From an uncultured Sphingomonadales bacterium (GTDB taxonomy: Bacteria > Pseudomonadota > Alphaproteobacteria > Sphingomonadales > Sphingomonadaceae): 57,143 nt of DNA. The position numbers were made by a program, and so were the translations under genes. Each line of letters starts with the position of its first letter. Position 1 is the stretch's first letter. The stretch spans positions 1 to 57,143 of the forward strand of contig CAIXXP010000037.1 in assembly GCA_903923465.1 (NCBI GenBank). Direction: 5' to 3'. The notes under the pieces were generated by a model. It saw only the letters and a program-made list of their open reading frames with translations. It ran no database searches and was not told the DNA's origin. Positions 1 through 57,143 of the stretch are shown piece by piece.

Positions 1-6
1 GCAAGC

Positions 7-918
7 ATGAGCAACCCGCCAACCGCGTCCACCACAGAATCCGCCCTCACCCGCTGGCTGCTGGTCGGCCTGTCGCTGGCCTTCCTCGCGCTGTTTCTGG
101 TGCTGCCGCTGGCCCAGGTCTTCGTCGAAGGCTTCAAGGACGGGCTTGGTGTGTGGAAAACGGCAGTCACCAGCCCGGATGCGCTGGCCGCCGTCCGCCT
201 GACCCTGCTGATTGCCGGAATCAGCGTGCCAGCAAATCTGGTGTTCGGCGTTGCCGCAAGCTGGGCCACCGCCAAGTTCGACTTTCCCGGCAAAAGCCTG
301 CTCATCACCCTGATAGACCTGCCCTTTTCGGTATCTCCGGTTGTTTCGGGCATGATCTTCGTGCTGCTGTTTGGCGCGAACAGCGCGGCTGGCCCGTGGC
401 TGCGCGAGCATGACATCAAGATCATCTTTGCCGTGCCCGGCATTGTGCTGGCCACCACCTTCATCACCTTTCCCTTCGTCGCGCGGGAGCTGATCCCCTT
501 GATGCAGGAACAGGGCAAGGATGACGAGGAGGCCGCCATCTCGCTGGGTGCCAATGGCTGGCAGACCTTCTGGCATGTCACCCTGCCCAACATCCGCTGG
601 GGCCTGCTCTATGGCGTGCTGCTGTGCAATGCGCGGGCCATGGGCGAGTTTGGCGCGGTGTCTGTCGTCTCCGGCCATATCCGGGGCGAGACCAACACCA
701 TGCCGCTGCATGTCGAGATCCTCTACAACGAATATGATTTTGTCGGAGCCTTCGCGGTCGCCTCGCTGCTGGCCGGCCTGGCGCTGGTGACGCTTGTCGC
801 CAAGACGCTGCTGGAATGGCGTCTGGAGCATCGCGTCAAAAAAGTGGGAACCGGTTTTTTGACCAAAAGCGACGCGACCACAATGAACGACCTTGACCGA
901 AAGGAAGCTGTCCAGTGA
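7..918 (+). CDS. cysW: Sulfate ABC transporter permease, CysW family
   Basis: ORF 303 aa, multi-TM permease with EEAAxSLGAxxWxTFxxVTLP EAA loop; next to cysA with 4-nt overlap. Confidence 0.9.
832..876. repeat. Inverted-repeat element CGCGTC-AAAAAAgtgggaaccggTTTTTT-...-GACGCG inside the 3' end of cysW
   Basis: Outer arms CGCGTC (832-837) / GACGCG (871-876) and inner A6/T6 arms read directly. Confidence 0.6.
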
Positions 919-1892
919 TCGAGCTTAACGCCATAACCAAGCAGTTCGGCGCATATCCCGCGCTGCATGGCATAGACCTGACCATCGACAAGGGCGAGTT
1001 CATCGCCCTGCTCGGCCCCTCGGGCTCGGGCAAGACCACCCTGCTGCGCATCATCGCCGGTCTGGAAGTGCAGGACAGTGGCACGGTAAAGCTGGGCGGC
1101 GAGGACGTCTCGCAGCGCAAGGTAGCCGATCGCGGTGTGGGCTTCGTGTTCCAGCAATATGCTCTGTTCCGCCACATGACCGTGGCCGAAAACATCGGCT
1201 TCGGCCTCAGCGTGCGCCCGCGCAGCCAGCGCCCCGCCAAACAGGCCATCCGCGCCCGCGCCGAGGAACTGCTGGGCCTGGTGCAGCTGGTGGGGCTGGG
1301 TGGCCGCTATCCGGCACAGCTTTCGGGCGGCCAGCGGCAGCGTGTGGCGCTGGCCCGCGCGCTGGCGATAGAGCCGAACCTGCTGTTGCTCGACGAGCCC
1401 TTCGGCGCGCTCGACGCCAAGGTACGCAAGGATCTGCGCCGCTGGCTGCGCGATCTGCATCAGCGGCTGGGCATCACCTCGATCTTCGTCACCCACGACC
1501 AGGAAGAGGCGCTGGAACTGGCCGACCGGGTGGTGGTGATGAACCAGGGCCGCATCGAGCAGGTCGGCACGCCCGAGGAAATCTACATGCAGCCGGCCAC
1601 GCCCTTCGTCTCGCAGTTCGTCGGCGAGACCAATCTACTGCCCGCCGCCAATGGCGCCCCGGCGATCTATGTCCGCCCGCACGAAATCGACATTGTGCCG
1701 CGGGATGGCGAGGCGGTGCAGGTGGGCAATGTCTTCCGCAAGGGCGGTGTGTGGCGCATCGAGGGCCACCTTGCCGCCGATCAGCGTCTGGTCGAAATCG
1801 ACGCCGACGCCAATTTGCCGCCGCCCGCCTCCGGCGACACCATCCTCATCCGCCCCAAGCACCTGCGGACTTTCGCACAGAACGGAGCCTGA
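915..1892 (+). CDS. cysA: Sulfate ABC transporter ATP-binding protein
   Basis: Walker [10 protein letters not shown], signature [15 protein letters not shown], Walker [14 protein letters not shown]-terminal TOBE-like extension. Confidence 0.92.
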
Positions 1893-1894
1893 CC

Positions 1895-2083
1895 ATGACC
1901 AACGCCGCCCAACAGCCCGCCCCTGCCCAATCGACCGAAGCCGCGCGCCTGCTGGAAGAGAGCATCGCCAGCGTGCGCGAGGCCCTGCAAGGCCTGCGCT
2001 ATGGCGCGATTTCGCTGACCGTGCATGAAGGCCGCGTCGTGCAGATCGATGTGACCGAAAAGAAGCGCCTGAAGCCGAACTGA
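1895..2083 (+). CDS. DUF2292 (YezD-like) small protein, 62 aa
   Basis: ATG 2 nt after the cysA stop; MTNAAQQP...LLEESIASVREALQGLRYGAISLTVHEGRVVQIDVTEKKRLKP resembles DUF2292; embedded in track ORF 1751..2083. Confidence 0.75.
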   Translation: MTNAAQQPAPAQSTEAARLLEESIASVREALQGLRYGAISLTVHEGRVVQIDVTEKKRLKPN

Positions 2084-2084
2084 A

Positions 2085-2118
2085 CTGACCGGTTTCGGTC
2101 AGGGCCATTCCCGGCCCT
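2085..2118 (+). terminator. Double hairpin after the cys operon (no clear U-tract)
   Basis: CTGACCG-gttt-CGGTCAG followed by AGGGCC-attccc-GGCCCT. Confidence 0.5.
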
Positions 2119-2249
2119 GCCGCCGCGCACCGGCCCATCGGGCATGACCGGGGCCGCGCCCGGTTCCCCTGCCCAAAATGCGCGCTTGATCCGGCCGCGC
2201 CATGCCGACATGACAGCCTTTCTGTAGCGATGCCCTGCGAAAGCCCTTC

Positions 2250-3863
2250 ATGGACGACGATATTCGAACCGGAATTGATGAGTCGCTACGGGAATCCACG
2301 CGGGACCCGCAGCTGATGCAGGCGGCGCTGGCGCTGCACCGCAACCAGTTGTCCATCGCCGAGCCGCTGCTGAAGGCGCATCTGAAGCAGAACCCGTTCA
2401 ACGTCGCGGCCATGCGCATGCTGGCCGAACTGGCTGGCCGCATCGCCCGCTATCAGGATGCCGAAAAGCTGTTGCGCCGGGCGCTGGAACTGGCGCCCTC
2501 CTTCACCCCGGCGCGCTCCAACCTCGCCATGCTGCTCTACCGCACCAGCCGCCTCACCGAGGCGCTGGAGGAACTGGCGCTGGTGGCCGAGGATAGCGGC
2601 GAGGAGGCCAGCGACCTGCGCGCGGCGGTGCTGGGCCGGCTGGGCGAGTTCGACGAGGCGCTGGCGCTGTACGAGACCATCTTGCGGCAACACCCGGCGC
2701 AGGCCGGCCTGTGGCTGTCCTATGGCCATGTGCTGAAGACCGTGGGCCGACTGGAGGATGGCATTGCCGCCTACCGCCGCGCCATCGCGCTCGCCCCGCA
2801 ACTGGGCGATGCCTGGTGGAGTCTCGCCAACCTGAAGACAGTCCGCTTCGGCGAGGACGATGTCGCGACGATGGAGGCGGCGATGGCCACGCCCGGCCTT
2901 GCCGACGAAGACCGCTTTCACCTCGAATTCGCCCTGGGCAAGGCTTTCGAGGACCGGGGCGAGCCCGCCCGCGCCTTCGCCTGTTATGTCGAAGCCAACC
3001 GCCACCGCCGCGCGCTCATCCAATATGACGCCGCCGCCATCCACACCGCCAGCGAGCGCGGTGCCGCCGCCTTCACCCCCGCCTATTTCGCCGAGCGGCA
3101 AGGCTTTGGCTGCCCGGCGCCCGACCCGATTTTCATTATCGGCATGCCGCGCGCCGGCTCCACGCTGGTCGAACAGATCCTTGCCAGCCACTCGGCGGTG
3201 GAGGCGATCAACGAATTGCCCGATATTCCCATGCTGTGGAACGCGCTCGGCGATTCCGGGACGAATGATCCGCTGGCCGCCTGCCTCGCACTGGATGCCC
3301 AGGGCGCCGCGAGGATTGGCGAGGAATACCTCGCCCGCGTCGCCCCGCAGCGCAAGACCAGCCGCCCCTATTTCATCGACAAGCTGCCCAACAACTGGCG
3401 CTATGTCGGCTTCATCAAGACCATACTGCCGAATGCGAAGATCGTCGATGCACGGCGCCATCCGCTCTCCTGCGGCTTTTCCAATTTCAAGCAGCACTAT
3501 GCGCGGGGGCAGAATTTCTCTTACGATCTGGCGGATATCGGCCATTATTATGCGGATTATGTGCGGCTGCTGGCGAAGCTGGAAGCGGCGGTGCCGGGCG
3601 GCATGCACCGGGTGATTTACGAGAACATGGTGGCCAGCACGGAGGCGGAGATCCGCCAACTGCTGGCCGCCCTCGGCCTGCCTTTCGAGGACGCCTGCCT
3701 GACCTTCCACCAGACCGAGCGCGCCGTGCGCACGCCGTCGTCCGAACAGGTGCGCAGCGCCATCTTCCGCTCGGGCACGGAAAACTGGCAGGCCTTCGAG
3801 GAATGGCTCGGCCCGTTGAAGGCGGCGCTGGGCGAGGTGCTGGAGCGCTATCCCCACACCTGA
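2250..3863 (+). CDS. TPR-repeat sulfotransferase family protein
   Basis: N-terminal TPR repeats, then FIIGMPRAGSTLVEQILASHSAVEAINELPD (PAPS-binding-like) and RHPLSCGFSNFKQHY motif. Confidence 0.85.
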   Translation: MDDDIRTGIDESLRESTRDPQLMQAALALHRNQLSIAEPLLKAHLKQNPFNVAAMRMLAELAGRIARYQDAEKLLRRALELAPSFTPARSNLAMLLYRTSRLTEALEELALVAEDSGEEASDLRAAVLGRLGEFDEALALYETILRQHPAQAGLWLSYGHVLKTVGRLEDGIAAYRRAIALAPQLGDAWWSLANLKTVRFGEDDVATMEAAMATPGLADEDRFHLEFALGKAFEDRGEPARAFACYVEANRHRRALIQYDAAAIHTASERGAAAFTPAYFAERQGFGCPAPDPIFIIGMPRAGSTLVEQILASHSAVEAINELPDIPMLWNALGDSGTNDPLAACLALDAQGAARIGEEYLARVAPQRKTSRPYFIDKLPNNWRYVGFIKTILPNAKIVDARRHPLSCGFSNFKQHYARGQNFSYDLADIGHYYADYVRLLAKLEAAVPGGMHRVIYENMVASTEAEIRQLLAALGLPFEDACLTFHQTERAVRTPSSEQVRSAIFRSGTENWQAFEEWLGPLKAALGEVLERYPHT

Positions 3864-3975
3864 CGCGAAAATGCCACAACCCCAAACACATTTCGCACTG
3901 CAGCAATCCCGGGCTTGGCCAGGACAAACGGTTGTTGTAACAAAATTGCCTCGAGATAACTGGAAGGGGCACCCC

Positions 3976-6441
3976 ATGGGTTCAGGTTTTGCGTCGCGCG
4001 CGCATCGGCATTCCGCTTGCGCGCTGTTGGTGGGCACGATTTTGGCGAGCACGCCCGCCTTGGCGCAGTCCGCCCCCGCCCCTGCACTCTCTGGCGCCAA
4101 CGCGCCCGCGGCCGAGGGTAACGAGATCGTCGTCACCGCGCAAAAGCGCTCTGAAACCCTGCAGAATGTGCCCATCAGCATCGAGGCTCTCTCGTCCAAG
4201 AAGCTGGAGGACAACCACGTCGCCAGCTTCGACGATTACGCCCGCCTGCTGCCCTCGGTCAGCTATCAGTCCTTCGCCGGGCCGGGCCAGTCGCAGATCT
4301 ATTTCCGCGGCATCTCCTCGGGCAGCGAGAGCAACGGCAGCCACGCCGGCTCGCAGCCGACCAGCGCCCTCTACATCGACGAAATCCCGCTGACCACCAT
4401 CGCCGGCGCGGTCGATCTGCACATGTACGACATGCAGCGCGTCGAGGCGCTCTCCGGCCCGCAGGGCACGCTGTATGGCGCCAGCTCGCTGTCGGGCACG
4501 TTGCGGCTGATTACCAACAAGCCCAACCCCAACCGCTTCGAGGCGGGAATCGACGTCTCCGGCACCACCTTTGCCAAGGGCGCCAATTCCAGCGGCGGCA
4601 GCATCGATGCGTTCATCAACCTGCCGCTGGGCCACGGCATGGCCCTGCGCGCATCGGGCTTCTACGAGCGCGATGGCGGCTATATCAGCAACATTCCGGG
4701 CACGCGCACCTACACGGTGAACATCGGGCCGGGCGGCCCAGCCGGGCCCCTCACCGTCAGCAACGCGGCCTATGTGAAAAAGAACTTCAACGATGTCGAG
4801 ACCGCCGGCGGCCGCGCCGCGCTGGGCATCGATCTGGACGACAACTGGACCGTCACGCCCGCCGTCATCTACCAGAACCAGAAGACCCACGGCACCTTCC
4901 TCTTTGGCCCCCAAAAAGGCGATGCCATCGTTCCCGCGGTAGGCGACCTGCAGGTGCAGGACTACTCACCGGATTACGGCAGCGATGAATGGACCCAGGC
5001 CGCGCTGACCATCCACGGCAAGCTGAGCAACTGGGACGTGACCTATGCCGGCGGCTATTTCACCCGCCATCTGGATGTGGTGCAGGATTATTCCGATTAT
5101 TCAGTCAATTATCAGAATGCCGGCCACTACTACTACAACAGCTTCTACACCAATTCAGGCGGCAACCTGAACCCCGGCCAGATCTATCACGGGCACGATG
5201 ACTACACGAAGCTGAGCAACGAATTGCGCGTATCCTCGCCTTCCACCGAGCCTTTCCGCATCACTGCCGGCCTGTTCATGCAGCGCCAGACCGACAAGAT
5301 CGTGGCCGACTATGAAGTTGCGGGCCTGGCCGGCAGCGCGTCCAGCAAATACGCTGTGCATGGCTGCGGTGATGATGTGTTCTGCACCCGCGTCTACCGC
5401 GTCGACCGCGATTATGCCGCCTTCGCCGATGCCTCCTACGACATCACCTCGCGGCTCACGCTCTCTGGCGGCATTCGTGGTTTCAACGCCAACAATTCCG
5501 CCGTTGGCTTCTCCGGCACGCAGAGCAACTACAACGGCACCTCGTCCAGCGGCGTGACCTGTATTGCGCCGACGGATGGATTTGCCCCGTGCATCCTGTT
5601 CCACAAGGCCGCCGACAAGTCCGGCGAGGTGCACCGCGCCAACCTAAGCTGGAAGATCGACGGCACGCATATGGTTTATGCGACCTATTCCACCGGCTAT
5701 CGTCCGGGTGGGATCAACCGCTTCACCGGGGTCGATCCCTACCGCCCAGACACGCTGACCAACTATGAGCTGGGCGCGAAAACCTCGTGGTTCAACCACA
5801 TGTTGACCGTGAACGTGGCGATTTATGACGAGGAATGGCGCAATGCCCAGTTCCAGCTGACGACACCGAATTCCAACGGCACGCTCAGCACCTACAACAT
5901 CGGCAGCGCCCGGGTGCGCGGTGCGGAGGGTGACTTCTCGCTGAACCTCGGCCAGATCACCTTCTCGGGCAGTGGCGCCTATACCGACGGCAAGCTGACC
6001 AGCAGCGTCTGCCAGCTGGCGCAATCGGGGCCGAATATCGGCAATCCGGACTGCACGCTGCCCAAAATCGCCCTGTCCGGCGATTCCCTGCCGATCCAGC
6101 CGAAATTCAAGGGCAACCTCACGCTGCGCTACAAATTCGATGTCGGCAAGGCGAAGGCCTATGCGCAGGCCGTGGTCAACCATCAGTCGAGCGTGCGTTC
6201 GGCGCTGGTGGATGCCGATGCCGCCGCCTTTGGCCCGATCTCCGGCTTCTCCACCGTCGATTTCGCGCTGGGCGCCACGGTCTCGTCGTGGAAGGCGGAG
6301 TTCTACGTGCAGAACGCCTTCGACCAACGCGGCATTCTCAGCCTCAACGCGGTGTGCATCCCCTCGGCCTGCGCGCAATATGGCCGGGCCTATCCCACCA
6401 AGCCGCAGCAGTTCGGCATCAAGCTGGGCGAGAAGTTCTGA
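3976..6441 (+). CDS. TonB-dependent outer-membrane receptor
   Basis: Signal peptide, NEIVVTAQKRSETLQNVPISI TonB box/plug, FRGISSG, C-terminal beta barrel ending in F. Start at 3976 preferred over track start 3871. Confidence 0.9.
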   Translation: MGSGFASRAHRHSACALLVGTILASTPALAQSAPAPALSGANAPAAEGNEIVVTAQKRSETLQNVPISIEALSSKKLEDNHVASFDDYARLLPSVSYQSFAGPGQSQIYFRGISSGSESNGSHAGSQPTSALYIDEIPLTTIAGAVDLHMYDMQRVEALSGPQGTLYGASSLSGTLRLITNKPNPNRFEAGIDVSGTTFAKGANSSGGSIDAFINLPLGHGMALRASGFYERDGGYISNIPGTRTYTVNIGPGGPAGPLTVSNAAYVKKNFNDVETAGGRAALGIDLDDNWTVTPAVIYQNQKTHGTFLFGPQKGDAIVPAVGDLQVQDYSPDYGSDEWTQAALTIHGKLSNWDVTYAGGYFTRHLDVVQDYSDYSVNYQNAGHYYYNSFYTNSGGNLNPGQIYHGHDDYTKLSNELRVSSPSTEPFRITAGLFMQRQTDKIVADYEVAGLAGSASSKYAVHGCGDDVFCTRVYRVDRDYAAFADASYDITSRLTLSGGIRGFNANNSAVGFSGTQSNYNGTSSSGVTCIAPTDGFAPCILFHKAADKSGEVHRANLSWKIDGTHMVYATYSTGYRPGGINRFTGVDPYRPDTLTNYELGAKTSWFNHMLTVNVAIYDEEWRNAQFQLTTPNSNGTLSTYNIGSARVRGAEGDFSLNLGQITFSGSGAYTDGKLTSSVCQLAQSGPNIGNPDCTLPKIALSGDSLPIQPKFKGNLTLRYKFDVGKAKAYAQAVVNHQSSVRSALVDADAAAFGPISGFSTVDFALGATVSSWKAEFYVQNAFDQRGILSLNAVCIPSACAQYGRAYPTKPQQFGIKLGEKF

Positions 6442-6447
6442 CCCAAT

Positions 6448-6476
6448 GGCGCGGCTGGGCTGAGCCCGGTCGCGCC
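6448..6476. terminator. Bidirectional hairpin between TonB receptor and modC
   Basis: GGCGCG...GGGC-tga-GCCC...CGCGCC between convergent stops. Confidence 0.55.
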
Positions 6477-7106
6477 CTAACCCGCATCCATGGCGATGAC
6501 CTGCCCCGCCAGCCGCGCCACCTCGGCGGCGTCGTGGCTGACATAGAGGATGGGCAGTTCCAGTTCGTCGCGGATACGCTCGATCACCCCGATGATCTCC
6601 TCGCGCCGCGCGGCATCCAGCGAGGCCAGCGGCTCGTCCATCGCCAGAAAGCGCGGCGCCGACAGCAAGGCCCGGCCAATTGCCACCCGCTGCGCCTCGC
6701 CGCCTGACAGGGTACGCGGCCGCCGCCCGAGCAAATGGCCGATGCCCAGAAAAGCGCAGGCCTCCTCCAGCGACATCCAGCGCCGCTCGGGGCTGGCCAG
6801 CCGCCAGCCATACAGCAGATTATCGCGCACGGTCAGATGCGGAAACAGCCGCGCATCCTGAAACACATATCCGCAGGCCCGCTGTTGCGGCGGCAGGTTC
6901 ACCCGGCCGGTGCTGTCGAACAGCACCCGGCCCGCCACCACAACCCGTCCTGACTCGGGGCGCAACAGCCCGGCCACCGCGTCCAGCACGCTGGTTTTGC
7001 CGGCGCCGGATGCGCCGAACAGCGCCACCAGCCGGCTCTGCCCGACAAAGCTGACGGCGATGCGCCGCGCACCGCGAACCAACTGGAGATCGACCTCAAA
7101 GCACAT
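6477..7106 (-). CDS. modC: Molybdate ABC transporter ATP-binding protein, short form without TOBE region
   Basis: GASGAGKTSVLDAVAGLL, LSGGEAQRVAIGRALLSAPRFLAMDEPLASLD; 209 aa; overlaps modB. Confidence 0.85.
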   Translation of the reverse strand: MCFEVDLQLVRGARRIAVSFVGQSRLVALFGASGAGKTSVLDAVAGLLRPESGRVVVAGRVLFDSTGRVNLPPQQRACGYVFQDARLFPHLTVRDNLLYGWRLASPERRWMSLEEACAFLGIGHLLGRRPRTLSGGEAQRVAIGRALLSAPRFLAMDEPLASLDAARREEIIGVIERIRDELELPILYVSHDAAEVARLAGQVIAMDAG

Positions 7107-7797
7107 GCTGCTGCCGCCCCGGCCCCGCGCCCCGCCGCGTCAGCACTTCGGACGCCACCAGCGCCCCCAGCGACAGCACCACCGAGACCACCGCCAGCCG
7201 GGCGGCGGTGGCATCACCATCAGGCAGTTGCAGCGCGCCATAAATCGCCAGCGGCAGCGTCTGCGTCTCGCCGGGAATGTTCGAGACAAAGGTGATCGTC
7301 GCGCCAAACTCGCCGAGGCACCGGGCAAAGCCCAGCACCATGCCCGCCAGCACCCCCGGCCCGGAAAGCGGCAGGGTGATGGTGGCAAAGCTGCGCCACG
7401 GCCCCGCCCCCAGCGTGCGCGCCGCGCCTTCCAGCCGTGGATCCACCGCCTCCAGCGACAGGCGAATGGCGCGCACCATCAGCGGCAGTGCCATCACCGC
7501 CGCCGCCAGCGCCGCGCCGGTCCAGCGGAACAGCAGCGAGATGCCTAAATGCGCGAGCAACCGTCCTCCCGGCCCATGCGCGCCAAAGGCCAGCAGCAGC
7601 AGCCAGCCGGTCACCACCGGGGGCAGCACCAGCGGCAGATGCACCACCGCGTCCAGCAGCACCCGCCCGGCAAAATGCACCCGCGCCAGCGCCCAGGCCA
7701 GCGCGAAGGCCACCGGCAAGGCCCCCAGCATCGCCACACCGCCCACCTTCAGCGATAGCGCGACAATGCCCCACTCCCCGGGCGATAGCAGGGTCAT
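7096..7797 (-). CDS. modB: Molybdate ABC transporter permease
   Basis: HLPLVLPPVVTGWLLL and ARTLGAGPWRSFATITLPLSGPGVLAG EAA loop; operon with modA/modC. Confidence 0.9.
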   Translation of the reverse strand: MTLLSPGEWGIVALSLKVGGVAMLGALPVAFALAWALARVHFAGRVLLDAVVHLPLVLPPVVTGWLLLLAFGAHGPGGRLLAHLGISLLFRWTGAALAAAVMALPLMVRAIRLSLEAVDPRLEGAARTLGAGPWRSFATITLPLSGPGVLAGMVLGFARCLGEFGATITFVSNIPGETQTLPLAIYGALQLPDGDATAARLAVVSVVLSLGALVASEVLTRRGAGPGRQQHVL

Positions 7798-7816
7798 TCG
7801 CGCAGGCTCCAGACGC

Positions 7817-8653
7817 TCAGTTCACGCCGAACCCGAAGCGGCGGAAGATCGCTTTGCCCGCGCCGGAGCGCAGAAAGGCGGCAAAGCCCACCGCCTCGGG
7901 ATTGGCGGGCGTCTGGCTGAAGGACGGCACCAGCAGGGCGAGCGGATAGCGGATCGGCTCGTGGCTGCTCTCGGGGAACGTGGCCACCACCCGCACCCTG
8001 GGTTCGGCTCGCGCATCGGTGGCATAGACGATGCCCAGCGGCACCTCGCCGCGCGCCACCAGCGCCAGGGCAGAGCGCACGCTGTCGGTCCCGGCGATCT
8101 TGCCGGCCACCTGCGGCCACACCCCCAGATTTGTGAGCGCCTGTTTGGCATAGCGGCCCGCGGGCACCGAATCGACAGCGCCCGTGGCCAGCCTGCCCCC
8201 ATTTGATCCGGCCCCCAGCGCCTGCGCCAGCGGGAAGCCGGGGGCGATGCGCAGGGCAAGGGTGCTGCCCGCAGGCGCCACCAGCACCAGCGCGTTGGTC
8301 AGCAGGTTGACCCGGCTGCCATCGCGCAACAGCCCGCGCGCGGCCACATGATCCATCCATTCCTCATCGGCGGAGATGAAAATATCGGCCGGTGCACCCG
8401 CCTCGATCTGCCGCGCGAGTGCGGAGGATGCCGCCAGCGACAGTACCGGGCGCGGGTGACCCTTGGCCGCCCAGGCATCGGCGGCCTGATTCAGTGATTC
8501 CTGTAAGCTGGCCGCCGCCAGCACCACGGGAGCCACCGGCCCGGTGGGCGCATCCGCCGCAGCGGGCGCCGACGCCAGTGCCAGCGCGCCGAACGCCGCC
8601 AGCAACCGGTTCAGCCATGCCCTCGCGCCATGCGCCTTGATCGCGTGAACCAT
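7817..8653 (-). CDS. modA: Molybdate ABC transporter substrate-binding protein
   Basis: Signal peptide, VVLAAASLQESLNQAADAW, LAASSALARQIEAGAPADIFISADEEWMD. ATG at 8653 preferred over track start. Confidence 0.9.
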   Translation of the reverse strand: MVHAIKAHGARAWLNRLLAAFGALALASAPAAADAPTGPVAPVVLAAASLQESLNQAADAWAAKGHPRPVLSLAASSALARQIEAGAPADIFISADEEWMDHVAARGLLRDGSRVNLLTNALVLVAPAGSTLALRIAPGFPLAQALGAGSNGGRLATGAVDSVPAGRYAKQALTNLGVWPQVAGKIAGTDSVRSALALVARGEVPLGIVYATDARAEPRVRVVATFPESSHEPIRYPLALLVPSFSQTPANPEAVGFAAFLRSGAGKAIFRRFGFGVN

Positions 8654-8691
8654 CCTTGTGCCTCCTGCCGGCGGGCGATCGGGGCCGCCAC

Positions 8692-8727
8692 CGGTATCTC
8701 TATATTTCACAGTATATAGAAATATCG
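8692..8727. promoter_or_regulatory. ModE-like operator palindrome upstream of modA
   Basis: CGGTATCTCTATAT-ttcacagt-ATATAGAAATATCG, 12 of 14 paired arm positions; resembles the CTATAT/ATATAG core of ModE sites; 39 bp from modA ATG. Confidence 0.65.
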
Positions 8728-8838
8728 ACGCTGAGAAGCCCCATTGGTCGCGGCGCGCAAAGCACGCCCTGCCCGGCACGCTTGCGCCCGCGGCAGCACT
8801 GAGGCACGTTGCCGCGCGGGAGACAGGAGAAGGCGCGC

Positions 8839-9681
8839 ATGATGCACCCCCGCTATCGCACCGGCCTGTGCTGGGGCACCGCGCCGCAGGCCTCGCTGGT
8901 GGAGCTTGCGCGGCTGGCCGCCGCCCACGGCTTTCAGGCGATCTCGATCACCCCCGGCCAGTTCCGCGATGCCCGCGCCGCCGGGCACAGCGGCGCCTCC
9001 CTGCTGGCGCTGATCGACGATCTCGGGCTGGAGGTCTCGGTTATCGATCCGCTGATGAGCGCCCTGCCCGGCATGCCGGCGCCGCACGAAATCGAGCCGC
9101 GCTTTCGCCATCTGCGCGCCTTTACCGAGGAGGATTGTTTCACCACCGCCGAGGCGCTGCGGGCGCCGACCGTCAATCTCGCCCATTTCCTCGGGCGCCC
9201 TGTGCCGATGGCGCAGATGGTGGATGCCGTCGGCGGCATTGCCGGGCGCGCCCGCCAGCGCGGCCTGAGCCTGTCGCTGGAGTTCATCCCCGGCACCGGC
9301 ATTCCCGATCTGCCGACGGCGCTGGCCATTGTCGCGCAGGTCGGGGCCGGCAATCTCGGGGTGATGCTGGATGTCTGGCACCTTGCCCGCTCGGGCGGTC
9401 TGACCATCGAGCTGGCGACGCTGCCCCCCGGCGTGATCACCGCCTTCCAGCTCAACGACCGCCGCGAGCCCCCGCCGGGCGAGACCTATGTGCCGCTGGC
9501 CGGCCGCCTGCCACCGGGCGAGGGCGAACTGCCGCTGGTGAGCATCCTGAACGCCGTGCTGGCCGCCAACCCCGCGCTCAACATCGGGCTCGAGGTCTTT
9601 ACCGCCGAGGCTGGCCCGGCCGACGAGTTCGTCGCCCATGTCGCACAGGCAACCCGCGCCCTGCTGGCCGAACTAGACTGA
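8839..9681 (+). CDS. Xylose isomerase-like TIM-barrel family protein
   Basis: LARLAAAHGFQAISITPGQF, LSLEFIPGTG, GVMLDVWHLARSG; RBS-like aggag upstream. Confidence 0.75.
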   Translation: MMHPRYRTGLCWGTAPQASLVELARLAAAHGFQAISITPGQFRDARAAGHSGASLLALIDDLGLEVSVIDPLMSALPGMPAPHEIEPRFRHLRAFTEEDCFTTAEALRAPTVNLAHFLGRPVPMAQMVDAVGGIAGRARQRGLSLSLEFIPGTGIPDLPTALAIVAQVGAGNLGVMLDVWHLARSGGLTIELATLPPGVITAFQLNDRREPPPGETYVPLAGRLPPGEGELPLVSILNAVLAANPALNIGLEVFTAEAGPADEFVAHVAQATRALLAELD

Positions 9682-9708
9682 AGCCGGGCTCGGGCCGCGT
9701 GCTCAGGC

Positions 9709-10851
9709 CTACCGCTTCAGCACGGTAATCGCGCAATTGCCGCCCGCGCCAATCACATGGGCGAGGCCCACCTTGGCGCCTTCCACCTGCCGGGCCCCGG
9801 CCCGACCGCGCAACTGGCTGACAAGCTCGAAGATCTGCCCGACATGCGAGGCGCCCACCGGCTCGCCCTTGCTGATCAGCCCGCCGCTGGTGTTCACCGG
9901 AATCCGCCCGCCGATCTGGGTGTCGCCATCGTCGACCAGCCGGCCACCCTCGCCGATGGGGCACAGGCCGATGTGCTCATAGGCTTCCAGCTCGCAGAAG
10001 GCGTCGGTATCCTGCACCTCCATCACGTCCACGTCTTCGGGGCCGATGCCGGCCTGGGCATAGACCTCGGCGGCGGTCAGCTGGGTGACATGCGGGTTCG
10101 TCACTTTCGCGCTCTGGGTATACAACGGCACGCTGAAGTGGGTGTAGAGCGCCACCTTGTGCGAACAGCCCGCCACCTCGATCGGCGCATCGCTATATTT
10201 ATGCGCGACATCACCTGAGCACAGCACGATCGCCGCCGCGCCTTCATTGGGTGCGCAAATCGACAGCAGATTGATCGGATCGTTCACCAGCGGCGAATTC
10301 AGCACCTGCTCCAGGCTGAACTCCTTCTGATACATCGCATAGGGATTGTGCACGGAGTTCTTGTGGTTCTTCACCGAGATCCTGGCGATCTGCTCCACCG
10401 TGGTGCCATGCTCATACATGTGGCGGCGGGCGCGGATGGCCCAGGGAATGGGGTTTTGCGACAGGCCGGTCGCAATCTGCCAATCCTCATAGAGCTGGCG
10501 CGGGTCCATGAAGCCGCGCGGCATTTTCTCCACGCCCAGCACCATGGCGGTGTCCTTCGCGCCGCTGCCGATGGCCATGCAGGCCTGGGCGAGTGCCGCG
10601 CCACCGCTGGCGCAGGCCGCCTCGACGTCGATGATGGAAATGCCGGTGCGGCCCAGCTGGCCCAGCACACGCAGGCCGGTGGTGGCCGGCAGGTACATCC
10701 GCCCGCAATAGGCCTGCTGCACATCGCGCCAGGGCATATTGGCATCGGCCAGTGCCATACTCGCCGCCTCCAGCCCCATCTGCGTATAGGGCTTGTCCTC
10801 GAAGCGGCCGAATTTGTGGATGCCCACGCCGACGATATAAACGGGCCGCAT
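9709..10851 (-). CDS. Thiolase family protein (SCP-x / lipid-transfer type)
   Basis: VEAACASGGAALAQA active-site region, NTSGGLISKGEPVGAS, GLAHVIGAGGNCAITVL. Confidence 0.85.
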   Translation of the reverse strand: MRPVYIVGVGIHKFGRFEDKPYTQMGLEAASMALADANMPWRDVQQAYCGRMYLPATTGLRVLGQLGRTGISIIDVEAACASGGAALAQACMAIGSGAKDTAMVLGVEKMPRGFMDPRQLYEDWQIATGLSQNPIPWAIRARRHMYEHGTTVEQIARISVKNHKNSVHNPYAMYQKEFSLEQVLNSPLVNDPINLLSICAPNEGAAAIVLCSGDVAHKYSDAPIEVAGCSHKVALYTHFSVPLYTQSAKVTNPHVTQLTAAEVYAQAGIGPEDVDVMEVQDTDAFCELEAYEHIGLCPIGEGGRLVDDGDTQIGGRIPVNTSGGLISKGEPVGASHVGQIFELVSQLRGRAGARQVEGAKVGLAHVIGAGGNCAITVLKR

Positions 10852-11315
10852 CAGCGTGCCTCCTCATCAACAGGGCGGAAGCGATAGGACAGCACCGGCT
10901 GCCCTGTCTCGTCGCGGTAGAGTTCGTAGATGTCGAGCTGCATCGGCATGCCCACTTGCGGGGCATCCAGCGGGCAATCCAGCACCGAGAGCACGCGAAT
11001 GCCCTCGGGCAGTTCCACCAGCCCCACCGGGAAGGGCACGAAGGGCCCCTCTCCCGCTTTATCGCCCCCCTTGTAGTCACCAGGCGGCCGATTGCGCACA
11101 ATGGTATAGCTATACAGTTCACCCTCGCGCGACAGGGTGGTGGGCGTCAGTGCGGTCGATTGGCAATTGGGGCAGGCCGGAACCGAACCCAGCGAGACCT
11201 CGCCGCATTCTCCGCAGACCGTGCCCGCCAGCGCGATATCGGCCAGCGGCCCTTCCCGGCTGGAAAAGAAATCGTCCCTGACGGTAGCGAATTGCGCCTG
11301 CGTGATGTTCATCAT
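10851..11315 (-). CDS. Zn-ribbon OB-fold (DUF35) protein
   Basis: CGECG...CPNC zinc ribbon then OB-fold YSYTIVRNRPPG; stop/start overlap with the thiolase. Confidence 0.85.
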   Translation of the reverse strand: MMNITQAQFATVRDDFFSSREGPLADIALAGTVCGECGEVSLGSVPACPNCQSTALTPTTLSREGELYSYTIVRNRPPGDYKGGDKAGEGPFVPFPVGLVELPEGIRVLSVLDCPLDAPQVGMPMQLDIYELYRDETGQPVLSYRFRPVDEEAR

Positions 11316-11552
11316 GGCCCCTCTCCCGCCGCGCCAGTGGCCCAGAGCGGTTGTCATTTCTGCCGCTTGTGGTGCTGGCCACGCGGTGGCTTGTCAAGCA
11401 AGCCGGGGCCCGGCGCCCAAGTGATCACACCCGTGGAGCGTGGCGTCGCTGCCCGCGTCGCGCCTGTCGCCACCGCGGCGTGGGGCTTGCGGGCGGGCGG
11501 GCGTGGTGGCAGGGCCGTCGGGTTTACGCATGTCAGGCAGAGAGGGAAAGCC

Positions 11553-12665
11553 ATGACTCAGCCCGCCAAAACGCCAACCGACGGCACCACGGCCAGCGGG
11601 CCGCTGGCGGGCCTGCGCGTGGTCGAGTTCACCAGCATCGGCCCCGGCCCCTATGCCGCGATGCTGCTGTCCGATCTGGGTGCCGATGTGCTGCGCATCG
11701 ACCGCGCAGGCGGCAACGGCTGGCCCAACCCCATCGCCGATCGCGGCCGCGCCACCGCCACCATCGACATCCGGACCGAGGAAGGCCGCGCCTACTGCCT
11801 CGCGGCCACCGCCGGGGCCGATGTGGTGATCGAGGGCATGCGTCCGGGGGTGATGGAGCGGCTGGGGCTGGGGCCTGATGTCCTGTGCGGGCAAAATCCC
11901 CGCCTTATCTATGGCCGCATCACTGGCTGGGGGCAGGACGGCCCGTTGGCGAACCGCGCCGGGCATGACATCAACTTCGTCGCCCTTTCCGGCGCGCTGG
12001 CCGCCATGGGCCGCCCGGGAGAGCCGGCCTCGCTGCCGCTGAACCTTGTGGGAGATTTTGGCGGCGGCACCATGTTCCTGGTCTTCGGCATCCTCGCCGC
12101 CCTGTGGGAGCGGGAACGATCCGGCCGGGGGCAGGTCGTCGATGCGGCGATTGTCGATGGCGTGGCCTCGCTGATGGGCTTCTTCACCGGCCTTGCCCCC
12201 TTCGGCCACATTTCGCTCGACCGGGCGGAGAATATTCTTGGTGGTGCCGCACCCTACTACCGCTGCTATCTCTGCGCCGATGGGCGCGAGATCGCCGTCG
12301 GCCCGCTGGAGCCGCAGTTCTATGCGGAATTGATGACCCGGCTGGGCCTCGTGGAATTCATCACCTGCCAGAACGACCGCAGCCGCTGGCCGGAGCTGGC
12401 CGGGGCGCTCGCCCGCACCTTCGCCGGCAAACCGCGCCAGCACTGGGTCGATCTGTTCGAAGGTTCCGATGCCTGTGTCGCGCCCGTGCTCGATGCCGCC
12501 GAGGCACCGTCCCATCCCCATATGCTGGCGCGGGGCGTCTGGCAGCAGCGCGATGGCATCTCCCAGCCGGCCCCGGCACCGCGCTTCTCGCGGACCCCCG
12601 GCGGCGCCCGGCCCGCGCAGGACGCGGCGGAGATGCTGGAGGCCTGGCGGCAAAAAGGCCGATAG
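11553..12665 (+). CDS. CoA-transferase family III, alpha-methylacyl-CoA racemase (AMACR)-like
   Basis: LAGLRVVEFTSIGPGPYAAMLLSDLGADVLRIDR; HDINFVALSGALAAMG; NLVGDFGGGTMFLVFGI. Track start 10752 is an upstream over-extension. Confidence 0.85.
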   Translation: MTQPAKTPTDGTTASGPLAGLRVVEFTSIGPGPYAAMLLSDLGADVLRIDRAGGNGWPNPIADRGRATATIDIRTEEGRAYCLAATAGADVVIEGMRPGVMERLGLGPDVLCGQNPRLIYGRITGWGQDGPLANRAGHDINFVALSGALAAMGRPGEPASLPLNLVGDFGGGTMFLVFGILAALWERERSGRGQVVDAAIVDGVASLMGFFTGLAPFGHISLDRAENILGGAAPYYRCYLCADGREIAVGPLEPQFYAELMTRLGLVEFITCQNDRSRWPELAGALARTFAGKPRQHWVDLFEGSDACVAPVLDAAEAPSHPHMLARGVWQQRDGISQPAPAPRFSRTPGGARPAQDAAEMLEAWRQKGR

Positions 12666-12720
12666 ACTTTGTCCCTCAGCTGCGGCACCAGCAGCAGCAA
12701 CATAAGATGAGAGGTGATGT

Positions 12721-13926
12721 ATGCGCGAAGCCGTTATCGTTTCCACCGCCCGGACCGGCGTTGCCAAGGCCTTTCGCGGCGCCCTCAATGATACGGATGC
12801 GCCGGTGCTGATCGGCCATGTGGTGCAGGCCGCCGTTGATCGCGCCGGTATCGATCCGGCCCGCATAGACGACATCGTGGCGGGCGCCGCGGTGCAATCG
12901 GGCACGCAGGGTGGCAATATGGGCCGGCAAGCGGTCTTCGCCTCCAGCCTGCCGCTCAGCGTGCCGGGCGCTTCGGTTGATCGCAAATGCGCCTCCAGCC
13001 TCACGGCGCTGGCCGAAATCGCGCGGGGCATCATTGCCGGCGATCTTGATGTTGGCGTGGCCGCCGGCGTGGAGTCGGTCTCGCTCACCGCGAAGAACAA
13101 CGCCGCGCTCACGCGCCTGCAGTGCGATGCGGTGCGCGAGCGCGTGCCCCACGCCTATATGGCGATGATCGAGACCGCCGAGGTGGTGGCCGAGCGCTAT
13201 CATGTCAGCCGCGAGGCGCAGGATGAATTCGCCGCCGAGAGCCATGCCCGCGCCGCCGCCGCCGCCGCCGCCGGGCGCACAGCCGAGGAGATCGTGCCGA
13301 TCACCGTGCGCCGCGCCATCGTCGAGAAGGACGGCTCGGTCTCGGGCCACGAGGAAGTGACGCTCTCCACCGACGAGGGCATCCGCCCCGGCACCACCGT
13401 GGAGGCCCTGGCCAAGCTGCCGCCGGTGTGGCGCGATGGTGAGATCGTCAAGCAGGGCCGTTTCGTCACCGCCGGCAACGCCAGCCAGCTCTCCGATGGC
13501 GCCTCGGCGCAGGTGCTGGTCGAACGCTCCATTGCCGAGCGCGAGGGCCTGCCGATCCTCGGCGTGTTCCGGGGCTTTCAGGCCGCCGGCTGCCTGCCGG
13601 AGGAAATGGGCATCGGCCCGGTATTCGCCATCCCCAAGCTGCTGAAGCGCGCAGGGCTTTCGGTGGACGATATCGGCCTGTGGGAACTGAACGAGGCCTT
13701 CGCCAGCCAGGCGCTCTATTGCCGCGACTTCCTCGGCATCGACCCGGCCAGGATCAATGTCGATGGCGGCGCCATCGCGCTGGGCCATCCCTTCGGCATG
13801 ACCGGCAGCCGCCTGGCCGGCCACGCGCTGATCGAGGCGCGCCGTCGCGGCGTGCGCTATGCGGTGGTCTCGATGTGCGTGGCCGGCGGCATGGGGGCAG
13901 CGGGCCTGTTCGAAATCCCCGCCTGA
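12721..13926 (+). CDS. Acetyl-CoA C-acyltransferase (canonical thiolase)
   Basis: [48 protein letters not shown]. Confidence 0.92.
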
Positions 13927-13974
13927 GGCCATTGGCCGCCGCGAACCGGGCCCACGCCCGGTCGCGGTGGCCTC
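13925..13974. terminator. Long bidirectional hairpin spanning convergent stop codons
   Basis: GAGGCCA...CCGCGAaCCGGGcccacgCCCGGtCGCGG-TGGCCTC. Confidence 0.65.
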
Positions 13975-14815
13975 AGCTTTCCGCCGCCCGCCCCGCGGCC
14001 GGCGGCGCAGACCGGCCCTCGCCATAGGTGGCGGCGATAACGTCCAGCAGATAGCCGGCAAACTCCTGCTCGCGGCTGCGGATGACATCGCTGAAGCCGG
14101 CAATTCCCAAAACCAGCGCGTTGTCGGCATCGTCGCCGGGCAAGGGCGCGGCAATGATCCCGCCGCCCTGCGTGTAAAGATCATGGGTGAGCGCATAGCC
14201 CTGCTGGCGTACCACCGCGAGGTTCTGGAACAGATCGGCCGAACGCACGATCGGCTGCCCGGGCCCGGCTTCCGCATTGGCGCGGGTGAGGATCTTGCGC
14301 ACTTCCTCGTCCCGCAGCCGCGCCAGCAGCGCATAGCCCGCGCCGGACAGCACCAGCGGCCGGGCCGTGCCCACCACGATGTGAAAATGCACCGGCGTGG
14401 TGGCCTGCAGCACATGGATATACTGCACCTGCATGCCATTCCGGCTGGCCAGCACGATGGTATTGGCGGTCTTCTCGCTCAGCGCGCGCATCATGGCCAT
14501 GACCTTGCCGTCCGAAAAGAACTGGTCGCTGACCCAGCTGCCGATAAAGGCGGTGCGGTTGGAGAGGATGTAGGTCCGCTTGAACGGGTCGTAATTCAGA
14601 TAGCCATAGCTCGCCAGGCTCTTGAGCAGGGCCGAGGTGCTGGACTGCGGATAGCCAAGCTCCTCGGCGATTTCCATGACCGAGGCCGGCGCCTGCCTGT
14701 CGTCGAAATACTCGAAGATCTCCACCACGCGCCGGGCGGACTTGACGGTGCTGGAGGTGACATTCAGCCGGTCGCTGATGCGCAAATTGTCTTGCGGACG
14801 CAACTTCCGGGGCAT
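13973..14815 (-). CDS. IclR family transcriptional regulator
   Basis: wHTH SARRVVEIFEYFDDRQAPASVMEIAEELGYPQSSTSALLKSLASYGYL plus IclR effector domain. Confidence 0.85.
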   Translation of the reverse strand: MPRKLRPQDNLRISDRLNVTSSTVKSARRVVEIFEYFDDRQAPASVMEIAEELGYPQSSTSALLKSLASYGYLNYDPFKRTYILSNRTAFIGSWVSDQFFSDGKVMAMMRALSEKTANTIVLASRNGMQVQYIHVLQATTPVHFHIVVGTARPLVLSGAGYALLARLRDEEVRKILTRANAEAGPGQPIVRSADLFQNLAVVRQQGYALTHDLYTQGGGIIAAPLPGDDADNALVLGIAGFSDVIRSREQEFAGYLLDVIAATYGEGRSAPPAAGRAAES

Positions 14816-14956
14816 GTCCTCAATCTCCAAAAATCGGCCAGCATACGGCACAGCCCGCAAGGCCTGCCGCACCTGTGCCACCATCGGCCCTCACACTATC
14901 CGCCCGGGCACGCCAACGCCGCCCGCCGCAATTTTCACCGCCCTTTGCCGCGCCGG

Positions 14957-15802
14957 TCAAACCAGGCGCGCCCGGCCCATATCCAGCACGACGGCATCGC
15001 GCGCGGGCACGCGGGCGCGGAAAGCGACTTCCTCGCCCTCGTCCCACACATCCACGGTAATCGTCTCGCCGGGGTACACCGGCTTCGAGAAGCGGGTTTC
15101 GATCGAGACCAGCTCCCGCCCGGGAAACAGGCGCCACAAGGCGAGGCCAGTCGCGCCATAGCTGCCCAGCCCATGCGAGATGGGCCGCGGGAAGCCGGAC
15201 TCTACGGCCACCTGCGGGTCGGCATGCAGCGGGTTGCGATCGTGATTGAGGCGGTAGAGCAAGGCCATGTTGGGCCGCGTGGCGATTTTGGCATTAAGAT
15301 CGGGCGCCCGGTCGGGCACGGGGCGAAAGCTGCGCGGCGGCGGGGTGACCTGGCCAAAACCGCCATCGGCCCGGCAGAAGACGCCCCCTTCGGCGCGCGA
15401 CAGCAGCTTGCCCGAAGCCTTGTCGTGGATTTCCCGCGTCGTGGTGACAATGGCGCCCTTGTCGCCCTTGTCCTCCAGATGGGTGATGATGTCGCGCGCC
15501 ACCAGCACCTTGCCAAGCTCCGGCTCAGCAAACACTTCGAGGCGCTGCGAGCCATGCACGATCATCGTGTAGGTCACGCCGAACTCGGGCCGCGCCAGCC
15601 AGTCCTCGCCATTGCCGGTGACCACCGCCATCATGGGGAACACCTTCAGCCCCTTCTCATAGGTATAGGCCAGCTCGACGGGATCCAGCGGATCCTCGCT
15701 CATCCCGATGGAGAGGGCATAGAGCATCACGTCCTTGTCGGTGAGCGTGAACTCGACGACAGGCGTTTGATAGTTCAGCAGAAGATCAGCGTTCAGCGGC
15801 AT
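14957..15802 (-). CDS. MaoC-type double hot-dog enoyl-CoA hydratase
   Basis: DVMLYALSIGMSEDPLDPVELAYTYEKGLKVFPMMAVV and hydratase-2-like RNPLHADPQVAVESGFPRPISHGLGSYG. Confidence 0.87.
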   Translation of the reverse strand: MPLNADLLLNYQTPVVEFTLTDKDVMLYALSIGMSEDPLDPVELAYTYEKGLKVFPMMAVVTGNGEDWLARPEFGVTYTMIVHGSQRLEVFAEPELGKVLVARDIITHLEDKGDKGAIVTTTREIHDKASGKLLSRAEGGVFCRADGGFGQVTPPPRSFRPVPDRAPDLNAKIATRPNMALLYRLNHDRNPLHADPQVAVESGFPRPISHGLGSYGATGLALWRLFPGRELVSIETRFSKPVYPGETITVDVWDEGEEVAFRARVPARDAVVLDMGRARLV

Positions 15803-15857
15803 GGCGTGTCTCGCATCTGTGAATGAATCGGGCAGTTCCAAGGCATCGGGCGGGCTA

Positions 15858-17018
15858 TCAGCTGCGCGGCAGGCGCATCATGTTGGCCACGTTGTTTCTC
15901 TGGATGGCGGTGGAGCCGCCGAAGATCGGTAGCACCATGGCATCGCGCACATAGCGCTCCATGTCGAAATCGTCGGAATAGCCATAGGCACCCATCACCT
16001 GCTGGCACTGGATGACGATGTCGCGGATGGTCTCGGACAGGTAGAGCTTGGTCATCGAGGTCTGGAGCGCGCTGGGCTCGCCGCGCTCCAGCATGCCGAT
16101 CGATTCCTTCATCATCACCCGGCAGGTCTGCAGCTTGGTCTGCACATCGGCCAGCGTGTGGCGCACCGCCTGATGGCCGCAGATGCGCATGCCGAACTGC
16201 ACGCGCTCCTGCGAATAGTTCCACGCCGCCTCCACCGCCGCCTCGCCAAGGCCCATGGCCAGCGCGCAGGGGCTCAACTTCTCCACCTCCAGCGTGGGGC
16301 CGGCCAGCTGCGACCAGCCCTGGTTCAATTTCTCCGGCCCGCCGAGGATATTCTCGATCGGCACCTCGACGTCCTCGAACACCACATCATTGGTGGGGAT
16401 GCCGCGCATGCCCATGGTGCCGGTGGAGGTGGTCGACACACCCTTGGTGGTGCGCGGGATGATGACGAAGGACAGGTTCTTGTATCGGTTTTCCACCGGG
16501 CCGCTGCGCACCAGCGTATAGATGGAATCGCAGATTTCCGCGCCGGTGCACCAGCGCTTGGCGCCGTTGATGATAACCTTGTCGCCGCGAATTTCGGCGC
16601 GGGTTTCCACCGAGGCGAGATCGCCGCCGACATTGGGCTCCGACAGGCCGAGGGCGAACATCATCGTGCCAGCCGCCACGCCCGGCAGATATTTGCGCTT
16701 CTGCGCCTCGGACCCCTGCTCGCCGATGTTGAGGCCGCAATAGTTGGTGCAATGCACCAGCAGGCCGGCCAGAATCGTGCTGCGCTTGCCGATCTCCTGC
16801 ATCACCATCAGCAGCGCGTTGATGTCGCGCCCGAGGCCGCCGTATTCCTCGTCCACCGCCAGGGCGGTGATGCCCAGCTCGCCGAAACGGGCCAGCAGCT
16901 CGGGCGGAAGATAGTCGGCCCTGTCCCACCCACGCACCACTTCTGGCGGGGCGATTTCGTCGAGCAGGGCGCGCAGGCTCTCGCGCAGCATCGCCAGCTC
17001 TTCGGAGTTCATCGCCAT
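15858..17018 (-). CDS. Acyl-CoA dehydrogenase
   Basis: GLSEPNVGGDLASVETRAEIRGDKVIINGAKRWCTGAE; GAYGYSDDFDMERYVRD. Start at 17018 with ggagacc upstream; the 865-aa track ORF is an extension. Confidence 0.9.
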   Translation of the reverse strand: MAMNSEELAMLRESLRALLDEIAPPEVVRGWDRADYLPPELLARFGELGITALAVDEEYGGLGRDINALLMVMQEIGKRSTILAGLLVHCTNYCGLNIGEQGSEAQKRKYLPGVAAGTMMFALGLSEPNVGGDLASVETRAEIRGDKVIINGAKRWCTGAEICDSIYTLVRSGPVENRYKNLSFVIIPRTTKGVSTTSTGTMGMRGIPTNDVVFEDVEVPIENILGGPEKLNQGWSQLAGPTLEVEKLSPCALAMGLGEAAVEAAWNYSQERVQFGMRICGHQAVRHTLADVQTKLQTCRVMMKESIGMLERGEPSALQTSMTKLYLSETIRDIVIQCQQVMGAYGYSDDFDMERYVRDAMVLPIFGGSTAIQRNNVANMMRLPRS

Positions 17019-17050
17019 AAACCGGTCTCCCACATATATGCTGAGATTGC

Positions 17051-17068
17051 CCCTAACGCATGTTAGGG
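17051..17068. promoter_or_regulatory. Operator-like palindrome CCCTAAC-GCAT-GTTAGGG
   Basis: Perfect 7-bp arms between divergent ACAD and thiolase-like genes; same half-sites as 31615-31628. Confidence 0.7.
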
Positions 17069-17150
17069 TTGCGTCAACACGGTGCCTCACATAGCACATA
17101 TCTGAAGCCTGCCCTGCGGGCGTCAAGCAACTTGAGCTTTGGAGAGTGAG

Positions 17151-18314
17151 ATGAACACCGGGGGATTTCCGCGCGGGCGCACCGCTATTGTCGGCGCGGC
17201 CACATTCGGAATTGGCGAGGCCCCGGGCCTCACCCCGCTGGATATGGGGGCCAGCGCGCTGGGTCTGGCGCTGGCCGATGCCGGCCTCGGCCTCGGTGAC
17301 GTCGACGGGCTGTTCGTGTGCACCAGCGACGATGCGCTCTCCGGCCTCAGCCTGGCCGAATACCTCGGCATCCGGCCAAAGTTCTCCGACAACAACCGCA
17401 CCGGCGGCTCGGCCTTCATGAGCCACGCCATCGTCGCGGCGCTGGCGCTGGAGGCGGGCTATTGCGATGTGGCGGTGGTGGTGCACGCCAGCAACCAGCG
17501 CACCGCCGGCGCCGGGCTGGTCTCCATGCGCAAGCCGAGCCTGTACGAAGTGCCCTACAAGCCGATGAACCCGCTGTCGCCCTATGCGCTGGCGGCACAG
17601 CGCCACATGTATGAGTTCGGCACCACCCGCGAGCAGCTGGCCGAAGTGGCCGTGGCGGCGCGCGGCTGGGCCATCCAGAACCCCGAGGCGTGGTGCTACG
17701 ACAAGGGCCCGCTGACCCTCGATGCCGTGGCCGCCGCGCGCATGGTCTCCTCGCCGCTCACCGTGCTCGATTGCTGCCTGGTGGTCGATGGCGCCTCTGC
17801 CATCGTGATGACCCGCGCCGACCGCGCCAAGGACCTGCGCGCCAAGCCGGTGTACCTGCTGGGCGGCGCGGCCGAAGTGTGGCACTCGGAAATCGCCTCC
17901 ATGCCCGACCTCACCGTCACCGCCGCCAAGGCCTCGGGCGAACGGGCCTTTGCCATGGCCGGCTATGGCCCGCAGGACATGAACACCGTCCAGCTCTATG
18001 ACGCCTTCACCATCAACACCATCCTGTTCCTCGAAGACCTGGGCTTCTGCCCGAAGGGCGAGGGTGGGCGCTTCGTTTCCGGCGGCCACATCGGGCCCGG
18101 CGGCGGCCTGGCCGTGAACACCAACGGCGGCGGCCTGTCCTATTGCCACCCCGGCATGTACGGCCTGCTGGCCATCGTGGAAGCCGTGCGCCAATTGCGC
18201 GGCGAATGCGATGTGCGGCAGGTGAAGGACGCCGGGTTGGCTGTGGCCCACGGCAACGGCGGCACGCTGTCCAGCCAGGCCACGCTGGTGCTGGGGACAG
18301 CCGAGACGGTTTGA
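17151..18314 (+). CDS. Thiolase-like / lipid-transfer (Ltp) family protein
   Basis: AIVGAATFGIGEAPG; NTNGGGLSYCHPGMYGLLAIVEAVRQLRGE; GLAVAHGNGG. Confidence 0.85.
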   Translation: MNTGGFPRGRTAIVGAATFGIGEAPGLTPLDMGASALGLALADAGLGLGDVDGLFVCTSDDALSGLSLAEYLGIRPKFSDNNRTGGSAFMSHAIVAALALEAGYCDVAVVVHASNQRTAGAGLVSMRKPSLYEVPYKPMNPLSPYALAAQRHMYEFGTTREQLAEVAVAARGWAIQNPEAWCYDKGPLTLDAVAAARMVSSPLTVLDCCLVVDGASAIVMTRADRAKDLRAKPVYLLGGAAEVWHSEIASMPDLTVTAAKASGERAFAMAGYGPQDMNTVQLYDAFTINTILFLEDLGFCPKGEGGRFVSGGHIGPGGGLAVNTNGGGLSYCHPGMYGLLAIVEAVRQLRGECDVRQVKDAGLAVAHGNGGTLSSQATLVLGTAETV

Positions 18315-18344
18315 GGTGTGATCGCCGAGATTTGAAGGAAACCG

Positions 18345-18552
18345 GGAGTGGAGTTTTCGCAGGGGACTCATCCCCTGCACCCCATGACGTCTTCCGGCGA
18401 GAGATCGCGCCGAAGGCCACGTCGGGCACAGCCTTACCGCGCCGCAGGCGCCCAAAACCGCCTCGCGGCCGGCGCAACGCCGCAGGTTATGCGCCGAGCA
18501 AGACAGGAACGGGGTTTGGCGCCTAAGGCCCCAAGACTTCCCTCTTTCCAGT
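18345..18552 (-). repeat. Dispersed intergenic repeat, copy A
   Basis: Reverse complement GAAGTCTTGGGGCCTTAGGCGCCAAACCCCGTTCCTGTCTT ... CTGCGGCGCGGTAAGG ... CTCGCCGGAAGACG ... GCAGGGGATGAGTCCCCTGC aligns to 36394-36590. Confidence 0.8.
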
Positions 18553-18619
18553 TTCTAAAATAAACGATGCCCGCATCCCGCGTGAATGGGCGAAGACCGA
18601 GCAATCGAGAGGAGTGCCT

Positions 18620-20170
18620 GTGGACGATACCTATGCCCATGTCATCCGGCGCAACGCGCGGTGGTATCGCGATTCGGAAGCCTTCATCTGCGGCGACCGC
18701 CGGATAACCCACGGGCAGTTTCACGATGAGGCGGCGCGGCTGGCCGGGGCGCTGGTGGCCTCGGGCATTCACCCGCAGGAGCGCGTATCGATCCTGTCGA
18801 TGAACTCGGTGGAATATGCACTGATCTTTGGCGCCTGCGAGCTGGCCGGCTTCATCGCCGCCACGGTGAATTTCCGGCTGGCGGGGCCCGAAATCCTCAC
18901 CGTGCTCAGCGAGGCCCAGCCTGAGATCCTGTTCTTCGAGGCGCAATATGCCGAGACCGTCGCCCAGATCCGGGGCAGCCTGCCCGGCATTGCCACCTAT
19001 GTGGTCATTGATGGCACCCCGCCCGCATGGGCCCTGTCGTGGGACGCTTTTCTGGCGCGCGGCGATGACAGCGCTATCCCGCTCTCCCCACCCAAGGCTG
19101 ATGATCTGGTCTATCTGATCTATACCAGCGGCACCACCGGCAAGCCCAAGGGCGTGATGCACGACCACGCCTATGCCTGCGCGCTGGCCCGCCATTGCGG
19201 CGAGTACATGTGCCTGGGCCAGCACGACCGGCTGCTGCTGATGATGCCGCTGTTCCACATCGGCGCCAAGGCCATCGCCATGGGCGCGCAGTGGTATGGC
19301 GGCACCGTGCACCTGCACCGCGCCTTCGATCCGGTGGCGATTCTCGCCACCATCCAGCAAGAGCGCATCACCGCCACGCACATGGCGCCCACCCTGCTGG
19401 CCGGCGTGCTGGATACGCCGACCATCGATGATTACGACATCTCCAGCCTGCGTTCGCTGATCTATTCGGCCTCATCCATGCCGCCGGCGCTGCTGGCCCG
19501 GGCGCTGGAACGCTGGGGCCCGATCTTCGTGCAGATGTATGGCCAGACCGAGGGCATCCTCACCGTGCTGCCGATGAATGCCCATCGCCTCGACGGCAAC
19601 CCGCAAACGCTGGAGCGGCTGTCCTCCGTGGGGCACGCCTTCATCGGCACGGAAGTCTCCGTGCGCGATGAAAACAACAACGAGGTGCCGGTGGGCGAGG
19701 TGGGCGAGTTGTGCACCCGTGGCGACATGATCATGCGCGGCTATTGGAACAACCAGCCCGGCACCATCGCGGCGCTGGCGGGCGGCTGGCTGCACTCCGG
19801 CGACGTTGGGCGCATGGACGAGGCCGGCTATTTCTGGCTGGTCGACCGCAAGAAGGACATGATCATCTCGGGCGGCGAGAACATCTACAGCCGCGAGGTG
19901 GAGGAAGCCCTGCTGTCGCATCCGGCGGTGGCCCAGGCGGCGGTGGTCGCCAGGCCCGATGAAAAATGGGGCGAGGCGGTGTGCGCCATTGTCGCCCTGC
20001 GCCCCAATCATGCCGCCACGGAAGAGGCGCTGATCGCCCATTGCCGCGAGCAGATCGCCGCCTACAAGCGCCCCCGCTCGGTCATCTTCATCGACGAGAT
20101 GCCGGTTCTCGCCAGCGGCAAGATCAACAAGGTGGCCCTGCGCGAACAATATATCCGCGGCGGCGACTGA
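18620..20170 (+). CDS. AMP-binding acyl-CoA synthetase (FadD-like)
   Basis: YTSGTTGKPKGVMHDH, YGQTEGI, GDVGRMDEAGYFWLVDRKKDMIISGGENIYSREVEE; GTG start 18620 (or 18614). Confidence 0.92.
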   Translation: MDDTYAHVIRRNARWYRDSEAFICGDRRITHGQFHDEAARLAGALVASGIHPQERVSILSMNSVEYALIFGACELAGFIAATVNFRLAGPEILTVLSEAQPEILFFEAQYAETVAQIRGSLPGIATYVVIDGTPPAWALSWDAFLARGDDSAIPLSPPKADDLVYLIYTSGTTGKPKGVMHDHAYACALARHCGEYMCLGQHDRLLLMMPLFHIGAKAIAMGAQWYGGTVHLHRAFDPVAILATIQQERITATHMAPTLLAGVLDTPTIDDYDISSLRSLIYSASSMPPALLARALERWGPIFVQMYGQTEGILTVLPMNAHRLDGNPQTLERLSSVGHAFIGTEVSVRDENNNEVPVGEVGELCTRGDMIMRGYWNNQPGTIAALAGGWLHSGDVGRMDEAGYFWLVDRKKDMIISGGENIYSREVEEALLSHPAVAQAAVVARPDEKWGEAVCAIVALRPNHAATEEALIAHCREQIAAYKRPRSVIFIDEMPVLASGKINKVALREQYIRGGD

Positions 20171-20284
20171 TCCCTTCCGTCCCCCCCCCCGCAGGCAGGG
20201 CCGGTGGATGAGACCATTGCCTTGCCTGCCCCTGCGCCGTTATGACACGCGGCACATCACAACAAAATGGAATGAGGGCGGAGC

Positions 20285-21052
20285 ATGGCAGAGCTGGACG
20301 GCAAGGTCGCGATTGTCACGGGCGCATCCAAGGGGATGGGCCGGCACTTCACCGAAGCACTGGTGGCCGCCGGCGCGCGGGTTGTGGCCCTGGCTCGCGC
20401 CTCTGCCGAGCTGGACGCGTTGGGCGATCTGGGCCCCGCCGTGCTGCCCATCGCCTGCGACGTCAGCCAATCGGCGCAGGTGAATGCCGCCGTGGCGCAG
20501 GCCGTGGCCCGGTTCGGCCGCATCGACTTCGTCATCAACAATGCCGCGGTGTTTCACCCCTTTCTGGTGGAAGAGGGCGATGATGCGATGGTGCGCAACC
20601 ATATCGCGCTGAACGTGGAGGGGCCGGTGTGGCTGTGCCGCGCCACCATCCCGCATCTGCGGGCCACCAAGGGGCATATCGTCAATGTTTCCAGCGAGTC
20701 CGTCCGCAACCCTTTTCCGATGCTGACGCTCTATGCCGCCAGCAAGGCCGCGCTGGAGGTGTTCAGCGAAGGGCTGCGCGAGGAGTTGCGCGGTGATGGC
20801 ATCCGCGTCACCATCCTGCGGTCGGGCGCGGTGGATGGCAGCACGGGGGTGGTCCACTGGTCGGAGGAGACGCGCAAGGCCTTTGGCCAGCGCATCACCC
20901 AATCGGGCCACGCGAGCTTTTCCGGCGTGCCGGCCAGCCCGCAGTCCATGGCCAAGGCCCTGCTGTCGGCGCTGAGCCTGCCCAAGGATGTGAATGTCGA
21001 TCTGTTCGAGGTGCGCTCTGCCCAGGCCGGATTGGCCGTGCAGGCGGATTGA
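20285..21052 (+). CDS. Short-chain dehydrogenase/reductase
   Basis: VAIVTGASKGMGRHFTEAL, NNAA, SSES, YAASKAALE. Confidence 0.88.
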   Translation: MAELDGKVAIVTGASKGMGRHFTEALVAAGARVVALARASAELDALGDLGPAVLPIACDVSQSAQVNAAVAQAVARFGRIDFVINNAAVFHPFLVEEGDDAMVRNHIALNVEGPVWLCRATIPHLRATKGHIVNVSSESVRNPFPMLTLYAASKAALEVFSEGLREELRGDGIRVTILRSGAVDGSTGVVHWSEETRKAFGQRITQSGHASFSGVPASPQSMAKALLSALSLPKDVNVDLFEVRSAQAGLAVQAD

Positions 21053-21062
21053 GGGGGACTTG

Positions 21063-21098
21063 GCCGGGGATAGACGCCAGCTTGCGTCCACCCCCGGC
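21063..21098. terminator. Hairpin between convergent SDR and ALDH
   Basis: GCCGGGG-ata-GACGC-cagctt-GCGTC-...-CCCCGGC. Confidence 0.5.
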
Positions 21099-21104
21099 TC
21101 CGGA

Positions 21105-22595
21105 TTACCGCCCGAGGGGGTAGAACACCGTCTTCTCGTTGGTGAACTCCTTGAGCCATTCCGGCCCATATTCCCGGCCGATGCCCGAACGCTTGTAGCC
21201 GCCGATCGGGCCAAAGGCCATTTTCGCCATGCCGCCATTCAGCGCGACCGAGCCGGTGCGGATCTTCATCGCCATCTGATAGCCGGTGGCCGCATCCGCC
21301 GTGAGGATGCCGCCCGAGAGGCCGTAACGCGAGTCATTGGCGATCGCGATGGCCTCCTCATCGGTATCGAAACCGATGACCACACCGACAGGGCCGAAGA
21401 TCTCGTCCTGAGCGATCTGGCTCTTGTTATCGACGTTGTCGAACACGGTGATGTCGAAGAAAAAGCCCTTGTCGTGGCCCGCAGGCCGGCCGCCGCCGCA
21501 CACCAGCGTGGCACCCGAATCCAGACCCAGTTGAACGTAGTGCGCCACCTTGTCGAACTGCGCCTTGCGGATCAGCGGCCCCAGCAGCACCGAAGGATCG
21601 GCCGGATTGCCGACTTTCCAACCGGCAGCGACCGCCTGCACCGTGGCGACAAACGCCGGACGGGTCGAATTGTGCACCAGAAACCGCGTGCTGAGCGCGC
21701 AGCCCTGGCCGCAATTGGTGCTGAGCATGCCGACAGCGGCAATAGCCGCGCCCTGAATATCGGCATCGGCCCGCACGATCATCGCCGACTTGCCGCCCAG
21801 TTCGAGGTGGACGCGCTTCAGCGTCGGCGCGGCCTGCGCCATGATCGCGGCGCCCACCACTTCCGAACCGGTGAAGCTGACCATGTCCACGCGCGGGTCG
21901 GTGGTGACGGCGGCACCCACGTCGGCGCCGCCGGTCACGACATTCAGCACGCCTTCGGGCAACCCGCATTCCAGCGCCACCTCGCCGAACAGCAGCGCGG
22001 AAAACGGGGTGAACGGCGAGGGTTTGAGCACCAGCGTGTTACCCGCCAGCAGCGCCGGCACCACCTTTGACAGGTTCAACAGGAAGGGGAAGTTGTAGGC
22101 GGTGATACCAGAGACCACGCCCACCGGCTCGCGCACCACGATGGCACCCCCCAACCAGTTGGTAGCGCCGCCATCCATGGGGTTGGGCACGATCTCGTTG
22201 GGCAGGTGATAGCTGTCGTCCTTCAGGCTCACCTCAATGGCGCTGGCAAAATGCGCCATGCAGGCGCCGATCTGTACGGCATCGACAATATGCTGCGAGC
22301 AGCCAACTTCGGCGATCAGCAACTCGCGCAGTTGCGGAATGCGGCGGGTTAGCCCAGCGTGCATGGCGGTCATCACCGCGGCGCGCTCGGCCCGGCTCAT
22401 CCGGGGCCATGGCCCCGTGTCAAACGCCTGGCGGGCGGCGGCAATCGCGGCTTCGGCATCAGCCAGGGTGCCAACCGGCGCGCTGCCGATCACCTCCTCG
22501 GTGGCGGGGTTGATGACATCGTCGCTGCCGCCAGAGCCAGGCACCCAGCGGTTGGCGATGAACAGGCCCTTGGGCTGCGTAAATGGTATCGTCAC
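21105..22595 (-). CDS. Aldehyde dehydrogenase family protein
   Basis: VTGGADVGAAVTTDPRVDMVSFTGSEVVGAAI, LELGGKSAMIV, NCGQGCAL; GTG start at 22595 behind ggggag. Confidence 0.9.
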   Translation of the reverse strand: MTIPFTQPKGLFIANRWVPGSGGSDDVINPATEEVIGSAPVGTLADAEAAIAAARQAFDTGPWPRMSRAERAAVMTAMHAGLTRRIPQLRELLIAEVGCSQHIVDAVQIGACMAHFASAIEVSLKDDSYHLPNEIVPNPMDGGATNWLGGAIVVREPVGVVSGITAYNFPFLLNLSKVVPALLAGNTLVLKPSPFTPFSALLFGEVALECGLPEGVLNVVTGGADVGAAVTTDPRVDMVSFTGSEVVGAAIMAQAAPTLKRVHLELGGKSAMIVRADADIQGAAIAAVGMLSTNCGQGCALSTRFLVHNSTRPAFVATVQAVAAGWKVGNPADPSVLLGPLIRKAQFDKVAHYVQLGLDSGATLVCGGGRPAGHDKGFFFDITVFDNVDNKSQIAQDEIFGPVGVVIGFDTDEEAIAIANDSRYGLSGGILTADAATGYQMAMKIRTGSVALNGGMAKMAFGPIGGYKRSGIGREYGPEWLKEFTNEKTVFYPLGR

Positions 22596-22709
22596 AAGCT
22601 TCTCTCCCCTGGATTTCGCCGGTGCCGGCGCGACCTGCCGCATGCGGAATCACCGGCCCTGCGCCCGGCGATAGCCGCCGCGGCGGCAAAAATCGACGCC
22701 CGCGGGAAA

Positions 22710-22730
22710 AAAATCCACCATGTGGCTTTT
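22710..22730. promoter_or_regulatory. AT-rich palindrome AAAATCCAC-CAT-GTGGCTTTT, operator-like
   Basis: 8 of 9 arm positions complementary, in the divergent ALDH / SDR-P450 intergenic region. Confidence 0.45.
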
Positions 22731-22822
22731 ATGGCGTGACAGCGCGCCGCTTGCTGCACTAGAGCTTGGCGCCTATTCACCAGAAGTGCCCGCCAAGAGG
22801 CCCCCAATCCGGAGATGATGTC

Positions 22823-23647
22823 ATGAGCGTATGGAGCTTTGCAGGTAAGCGTGTGGTGATCGCAGGCTGCGCCACCGGCATGGGCGAGGCCACCGCCCGC
22901 GAGTTGGTGCGCCTGGGCGCCGAATTGCATGGCTTCGACATCCGCCCCTCGGCGGTGGAGATGGCCTCGTTCCACCCCATCGACCTGTCGAGCCCCGACT
23001 CCATCGCCACCGCCGTGGCCTCGCTGGGTGGCGAGATCGACGCGCTGTTCAACTGCGCCGGCCTGCCGCAAACCTTCCCGGCCGAAGCGGTGATGAAGGT
23101 CAACTTCATCGGACTGCGCCATTGGACCGAGCAATGGCTGCCGCGCATCCGCAAGGGCGGCTCGGTCTCTTCGATCACCTCCACGGCCGGCTTCGCCTGG
23201 AGCCAGCACCTGCCCGAGATCATGGAACTGCTCGCCACGCCCGACTTCGCCTCCGCCGAAGCCTGGGTCGCGGCCCATCCCGATCTGGTCGGCGATGGTT
23301 ATGGCTTCTCGAAAGAGGTCGCCACCGTGTGGACGATGATGATGGGTGCCCGCACCATCAAGCAGGGCGTGCGGATCAACTGCATCTGCCCCGGCCCGAC
23401 GCAGACGCCGATGATGAACGACTTCGAGGAAGTGGCCGGCGCCACGATGATCGACGTCTTCACCCTGCCGATCGAACGCCGCTCCACCCCGGCGGAGCAG
23501 GCCTATCCGCTGATCTTCCTGGGCAGCGACGCGGCCAGCTACATCAACGGCCACGCGCTCAATGTCGATGGCGGCTTTGTCGGCGCCGTTGCCACCGGGC
23601 AGATCGATGTCGCCGCCGAAGTCGGCAAGGTTTTGGCCAGCAATTAA
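22823..23647 (+). CDS. SDR family oxidoreductase (3-alpha-hydroxysteroid dehydrogenase-like)
   Basis: GKRVVIAGCATGMGEATARELVRLGAELHGFD; late YGFSKE catalytic motif; NVDGGF. Confidence 0.85.
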   Translation: MSVWSFAGKRVVIAGCATGMGEATARELVRLGAELHGFDIRPSAVEMASFHPIDLSSPDSIATAVASLGGEIDALFNCAGLPQTFPAEAVMKVNFIGLRHWTEQWLPRIRKGGSVSSITSTAGFAWSQHLPEIMELLATPDFASAEAWVAAHPDLVGDGYGFSKEVATVWTMMMGARTIKQGVRINCICPGPTQTPMMNDFEEVAGATMIDVFTLPIERRSTPAEQAYPLIFLGSDAASYINGHALNVDGGFVGAVATGQIDVAAEVGKVLASN

Positions 23648-23671
23648 CCTCCAGCATCCGGACCCCAAGCC

Positions 23672-24862
23672 ATGGAACTGACCCCCGTCCCCGCGCACAT
23701 CCCCCCGGAAATGGTGATGGACTACAATCTGTTCGACGACCCGCTGTTTGCCAAGGACCTGCACAGCGGCATGGCGGAACTGGCGGCATCGGGCCGGGAT
23801 CTGATCTGGTCGCCGCATTTTGGCGGCCACTGGGTAGTGATCGGGCGCGAGGCGGCATTCGAGGCCTCGACCAATTTCGAGCAGTTCACCAGCGACCCCC
23901 ACGCGCTGTTTCCCGAGCTTGCGCAAACCAGGCAGATCCCGATCAACATGGATCCGCCCGAACATGCCCCTTTCCGCAAGGTGCTCACCGATGCCTTCTC
24001 GCCTCGGGCGGTGATGGGGATGCAGGGCAATGTCGAGGCGCTGGCGCGCGAGCTGATCGATGCGATCAAGCACCAGCCCGGCTGCGATTTTGCCTCGGCC
24101 ATCGCCGAGCCGCTGCCGGTGAAGATCTTCATGAAGGTCGCCGGCTTCCCCGTCGAACGCTTCGCCGAATTCCGCCAGTGGGTGCTCACCAGCATCTCCG
24201 AGGGCGACCCGGCCAAGCGTCAGGCCATCATGGAGAAATTCAACGAGGTCACCCGCGAACTTCTGGCCGCCCGCCGCAAGCAGCGGCAGGACGACCTCAT
24301 CAGCACGCTGATCGACGCCGACTTTGGCGGCCGCCAGGCCACGGATGCGGAGCTGGAGGGCATGTGCCTGCTGCTGTTCATCGCCGGGCTGGATACGGTG
24401 ACCAACGGCATGGCGCTGGTGATGCGCCATCTGGCGATGGATACCGAACTTCAGGCGCACCTGCGCGCCCATCCCGAGCATCTCAACAGCGCGATCGAGG
24501 AAATGCTGCGCTGCTATGCGGCCAACACCTTCCCCCGCTGGGTGGCGCATGACAGCGCATTTTTTGGCGCGCCGCTGCGCCGGGGCGACATGGTGCTGGT
24601 CAGCCTGCCCACGGCCAATCTCGACCCTCGCGGCTTTGCCAACCCCACGGCGGTGGATATGGACCGCAAGACGCCGCATCTGGTGTTTGGCGCGGGGGTC
24701 CACCGCTGCGTCGGCGCGCAACTGGCGCGTATCGAGATCCGCACGCTGCTCTCGATGTGGCTGCGCGAGATGCCGCCCTTCCGGCTCGATCCGGACAAGC
24801 CATGGAAGTACCATACCGGCTTCGTCTTTTCGGTCGATTCGCTACCGATCCGCTGGGACTAG
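23672..24862 (+). CDS. Cytochrome P450, CYP101 (P450cam)-like
   Basis: LLFIAGLDTVTNG I-helix, EEMLRCY (ExxR), FGAGVHRCVGAQLAR heme loop; co-linear with recalled P450cam (VPAHIPPEMVMDYNLF, MDPPEHAPFR, GFVFSVDSLPIRWD). Confidence 0.88.
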   Translation: MELTPVPAHIPPEMVMDYNLFDDPLFAKDLHSGMAELAASGRDLIWSPHFGGHWVVIGREAAFEASTNFEQFTSDPHALFPELAQTRQIPINMDPPEHAPFRKVLTDAFSPRAVMGMQGNVEALARELIDAIKHQPGCDFASAIAEPLPVKIFMKVAGFPVERFAEFRQWVLTSISEGDPAKRQAIMEKFNEVTRELLAARRKQRQDDLISTLIDADFGGRQATDAELEGMCLLLFIAGLDTVTNGMALVMRHLAMDTELQAHLRAHPEHLNSAIEEMLRCYAANTFPRWVAHDSAFFGAPLRRGDMVLVSLPTANLDPRGFANPTAVDMDRKTPHLVFGAGVHRCVGAQLARIEIRTLLSMWLREMPPFRLDPDKPWKYHTGFVFSVDSLPIRWD

Positions 24863-24871
24863 GGCGCCGGA

Positions 24872-25306
24872 TTACGCCGTCTGCGGCCGGCTTAGGCTCA
24901 TGAAAACCGCCCGCAGCGGGTCTGACAGGGGCGTTGGCTTACGGCTTTGCGGGTCCAGCTGCACCATCGTGCCGGTGGCGGTCGCGCACAGCTCGCCCTG
25001 TTGAAACAGCACCTGCTCGAACACCAGCGAACTGTTGCCCACGCGCGACAGCACCGAGCCCACCCGCGTCTCGCCGGGCCACGCCATTTCGCGCAGGAAA
25101 TCTATCCGCAGGCTGGCCAGAACGAAAATGAAACCGCCCCGGCCAGTGCCGCCAAAGGCCCGGTTGAACAGATCGGTGCGGCCGGTTTCAAAGAAGGTGG
25201 AGAAGGCCGCGTTATTGATGTGCCCGAAGGCATCGGTATCGCCAAACCGCAGCTTGTCTGACGACAGTACGGGAAAATCCGACAATGCGGGCACGGGCTT
25301 GGTCAC
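24872..25306 (-). CDS. Acyl-CoA thioesterase (4HBT hot-dog family)
   Basis: LRFGDTDAFGHINNAAFSTFFETGRTDLF; GTG start 25306 with aagga. Confidence 0.85.
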   Translation of the reverse strand: MTKPVPALSDFPVLSSDKLRFGDTDAFGHINNAAFSTFFETGRTDLFNRAFGGTGRGGFIFVLASLRIDFLREMAWPGETRVGSVLSRVGNSSLVFEQVLFQQGELCATATGTMVQLDPQSRKPTPLSDPLRAVFMSLSRPQTA

Positions 25307-25503
25307 ATGGGTTCCTTGAAATCGGCCCTGGGGCAAAGGCGTTCACCGCAAGCTAGCGCCATTCATCCGCGCCTCCAAGCATCCGCTGGCCCCCGCCCTC
25401 ACCCAGCATCAGCGTGATTCCTTCGCCATCCCGCGCGCGCGCCGATTGACAGGCCCGTGGATTTCGGGTGGGTTCGGCCCAGCAAAAAAGGGATGGAGCT
25501 AGG

Positions 25504-26286
25504 ATGACTGGGATACTGAACGGCAAGGTGGCATTGGTCTCGGGCGGCGCGGCCGGCATTGGCGAGGGCGCAACCCGGGTGCTGGCATCGCAAGGCGCGG
25601 CCGTGGCCATTTGCGATCGCGACACGGCGCGCGGCGAGGCGCTGGCGGCGGAGCTGAACGCCAAGGGCCAGCGGGCCGCCTTCTTCCAGGCCGACTATCT
25701 CGACCCCACCACCGGCCCCGTGGCGGTGAAGGCGGTGGTCGAGCATTTCGGCGGGCTGGATATCGTCGTCAACAACGTCGGCGGGGTCAGCCCGCGCCTG
25801 CTGGTTGACCAGAACACCGGCAATTGGGAGCGGGTGATCAACCTCAATCTGATGAGCATGATCGCCACCACCCAGGAAGCGGCGCGGCACCTGCGTGACG
25901 GCGGCGCCATCGTCAATGTCGCCAGCACGGAGGCCCTGCGCGCCGCCCCCGGCTTCAGCATCTACAGCGCCTGCAAGGCGGCCATGGCGCAGTTCACCAA
26001 GACCATGGCGCTCGAACTTTCCGGCCGCGCCATCCGCGTCAACTGCATCGCGCCTGACCATGTCGCCACTCCGGGCCTCGCCGGCCTGATGGACGCCCCG
26101 CCGGAACTGCGCGACCGCCATGTGCCGCTGGCACGCATGGCCTCCATCGAGGAAGTGGGGCAGGTTATCGGCTTCCTCGCCGGGCCGCTCTCCTCGTGGA
26201 TCACCGGCACCACCATCCCCGTGGATGGGGGCATCACGGCGGCGGCCGGATGGCGGCGCAACGCCGCCGGCGCATGGGAACTGTGA
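25504..26286 (+). CDS. Short-chain dehydrogenase/reductase
   Basis: VALVSGGAAGIGEGATRVLASQGA; NNVGG; YSACKAA; PVDGGITAAAG. Confidence 0.9.
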   Translation: MTGILNGKVALVSGGAAGIGEGATRVLASQGAAVAICDRDTARGEALAAELNAKGQRAAFFQADYLDPTTGPVAVKAVVEHFGGLDIVVNNVGGVSPRLLVDQNTGNWERVINLNLMSMIATTQEAARHLRDGGAIVNVASTEALRAAPGFSIYSACKAAMAQFTKTMALELSGRAIRVNCIAPDHVATPGLAGLMDAPPELRDRHVPLARMASIEEVGQVIGFLAGPLSSWITGTTIPVDGGITAAAGWRRNAAGAWEL

Positions 26287-26786
26287 TGAGCGGCAACAGC
26301 GAACAGGAAGCCCTGCTGCGCCGTCTGCTCGACGAGCAGGCTATCCACCGCCTGGTTGCCGCCTACAGCCACGCCGTGATGCGGCTGGACGGCGTTGCCG
26401 CGTCCCAGGTCTATACCGAGGATGGCGTGCTCTCGGCCTTCAACGGCCCGGAGATTCGCGGTCGCGAGGCCATCGCCGCCGCCTTCGTCGCCACCTTCGC
26501 GCCGATCCGTTCCATCGTGCAGACCTGCGCGGCCGGGGTCATCGACATCATGGGCGATACCGCCCGCGCCAGCTGGTCGGTGACCGAGCTGCTGCACAAC
26601 AAGGACAAGGAGCACCTGTCCTTCTGCCTCGGCAATTATGACGACCAGCTGGTGCGCACGGCCGATGGCTGGCGCTTTGCCTATCGCCGGTTCAACCCGT
26701 TTTACCGGGGCAGCGTCGAGACGACCGCGCGGCAATATGACATCACCGTGCCGCCGCATCTCTACGCCCCCTGGCCGCCCGGCTGA
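26286..26786 (+). CDS. NTF2/SnoaL-like (ketosteroid isomerase fold) protein
   Basis: LLDEQAIHRLVAAYSHAVMRLDGVAASQVYTEDGVLSAF; 1-nt overlap with upstream SDR. Confidence 0.78.
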   Translation: MSGNSEQEALLRRLLDEQAIHRLVAAYSHAVMRLDGVAASQVYTEDGVLSAFNGPEIRGREAIAAAFVATFAPIRSIVQTCAAGVIDIMGDTARASWSVTELLHNKDKEHLSFCLGNYDDQLVRTADGWRFAYRRFNPFYRGSVETTARQYDITVPPHLYAPWPPG

Positions 26787-26890
26787 CCGGACCGGACCGC
26801 CGCCGCCAGAGCGCATATGTGGTGACTTTGCCGATTCATTGACTGAAGGCGGCATTGCCATAGAATTGCGCCACAAAACGGGGCCCCGAT

Positions 26891-26938
26891 AATCCGGCCT
26901 GTCGCGAATACGGCCTGTCGCGAATCCGGCCTATCACA
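26891..26938. repeat. Three tandem 16-bp imperfect repeats (AATCCGGCCTGTCGCG)
   Basis: aatccggcctgtcgcg / aatacggcctgtcgcg / aatccggcctatcaca. Confidence 0.75.
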
Positions 26939-27067
26939 AGGCCTGCCGCGCCATCCCCCCATGGCGGAAACAGCGGCAAGTCCGGTTCGGGCCCCATCAC
27001 CCAGCGCACCGCCCGCGCCTTGCCCAGCCTATGGGCAAACGCGCGGGCGGTGGCGCGCCAACAGAGT

Positions 27068-28198
27068 ATGCCCGGCATGTCGCGAGTGATGGAGTCCTTA
27101 TTCCAGCCCCTGCAGGTGGGGCGGCTCACCATCCCCAACCGCATCGCCATGTCGCCAATGACGCGCGAGTTTTCGCCCGGCGGCGTGCCCGGTGCCGATG
27201 TCGCCGAATATTACCGCAAGCGCGCTGCGGGCGGCGTCGGCCTCATCGTCACCGAGGGCGCCGCCATCGACCATCCGCTGGCCGTGGATGGCACCGCCAT
27301 TCCCCACCTCTATGGCGAGGCGGCCCTTGCCGGCTGGCGCGGGGTGGTGGCGGCGGTGCATGCGGCCGGCGGCACCATCGTGCCGCAACTGTGGCATCAG
27401 GGCGTTCTGCGCGACGCCTCCCGTTCGGCCCTGCCGCAGGAGGTGGGCAACCGGCCCTCCGGCCTGTGGGGCAAGCCCGGCGTCACCACCTACACCGCCG
27501 ATTACGTGGCGAAAATGGCCCCCCCGACAAGGCCGATGACCGACAGCGAGATTGCCGACATCATCGCCGCCTATGGCCGCAGCGCGCGCTTTTCCCTGGC
27601 GGCCGGGTTCGACGGCATCGCCATCCACGGCGCCCACGGCTACCTCATCGACACCTTCTTCTGGCCCGATACCAACCGCCGGACCGACCGCTGGGGTGGC
27701 GACGCCCGCGCCCGGGCCGAATCCGGCGTGGAGGTGGTGCGCGAAATCCGCCGGGCCGTGGGCGACGGCGTGCCTATCATCTTCCGCTTTTCGCAGCACA
27801 AGCAGCAGGACTACAAGGCGCGCTTCGCCGCGACGCCACAGGAGCTCGGCATCACCCTGGGCGCGCTGGCCGATGCCGGGGTGGACATGTTCGACGCCAG
27901 CGCCCGCAAGTTCGACTTCCCCACCTTTCCCGAGGCCGCCGCGCCCGACAATACCCGTCCGCTGGCGGCCTGGGCCCGCCACCTCACCGGCAAGCCTTCG
28001 ATGGCGGTGGGCGGAATCGGCCTTGACAATGACCCCCGCGAAGGGCTGGAGCAACTGGCCCGCGCCTTCGAGCAGGGCATGTTTGATATGATCGCGGTGG
28101 GGCGTACCTTGCTGGCCGATCCGGCCTGGGCCAACCGGGCGCGTGCGGGCGAGGCATGGCAACCCTTTGAGCCATCTTGCGCGGAGCGGCTGTTGTGA
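27068..28198 (+). CDS. NADH:flavin oxidoreductase / Old Yellow Enzyme family
   Basis: LFQPLQVGRLTIPNRIAMSPMTREF; IHGAHGYLIDTFFWPDTNRRTDRWGG; start uncertain (27020/27068/27077/27089). Confidence 0.88.
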   Translation: MPGMSRVMESLFQPLQVGRLTIPNRIAMSPMTREFSPGGVPGADVAEYYRKRAAGGVGLIVTEGAAIDHPLAVDGTAIPHLYGEAALAGWRGVVAAVHAAGGTIVPQLWHQGVLRDASRSALPQEVGNRPSGLWGKPGVTTYTADYVAKMAPPTRPMTDSEIADIIAAYGRSARFSLAAGFDGIAIHGAHGYLIDTFFWPDTNRRTDRWGGDARARAESGVEVVREIRRAVGDGVPIIFRFSQHKQQDYKARFAATPQELGITLGALADAGVDMFDASARKFDFPTFPEAAAPDNTRPLAAWARHLTGKPSMAVGGIGLDNDPREGLEQLARAFEQGMFDMIAVGRTLLADPAWANRARAGEAWQPFEPSCAERLL

Positions 28199-28287
28199 GC
28201 AACGCTGATTTGCGACCTCGCCGGTAACCGGCGGCGCCCGGCCAGCCAGACGCCGGGCAGACATTCGAATTTTTCGCGGAGTAGACC

Positions 28288-29493
28288 ATGCAGTTCTCAT
28301 TAGACGCCAAGCACGAGGCCTTCCGTCAGGAGGTGCGCTCCTTCATTGCCGAACACATCACCCCGGAGATTCAGCAGCGCGCGCGCCAGGGCGGGTTTTT
28401 CTGCAACAAGGAAGATCAGCGCCACTGGGTGAAGCTGCTGGCCGCCAAGGGCTGGGCCATGCCGAGCTGGCCGCTGGAGCACGGCGGTTGCGACTGGACG
28501 CCGCTGCAGCACTATATCTTCGAGGAAGAGCACCTGCGCGCCGACGCGCCGGGCCTGCCCTTCGCGCTGTATCACATGATCGGCCCGGTGATCATGAAAT
28601 ACGCCTCGCAGGAGTTGCAGGACCAGTTGCTCAAGCCGATGTACAACGGCGACATCACCTTCGCCCAAGGCTTCTCCGAGCCGGGCTCGGGTTCAGACCT
28701 TGCCGCCCTCTCCACCCAGGCGGTGCGCGACGGCGATCACTATGTGGTTAACGGCCAGAAGATCTGGACCAGCGGCGCCTATGAGTCCGAATGGCTGTTC
28801 TGTCTGGTGAAAACCGACACGAAGGTGAAGCCGCAGAACGGCATTTCCTTCCTGGTGTTCCCACTGGACCTGCCCGGCATCACCATCCGCCGCATCCCGC
28901 AGATCGATGGCGACGCGCATCTGTGCGAGACCTTCTTCTCCGATGTGCGCGTGCCGGTGGAAAATCTGGTGGGCGAGGAAGGCAAGGGCTGGACCTACGC
29001 CAAGTCGCTGCTCGATGGCGAGCGCACTGGCAGCGCCTATATCCACTGGAGCAAGCACGAACTGGCCAAGGCCCGCGAGATCGCCGAAAACGAGACGGTG
29101 AATGGCGTGCGGATTATCGACATCCCCGCCTATCAGGCGCGCTTTGCCCGGGCAGAGGCGCAGATCACCGCGCTGGAATGGTCGGTGCTCCGGGTGCTGG
29201 CCAACGAGAACTTCAAATACCCCCTCACCACCATCGCCTCGTCGCTGAAGCTGCGCGGTTCGGAATTGCAGCAGACCGTCTCGATGCTGCAGTGGGATTG
29301 CCTGGGCGCGAAGGGCCTGCGCTTCATCCCGCGTGAGGACTATGGCGCGCAGACCGTGGCCGGCGATCCCTTGTGGCCCGCCCACATGCTGGGCACCACG
29401 CCCAATGCGCTGATCATGCGCGCGGCCACCATCTATGGCGGCGCCCGCCAGATCCAGAAGAACATCGTCGCCAAGATGGCCTTCGGTCTCTAG
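28288..29493 (+). CDS. Acyl-CoA dehydrogenase, first gene of an adjacent pair
   Basis: GFSEPGSGSDLAALSTQAVRDGDHYVVNGQKIWTSGA; IYGGARQIQKNIVAK. Confidence 0.92.
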   Translation: MQFSLDAKHEAFRQEVRSFIAEHITPEIQQRARQGGFFCNKEDQRHWVKLLAAKGWAMPSWPLEHGGCDWTPLQHYIFEEEHLRADAPGLPFALYHMIGPVIMKYASQELQDQLLKPMYNGDITFAQGFSEPGSGSDLAALSTQAVRDGDHYVVNGQKIWTSGAYESEWLFCLVKTDTKVKPQNGISFLVFPLDLPGITIRRIPQIDGDAHLCETFFSDVRVPVENLVGEEGKGWTYAKSLLDGERTGSAYIHWSKHELAKAREIAENETVNGVRIIDIPAYQARFARAEAQITALEWSVLRVLANENFKYPLTTIASSLKLRGSELQQTVSMLQWDCLGAKGLRFIPREDYGAQTVAGDPLWPAHMLGTTPNALIMRAATIYGGARQIQKNIVAKMAFGL

Positions 29494-29540
29494 CCCAATC
29501 TCTAGGGAGGGGCCGCGCGCTCCGGGCTTTCTGTTTTAAC

Positions 29541-29583
29541 GCGTTTTCACCAGCGTCGGCCGATCGGACCAGACCAAAAACGC
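29541..29583. repeat. Inverted-repeat element GCGTTTT...AAAAACGC
   Basis: ttaacGCGTTTTcaccagcgtcggccgatcggaccagaccAAAAACGCtttagg between paired ACAD genes; similar to 56444-56483. Confidence 0.5.
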
Positions 29584-29600
29584 TTTAGGGGTTTCCTGCC

Positions 29601-30719
29601 GTGGATTTCAATTTTTCCGAAGAACAGCAAATGGTGGCCGACGGGGTGGAGCGCTTCGTGCGTGAATCCTACTCGCTGGATCAGCGCCGCAAGCTCGCCG
29701 CCACCCCGCGTGGCTTCAGCGAGGAGCACTGGGCGATGTTTGCCGAAATGGGCTGGCTGGCCCTGGTCATCCCCGAGGATGCCGGCGGGCTGAATTTCTC
29801 CTGCCTCGAAGTGGCGGTGGTTATGGCCGCGCTGGGCCGCGGCCCCGTGCTGGAGCCCTATGTGCCCACGGCCATTCTCGGCGTCCATCTGATCGACAAG
29901 GCGGCCCCGGCGGCGCTGCGCGAGGAAATCCTCGGCGCGGTGGGTGCCGGCGCGCTGAAGCTGGCCTTTGCCCATGACGAGACGAATGGCGTCACCACCG
30001 GCCCGCTGGCGGTGAATGCCAAGGCCGAGAAGGTCAACGGGGGCTATGCCCTCACCGGCCGCAAGACCATGGTGCTGGGCGGCGACAGCGCCGACAAGTT
30101 CATCGTCTCGGCCAAACTCGGCGCGGATACGTCACTGTTCCTGGTGGACCGCGACACGCCGGGCCTCGCCATCACGCCCTACAAGCTGATCGACCACAGC
30201 GGCGCTGCCGATGTCGCCCTCGACGGGCTGGTGGTGGCCGAGGATGCCCTGCTGGGCGCCGCGCCGGACAGGGGCCTCGACACTGGCGCCGTCATCGCCG
30301 AGGCGCTCGACCGGGCCACCTTCGCCCTGCTGGCCGAGGCCGTGGGCGTGATGGAAGCCGCGCTGGATGTGTGCAGCGACTATCTGAAAACCCGCAAGCA
30401 GTTCGGCCAGCCGCTGGGCAATTTCCAGGCATTGCAGCACATTCTGGCCGACATGTTCGTGGAGGCGCAGGAAGCGCGCTCGATGCTGTATTTCCTGCTC
30501 TCGCGCATGGATGGCCCGGCGGCCGAGCGGTCGCGGGCGATCTCGCTGGCCAAGATCGCCATTGGCGAGGGCGGCTTCGTGGTCGCGGCCTCGTCTATCC
30601 AGCTGCACGGCGGCTATGGCGTGACGGACGAATATGTCGTCAGCCACTATTACCGCCGCCTGCTGATCATCAAGAAGCTGTTCGGCGACGTCGAAGACCA
30701 CCTGATGCGCGTGGCCTGA
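29601..30719 (+). CDS. Acyl-CoA dehydrogenase, second gene of the pair
   Basis: MDFNFSEEQQMVADGVERFV; DYLKTRKQFGQPLGNFQALQHILADM; QLHGGYGVTDEY. Confidence 0.92.
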   Translation: MDFNFSEEQQMVADGVERFVRESYSLDQRRKLAATPRGFSEEHWAMFAEMGWLALVIPEDAGGLNFSCLEVAVVMAALGRGPVLEPYVPTAILGVHLIDKAAPAALREEILGAVGAGALKLAFAHDETNGVTTGPLAVNAKAEKVNGGYALTGRKTMVLGGDSADKFIVSAKLGADTSLFLVDRDTPGLAITPYKLIDHSGAADVALDGLVVAEDALLGAAPDRGLDTGAVIAEALDRATFALLAEAVGVMEAALDVCSDYLKTRKQFGQPLGNFQALQHILADMFVEAQEARSMLYFLLSRMDGPAAERSRAISLAKIAIGEGGFVVAASSIQLHGGYGVTDEYVVSHYYRRLLIIKKLFGDVEDHLMRVA

Positions 30720-30746
30720 AGCCATCGCAGCCAGACCCGAAAGCAG

Positions 30747-30783
30747 AAAGGCCCCCGATCCGCAGCAGGATCGGGGGCCTTTC
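30747..30783. terminator. Bidirectional rho-independent terminator
   Basis: AAAGGCCCCCGATCC-gcagca-GGATCGGGGGCCTTT between convergent genes. Confidence 0.92.
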
Positions 30784-30809
30784 CGTGGGCGAGAGATTCG
30801 GGCGCCCCC

Positions 30810-31580
30810 TTATTGCCCGGTAAACGCGGGCGGGCGACGCTCGCGGAAGCCGGCGATCCCCTCATGGTAATCGTCGGTCCGCGTCATCAGCGGCTGCATG
30901 GTCAGTTCCACCCCCAGTGCCTGATCGAGCGTTTGCGCGCCCGCGCCATTCAACTGGGTCTTGGCCATGCCGATGGCCAGCGTCGGGCCATCGGCCAGCT
31001 CGCGGGCCAAGGCCTGCGCCCGCGCCATCACCTCGGCCGCGGGCAGCACCTCCAGCGCCAGCCCCATCGCAAAAGCCTCCTCGCCGCTGACGAAGCGGCC
31101 GGTATAGATCAGCTCCTTGGCGCGCTGCAGGCCGATCTGCTGGGTCAGGTGATAGGATGCCCCGCCATCGGGCGCGAGGCCGAGATTGCGGAAGGCAAAG
31201 CGATAGCGCGCATCCGTGGCGGTGATGATGAAGTCGGCACTCAGTGCCAGGCTCCAGCCCAGGCCGATGCACACGCCCTGCACCGCGGCGACCACCGGCT
31301 TGGGCAGGCGCCACACGCTGTGCACCATGCGCTGCAGATGATTCATGTTGCCCAGCGAGCCGCCGATGCCATGGGTACCGGCCTTGCCGAGATCGGCGCC
31401 GGCGCAAAAATCGCCGCCCTCGCCGGCCAGCACCACGGCGCGAACCTCAGGGTCGTCATACATCGCCTCGAATTGGCGGTGGATGGCGATTTGCGTGTCG
31501 CGGTCCACCGCATTCTTGCGGTCGGGCCGGGCAATGAGCACCGTGGCAACGCCATTTACCAGCTCATATGTGATTGTCAT
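30810..31580 (-). CDS. Enoyl-CoA hydratase/isomerase
   Basis: VLAGEGGDFCAGADLGKAG; PVVAAVQGVCIGLGWSLALSADFIIT. Confidence 0.92.
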   Translation of the reverse strand: MTITYELVNGVATVLIARPDRKNAVDRDTQIAIHRQFEAMYDDPEVRAVVLAGEGGDFCAGADLGKAGTHGIGGSLGNMNHLQRMVHSVWRLPKPVVAAVQGVCIGLGWSLALSADFIITATDARYRFAFRNLGLAPDGGASYHLTQQIGLQRAKELIYTGRFVSGEEAFAMGLALEVLPAAEVMARAQALARELADGPTLAIGMAKTQLNGAGAQTLDQALGVELTMQPLMTRTDDYHEGIAGFRERRPPAFTGQ

Positions 31581-31614
31581 GGGGGTCCCTCTTGATTGGC
31601 ATCCAGCTCATCGC

Positions 31615-31628
31615 CTAACGGTTGTTAG
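31615..31628. promoter_or_regulatory. Operator-like palindrome CTAAC-GGTT-GTTAG
   Basis: Between divergent ECH and tetR; CCTAACGGTTGTTAGC vs CCTAACGCATGTTAGG at 17052 (13/16 identical). Confidence 0.7.
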
Positions 31629-31701
31629 CCCACCCGTCCGCTCCGAAAACCCGCTGGGCGGGGTTGAATTCGGGCGGCCGGTGGGGCGGCGCGTCTTCAG
31701 G

Positions 31702-32400
31702 ATGGATCACATGGCTTCCAACATGCAAGCGCTAAGCAAAACCGGAAAGCCAGAAAACACGGATGCGCCGGCCATGGCCCCGCACCGCGCCGCCGCCGCA
31801 AGGCCGGAGAGCCGTGGCGATTCCGCCAGCGTCGCCCTGCTGGAGATCACCGCGCAACTGATCCGCGACCGCGGCTATGCCGGCACCACCATGCGCCGCA
31901 TCGCCGCCGAGGCCGGCATCAAGGCCGCCAGCATCTATCACCACTATGCCTCGAAAGACGAAATCGTCGAGCGCGTGCTCGACCGCGGCATTGGCGAGGC
32001 CATCGCGCATATGCGCAAGGCCATCGCCGATCTGCCCGAGGGCGCGGGATTTCCCCAGCGTTTCCGCGCGGCGATCGGCGCCTATCTCGACACGGCCAGC
32101 CAGTTCGGCACCTATTTCGTCGCCACAAGGCAGCTGCTCACCCATGTTCCACCCGAGCTGGCCGAGCGCCACCGCCGCCGCCGCATGGAGCTGGATACGC
32201 TGTGGGCGGACATGCTGGAGGAAGGCTATCGCGAGGGCGCGGTCACCCAGTTCGGCAAGGGGGGCCTGGCCCGCGTGTTCATGCTGGGCGCGCTCAGCTG
32301 GTCCACCGAATGGATGGACCCCAACCGCAAGCCCTCGGACGAAATGGCCGATGTGGTTGCCACCCTGTTTCTCGGCGGGATAGAAACCCGCAACCATTGA
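31702..32400 (+). CDS. TetR family transcriptional regulator
   Basis: ITAQLIRDRGYAGTTMRRIAAEAGIKAASIYHHYASKDEIVERVL. Confidence 0.92.
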   Translation: MDHMASNMQALSKTGKPENTDAPAMAPHRAAAARPESRGDSASVALLEITAQLIRDRGYAGTTMRRIAAEAGIKAASIYHHYASKDEIVERVLDRGIGEAIAHMRKAIADLPEGAGFPQRFRAAIGAYLDTASQFGTYFVATRQLLTHVPPELAERHRRRRMELDTLWADMLEEGYREGAVTQFGKGGLARVFMLGALSWSTEWMDPNRKPSDEMADVVATLFLGGIETRNH

Positions 32401-32441
32401 TCGCCCAAACCGCCCGCACCGAACGCCCAGAGGACACCGCC

Positions 32442-32816
32442 ATGCTGCACTATGACTACATCCGCCCCGATCAGGAATATCAGGCGTTCCTCGACCAGGG
32501 CGAGATCCGCATCCAGCGCAGCCGTTCCAGTGGCAAGCACGTGTTCTACCCCCGCGTGATGGAACCGGGCACCGGCGCCACCGATCTGGAATGGGTGCCG
32601 ATCACCGGGCAGGGCACGATCTATTCGGTCACGGTCATTCATCCCAAGCCGCCGGCGGCGCCCTATAACGTGGTGCTGGTCGATCTGGACGAGGGCGCCC
32701 GCATGATGAGCCGGGTGGATGGGGCAGAGGTTGAAAGCCTCGCCATCGGCCAGCGCGTGAAGGCCACCATCGCCACCATAGACGGCAAGCAGGCCGTGGT
32801 GTTCGAACGCGCCTGA
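32442..32816 (+). CDS. OB-fold (DUF35-like) protein lacking the zinc-ribbon cysteines
   Basis: RIQRSRSSGKHVFYPRVMEPGTGATDLEWVPITGQGTIYSVTVIHPKP; no Cys in the protein. Confidence 0.82.
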   Translation: MLHYDYIRPDQEYQAFLDQGEIRIQRSRSSGKHVFYPRVMEPGTGATDLEWVPITGQGTIYSVTVIHPKPPAAPYNVVLVDLDEGARMMSRVDGAEVESLAIGQRVKATIATIDGKQAVVFERA

Positions 32817-32875
32817 ACCCGTTCGAGCCCCTGAACGTTCAAGCAGCGCCCGAGCGACTCAATGAGGATGAACCA

Positions 32876-33943
32876 GTGACGCAGGACAACGAGACGGCAG
32901 AGCTTCTGTCGATGGTGGAAAGCTCCGTCGCGCAGTTTCTCGAAACCGCGCGCGCGCGCCCCAATGCCGGGGCCGGCGATGCGGAAGTCTGGCGCGAAAT
33001 CGTCGAACTGGGCCTGCCGCTGGTGGCCCTGCCCGAGGCGATGGGTGGCAGCGGCCTCGGCGCGGCGGGCTTCACCTGCGTTGCCCGGCAGTTTGGCAAG
33101 GCCGCGGTGCCCCAGCCCTATGTGGCCTGCGGCGTGGCGCCGGTGGCGGCGATCGGCGCGCTTGGCGCCAGTGACATCGGGGGCGCTTTCGCCGATGCCG
33201 CTCTGGCGCTCGTCTCCGATGGCGCGAACCGCGTAGCCTTTGGCACCCACCCTGCCGATACCCCGGCCACGCTGGCCGATGGCACATTGACCGGCCAGTG
33301 GCGTCTGGTGCCGCACCCCGCCTCGCACCTGCTGGTTGCGGTGGGCGATGCGCTGGCACTGGTGTCGCTGGATGGCGCCGGTGTGCACCGCCATGTGCAA
33401 AAGGCTCTGGACGGCAGCGAGGCGGCGGTGGTCGATCTGACCGGCGCCCCGGTGCTACATCACGTCTCCGGCCCCGCCGCCGCCCGCGCCGGCGAAGTGG
33501 CGCTGGCCGCCGCCCGGCTCGCCCATGCCGCGCTGCTCGATGGCCTTGCCGCCAGCGCCTTTGGCCAGACACAGGACTACATCAAGACCCGCAGCCAGTT
33601 TAACCAGAGGATCGCCTCGTTCCAGTCGATCCAGCACCGCTCGGTCGACCAGTTCATGGCCGTCTCGCTCACCGATGCCGCGATTGACGCCGCCGCCACC
33701 GCCTTCGCCGCCGACCCCACTTCGTCTCAGGCCAGCGCGCTGATCGCCGCCGCCGTCGCCCGCGCGGCCACCAGCGGCGCCCATGTCGCGCGCGAATCGG
33801 TGCAGATGCATGGCGGCATCGGCTTCACCGCCGAACTGGACGTCGGCCGCTATGTGCGGGCCCTTACCGGCGCCGCAAACCTCTATGGCACCGCGCGCGA
33901 CAACCGCCGGCTGTTTGCCCAACTCGAAAGCGCGGTGGCCTGA
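32876..33943 (+). CDS. Acyl-CoA dehydrogenase, first gene of second pair
   Basis: ACAD C-terminal domain DYIKTRSQFNQRIASFQSIQHRSVDQ, QMHGGIGFTAELDVGRY; GTG start. Confidence 0.88.
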   Translation: MTQDNETAELLSMVESSVAQFLETARARPNAGAGDAEVWREIVELGLPLVALPEAMGGSGLGAAGFTCVARQFGKAAVPQPYVACGVAPVAAIGALGASDIGGAFADAALALVSDGANRVAFGTHPADTPATLADGTLTGQWRLVPHPASHLLVAVGDALALVSLDGAGVHRHVQKALDGSEAAVVDLTGAPVLHHVSGPAAARAGEVALAAARLAHAALLDGLAASAFGQTQDYIKTRSQFNQRIASFQSIQHRSVDQFMAVSLTDAAIDAAATAFAADPTSSQASALIAAAVARAATSGAHVARESVQMHGGIGFTAELDVGRYVRALTGAANLYGTARDNRRLFAQLESAVA

Positions 33944-33944
33944 A

Positions 33945-35123
33945 ATGAGCAGCAACACAGATTTCAACGCGCTGAGCGACGCCGACTTCCGCAAGTTTCT
34001 GGAAGACTGGCTGGCCGCCAATTATCCGCCCGAGTGGCGGCAGGACCTGCGCCGCCCGTTCCGCCGCCTGCGTGGCGACGATGTCGTGCGCTGGATCCGG
34101 ATGCAGCTGGAGGCGGGCCTGCGCTGCCCGGCCTGGCCAAAGCAATATGGCGGCATGGGCCTGGATTTCGCCAAGCAGCTGGTCCATCAGGAGGTGTTCG
34201 AGCACTACGGCGTGGCCCGCGTACTCGATCTGGCGGAGACGCAGATCGGGCCGACGCTGATGGCCCATGGCAGCGATGCGCAAAAGGCCGCGTTCATTCC
34301 GCCCATGCTGCGCGGCGACCACACCTGGTGCCAGGGCTATTCCGAACCGGGCGCCGGCTCCGACCTCGCCTCGCTGAAGACCGCCGCCGTGGTCGATGGC
34401 GATGTGCTGCGCGTCACCGGCCAGAAAATCTGGACCAGCCACGCGCAGGAAGCCACCCACATCTTCGCGCTGGTGCGCACCGCCAAGCTGGAGAAAAAGC
34501 AGCAGGGCATCAGCTTCATCCTGGCCGAGATGAACACGCCCGGCATCACCATCCGCCCCATCGCCAATCTGGCCGGCGAGGAGGAGTTCTGCGAGGTCTT
34601 CTTCGACGACGCCAAGGTGCCGCTCGCCAATGTGGTCGGCGGGCTCGACAATGGCTGGACGGTGGCCAAGGCGCTGCTCGGCCACGAGCGGGTGTGGATC
34701 GGCAGCCCCGGCCTTGCCACCCGTGCCCTGTGGGTGGCGCGCCAGTTGATGCAACACCATGCCGGCGATCAGGGCCTGGCCGATGCCTATGCCACCGTCG
34801 CGGCGGACCTTCAGGACCTGCGCAGCCTCTACCGCAAAACCTGCCGCGACATCGCCGGCGGCCGCCAGCCCGGCCCAGAGGTCTCGATGCTGAAGGTGCT
34901 GCAGTCCGAGCTGTTGCAGCGCATCACCGAGCTGAATGTGGAATTGGGCGGCCCCGACGCGCTGATCGATGGCGACAGTGTTGTCGGCAACGGCCCGGCT
35001 GCTATGCTCGCCGACTATGGCTGGCAATTTTTCATGGCGCGACCCGGCACCATTTTTGCCGGCGCCAACGAGATCCAGCGCAATGTGCTGGCCAAATCGG
35101 TTCTGGGATTGGGAAGCAAATAA
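33945..35123 (+). CDS. Acyl-CoA dehydrogenase, second gene of second pair
   Basis: GYSEPGAGSDLASLKTAAVVDGDVLRVTGQKIWTSHAQ; IFAGANEIQRNVLAK; ATG 33945 just after previous stop. Confidence 0.92.
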   Translation: MSSNTDFNALSDADFRKFLEDWLAANYPPEWRQDLRRPFRRLRGDDVVRWIRMQLEAGLRCPAWPKQYGGMGLDFAKQLVHQEVFEHYGVARVLDLAETQIGPTLMAHGSDAQKAAFIPPMLRGDHTWCQGYSEPGAGSDLASLKTAAVVDGDVLRVTGQKIWTSHAQEATHIFALVRTAKLEKKQQGISFILAEMNTPGITIRPIANLAGEEEFCEVFFDDAKVPLANVVGGLDNGWTVAKALLGHERVWIGSPGLATRALWVARQLMQHHAGDQGLADAYATVAADLQDLRSLYRKTCRDIAGGRQPGPEVSMLKVLQSELLQRITELNVELGGPDALIDGDSVVGNGPAAMLADYGWQFFMARPGTIFAGANEIQRNVLAKSVLGLGSK

Positions 35124-36358
35124 TGAGCATGAATAACGGGCCCGAAAACACCGGTCCTCTGGCCGGGCTGCTGGTGATCGACATGACCCGCGTCATCGCC
35201 GGGCCGCTCTCGGGGCAGATCCTCGGCGATCTGGGGGCTGATATCATCAAGATCGAGCGCCGCGGCGAAGGCGACGATGTGCGCCGCGTCGGCCCACCGT
35301 GGATGGCCGACAAGGATGGCAACGACACCCCCGATTCCACCTATTTCACCGCGGCGAACCGCAACAAGAAGTCGGTCTCGGTGGATTTCGCCACGCCCGA
35401 GGGCGCCGAGGTGCTGCGCCGGCTGGTGGCCAAGGCCGATATCCTCATCGAGAACTATCGCCCCGGCACGCTCGCCAAATACGGCCTTGGCTACGAGGCG
35501 CTGCGCGAGATCAACCCGCGCCTGATCTATTGCTCGGTCAGCGGCTTTGGCCAGACCGGGCCATACCGCAACCGTTCGGGCTATGACTATCTGGTGCAGG
35601 GCATGAGCGGGTTGATGAGCGTGACCGGCACCCCCGAGGGCGAACCCACCCGCGTCGGCATTCCCGTGTCCGACATCTTTGCCGGGCTGAACGCGGTGAT
35701 CGGCGTGCAGGCCGCGCTGGTCAGCCGCGCCACCACCGGCAAGGGCCAGGCCATCGACATCTCGCTGTTCGATTCGCAGCTCGGCGTCATGCTCAACGCC
35801 GGCGCCGCCTGGCTCAACCGCCAAACCGACCTCGGCCGCACCGGCAACGATCACCCCAGCGCCGCGCCCTATGGCGTGTTCGAGGCCTCCGATGGCTATC
35901 TGATCGTCGCCACCTTCTCCGATCGCGAATATAACCGCCTCGCCGATGTGCTGGGCCATCCCGAATGGAAGGAAGACCCGCGCTATTCCACCAATGGCGC
36001 GCGGGTGAAGAACCGCGCCCAGGTGAAGGCCGATGTCGGCGCCATCATCAAGACCAAAACCCGCGCCGAATGGGTCGACATCCTGAACGCCGCCACCGTC
36101 TCCTGCGGCCCCATCGACACCATGGCCGATGTCGAGCACAACCCGCAGGTGCTGGCCCGCGAGATGGTCATCTCCATGCCCGACGAGAACGGCCTGCCGG
36201 TGCGGATGATGGGCAGCCCGTTCAAATTCTCCGACACGCCGGTCAGCTACCGCCACGCCCCGCCCCGCATCGGCGCGAACACCGACGAGGTGCTGCGCGC
36301 CGTGCTGGGCATGGACGATGCGGAACTGGAGAAGCTGCGGGCGGCGGGCGCGCTGTAA
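35123..36358 (+). CDS. CoA-transferase family III (CaiB/BaiF)
   Basis: LAGLLVIDMTRVIAGPLSGQILGDLGADIIKIERRGEGDDVR; GFGQTGPYRNRSGYDYLVQGMSG; overlaps previous stop. Confidence 0.92.
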   Translation: MSMNNGPENTGPLAGLLVIDMTRVIAGPLSGQILGDLGADIIKIERRGEGDDVRRVGPPWMADKDGNDTPDSTYFTAANRNKKSVSVDFATPEGAEVLRRLVAKADILIENYRPGTLAKYGLGYEALREINPRLIYCSVSGFGQTGPYRNRSGYDYLVQGMSGLMSVTGTPEGEPTRVGIPVSDIFAGLNAVIGVQAALVSRATTGKGQAIDISLFDSQLGVMLNAGAAWLNRQTDLGRTGNDHPSAAPYGVFEASDGYLIVATFSDREYNRLADVLGHPEWKEDPRYSTNGARVKNRAQVKADVGAIIKTKTRAEWVDILNAATVSCGPIDTMADVEHNPQVLAREMVISMPDENGLPVRMMGSPFKFSDTPVSYRHAPPRIGANTDEVLRAVLGMDDAELEKLRAAGAL

Positions 36359-36393
36359 GGTGCAGCAGGGTTGATACGGCAGGGCAATAAAGC

Positions 36394-36590
36394 GAGGGGA
36401 AGTCTTGGGGCCTTAGGCCCCAAACCCCATTCCTGTCTTCGTCGCGCCGAGATCTCGGTCTCGCGCAGCGGCCCTGAGGCTTGCGGCGCGGTGAGGATAT
36501 GCTGGGCGGTGCCCTCGGCGCAGCCTTTCGCCGGAAGACGGTAAGGGGAGCGGGGGCTAGCCCCTGCCCTTCCCCTTCCTGCTTGCCTCA
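36394..36590 (+). repeat. Dispersed intergenic repeat, copy B
   Basis: gaagtcttggggccttaggccccaaaccccattcctgtctt...ttgcggcgcggtgagg...tttcgccggaagacg...gcgggggctagcccctgc. Confidence 0.8.
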
Positions 36591-37181
36591 CCCCATCCGG
36601 CCGATCACCCCCTCGCGCCATTCCCCGGGCGGCACGCCATCCAGCGTCCAGATCCCGACACTCCAGCGCACCAGGCGCAAGGTCGGGTGCCCGATGGCGG
36701 CGGTCATGCGCCGCACCTGCCGGTTGCGGCCCTCGGTGATGGTTACCGCCAACCAGCTGTCGGCCACGGTCTTGCGAAAGCGCACGGGCGGGTCGCGCGG
36801 CCACAGGGCGGGGTCGGCGATGGCCTCCACCTGCGCCGGGCGGGTTGGGCCATCCTTCAGTATCACGCCGCGCCGCAATGCCTCCAGGCTGGCCGCATCG
36901 GGTTCGCCCTCCACCTGCACCAGATAGGTTTTGGGCAGCTTGTGGCGCGGCTCGGCGATGCGCGCCTGCAAGCGGCCATCATCGGTCAGCAACAGCAACC
37001 CCTCGCTATCGAGATCGAGCCGCCCGGCGGGATAGACGCCCGGCACGTCGATATAGTCAGACAGGGTCGGGCGGGCCTGGCCATTCGCCGTTTGATCCGA
37101 GGGGGCCTGAACGCCGGCGCCGCGGTCGGTGAACTGGCACAATACGCCGTGGGGCTTGTTGAACAGAATCAGTCGCGCCAT
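36588..37181 (-). CDS. Ribosomal large-subunit pseudouridine synthase (RsuA/RluE family)
   Basis: [59 protein letters not shown]. Confidence 0.92.
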
Positions 37182-37528
37182 GCCCCGGTTCGCTCCCCCA
37201 TTTTGCCTTGCTTCACGCGGTGCCATCCGGCAAACAGGCAGGCACCCGATAGCGCCAGACAATCCGGAGAGACCTGCCCCCGCGTTACCCAGCCAAGCCG
37301 GCCGCGTCCAGCCCGGAAACCCCCGCCTTTCCGCTGCTCACCACACCAAATCAGCCGGTTATGATGGCGGTGCGGCGAAGGCAAACCGCTGTTCATCTCA
37401 CAGTTTTGCGCCCTGACGCATCTAAGCCCTCTTGTTCATTTCGCGTTAACCTGACAGACCGCACTCGCCCCGGGGCCAAACCCTTTTGTAGATTCAGCCC
37501 CCCATTATGAGATAAGGACCAGCCGCGC

Positions 37529-40180
37529 ATGGCCCCCACCGTTATTCGTTCGCGTCGCGCTCATCGCCTCGTGCTTGCCACCCTTGCCGCCTCCGCCGCC
37601 TGCCTGCCGGGCGTTGCCTGGGCGCAGTGCACAACGGCCAGCGCAACGGCGATCAACTGCAGCGGCACCGCCGCGGCCTATTCGAACACCGCCGCCACGG
37701 GGGCGACCGTAACCGTCGCCTCGGGCGCCACGGTCAGCGCGCCGCTGGTGATCGGCACGGCCTTGGGTTCGGCGAACAATGTGCTGAACAATTCCGGCAC
37801 GATCGCCGGCAGCGGCGCCACCTTCACGGTGCAGTTCGGCAATTCCTCCACCATCAACAACGGCAGCGCGGCAGTCGGCAGCACGGCGGCGGTCACGGCC
37901 GCCACCATCACCTCCAGCGCGGCGACGGGCGGAGCCGGGGCTATCTTGGTTGGCAACAGCAGCACCGTCAACAACTACGGCACGCTCACCGCGGCGGCAG
38001 GCACACCGGCGGTTCAGTTCGGCTCGGCCGGCACCTTCTATAACGACGCTGTGGCCCCCGCGACCATTTCCGGCAATATCGTGTTCGGCGCGACCAATGG
38101 CCCGGCCACCTCCACCTTCATCAACAACAACACGGCCTATGGCCTCACCGGCAGCGTGCTCGCCACCGGTAACATCACCCTGACCAACGCCGGCCTGTGG
38201 ACGGGCAATTTCGTCCAGTCCACCGTGGGCGCCACCAATGCGGTCACCTTCGTCAATGGCGTCGCCCCCACGGTTGGCACGCCCAACCCCAGCGAAACGG
38301 GCATGACCTTCTCGGGCGTATTCGCCACGCAGGATGTGACGCAGCTGACCAACTACGGCACGATGTATCTCTATTCGGGCAGCGCGATTGGCAGCGCGCT
38401 GAACGGCACGTCGTCGGTGGTGAACAACGGCTCGCTGTTCATCGGCACCGGCTCTTCCCCGGCGCTGCTGAACATCAACGGCAACTTCACGCAAGGGGCC
38501 AATGGCACGCTGAGCATGATCGTGCTGCCCTCGGGCCCCTCGGTCGCCACCGCGGGCTCCACCTTCAGCCAGCTCAATGCCCTGGGTGGCTCGATGAGCC
38601 TGGGCGGCACCTTGGCGCTGAACATCACCCCGGGCTTCTATACCACGGGCTCGGTGTTCAACCTGCTGGTGGCCGACAAGGGCATCTCCGGGCAGTTCAG
38701 CACGATCACCGGGTCGAACCTGCCCTTCATCAGCTTCGTGCCGGTGGGCTGCGGCGTGGGGTCAAACACCTGCACGCAGGGCAGCATCAAGACCACCACG
38801 GTTGCCACCACCACGAACGGTATCACCACCACGACCACCACCACGGCAGCCGCTAATGCGCCGCTGGGCACCACCACCACCACCAGCGGTGGCACCACCA
38901 CCGTCACCACCACCACCGCCACCAGCACGCTGACGAGCCTCGGCACGGCCGGCATCGTCACCACCAGCGGCACGCAGCAGGCCTATGAATTCCAGGTTGC
39001 CCGCAACGGCACCTATCACGACGCGCTGCTCCTCGGGCTGCAGCAGGCCGGCCTCAGCACCACCAGCGTGGTCTCCACCAACCAGCTGGCCATCGCCAAG
39101 GGCCTGATGCCCACGATCACCACCGGTCTGGTCGGCACCACCAATGCCGCCGTTGCCGCAAATAACCTCACGGACGATTCCATCGCCTTTGTCGGCCAGA
39201 TCGACGTGCTGACCATCGCGGAAGCACAGACCTTCCTCGATTCGGTCTCGCCGGAAGGCTACCTGGCTTACAAGACCGCGCTGCACGATCAGGCGAACGC
39301 CTTCACCCGCTCGATCGCCCTGCGCATGGACGACCAGAACAGCCCGCATGACGAGGACGGCTGGTGGTTCACCACCCAGGGCGAATATGAGCTGAAGTCG
39401 CGCGCCGACACCACCTCCGGCTATCGCAGCCGCGACAACCTCCTCGGCTTCGTCGCCGGCTATGATTTCAGCGGCCCGCATCATCTCTACGGTCTGGCGA
39501 TGAATGTCTCGTGGGATGCGCTGAGCTATGCGCCCGGCTCGTTGAAGGGCCATAACCGCGACATCGCCTGGGCCGCTTATGGCGCATATGATCTGGGCCC
39601 CTTGGTGTTCAGCGGCCAGGTCGCCTATAACCTCGGCCACCTCGGTGCCAGCAAGACAATCACGCTGGGCAGCGTCACCCGCGGCGCCCATGCCAGCGCG
39701 GGCGAACACCTGCTCAAGGCCACGGGCAATATCGGGTTCAACCTGATCACCGGCGATTTCAAGCTGCAGCCGTTCGTCGGCATTGAATATGCCAATGGCA
39801 AGGTGAACAGCTTCACCGAAACCAGCACGGCGACCGCTTCAGATCTCACCGTGGCGGCGATGAACGCCAACCGCACCGACGTATTGGCGGGCGTCTCCTT
39901 CAGCCGCAGCGTCGGCGTGTTCCGTCCCTATGTCCGGGTCGCCTATCGCAACCAGCTCGGCACCGGCGGCGGCAATTCGGTTTCGGCCTATTTCAACGCC
40001 GACCCGACCACCGGCTTCACCGTCACCGGCGTTCCCGAAGCCCGCCACGAACTGGACGCCAATGCCGGCGTGAACTGGGTGTTCGACGATGCCGGCGCGC
40101 TGTTCATCGGCGCGCAGGCCACCACCCGCACCGCCCACACCTCCGTGGGCCTGAACCTGGGCGTCCGCCTCGAGTTCTGA
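37529..40180 (+). CDS. Autotransporter-type outer-membrane protein with Thr-rich segment
   Basis: Signal peptide ACLPGVAWAQ; Gly/Ser/Thr/Asn-rich passenger; C-terminal autotransporter beta barrel ending GLNLGVRLEF. Confidence 0.87.
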   Translation: MAPTVIRSRRAHRLVLATLAASAACLPGVAWAQCTTASATAINCSGTAAAYSNTAATGATVTVASGATVSAPLVIGTALGSANNVLNNSGTIAGSGATFTVQFGNSSTINNGSAAVGSTAAVTAATITSSAATGGAGAILVGNSSTVNNYGTLTAAAGTPAVQFGSAGTFYNDAVAPATISGNIVFGATNGPATSTFINNNTAYGLTGSVLATGNITLTNAGLWTGNFVQSTVGATNAVTFVNGVAPTVGTPNPSETGMTFSGVFATQDVTQLTNYGTMYLYSGSAIGSALNGTSSVVNNGSLFIGTGSSPALLNINGNFTQGANGTLSMIVLPSGPSVATAGSTFSQLNALGGSMSLGGTLALNITPGFYTTGSVFNLLVADKGISGQFSTITGSNLPFISFVPVGCGVGSNTCTQGSIKTTTVATTTNGITTTTTTTAAANAPLGTTTTTSGGTTTVTTTTATSTLTSLGTAGIVTTSGTQQAYEFQVARNGTYHDALLLGLQQAGLSTTSVVSTNQLAIAKGLMPTITTGLVGTTNAAVAANNLTDDSIAFVGQIDVLTIAEAQTFLDSVSPEGYLAYKTALHDQANAFTRSIALRMDDQNSPHDEDGWWFTTQGEYELKSRADTTSGYRSRDNLLGFVAGYDFSGPHHLYGLAMNVSWDALSYAPGSLKGHNRDIAWAAYGAYDLGPLVFSGQVAYNLGHLGASKTITLGSVTRGAHASAGEHLLKATGNIGFNLITGDFKLQPFVGIEYANGKVNSFTETSTATASDLTVAAMNANRTDVLAGVSFSRSVGVFRPYVRVAYRNQLGTGGGNSVSAYFNADPTTGFTVTGVPEARHELDANAGVNWVFDDAGALFIGAQATTRTAHTSVGLNLGVRLEF

Positions 40181-40207
40181 TCGGCGCGAACGGCGAGAAC
40201 AATCAAG

Positions 40208-40243
40208 GCCGGGCCGCATCTTGGCGATGCGTGCCCGGCTTTT
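40208..40243 (+). terminator. Rho-independent terminator
   Basis: GCCGGGC-CGCATC-ttggc-GATGCG-t-GCCCGGC-TTTT after the autotransporter. Confidence 0.85.
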
Positions 40244-40322
40244 GACATCTGGCGATGGGGCACCAGGCGGGCTCTTTCCCCCGGCCTCAATTGCGTCGCC
40301 GTTGAGACCACATGAAATCACT

Positions 40323-40369
40323 CGCGAATTGTGACAAGATGTGTCATGGTTTCGCCACAATTTCGCAAG
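40323..40369. promoter_or_regulatory. Nested inverted repeats upstream of the OlsB-like gene
   Basis: GCGAATTGTG...CACAATTTCGC enclosing TGACA-agatg-TGTCA. Confidence 0.5.
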
Positions 40370-40413
40370 CACTCTGTCACATCCGTCTGGTAGCACGGTC
40401 GGAAGGAGGGACC

Positions 40414-41253
40414 ATGACCGGCCTCAACCGTACCAATTCCGCGCCTCGGCGCCTTTCTGTCCGTCTCGCTCAAGACAAGCGCGACCTCGAAGCTGTGCAA
40501 CGGCTTCGCTGGCTCGTGTTCTTCGAGGAAATGGGGGCGAGCGCCGGAACCGCGCCGTCCACCTGCCTCGATCGTGACGAGTTCGATGATTTGTGCGACC
40601 ACCTGCTGGTGATCGACGAGGATCGCCCGGCGGATGAAGCTGTGGTGGGCACCTATCGCCTGCTGCGCGAAAGCATTGCCCGCAAGCATGGCGGCTTCTA
40701 TTCGGCTGGCGAGTTCGACCTCTCGCCGCTGATGGCCCCCCGAGAAATATTGGGCGCCGAAACCCTGAATCCGGGTGATCCCGGCTTTGGCGAAGAGCCG
40801 CGCGAATTGCTGGAACTCGGCCGCTCCTGCGTGCTGCCGCCCTATCGCACCTCGGCCACCATCTCGATGCTGTGGCGCGGCATTTTCGAATATGTCTCCA
40901 GCCGCCGCATCTCGGTGATGTTCGGCTGCGCCTCGTTCCCCGGCTCGGACCCCGACGTCTATGCCCCCGCGCTGTCCTACCTGTACCATAACCATCTTGC
41001 CTCGCCAGAGGCTCGCCCCGTGGTGCTGGATGGCAAGGGCGTCTCGCTGAACCGCCTGCCGCAGGGCGGATACGACATGCGTCAGGCGCTGTTTCAGCTG
41101 CCGCCGCTGGTGAAGGGTTATATCCGCGTCGGTGCCAAATTCGGCGACGGGGCCTATATCGACCACCAGTTCAACACGGTGGACGTCTGCGTGGTGATGC
41201 CGGTGGAGCTGATCTCCGACCGCTACGCCGCCCGCTTCAGCGTCGCGGCCTGA
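40414..41253 (+). CDS. GNAT-fold N-acyltransferase, OlsB/hemolysin-like (ornithine N-acyltransferase candidate)
   Basis: VRLAQDKRDLEAVQRLRWLVFFEEMGA; ELLELGRSCVLPPYRTSATISMLWRGI; strong RBS ggaaggaggg. Confidence 0.82.
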   Translation: MTGLNRTNSAPRRLSVRLAQDKRDLEAVQRLRWLVFFEEMGASAGTAPSTCLDRDEFDDLCDHLLVIDEDRPADEAVVGTYRLLRESIARKHGGFYSAGEFDLSPLMAPREILGAETLNPGDPGFGEEPRELLELGRSCVLPPYRTSATISMLWRGIFEYVSSRRISVMFGCASFPGSDPDVYAPALSYLYHNHLASPEARPVVLDGKGVSLNRLPQGGYDMRQALFQLPPLVKGYIRVGAKFGDGAYIDHQFNTVDVCVVMPVELISDRYAARFSVAA

Positions 41254-41410
41254 TCCGGGCGATCCGCGGCTGGCGTGATCGCCGGCCGCTGCCCTCCGGC
41301 AGGAACACCGGCCACGGCCCGGCTTCTCCGCACATCAGAACTGGCAAAATCATCACCGGCCCACATACCCGCCAAGCCGCTGGTCTTGCCACCCTCGTGT
41401 AACGCGCGCC

Positions 41411-42166
41411 TCAGCGCACTTCGGCCAGCCGCGCCACAATGGCCTCGCGGCTGGCGCGCGCCAGCTCCTTGCGGTCAGAACCGGTCAGCGGCTCCTCGAA
41501 CCAGATGTCGATCAGCACGCCCCCACGGGCGGCCAGCGCCACCACATTGGGCATCAGCTCGTCATCGCCGGTCCAGGCGACCTGCCGCGCCTCCTGGCGG
41601 GTCAGCGGCGAGCCGTCGCGCCGACGATACAGCATCGTAACGGGCTGCACCCGTGTCTGCCCCTCGCCGGCCACCTGCGCGAACAGGCTGGAGCGAAACG
41701 GCAACACCGGGCCACCATCGCCGGTGGTCCCCTCGGGGAACATGACCAGCCCCAGATCCCCGCGCAGATGCTGCTCCACCGCATCGGCCTGCGCCCGGGT
41801 GGTGCCGCGCTTTTCCCTTTCGATAAACACGCAGCCGAAGTGCCAGGCAAATCGGCCTATCGCCGGCCAGCGCCGCACGTCGCTCTTGGCCACAAAGGCC
41901 GCGTCCAGCACCATGGCCAGCACGGGAATGTCCGTCCATGAAATGTGGTTGGCGACATACAGCGTGCCGGGCCCGGCCACCGGCTTGCCATGCGGGCGGA
42001 CAGCCAGATTGAAGCCCCAGCACAGCGCGCCAAACGACAGGCGCGCGCCGGGCCGAAACAGCCGATGCCCCTGCGGAATCAACAACCACAGGCTGGCAAC
42101 CACCAGCATTCCCAGCATGCCGATGGCCGCTCGCAGGCAGCGCAAAGTCGTTCGCAATCCGATCAC
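41411..42166 (-). CDS. 1-acyl-glycerol-3-phosphate acyltransferase family (PlsC/OlsA-like)
   Basis: VANHISWTDIPVLAM (NHxxxxD), FPEGTTGDGGPVLPF; GTG start estimated. Confidence 0.87.
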   Translation of the reverse strand: MIGLRTTLRCLRAAIGMLGMLVVASLWLLIPQGHRLFRPGARLSFGALCWGFNLAVRPHGKPVAGPGTLYVANHISWTDIPVLAMVLDAAFVAKSDVRRWPAIGRFAWHFGCVFIEREKRGTTRAQADAVEQHLRGDLGLVMFPEGTTGDGGPVLPFRSSLFAQVAGEGQTRVQPVTMLYRRRDGSPLTRQEARQVAWTGDDELMPNVVALAARGGVLIDIWFEEPLTGSDRKELARASREAIVARLAEVR

Positions 42167-42559
42167 TATACGCTCGCTATCCGACCTGTTCACCCGCAAC
42201 CTCTTGCCTGATATGTGAATTCTGCAAGAAATCCCAGCTTCGATTGCCGCATCACCTCTCCCCCATTGCCAGTGTCGGCGATGTTCGCGCGATACGCCCT
42301 GCCGGAAAACCGGCGCGAAGGGCGCGGATATGCGAGATTGCCGCCCGGGTCGAGCCTTCAGCGCAATTGATCGGGCCACAGCCGCACGCGCGGTGCCATC
42401 AGCGCGGCCTTGCGCGAAAAAAGGCGTGACAATTGCAACAGGCTTGTCACATCCCGCCCGCAGGCACAGCGGCGTGATGATCGCCACGCCATCCGCCGCC
42501 GGTGGTGCGGGCCGCCGCCGGCGGAGTCGATTGTCTGATCAATACGGGGAGCCATCCTG

Positions 42560-43939
42560 ATGCCCAGACTGGCCCTCGCGGCCGCCATCCTCGCCGCGAC
42601 CTGCCTTGCCGTGAGCGCACCCGCGTTTGCCGGGGAGCCCGCGGCCGCAGGCGCCCTGTCGCCCGCCGATGCCGCAACGCCCCCGCCCCCGCCCCCGCCG
42701 GCCGAAGAGCGATTCGCCCTGCATGCGCAGGCCACCTTTATTGCCCAAACCGTGCCCGGCTTTGCCGCCCCCTATTCCGGGCCGAACAGCCTGAACCCGT
42801 CAGACACGCAGGAAACCGCCGACGTCACCGCCTATGTCGGCGCGCGGTTGTGGCGCGGTGCGGAACTCTGGGCCAATGGCGAGATCGATCAGGGCTTTGG
42901 CCTGTCGAACACCCTCGGCGTCGCGGGCTTCCCCAGCGGCGAGGCCTACAAGGTCGGCAAGGCCAATCCCTATGTGAAACTCCCGCGGCTCTTCCTGCGC
43001 CAGACGGTCAATCTGGGCGGAGACAGCGCGGCGGTGGAGGCGGCGGCCAATCAGCTGGCCGGGCAACAGAGCGCCAATCGTCTGGTCATCACCCTGGGCA
43101 AATTCAGCGTCGGCGACGTTTTCGACGCCAACAGCTATGCCCACGATCCGCGCGCGGACTTCATGAACTGGGCGATCATCGATACCGGCACCTTCGATTA
43201 TGCGGCCAACTCCTGGGGATACACCTATGGCGGCGCGGCCGAATTGTATCACGGCGCCTGGACCCTGCGCGTCGGTCTGTTCGACCTCTCCAAAACGCCA
43301 AACGACACCTCCTTGGAAAGCAATTTCAGTCAACGGCAAGTCGTCGGAGAAGTGGAGCATCGCCACACGCTGGCCGGCCGTGCCGGCACGCTGCGGGTGG
43401 CGGTTTGGGGCAACCACGGCCGCTTTTTGAAGCTGGCGGATGCCATCGCGGTCTATACCGGCACCGGCTCCATGCCTGATCCCGCCAGCCTGCGCCGCCC
43501 ACGGACAAGGCTGGGCGGCCAGATTGACGCCGAGCAGCAGGTGACCGCCGATCTCGGCCTGTTCCTGCGCGCCGGCCTGACAGATGGCTCGCAGGAAGCG
43601 TACGACTTTACCGACGTTGACCGCACGCTTGCAGTGGGGGGCCAGCTGAAGGGCACCGGTTGGGGCCACGCCGACGACAGGATCGCCATCGCCGGCGTCG
43701 TCAACGCCATTTCGCGCGTGCGCCAGATCTACCTCGCCGATGGCGGCCTGGGCATCCTCGTGGGCGATGGCAAGCTGCCGCATCCCGGCAACGAGTGGAT
43801 CGTGGAGAGCTATTACGACTGGCAGGCGCTCAAGGGCGTCAACATCACCGTCGATTACCAGTTCATCGCCAACCCCGGTTACAACCGCGACCGTGGCCCG
43901 GCCCACGTCTTCGGCCTGCGGCTGCACGGCGCATTCTGA
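42560..43939 (+). CDS. Carbohydrate porin (OprB family)
   Basis: Signal peptide, Pro-rich linker, beta-rich porin; LGKFSVGDVFDANSYAHDPRADFMNWAI; QFIANPGYNRDRGPAHVFGLRLHGAF. Confidence 0.83.
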   Translation: MPRLALAAAILAATCLAVSAPAFAGEPAAAGALSPADAATPPPPPPPAEERFALHAQATFIAQTVPGFAAPYSGPNSLNPSDTQETADVTAYVGARLWRGAELWANGEIDQGFGLSNTLGVAGFPSGEAYKVGKANPYVKLPRLFLRQTVNLGGDSAAVEAAANQLAGQQSANRLVITLGKFSVGDVFDANSYAHDPRADFMNWAIIDTGTFDYAANSWGYTYGGAAELYHGAWTLRVGLFDLSKTPNDTSLESNFSQRQVVGEVEHRHTLAGRAGTLRVAVWGNHGRFLKLADAIAVYTGTGSMPDPASLRRPRTRLGGQIDAEQQVTADLGLFLRAGLTDGSQEAYDFTDVDRTLAVGGQLKGTGWGHADDRIAIAGVVNAISRVRQIYLADGGLGILVGDGKLPHPGNEWIVESYYDWQALKGVNITVDYQFIANPGYNRDRGPAHVFGLRLHGAF

Positions 43940-44304
43940 CGCCCGCGCTGGCCCGATGCCACGAAACCGATCGCGCGGAAAACCGTTAGGACATTGACCC
44001 CCGGCCCCTGAATGTAGCACAAGCCCATGCGATGTCCTGAGCGGCCCAAGGGCCCGCGCTGTCCATCACCTCCCCCCCGGCCGCCCCCGGCCCCGCACCG
44101 TGGAGCAACCCCGCCCATGCGATTTCCCAGCTGCGCCGTCTGGCCTGCATCGCGGGTCGTCGCCACGGGCGCGGGGGTGGTGCTGGCGGTGGAGGAAGCC
44201 AGCCGCCGTATCCGCCTGCTTGTGGCGCCTGGGGGCGGCTTCACCCTCGCCATGGCACCAGCGACAGCCGCCGCCACATTCCCTTCCGCGCAAAGGCAGC
44301 AACC

Positions 44305-45594
44305 ATGACCAAGAAAGATCCCGAGGAAAAGCGCAAGAAGCGCGAGCGCAAGGAAGCCAGGCTGGCCTCCGATGCCCCCGCGCCGCAGGATCCGGGAGCG
44401 GAAGGCATGTACGAAACCACCGCCGCCGACGATGAGCCGCCTGCCGAAGGGGTCCCCCAGGCCGCCTCGCCCGGCACCATCCGCCGCCGCCGGCTGCTGC
44501 TGCTCGGCGCGGTCGCACTCGTTGCCCTGCTCGGTTGGGGCATATACGAGTTGCTGCACGCCAATACCGAGAGCACCGACGATGCCTATGTGGCGGGCAA
44601 AGTCGTGCCGATCACCGCGCGCGAGGCCGGCACGGTCATCGCCATCCACGCTGACAATACGCAAGCCGTGAAAGCCGGCGACACGCTGGTCGAGCTGGAT
44701 TCGGATCTGGTGACGGTGAACATGGCGGCGGCCGAGGCGGCTCTGGCTCGCGCCGTGCGGCAGGTGCACGCCGATAACGCCCGCCTCAGCGCATCCGACG
44801 CCGAAGTGGCCGAGGCCGACGCGGCGCTGGCCACCGCGCGTGGCAATCTTGCCCGGCGCAAGGCCGCCGCTGCCAGTGGCGCGGTGGCGACAGAGGACCT
44901 TGCCCATGCGGGCGACGACCTGCGCCATGCCGAGGCCGCGCTGGCCCTCGCCCAGGGCCACCGGGCCGAGGCGCTGGCGGCGGTTTCCGGCAGCGATGTC
45001 GCCCACAACCCCGCCGTGCTGACCGCCATCGCCGAGATCCGGCGCGCGGCGATATCGCAGGGGCACATGCGCCTTATCGCCCCGGTGGATGGGGTGGTCG
45101 CCCAGCGCAATGTCCAGCTCGGCGAGCAGATCGCCGCAGGCACGCCGCTGATGGCCGTGGTGCCGCTGCGCGATGTGTGGGTAGACGCCAATTTCCGCGA
45201 GACCCAGTTGGCCGATCTGCGCATGGGCCAGCCGGTGCGCATCAAGGCCGACGCCTGGGGCAGCGCGGCCACCTTCCACGGCCGAGTCGTCGGGCTCAGC
45301 GCGGGCAGCGGCAGCGCCTTTGCCCTGCTGCCGGCGCAGAACGCCAGCGGCAACTGGATCAAGATCGTGCAACGCCTGCCGGTGCGGATCGCGCTCGACC
45401 CGCGGGAACTGGACGCCCACCCGCTGCGCATCGGCCTTTCGGTAACCGCCGAGGTCGACACTTCCACCCATTCGGACCGGCCCGTGGCCGCCGCCCCCGC
45501 CCACAGGGTGGTCGAACAACTGCCGCCCGCCGACGCCTCCCCCATCGACCAACGCATAGCCGCCATCATCGCGGCCAATGGCGGCGCAAATTGA
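44305..45594 (+). CDS. HlyD/EmrA family membrane-fusion protein
   Basis: Single TM; STDDAYVAGKVVPITAREAGTVIAIHADNTQAVKAGDTLVELD; IAPVDGVVAQRNVQLGEQIAAGTPLMAVV. Confidence 0.92.
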   Translation: MTKKDPEEKRKKRERKEARLASDAPAPQDPGAEGMYETTAADDEPPAEGVPQAASPGTIRRRRLLLLGAVALVALLGWGIYELLHANTESTDDAYVAGKVVPITAREAGTVIAIHADNTQAVKAGDTLVELDSDLVTVNMAAAEAALARAVRQVHADNARLSASDAEVAEADAALATARGNLARRKAAAASGAVATEDLAHAGDDLRHAEAALALAQGHRAEALAAVSGSDVAHNPAVLTAIAEIRRAAISQGHMRLIAPVDGVVAQRNVQLGEQIAAGTPLMAVVPLRDVWVDANFRETQLADLRMGQPVRIKADAWGSAATFHGRVVGLSAGSGSAFALLPAQNASGNWIKIVQRLPVRIALDPRELDAHPLRIGLSVTAEVDTSTHSDRPVAAAPAHRVVEQLPPADASPIDQRIAAIIAANGGAN

Positions 45595-47257
45595 CCGGAC
45601 GCCCGCCGCCCGAAGCCATCCGGTGAGCAAGCGGAACGATCAGCAAGGCGCAGGCGGCCCTGCTGGCGCGCAGGCGCGCGGCGCGCCGGTGACAACGCCC
45701 GCCGCCGCGACCCCCGCCCATGGCGAGGCCTCGCCCCCGCCGCTGCACGGGGTTGCGCTGGCCGTTGTCGCGGTGGCCCTGTCGCTGGGCACATTCATGC
45801 AGGTGCTGGATGGCACCATCGCCAATGTTTCGCTGCCCACCATCGTCGGCAATCTGGGCGAGAGCACCGACAAGGGCACCTGGGTCATCACCGCCTTTGC
45901 CGTGGCGAATGGCGTCACCGTGCCGCTCACCGGCTGGCTGATGCGCCGCTTTGGCATTGTCACCACCTTTATCGGTTCGGTGACGCTGTTCACGCTGGCC
46001 TCGCTGCTGTGTGGCATGGCGTGGAATCTGACCTCGCTGATCGTGTTCCGCCTGTTGCAGGGGGCGGTCTCCGGCCCGTTGATACCCGGCAGCCAGGCGC
46101 TGCTGATCGCCGTCTACCCTCCCGAGAAACGCGCCGTGGCGCTGGCGATCTGGTCGGTCACGGTGCTGGTGGGGCCGGTGGCGGGGCCATTGCTGGGCGG
46201 CTATATCTCCGATCACTTCCACTGGGGGTGGATCTTCCTGATCAACGTGCCGGTGGGCATCCTTACCGTGCTGATGCTGGCGCCGCGCATGCGCCCCTAC
46301 AACACGCCGCCGGTGAAGCTGCCGATCGACATGGTGGGTCTGGTGCTGCTGGTGGTGTGGGTCGGCGCGCTGCAACTGATGCTGGATCTGGGCAAGAATG
46401 CCGACTGGTTCTCCTCGCCAATGATTATCGCGCTGGCGGTGGTGGCGGCAGTTGCCTGTGTGGCGTGGGTCATCTGGGAGGTCGCCGAAAAGGTGCCGAT
46501 GGTCGATCTCAGCCTGCTGCGCCGGCGAAACTTCGCGATTGCCACGCTGGTGTTCTGCAGCGGCTATGCGCTGTTTTTCGCCAACACGCTGCTGCTGCCG
46601 CTGTGGCTGCAACAGGAACAGGGCTATACCGCCAGTTGGGCCGGCATGGTGATGGCGCCGGCCGGGTTGATGGCGATCCTCATGGCCCCGCCGCTCACCC
46701 ATCTGGCCAGCAAGATTGATGTCCGCTGGCTGGCCAGCCTGGCCTTTGCCGCATTCGGCTCCTCCTTCCTGCTTCGGGCGGGCTTTACCACCGGGGTCGA
46801 TTTTACCCATCTGATCCTGCCGATGCTGGTGCAGGGGTTGGGGATGGCGATCTTCTTCACCGCGCTCACCACCATCTCGCTCGATGGCATAGAGCCCCAG
46901 CGCATTCCCTCGGCCACCGGCCTCATCAGCTTTCTGCGCATTACCGCCGGTGGCTTTGCCGCCTCCATCACCACCACCCTGTGGGACCGTCGCGAGGCCA
47001 TGCACCAGAGCCGGCTGGTGGAGCAGACCGTCGCCGGCAACCCCGCCTTCGTCTCCGCCACCGGCCGTCTCGGCGCGCAGGGCCTCGGCCTCCCGGGCGC
47101 CAGTTCCGCCATACTGCGTCAGGTCGTGGCCGAGGCCTATCTGCTGGCCACCACGGATTTGTTCTGGATGTCGGGCTGGATCTGCCTGGCGATGATCGGC
47201 CTGATCTGGCTGACCCGGCGCCCTTCGGTGCCCAAGGGCCCGGTGGCGGCGGATTGA
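45578..47257 (+). CDS. MFS DHA2 drug efflux permease (EmrB family)
   Basis: FMQVLDGTIANVSLPTIVGNLGESTDKGTWVITAFAVANGVTVPLTGWL; GPVAGPLLGGYISDHFHWGWIFLINVP. Confidence 0.92.
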   Translation: MAAQIDRTPAARSHPVSKRNDQQGAGGPAGAQARGAPVTTPAAATPAHGEASPPPLHGVALAVVAVALSLGTFMQVLDGTIANVSLPTIVGNLGESTDKGTWVITAFAVANGVTVPLTGWLMRRFGIVTTFIGSVTLFTLASLLCGMAWNLTSLIVFRLLQGAVSGPLIPGSQALLIAVYPPEKRAVALAIWSVTVLVGPVAGPLLGGYISDHFHWGWIFLINVPVGILTVLMLAPRMRPYNTPPVKLPIDMVGLVLLVVWVGALQLMLDLGKNADWFSSPMIIALAVVAAVACVAWVIWEVAEKVPMVDLSLLRRRNFAIATLVFCSGYALFFANTLLLPLWLQQEQGYTASWAGMVMAPAGLMAILMAPPLTHLASKIDVRWLASLAFAAFGSSFLLRAGFTTGVDFTHLILPMLVQGLGMAIFFTALTTISLDGIEPQRIPSATGLISFLRITAGGFAASITTTLWDRREAMHQSRLVEQTVAGNPAFVSATGRLGAQGLGLPGASSAILRQVVAEAYLLATTDLFWMSGWICLAMIGLIWLTRRPSVPKGPVAAD

Positions 47258-47347
47258 CCGGAGAGCGCGGTTAACGCCAAATTTACCCTGTTCGCTTACG
47301 CCGGGCATACATGGGCCACGCTGTGCCAGCCCGTGTGGAGCAATGCC

Positions 47348-48007
47348 ATGGACCTCGCCCGCGACCAGCATCCGGAAAATCGCCGCGCCGCGCCGGGTGC
47401 GCCCGTCGACACGCGTCTGCGCCACCGCACCGCCATTGCCACCCTGCGCACCGCCAAGCTTCTGTGCCAGAGCGGCGAATATCTCTGCTTCATCCGCGAT
47501 GTTTCGGCCCATGGCGTGAAGCTGGGCCTGTTTCACGACCTGCCCGCCATATCGCACGCCTTCCTCGAACTGGCCAATGGCGAGATCCACCCGATGCTCG
47601 GCGTGTGGTCGGGCGAGCGGCAGGCAAGCTTCCGCTTTTCCCAGCCGATCGACCCCGCAGACCTGATCGCCGAAGCCGGTGCCTATCCGCAGCGCAGCCC
47701 CCGCCTGGCCATCCGCTGCGCCGGGCTGGTCTTCGCCGATCGGCTGTTGCGGCCAATGGAACTGCGTGACCTCTCGACCCAGGGCGCCAGTTTTGAATCC
47801 GACACCCGTTTCTCGCTGGGTCAGGCGCTGGTGCTGTCGCTGGATGCCGTTCCCGAACTCAGCGCCTGGGTGCGCTGGCGCCATGGACGAAGCTATGGCC
47901 TGGTGTTCGATACCGCCCTGCGCCTCGATCAGCTCGCCGGCTATGCGCTGGCGCTGCAACCTCCCGCCGCGCCGGACGCGGCGCCGGGGATCACCCGCGT
48001 CGCCTGA
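47348..48007 (+). CDS. PilZ-domain-like protein
   Basis: RHRTAIATLRTAKLLCQSGEYLCFIRDVSAHGVKLGLF and second copy QRSPRLAIRCAGLV...LRDLSTQGASFES. Confidence 0.7.
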   Translation: MDLARDQHPENRRAAPGAPVDTRLRHRTAIATLRTAKLLCQSGEYLCFIRDVSAHGVKLGLFHDLPAISHAFLELANGEIHPMLGVWSGERQASFRFSQPIDPADLIAEAGAYPQRSPRLAIRCAGLVFADRLLRPMELRDLSTQGASFESDTRFSLGQALVLSLDAVPELSAWVRWRHGRSYGLVFDTALRLDQLAGYALALQPPAAPDAAPGITRVA

Positions 48008-48072
48008 CCGCCTGAACCCCTAACCTGCCCACGGGCGGCAAGGGCCACGCCCCACCGCCCATGCCACGCCGC

Positions 48073-48831
48073 TCAGGTGTTGGATCCGCCCGCCGACGGT
48101 GCGGCCGGCGCCGCTCTGGCAGGCGCCACCGGGGCCGGTTTCGCCGGTGATCCTTCCGCCCGGCCCATGCCGGACGTCGGGGTGAAGCCCTTGGCCTTGC
48201 CCGAAGCGGGGGCCGCATCGCAGTCGCCCGAAGCGGCGCGGATCACCTGCGGCTCCTTGCCCGAACCATCGGAACGCCATTCCACCGTCTGGGTGCAGCC
48301 ATGTGCCCCATTGCTGATGGAGGTGACGCTGTAGCGGAAGCTGGCGCCCGCCGGCAGCGAGCCAACTCGGACCACGCCCGGCGCACCTGCTGCGGAGGCC
48401 TGCGTCGCCCCCTGCGCTATCACGGCCTGCCTCAGGGCCTCTTGCCGCATCGCATTCATCTGGCGCACCATTTCCACCTGCTGGCGCTCCAGCGCGGCGA
48501 ACAGCGGATCGGCAGCGAAGGGATCGCCCGGCACCGCCCCAACCGCAATCGGCGCGAAGGCGGCACCGGCCACGCCCACCGGCACCAGCGCCACCCGCGG
48601 CGCCACCGTGCCCTGATAGGTCACCCGCGCCACCGCGCCATCGGGCAGGGTAACATTGATCGTGTGGAGATCACTGGCCGCCAAGCCCCCATCGGCACGC
48701 GAGTCGCGCGCATGGGCGGTTGCGGCCAGCCCCACACCGCCCGCCGCCAGCAATGCCATGGCGACAACGGCCATGGGCGCGACAGGCAGGGTGGAGCGAA
48801 GGTGGCGACGAGGCTTCAGCATCGGAATCAT
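48073..48831 (-). CDS. Hypothetical secreted protein
   Basis: Signal-peptide-like N-terminus VAMALLAAGGVGLAATAHA; Ala/Pro-rich C-terminus. Confidence 0.65.
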   Translation of the reverse strand: MIPMLKPRRHLRSTLPVAPMAVVAMALLAAGGVGLAATAHARDSRADGGLAASDLHTINVTLPDGAVARVTYQGTVAPRVALVPVGVAGAAFAPIAVGAVPGDPFAADPLFAALERQQVEMVRQMNAMRQEALRQAVIAQGATQASAAGAPGVVRVGSLPAGASFRYSVTSISNGAHGCTQTVEWRSDGSGKEPQVIRAASGDCDAAPASGKAKGFTPTSGMGRAEGSPAKPAPVAPARAAPAAPSAGGSNT

Positions 48832-48898
48832 CCTCCAGAATAAAGCTGTGCCGCCAATTTTATCCCGCCAGCCTGAACCGAAAATGACTGAAGCACGC

Positions 48899-48952
48899 GC
48901 CTTCACCCTTCTTCCCCGCCTTCACCCTTCTTCCCCGCCTTCACCCTTCTTC
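48899..48952. repeat. Tandem 19-bp repeat, ~3 copies (GCCTTCACCCTTCTTCCCC)
   Basis: gccttcacccttcttcccc x2 followed by gccttcacccttcttc. Confidence 0.9.
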
Positions 48953-49048
48953 AAGGTCTGCGGCGTAGGCAGGGTTGTCCGGGCGCGCCTCGCGTATCGG
49001 GCCGGCGGGCTCGCCACATAGGGCGCCCCGCACCTATCGGAGCGGACT

Positions 49049-50368
49049 ATGCGACGGGCACTCGACTGGATTTGCACAACGCGCGGCGGGCTGATGGCGG
49101 TGTGGGCGGCCTATCTGCTGCCGCGCCTCGCGCTGTGTCTGCTGAACGTCACGCCCACCTCGGATGCGGACTGGTATTTCCACCGCGCGGTGGAGCTGGC
49201 GGCGGGCAAGGGGTATCTCTCGATCCACGGCGCCCCCACCGCCTATTGGCCCCCGGGCTGGCCTTTGGCGATGGGGCTGGCCTTCCGCGTCTTTGGCCCA
49301 GGGCTGCTGGCCATCAAACTGCTCAATCTGGCGGCGGCAACGCTGACCGGCTGGCTGGTGCTGGATCTTGGGCCGCGCCTGTTTCGTGCCAGGGGTGCCG
49401 GGCGGCTGGGCCTGCTGCTGCTGGCGCTCTACCCGAACAATTTCGGCTATATGCCGCTGGGGCTGACCGAGGTGTTCTATACCGCGCTGCTGCTGGCCGG
49501 TTGCTGGCTGCTGATCGCGCGGGGTGACATCGTGGCGCTTGGCCTGGGCGGCATCGTCTTCGGCCTGGCCACGCTGGTGAAGGCACAAACGCTGGTCTGC
49601 GTGCCGCTGATCCTCGCGATCGGCCTGCTGCATCAGGCGCAGGCGGCCCCCCTGTTCTGGCGCGCGCTGCTGCGGGGAATTCCCGCCGCCTTCGGCCGCT
49701 TCGTGCTGATCATCGGCTTTGCCGCGCTGGTCGTCGCGCCGTGGTCCATGCGCAACGAGCGCGTATTGGGCCATCCGGTGCTGCTGTCGACCAATGGCGG
49801 CATCACCCTGCTCACCGGCAATTGCGACAAGTGCAACGGCGGCTTCACCCCCGACGATCCCGTGGTAAAGGCCCTCGACGCCCGCACCGACCTCGACGAA
49901 GTGACCTATGACCGCGAGGCCAAGCGACTCGGCATGGCATGGATCAGCACCCATCCCGCGCGCTTTGTCGAGATGATGCCGGTCAAGCTGATCAAGCTGT
50001 GGGGCCCGGATGGCGAATCGCAATGGGCCTATGAAACCGGCTTCAGCGGCTTTGGCGCCCATGCCACGCTGTTCCACGCCCTGCGCGCGATCAACCAGCT
50101 GTGGTACTGGTCGCTGCTGCTGGGCGCGGCGGTGGCCGCGGTGCGGACCATCCGCCAGCGCCGCCGGGCGGGCGAGCCATGGGTCGATTGGTGGCTGCTG
50201 CCCTATTGCATCGTCGCCTATCTCTCGGCGGTGGCGGTGGTGTTCTCCGGGCAGACGCGCTTCCACTATCCGGCGATGCCGCTGCTGTGCCTGGCCTGCG
50301 GCTGGCTGCTGGCAATCTGGGCGGAGCGGGGGGCAGCGCGGAGCACGGCGGGCGCGGGGCAGGCCTGA
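49049..50368 (+). CDS. Multi-TM membrane glycosyltransferase (GT39/ArnT-like)
   Basis: TSDADWYFHRAVELAAGKGYLSIHGAPTAYWPPGWPLAMGLAF and multiple TMs. Confidence 0.78.
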   Translation: MRRALDWICTTRGGLMAVWAAYLLPRLALCLLNVTPTSDADWYFHRAVELAAGKGYLSIHGAPTAYWPPGWPLAMGLAFRVFGPGLLAIKLLNLAAATLTGWLVLDLGPRLFRARGAGRLGLLLLALYPNNFGYMPLGLTEVFYTALLLAGCWLLIARGDIVALGLGGIVFGLATLVKAQTLVCVPLILAIGLLHQAQAAPLFWRALLRGIPAAFGRFVLIIGFAALVVAPWSMRNERVLGHPVLLSTNGGITLLTGNCDKCNGGFTPDDPVVKALDARTDLDEVTYDREAKRLGMAWISTHPARFVEMMPVKLIKLWGPDGESQWAYETGFSGFGAHATLFHALRAINQLWYWSLLLGAAVAAVRTIRQRRRAGEPWVDWWLLPYCIVAYLSAVAVVFSGQTRFHYPAMPLLCLACGWLLAIWAERGAARSTAGAGQA

Positions 50369-50432
50369 CCCATCCCGCACGGCCACGGCCAGCATTGCCA
50401 CCGGCCCCGAACCGGCGCTAGAGACAGCCGCG

Positions 50433-51152
<720 letters not shown>

Positions 51153-51266
51153 CCGGGCCGGGGCCAGCCCCCGCCTCCCGCTTGCCAGTGCCCCGCAAGC
51201 GCCTCTAAAGGCGATCACAGATTCGGCCCGGCCTTCCGCCGTGGCCCTGCGCGAAAAGGAACTCGC

Positions 51267-52295
51267 ATGGGCGCTGGCCACCACCACCCCGCCGATCACG
51301 ACCATGCGCCAGGCCATGACCATGGGCACGTTGGGCACAATGGCGGACATCGGCACGAACATGGCCATGGCCACAGTCACGGGCATGGCCATTCGCACGG
51401 CCACGGGCACCACCACGCCGTCGCCTCGCACGGCGTCGCCTTTGCCATCGCGGTGGCGCTGAACCTCGGCTTCGTCATCATCGAGGTGGGCGCCGGAGTC
51501 GTCTCGCACTCGATGGCGCTGCTGGCCGACGCCGGGCACAATTTCTCCGACGTGCTGGCGCTGCTGCTCGCGTGGGGCGCCAGCGTGCTCTCCACCCGCC
51601 CACCCTCGGCGCGGTTCACCTGGGGGCTGAAGGGCTCCTCCATCCTCGCGGCGATGACCAATGCCGCCATGCTGTGGGTGGCCCTCGGCGCTATTCTGGT
51701 GGAAACCATTCGCCACCTGGCCAGCCCCACGCCCGTGGCCGGCGGCATGGTGATGGCCGTCGCCGGTGCCGGCATTGTGGTCAACGGCATCGGCGCCCTG
51801 CTGTTCGCCGGCGGCCGCAGCCACGATCTCAACCTGCGCGCCGCGTTCCAGCATTTGCTGGCCGATGCCGCCGTCTCGGCGGGCGTGGTGCTGGCGGGCC
51901 TTGCTGTGGTGCTCACCGGCAAGGCATGGATCGATCCCGCCACCAGCCTCGTCATCACCGCCATTATCGGCGTGGGCAGCTGGGGCCTGCTGCGCGATTC
52001 GGTGCGCCTGGGCCTTGCCGCCGTACCGGAGAACATCGACGAATCCGCCGTGCTGGATTTCCTGACCAACCTTCCCGGCGTGGAAGCGGTGCACGACCTC
52101 CACATCTGGCCGATGAGCACCACCGAAACCGCCCTCACCGCCCACCTCGTCATGCCCGGCGGCTTTCCGGGCGACGCCTTCCTGCACACGGTGGTGAGCG
52201 AAATTCAGCGCCACTTCGCCATTGGGCACACCACCATTCAGGTGGAAACCGCCGGAGACCACCCCTGCGTTCTGGCGCCGGATGGGGTGGTTTGA
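51267..52295 (+). CDS. Cation diffusion facilitator (CzcD/ZitB-like) with His-rich N-terminus
   Basis: MGAGHHHPADHDHAPGHDHGHVGHNGGHRHEHGHGHSHGHGHSHGHGHHH; ALLADAGHNFSDVLALLLAW; LHIWPMSTTETALTAHLV. Confidence 0.93.
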   Translation: MGAGHHHPADHDHAPGHDHGHVGHNGGHRHEHGHGHSHGHGHSHGHGHHHAVASHGVAFAIAVALNLGFVIIEVGAGVVSHSMALLADAGHNFSDVLALLLAWGASVLSTRPPSARFTWGLKGSSILAAMTNAAMLWVALGAILVETIRHLASPTPVAGGMVMAVAGAGIVVNGIGALLFAGGRSHDLNLRAAFQHLLADAAVSAGVVLAGLAVVLTGKAWIDPATSLVITAIIGVGSWGLLRDSVRLGLAAVPENIDESAVLDFLTNLPGVEAVHDLHIWPMSTTETALTAHLVMPGGFPGDAFLHTVVSEIQRHFAIGHTTIQVETAGDHPCVLAPDGVV

Positions 52296-52389
52296 GGTTA
52301 GGGGTGAAGGTGAAGGGATAGGTGCGAGGGACAAGTTTAATGTGCCGATCTGCCAATGCAAATCGGTTGGCCCTGGCGCACCCCATCCT

Positions 52390-52540
52390 GCCAGCGTTGC
52401 GCTTCACCAGCGACCATGCGCCAGCCGCGCAGCGGAATTCAAGCCTGCCGCGCGGCGACGTGGCACAGCGCCGAACCCTTGGCACCAGCACGGACGGTAA
52501 TGGGAGCGCGAGGGGGCAACCCCCTCGCATCCTAACCTCC
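52390..52540 (+). repeat. Probable degenerate third copy of the dispersed intergenic repeat (copy C)
   Basis: gcgcagcgg...agcctgccgcgcgg...gacggtaatgggagcgcgagggggcaaccccctcgc parallels copy B. Confidence 0.45.
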
Positions 52541-52564
52541 CCTTAAGCCCCCCTTAAAGGCCCC

Positions 52565-53914
52565 TTACAGCGCCCCGGCAAACCGCAGCGGCTCACCCAC
52601 GGCCTCGTTGGCGAGCTGGCCTTCCCACATCACCCGGTGGCCCCGCACGATGGTGCCGATCACCCGCCCTTCCAGTTCCATGCCGGTGAAGGGCGACCAG
52701 CCGCAGCGGCTTTCCAGCCAGTCTTCGGTAATGGTGAAGTGGCCCTTGCGATCCACCACGCTGAAGTCGGCATCGCAACCCACGGCGATGCGGCCCTTGT
52801 TTTGCAGGCCGAAGATGCGGCTGACCCCAGCGCTGGTCATGTCGATGAGGCGCGGCAGGGTGAGGCGGCCTTTGGCCACATGGTCGAGCATCAGCGGCAG
52901 CAGGGTCTGCACGCCCGGCATGCCGCTGGGGCTGGCGGGATAGGGCTTGGCCTTCTCCTCGCGGGTATGCGGCGCGTGGTCGGATCCGATGACATCGCCC
53001 ACCCCCTGGCGCAACCAGTGCCACAAGCCATCCCGGTGGGCGCCAGAGCGGATCGGCGGGTTCATCTGGGCATGGCTGCCCAGGCGCGGATAGGCGTCCT
53101 CCGCGGCCAGCGTCAGGTGCTGGGGGGTTACCTCGCAGGTGGCAACGTCGCGGTGCCGGCTGATCAGTTCCAGCTCGGCGGGCGTGGTAATGTGCAGGAT
53201 GTGGATGGGCCGCCGCGCCGCGCGCGCCAGCCGCAAAATGCGCTGCGTGGCGAGCAGGGCGCTCTCGTCATCGCGCCACACCGGGTGGCTGGAGGCATCG
53301 CCCTCCACGCGGAAATCCTTGCGGGCGTTCATTCGCGCCTCGTCCTCGGCGTGGATGGCGACGCGCCGCACGCCGCTGGCCAGCACCCGCGCCAGCGCCT
53401 CGTCCTCGGCGACCAGCAGGCTGCCGGTGGAGGCGCCCATGAATATCTTCACTCCCGCCGTGCCGGGAATGCGCTCCAGTTCGGCCAGATGCTCGGCATT
53501 GGCGGTGGTGGCGCCAACGTAGAAGGCGTGGTCGCACCACATGCGGTGCCCCGCCCGCTTCAGCTTGTCGAGCACGCGCTCTTCGGTATCCGTATTGGGG
53601 TTGGTGTTGGGCATTTCGAACACGGCGGTAACGCCGCCCATCACCGCGGCGCGGCTGCCCGATTCAAGGTCTTCCTTGTGCTCCAGCCCGGGCTCGCGGA
53701 AATGCACCTGGCTGTCGATGACGCCGGGCAGGATGTCGAGGCCGGTGCAATCGATACGGCTGGCGGCATCAGGAAAGCTGCCCAGACCGATGATCTTGCC
53801 GTCGCGCACGGCGACATCGATCATCTGGGGGCCGTTGGGCGTGTGAACCGTGCCGCCGGTCAGCACCAGTTCGGGGGGGCGAACAGAATTATTGCTGTGA
53901 GTCATGCCGGCCAC
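52565..53914 (-). CDS. Dihydroorotase / amidohydrolase, class I-like
   Basis: DILPGVIDSQVHFREPGLEHKEDLESGSRAAVMGGVTAVFEMPNTNP; GVKIFMGASTGSLL; IGSDHAPHTREEKAKPYP. Confidence 0.92.
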   Translation of the reverse strand: MAGMTHSNNSVRPPELVLTGGTVHTPNGPQMIDVAVRDGKIIGLGSFPDAASRIDCTGLDILPGVIDSQVHFREPGLEHKEDLESGSRAAVMGGVTAVFEMPNTNPNTDTEERVLDKLKRAGHRMWCDHAFYVGATTANAEHLAELERIPGTAGVKIFMGASTGSLLVAEDEALARVLASGVRRVAIHAEDEARMNARKDFRVEGDASSHPVWRDDESALLATQRILRLARAARRPIHILHITTPAELELISRHRDVATCEVTPQHLTLAAEDAYPRLGSHAQMNPPIRSGAHRDGLWHWLRQGVGDVIGSDHAPHTREEKAKPYPASPSGMPGVQTLLPLMLDHVAKGRLTLPRLIDMTSAGVSRIFGLQNKGRIAVGCDADFSVVDRKGHFTITEDWLESRCGWSPFTGMELEGRVIGTIVRGHRVMWEGQLANEAVGEPLRFAGAL

Positions 53915-53952
53915 CCTACAAGTTTCCGGCCCCGTGCACTACCTCTGACGGC

Positions 53953-54678
53953 ATGGAACCCACCCGCCTGTTCACCCGCGCTGTCGTGCGCCTGTCTCCC
54001 CTGGCCGAGGGCGAGGATGTCGCCGCGTTTTTGCAGGGGCTGGTCACCAACGATGTCGTCGCCTCTCCCCTGCCGGTTTACGCCGGGCTGCTGAGCCCAC
54101 AGGGCAAGCTGCTGTTCGATTTTCTGGTGTGGCAAGATGGCGCCGACCTGCTGCTGGATTGCGAAGCGGAGGCCGCCGGGGCTTTGGCCAGGCGGCTGAG
54201 CCTCTACCGGCTGCGTCGCCAGATCGCCATTGCCGTGGCGCCGGAGATAGCCGTCCACTGGAGCGCCACCGCGCGCGACGGTGCCAGCCCCGACCCGCGC
54301 CTGCCGGCGCTCGGCTATCGCTGGCTGGCGCCGGTGGCGGCAGATGATGCGCCAGCGGACGCCGCGTGGACGGCCCATCGCCTTGCGCTCGGCGTGTGCG
54401 AGGGGCAGGCGGAACAGGGCGACCTGCTGTGGCTGGAAACCAATGCCGCCGAACTGAACGGCGTCTCCTTCACCAAGGGCTGCTATGTCGGGCAGGAGAA
54501 CACCGCGCGGATGAACTGGCGCCAAAAGGTGAACCGCAGGCTGATCGTCGTGCCCCTCGGCGCATCCGACCCGGCCCGCCAGCGCGCGGCCCATGAGGGG
54601 CTGGATCTGGCGGTGGATCATCTGCGGGTGGACGACATCACCCCTGCCCTGCGCCCGGGCTGGCTGCCCGAAGGTTGA
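53953..54678 (+). CDS. YgfZ/GcvT-type folate-binding protein
   Basis: FLQGLVTNDVV; FTKGCYVGQENTARMNWRQKVNRRLIVV (KGCYxGQE). Confidence 0.9.
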   Translation: MEPTRLFTRAVVRLSPLAEGEDVAAFLQGLVTNDVVASPLPVYAGLLSPQGKLLFDFLVWQDGADLLLDCEAEAAGALARRLSLYRLRRQIAIAVAPEIAVHWSATARDGASPDPRLPALGYRWLAPVAADDAPADAAWTAHRLALGVCEGQAEQGDLLWLETNAAELNGVSFTKGCYVGQENTARMNWRQKVNRRLIVVPLGASDPARQRAAHEGLDLAVDHLRVDDITPALRPGWLPEG

Positions 54679-54842
54679 GCATTTGGGGGCCGGAACCGCC
54701 ACTAAACGGGCCTATGCGCAGAATCCCCTTGCCAACCCCAGCCGGGGCGCCTTGAGCAAACCACGCAGCCGGCCGACAGACGCCAGCGCAACCGGGAAGA
54801 GGTGCCACAAGGCGCCAATTGTCGGAGCGAAATAGTCAAGCA

Positions 54843-55718
54843 ATGCCCTCTGCCCCCTCTTCCCCATCCTTGGCCCCACCCCTGCCGACTCCGGCCGATC
54901 TGACGATCCGCGTGCGTGATTGGCGTTTCGCCCGAAAGGCCCCGCCGCAGCGCTGGTGGCTCGGCGGCGACCCGGTGGCCACTGCCTGGCACAATGCTCT
55001 TTCCGCCACCTTCCCGCGCGGCGAGGCCTTTTTCATCGAAGCGGTGCGGGCCCACCGCGAAGGAGCGCCGGCGCCGCTGGCCGCCGCCATCCGCGCCTTT
55101 GTGGGCCAGGAGGTGAACCACAGCCGCGAACACCTCGCCTTCAACCGCCTGGCCGCGGAGGCCGGCTATGACCTTTCCGGCATAGACCAGCGCGTCACCG
55201 CCCTGCTGGGGCGCATGCGGGGCCGCCCGGTGATCCTCAATCTGGCCACCACCATTGCCCTCGAACATTTCACCGCAATGCTGGCGCACGACCTGCTGGC
55301 CCGCCCTTCCGCCTACGCCGGCGCCGATGCCGATACGCTCGCCCTGTGGCGCTGGCACGCGATCGAGGAGATCGAGCACAAGGGCGTGGCCTTCGATACC
55401 TGGCTGCACGCCACACGAAGCTGGAGCCGCTGGCGCCGCTGGCGGCTGCGCTGCGTGATGATGCTGCTGATCACCCGGATGTTCGTCCGCAACCGCATTG
55501 CCGACACGCTGGATCTATTGCGCCAGGACGGCATCACCGGTGCGGGCGCGCAGCTGCGGGTGCTATGGTGGCTGTTCGGATCACCGGGGGCGTTGCGCCG
55601 GGTGTTTCCCGCGTGGCTGGGCTATTTCCGCCCCGGGTTTCACCCCTGGCACCGCGACGACCGGGCGCTGATCGCTCCCGCCGAGGCCGAGGCGGCGCGG
55701 GTGGGCGGAGGCCTCTGA
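54843..55718 (+). CDS. Metal-dependent hydrolase (PF10118-like)
   Basis: FVGQEVNHSREHLAFNRL, TIALEHFTAMLAHDLL, WHAIEEIEHKGVAFDTWL metal-ligand motifs. Confidence 0.83.
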   Translation: MPSAPSSPSLAPPLPTPADLTIRVRDWRFARKAPPQRWWLGGDPVATAWHNALSATFPRGEAFFIEAVRAHREGAPAPLAAAIRAFVGQEVNHSREHLAFNRLAAEAGYDLSGIDQRVTALLGRMRGRPVILNLATTIALEHFTAMLAHDLLARPSAYAGADADTLALWRWHAIEEIEHKGVAFDTWLHATRSWSRWRRWRLRCVMMLLITRMFVRNRIADTLDLLRQDGITGAGAQLRVLWWLFGSPGALRRVFPAWLGYFRPGFHPWHRDDRALIAPAEAEAARVGGGL

Positions 55719-55741
55719 GCCCCCGCCCACCCCCAGGACGC

Positions 55742-56350
55742 TTACGCCGCCCGCAGTTCCACCATGCCGCCGTCGCCCGGCGCGCTGTCACCGCAATCGT
55801 CACCATCATTGGCCAGCGGCAAATCGATGGCGAAAGTGGCGGCAGCCGCCGGCTCGCCGCGCGCGGGGCTGGTGACCAGGGTCACCTCGCCCGTCGGCCG
55901 AAACCCGAGCTTGCGCAGCACCCGTGCCGAGGCGGGATTGTCGCGGAAACAATTGGCCACCAGTTGGTGATGGCGCAGCACCGGCGCCAGCGTCAGCAGC
56001 GCACGCCCGGCCTCGGTGGCATAGCCGCGATGCCAATGCGCGCGCGCGATCCAATAGCCCAGCTCGGCCCGCGCCTCGCCATCCGGCCCGGTCCGCTCGG
56101 TCAGGCCGATGCAGCCGATTACCTCGGCCCCGCCCGGATCATGGGCGCGGTAGGGCTGGGTGATCAGGAAATGCGGGAAATACGGATTTTGCGCCTGGCT
56201 GGCAAACCAGCGGGCCTCTGCCTCGCCATAGGGCCAGGGCACGGAGGGAAGATTGCTGGCCACCGCCTCATCGCTCACCGCGGCTTGGATGGCAGCCCAA
56301 TCCTCCGCCCAGACCGGGCGCAGAAACAGGTTTTGGCTCCGAATGAACAT
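55742..56350 (-). CDS. GNAT family N-acetyltransferase
   Basis: ELGYWIARAHWHRGYATEAGRALLTLAP; NPASARVLRKLGFRPTGEV. Confidence 0.88.
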   Translation of the reverse strand: MFIRSQNLFLRPVWAEDWAAIQAAVSDEAVASNLPSVPWPYGEAEARWFASQAQNPYFPHFLITQPYRAHDPGGAEVIGCIGLTERTGPDGEARAELGYWIARAHWHRGYATEAGRALLTLAPVLRHHQLVANCFRDNPASARVLRKLGFRPTGEVTLVTSPARGEPAAAATFAIDLPLANDGDDCGDSAPGDGGMVELRAA

Positions 56351-56400
56351 CGCAAAAGCTCCACTCTTCAGGCCCCCGCCAGCTCACCAGACCGTTTTAT

Positions 56401-56483
56401 GATCCGCTTGCAGCGGATCGCGCGGCCCAGCTTTCGTCTTAACGCGTTTAACCGCCGGGTGATCCCGCCCGACAAAAAAACGC
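56401..56483. repeat. Hairpin GATCCGC-ttgca-GCGGATC plus inverted repeat GCGTTT...AAACGC
   Basis: Read directly; second part (56444-56483) parallels 29541-29583. Confidence 0.55.
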
Positions 56484-56622
56484 CCTAAGGCCGCAGGGTG
56501 ACACTGCCATGACGTCCGCGAATCCCTGTACGAATGCAGGGGCGGACCGGTGAGGGAGACATGAAAAAGGGAGACGGACCTTGGCCCTCTCCCTCATTCG
56601 GCCGGAAGCAAAAGCGCCGGCG

Positions 56623-56644
56623 GGGCCATCCGTCTGGATGGCCC
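56623..56644 (-). terminator. Hairpin downstream of rpmA
   Basis: GGGCCATCC-gtct-GGATGGCCC; only a short T stretch beyond on the minus strand. Confidence 0.5.
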
Positions 56645-56660
56645 ATTATCGACCATCCGC

Positions 56661-56930
56661 TTATTCGGCGGCTTCCGCCACGGAGTCGACCGACACATAC
56701 TTGCGGCCGAGCTTGCCAGCGTGGAAGCGCACGCGGCCCACCACCAGCGAAAACAGCGTATGGTCCTTGCCCATGCCGACGTTCACGCCGGGATAGACGC
56801 GGGTACCGCGCTGGCGGATGATGATGTTGCCGCCAATGACCTCCTGGCCACCGAACTTCTTCACGCCGAGACGACGACCGGCAGAATCGCGACCGTTACG
56901 CGAGGAGCCGCCTGCTTTCTTATGTGCCAT
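56661..56930 (-). CDS. rpmA: 50S ribosomal protein L27
   Basis: [48 protein letters not shown]. Confidence 0.98.
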
Positions 56931-56946
56931 TGCTCAAACTCCCCTT

Positions 56947-57143
56947 TCAGGCGGCCGCGACCGACAGGATGCGCAGCAGCGTGAGCTGCTGGCGATGCCC
57001 GTTGCGGCGGCGATAGTTGTGCCGGCGACGCTTCTTGAAGACGATCACCTTCTCGCTCTTGGCCTGCGCGATGATCTCGGCCGAAACCACGACCGAGCCG
57101 GCGTCGGCCAGCTTGCCCTCTTCACCGGCGATGAGAACATCGC
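56947..57143 (-). CDS. rplU: 50S ribosomal protein L21 (partial, 5' end outside window)
   Basis: ...[64 protein letters not shown]; adjacent to rpmA. Confidence 0.93.

Follow-up and report, generated by a model that had tools for sequence, protein, structure and literature searches.

The gene at 23672-24862 raises the question of whether its product, a cytochrome P450 resembling P450cam, belongs to the CYP101 family as first annotated, and from which partners and for which pathway it would draw electrons. It lies in a 57,143-nucleotide stretch of DNA from an uncultured Sphingomonadales bacterium, the whole of which is here termed the window. The features of the gene on which the argument turns are:

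23672..24862, + strand: cytochrome P450, 396 aa, CYP101 sister clade (ORF, Pfam, PDB sequence matches, tree and AU test, AF2/Foldseek)
23927..23962, + strand: B'-C region T86-R87-Q88-I-P-I-N-M-D-P-P-E97, with Thr86 at P450cam Tyr96 and Gln88 at Phe98 (MAFFT and phmmer alignments)
24386..24400, + strand: I-helix GLDTV, residues 239-243 (within AGLDTV), with the acid-alcohol pair Asp241-Thr242 (sequence)
24500..24511, + strand: ExxR motif (EEMLR), Glu277-Arg280 (sequence)
24686..24715, + strand: heme-binding loop FGAGVHRCVG with axial Cys346 (sequence)

The P450 and its relation to CYP101

The reading frame is intact, starts with ATG and has a coding-like GC content by codon position (0.67/0.43/0.85). 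All the superfamily marks of cytochrome P450 are present, namely the heme-Cys loop FxxGxxxCxG, ExxR and Pfam p450 (84.4 bits in the scan of predicted genes), and the product is an intact, soluble P450 of class I type. Asp241, Thr242, Glu277, Arg280 and Cys346 are invariant across 37 aligned related sequences. So is Arg102 at the position of P450cam Arg112, whose retention would be in keeping with continued docking of an acidic ferredoxin at that site. The co-linearity with P450cam proposed in the initial annotation, which included GLDTV and the C-terminal strand, is borne out: residues 3-396 align with about 11-407 of P450cam (about 211 bits, phmmer), AGLDTV is in place and the C-terminal strand, FSVDSLPIRW, is P450cam-like. 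The AF2 model (input, 37 related sequences; mean pLDDT 92.5) has P450cam and CYP101D/J structures as its best Foldseek matches, with TM up to 0.94, a P450cam-type fold which has no power to separate CYP101 from other relatives. The reaction chemistry is probably the same as that of P450cam. The protein appears to be a fairly ordinary catabolic oxygenase.

In the B'-C region, Y96-D97-F98-I-P of P450cam pairs with T86-R87-Q88-I-P both in the MAFFT alignment and in a gapless count anchored on MDPPE. The reported exchange of Tyr96 and Phe98 for Thr and Gln therefore stands, and no alignment restores a tyrosine at the position-96 equivalent. Further pocket changes from P450cam are F87 to A, T101 to I, V247 to I, G248 to A, V295 to N and D297 to F (MAFFT). 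The tyrosine that hydrogen-bonds camphor in CYP101A1, D1 and D2 is Thr86 here, which argues against P450cam-style anchoring of camphor by Tyr. Among the sequences aligned, however, Tyr at this position is confined to CYP101A1, D1, D2, J2 and two near kin. The residue is Pro in most of the nearest relatives, Met in CYP101C1 and His (residue 85) in the likely CYP101B1 (MAFFT); ‘altered’ is therefore a misleading description of the pocket, as the absence of Tyr96 is the norm outside the camphor enzymes and not a peculiarity of this gene. CYP101B1 and CYP101C1, which lack the tyrosine, prefer ionone (PMC9655578). Of the earlier description, a CYP101-like enzyme with an altered substrate pocket, what holds is the P450cam-like fold and the residue replacements; what does not is membership of CYP101 and the suggestion of an unusual pocket.

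Identity to CYP101A1, C1, D1, D2, J2 and the likely B1 is 29-33% (MAFFT), below the about 40% that is the customary line for a P450 family. CYP101B1 was represented by SARO_RS18540 (WP_011906780) of N. aromaticivorans pNL2, which we take to be that enzyme from its 43.8% identity to CYP101A1, its His at residue 85 and background on the published enzyme. (L034, tried as a stand-in, was discarded for its lack of a close PDB match.) In an IQ-TREE tree (LG+C20, 61 rows) the CYP101 references group with their close kin in a clade of their own, with support 99/87, and the window P450 is placed outside it in a separate 32-row clade with support 100/96. Constraining it into CYP101 costs 57.8 log units and is rejected (AU p = 0.00078). 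Because of the low identity, the separate clade and this rejection, the sequence comparisons place the protein outside CYP101 despite its P450cam fold. A position outside the CYP101 clade had been named beforehand in the initial annotation as one of two outcomes that would overturn its CYP101 assignment, and with the protein outside the CYP101A1/B1/C1/D1/D2/J2 clade that assignment is contradicted. It is very unlikely that the protein is nevertheless a genuine member of CYP101 whose pocket has been re-tuned to act on ionones or norisoprenoids, as those of CYP101B1 and CYP101C1 do. Such membership would fit its best solved sequence relatives, which are CYP101J2 (top-scoring, 239.9 bits in the PDB sequence search) and P450cam, the Foldseek result and the lack of Tyr96 in CYP101B1 and C1 (alignment; PMC9655578), but it is at odds with 29-33% identity, with a CYP101 core clade that forms without the protein and with the rejection of its forced inclusion there (AU p = 0.0008).

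The clade to which the P450 belongs appears widespread, mainly alpha- and gammaproteobacterial, and rich in P450s from catabolic clusters; no characterised member was found. The closest sequence found, L063 from a Caulobacteraceae MAG, is 46% identical, and in 196 same-genus genomes the best matches outside the genome of the window are 41-45% identical. [L063 paired with the window P450 in quick trees, but the careful IQ-TREE tree leaves this fork open and no exact sister is claimed.] The genome of the window (G000) has at least 6 other P450 genes, on contigs C5, C10, C15, C130, C187 and C217, and those on C5, C10 and C15, which have Trp where P450cam has Tyr96, fall together in a single clade. 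Tandem pairs of related P450s are present in Sphingomonadaceae MAGs at L065:378-2999 and L111:8001-10167; every one of these proteins shares about 40-42% identity with the P450 of the window.

The adjacent dehydrogenase and the catabolic cluster

The genes nearest the P450 include the following:

18614..20170, + strand: acyl-CoA ligase (AMP-binding), neighbouring catabolic gene (Pfam, NCBIfam)
21105..22643, − strand: aldehyde dehydrogenase, neighbouring catabolic gene (Pfam Aldedh, 471 bits)
22823..23647, + strand: short-chain dehydrogenase (SDR), coniferyl-alcohol dehydrogenase subfamily, 274 aa (NCBIfam NF009092, above cut-off)
25468..26286, + strand: second SDR, downstream of the P450 (Pfam)
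27020..28198, + strand: Old-yellow-enzyme-type flavoprotein (Oxidored_FMN; Pfam)
28288..30719, + strand: acyl-CoA dehydrogenase pair, pimC-like and pimD-like (Pfam; NCBIfam, both below curated cut-offs)

The first SDR gene ends 24 bp upstream of the P450 start on the same strand, and the two are probably co-transcribed as an operon. Its product is the one clearly conserved neighbour of the P450: among the 80 nearest P450 loci from named genomes, the same SDR type adjoins the P450 in 33, in alpha- and gammaproteobacteria. Around the two genes, from about 9.7 to 36.4 kb of the window, extends a CoA-type catabolic cluster (Pfam/NCBIfam) with CoA-transferases, thiolases, acyl-CoA ligase, several SDRs, aldehyde dehydrogenase, the Old-yellow-enzyme-type flavoprotein, paired acyl-CoA dehydrogenases, ECH, MaoC, OB-fold proteins and regulators of the IclR and TetR types.

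Adjacent acyl-CoA dehydrogenases occur as two pairs, at 28288-30719 and 32876-35123. A further one is within an 865-aa ORF at 15858-18455 (−), which matches acyl-CoA dehydrogenase only from about residue 480 (Pfam); since the rest of it is overlapped by a plus-strand ORF (17139-18314) that has a thiolase C-terminal domain, the real dehydrogenase gene is probably shorter, at about 15858-17015. About 13 kb from the P450, at 9709-11357 (−), abut genes for a lipid-transfer-type thiolase and an OB_ChsH2 protein, a pair of the type that follows the P450 in relatives. The stretch 7-8779 begins and ends with ABC transporter genes, one of which comes with an SBP_bac_11 binding protein, and it also encodes a TPR-sulfotransferase and a TonB-dependent receptor.

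At E <= 1e-20 the SDR has a single relative in the PDB, a 3alpha-hydroxysteroid dehydrogenase. This, together with the paired acyl-CoA dehydrogenases, the OB_ChsH2-type proteins and the lipid-transfer-type thiolase of the window, would suit a cluster and P450 dedicated to steroids or bile-acid-like compounds, in which the SDR would be a hydroxysteroid dehydrogenase; in the estrogen edc operon, too, P450, chsH2-like and lipid-transfer genes follow one another (PMC7793797). Such specificity is nonetheless unlikely. An extradiol ring-cleavage dioxygenase was not found among the scanned window genes (on which ground identification of the window as an edc cluster was dropped), the enzyme types of the window occur in terpenoid and cyclic-acid degradation too, and the NCBIfam scores of the dehydrogenases are below cut-offs.

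Electron supply and the ferredoxin-linked relatives

No ferredoxin or ferredoxin reductase was detected in the window by a six-frame motif scan or by Pfam scans of predicted genes, and whole-genome searches with PF00111 and PF14759 gave no match on its contig, in agreement with the initial annotation. (One 2Fe-2S-like motif, which overlaps the P450 but is read in an antisense or shifted frame, was set aside as a chance match, since by codon composition the ORF that contains it is not the coding frame.) The search of the rest of the genome that had been suggested there did yield candidates on other contigs. This inventory is from protein-family searches of a genome that is 89% complete in 299 contigs, so that absences from it are not proof. 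One Reductase_C FAD ferredoxin reductase was found, stand-alone on contig C145. There are eight Fer2 matches, and the only adrenodoxin-type ferredoxin found among them, on contig C213, matches adrenodoxins, 3lxf (an N. aromaticivorans-type ferredoxin entry) and putidaredoxin. Two others follow immediately after Rieske-oxygenase-like genes, and the remainder mostly resemble molybdenum-hydroxylase small subunits in size and motifs.

The genome thus contains the inventory of a class I three-component system, an FAD ferredoxin reductase and a P450-type [2Fe-2S] ferredoxin. Supply in trans by the C145/C213 pair would be the simplest route, with the C213 protein the presumed ferredoxin, though it could serve Fe-S assembly instead. 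That the partner genes are missing from the locus is usual, since in Novosphingobium (Caenibius) tardaugens the cluster of the edcA P450 is also reported to be without ferredoxin and reductase genes, several expressed ones being elsewhere (PMC7793797), and candidates are present elsewhere in the genome under study.

Many relatives are arranged differently. A small CxGNARC...CP ferredoxin is encoded within 1.7 kb of the P450 in 37 of the 80 nearest named-genome loci, all 33 loci with the adjoining SDR also carry it, and the gene order FDX-SDR-P450-OB-thiolase is found in many. In mycobacteria and in further bacteria, CXXNXXC(X)nCP ferredoxins accompany P450s and work with them, and the ones that were examined contain a [3Fe-4S] cluster (PMC6237146); by analogy the ferredoxin of the relatives is presumably of [3Fe-4S] type. 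The conserved alpha- and gammaproteobacterial module (L048:10581-17798; also L050, L060, L066, L083, L127 and others), of which no published account was found in a literature search, consists of this ferredoxin, SDR, P450, OB-fold protein and thiolase, often with ECH and an acyl-CoA dehydrogenase that is a fusion about 735 aa long. The halves of the fused enzyme align with the first window pair, the N-half with 29601-30689 and the C-half with 28246-29490.

The window has the adjacent coniferyl-alcohol-dehydrogenase-type SDR (22823-23647), which is 53-57% identical to most SDRs of the ferredoxin-linked module, but no adjacent CxxNxxC...CP ferredoxin, and its counterparts of the other module proteins are remote, at only 20-33%. 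It is improbable that the P450 is served in the cell, like these relatives, by a [3Fe-4S] ferredoxin of its own whose gene lies in the unassembled remainder of the genome or has diverged beyond recognition. The proximity of such genes in 37 of the 80 loci, the ability of such ferredoxins to work with P450s (PMC6237146) and a genome only 89% complete speak for it. Against it, a motif scan and searches with the Sphingobium protein, Fer4_13 and Fer4_15 found none in the window or the genome, and in the IQ-TREE tree the ferredoxin linkage is limited to one part, outside which the window P450 branches. A tentative proposal, somewhat less than evenly probable, is that the P450 represents an unnamed CYP family beside CYP101. 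In one large lineage of this family a dedicated [3Fe-4S] ferredoxin with the asparagine motif would have been acquired or kept, and the window lineage would use [2Fe-2S] partners that it shares with other systems. If so, the clade is a natural experiment in iron-sulphur partner change of a P450cam-type enzyme.

The best reading of the locus, held with moderate confidence, is of a class I hydroxylase with trans-encoded redox partners, followed by the SDR and CoA-dependent oxidation, and with a hydrophobic, probably isoprenoid substrate. The P450 would hydroxylate an unactivated C-H bond of such a compound (a cyclic terpenoid, norisoprenoid or steroid-like molecule), the neighbouring SDR would oxidise the new alcohol to a carbonyl, and aldehyde dehydrogenase, CoA ligase or CoA-transferases, acyl-CoA dehydrogenases, hydratases and thiolases would carry the product through CoA-dependent oxidation; we infer both this order of steps and the substrate class. 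Electrons would pass from NAD(P)H via the C145 FAD ferredoxin reductase and the C213 [2Fe-2S] ferredoxin to the P450. Consistent with this are the P450 hallmarks, the P450cam fold, the SDR linkage, the CoA-type cluster, the invariant Arg102 and the presence of a single reductase and a single adrenodoxin-type ferredoxin. What counts against it is the remoteness of the window counterparts of the relatives' other module proteins and the use by the nearest relatives, as gene order suggests, of a different ferredoxin type.

Comparison with known systems

The EdcA estrone 4-hydroxylase cluster of N. (Caenibius) tardaugens is likewise a CoA-type catabolic cluster with a P450 and without its own ferredoxin and reductase genes (PMC7793797), a likeness judged from gene content, though no ring-cleavage dioxygenase was found in the window. 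With the camphor 5-hydroxylases CYP101A1 (P450cam) and CYP101D1/D2, the window P450 shares the fold (TM 0.94), full-length co-linearity, the Asp-Thr pair, the Cys loop and the Arg112 equivalent. However, it is 29-32% identical to them, lacks equivalents of Tyr96, Phe98, Phe87, Thr101 and Asp297, lies outside their clade and is without putidaredoxin and reductase genes alongside. CYP101J2, the 1,8-cineole hydroxylase of Sphingobium yanoikuyae, is its best-scoring solved sequence (239.9 bits), but at 32% identity retains Tyr at position 96 and is a member of the CYP101 clade. The ionone hydroxylases CYP101B1 and CYP101C1 of Novosphingobium aromaticivorans are also sphingomonad enzymes without Tyr96 (PMC9655578), but are 32-33% identical and inside that clade.

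Closer are the [3Fe-4S]-ferredoxin-linked P450s, for example that of Sphingobium sp. RAC03 (WP_037476717, BSY17_RS03580), which is 40% identical, is in the same larger clade and adjoins the same SDR type. Unlike the window P450, it has next to it a dedicated CVGNARC...CP ferredoxin, the fused 735-aa acyl-CoA dehydrogenase, an OB-fold protein and a thiolase, and the B'-C region of the RAC03 P450 is about 14 residues longer. These comparisons correct a tempting CYP101 or camphor-type annotation. Of what they brought up besides, the sister lineage linked to a [3Fe-4S] ferredoxin is of most interest. The clade could be a source of new hydroxylases for terpenoids or steroids, and its members could be compared to study P450-ferredoxin specificity.
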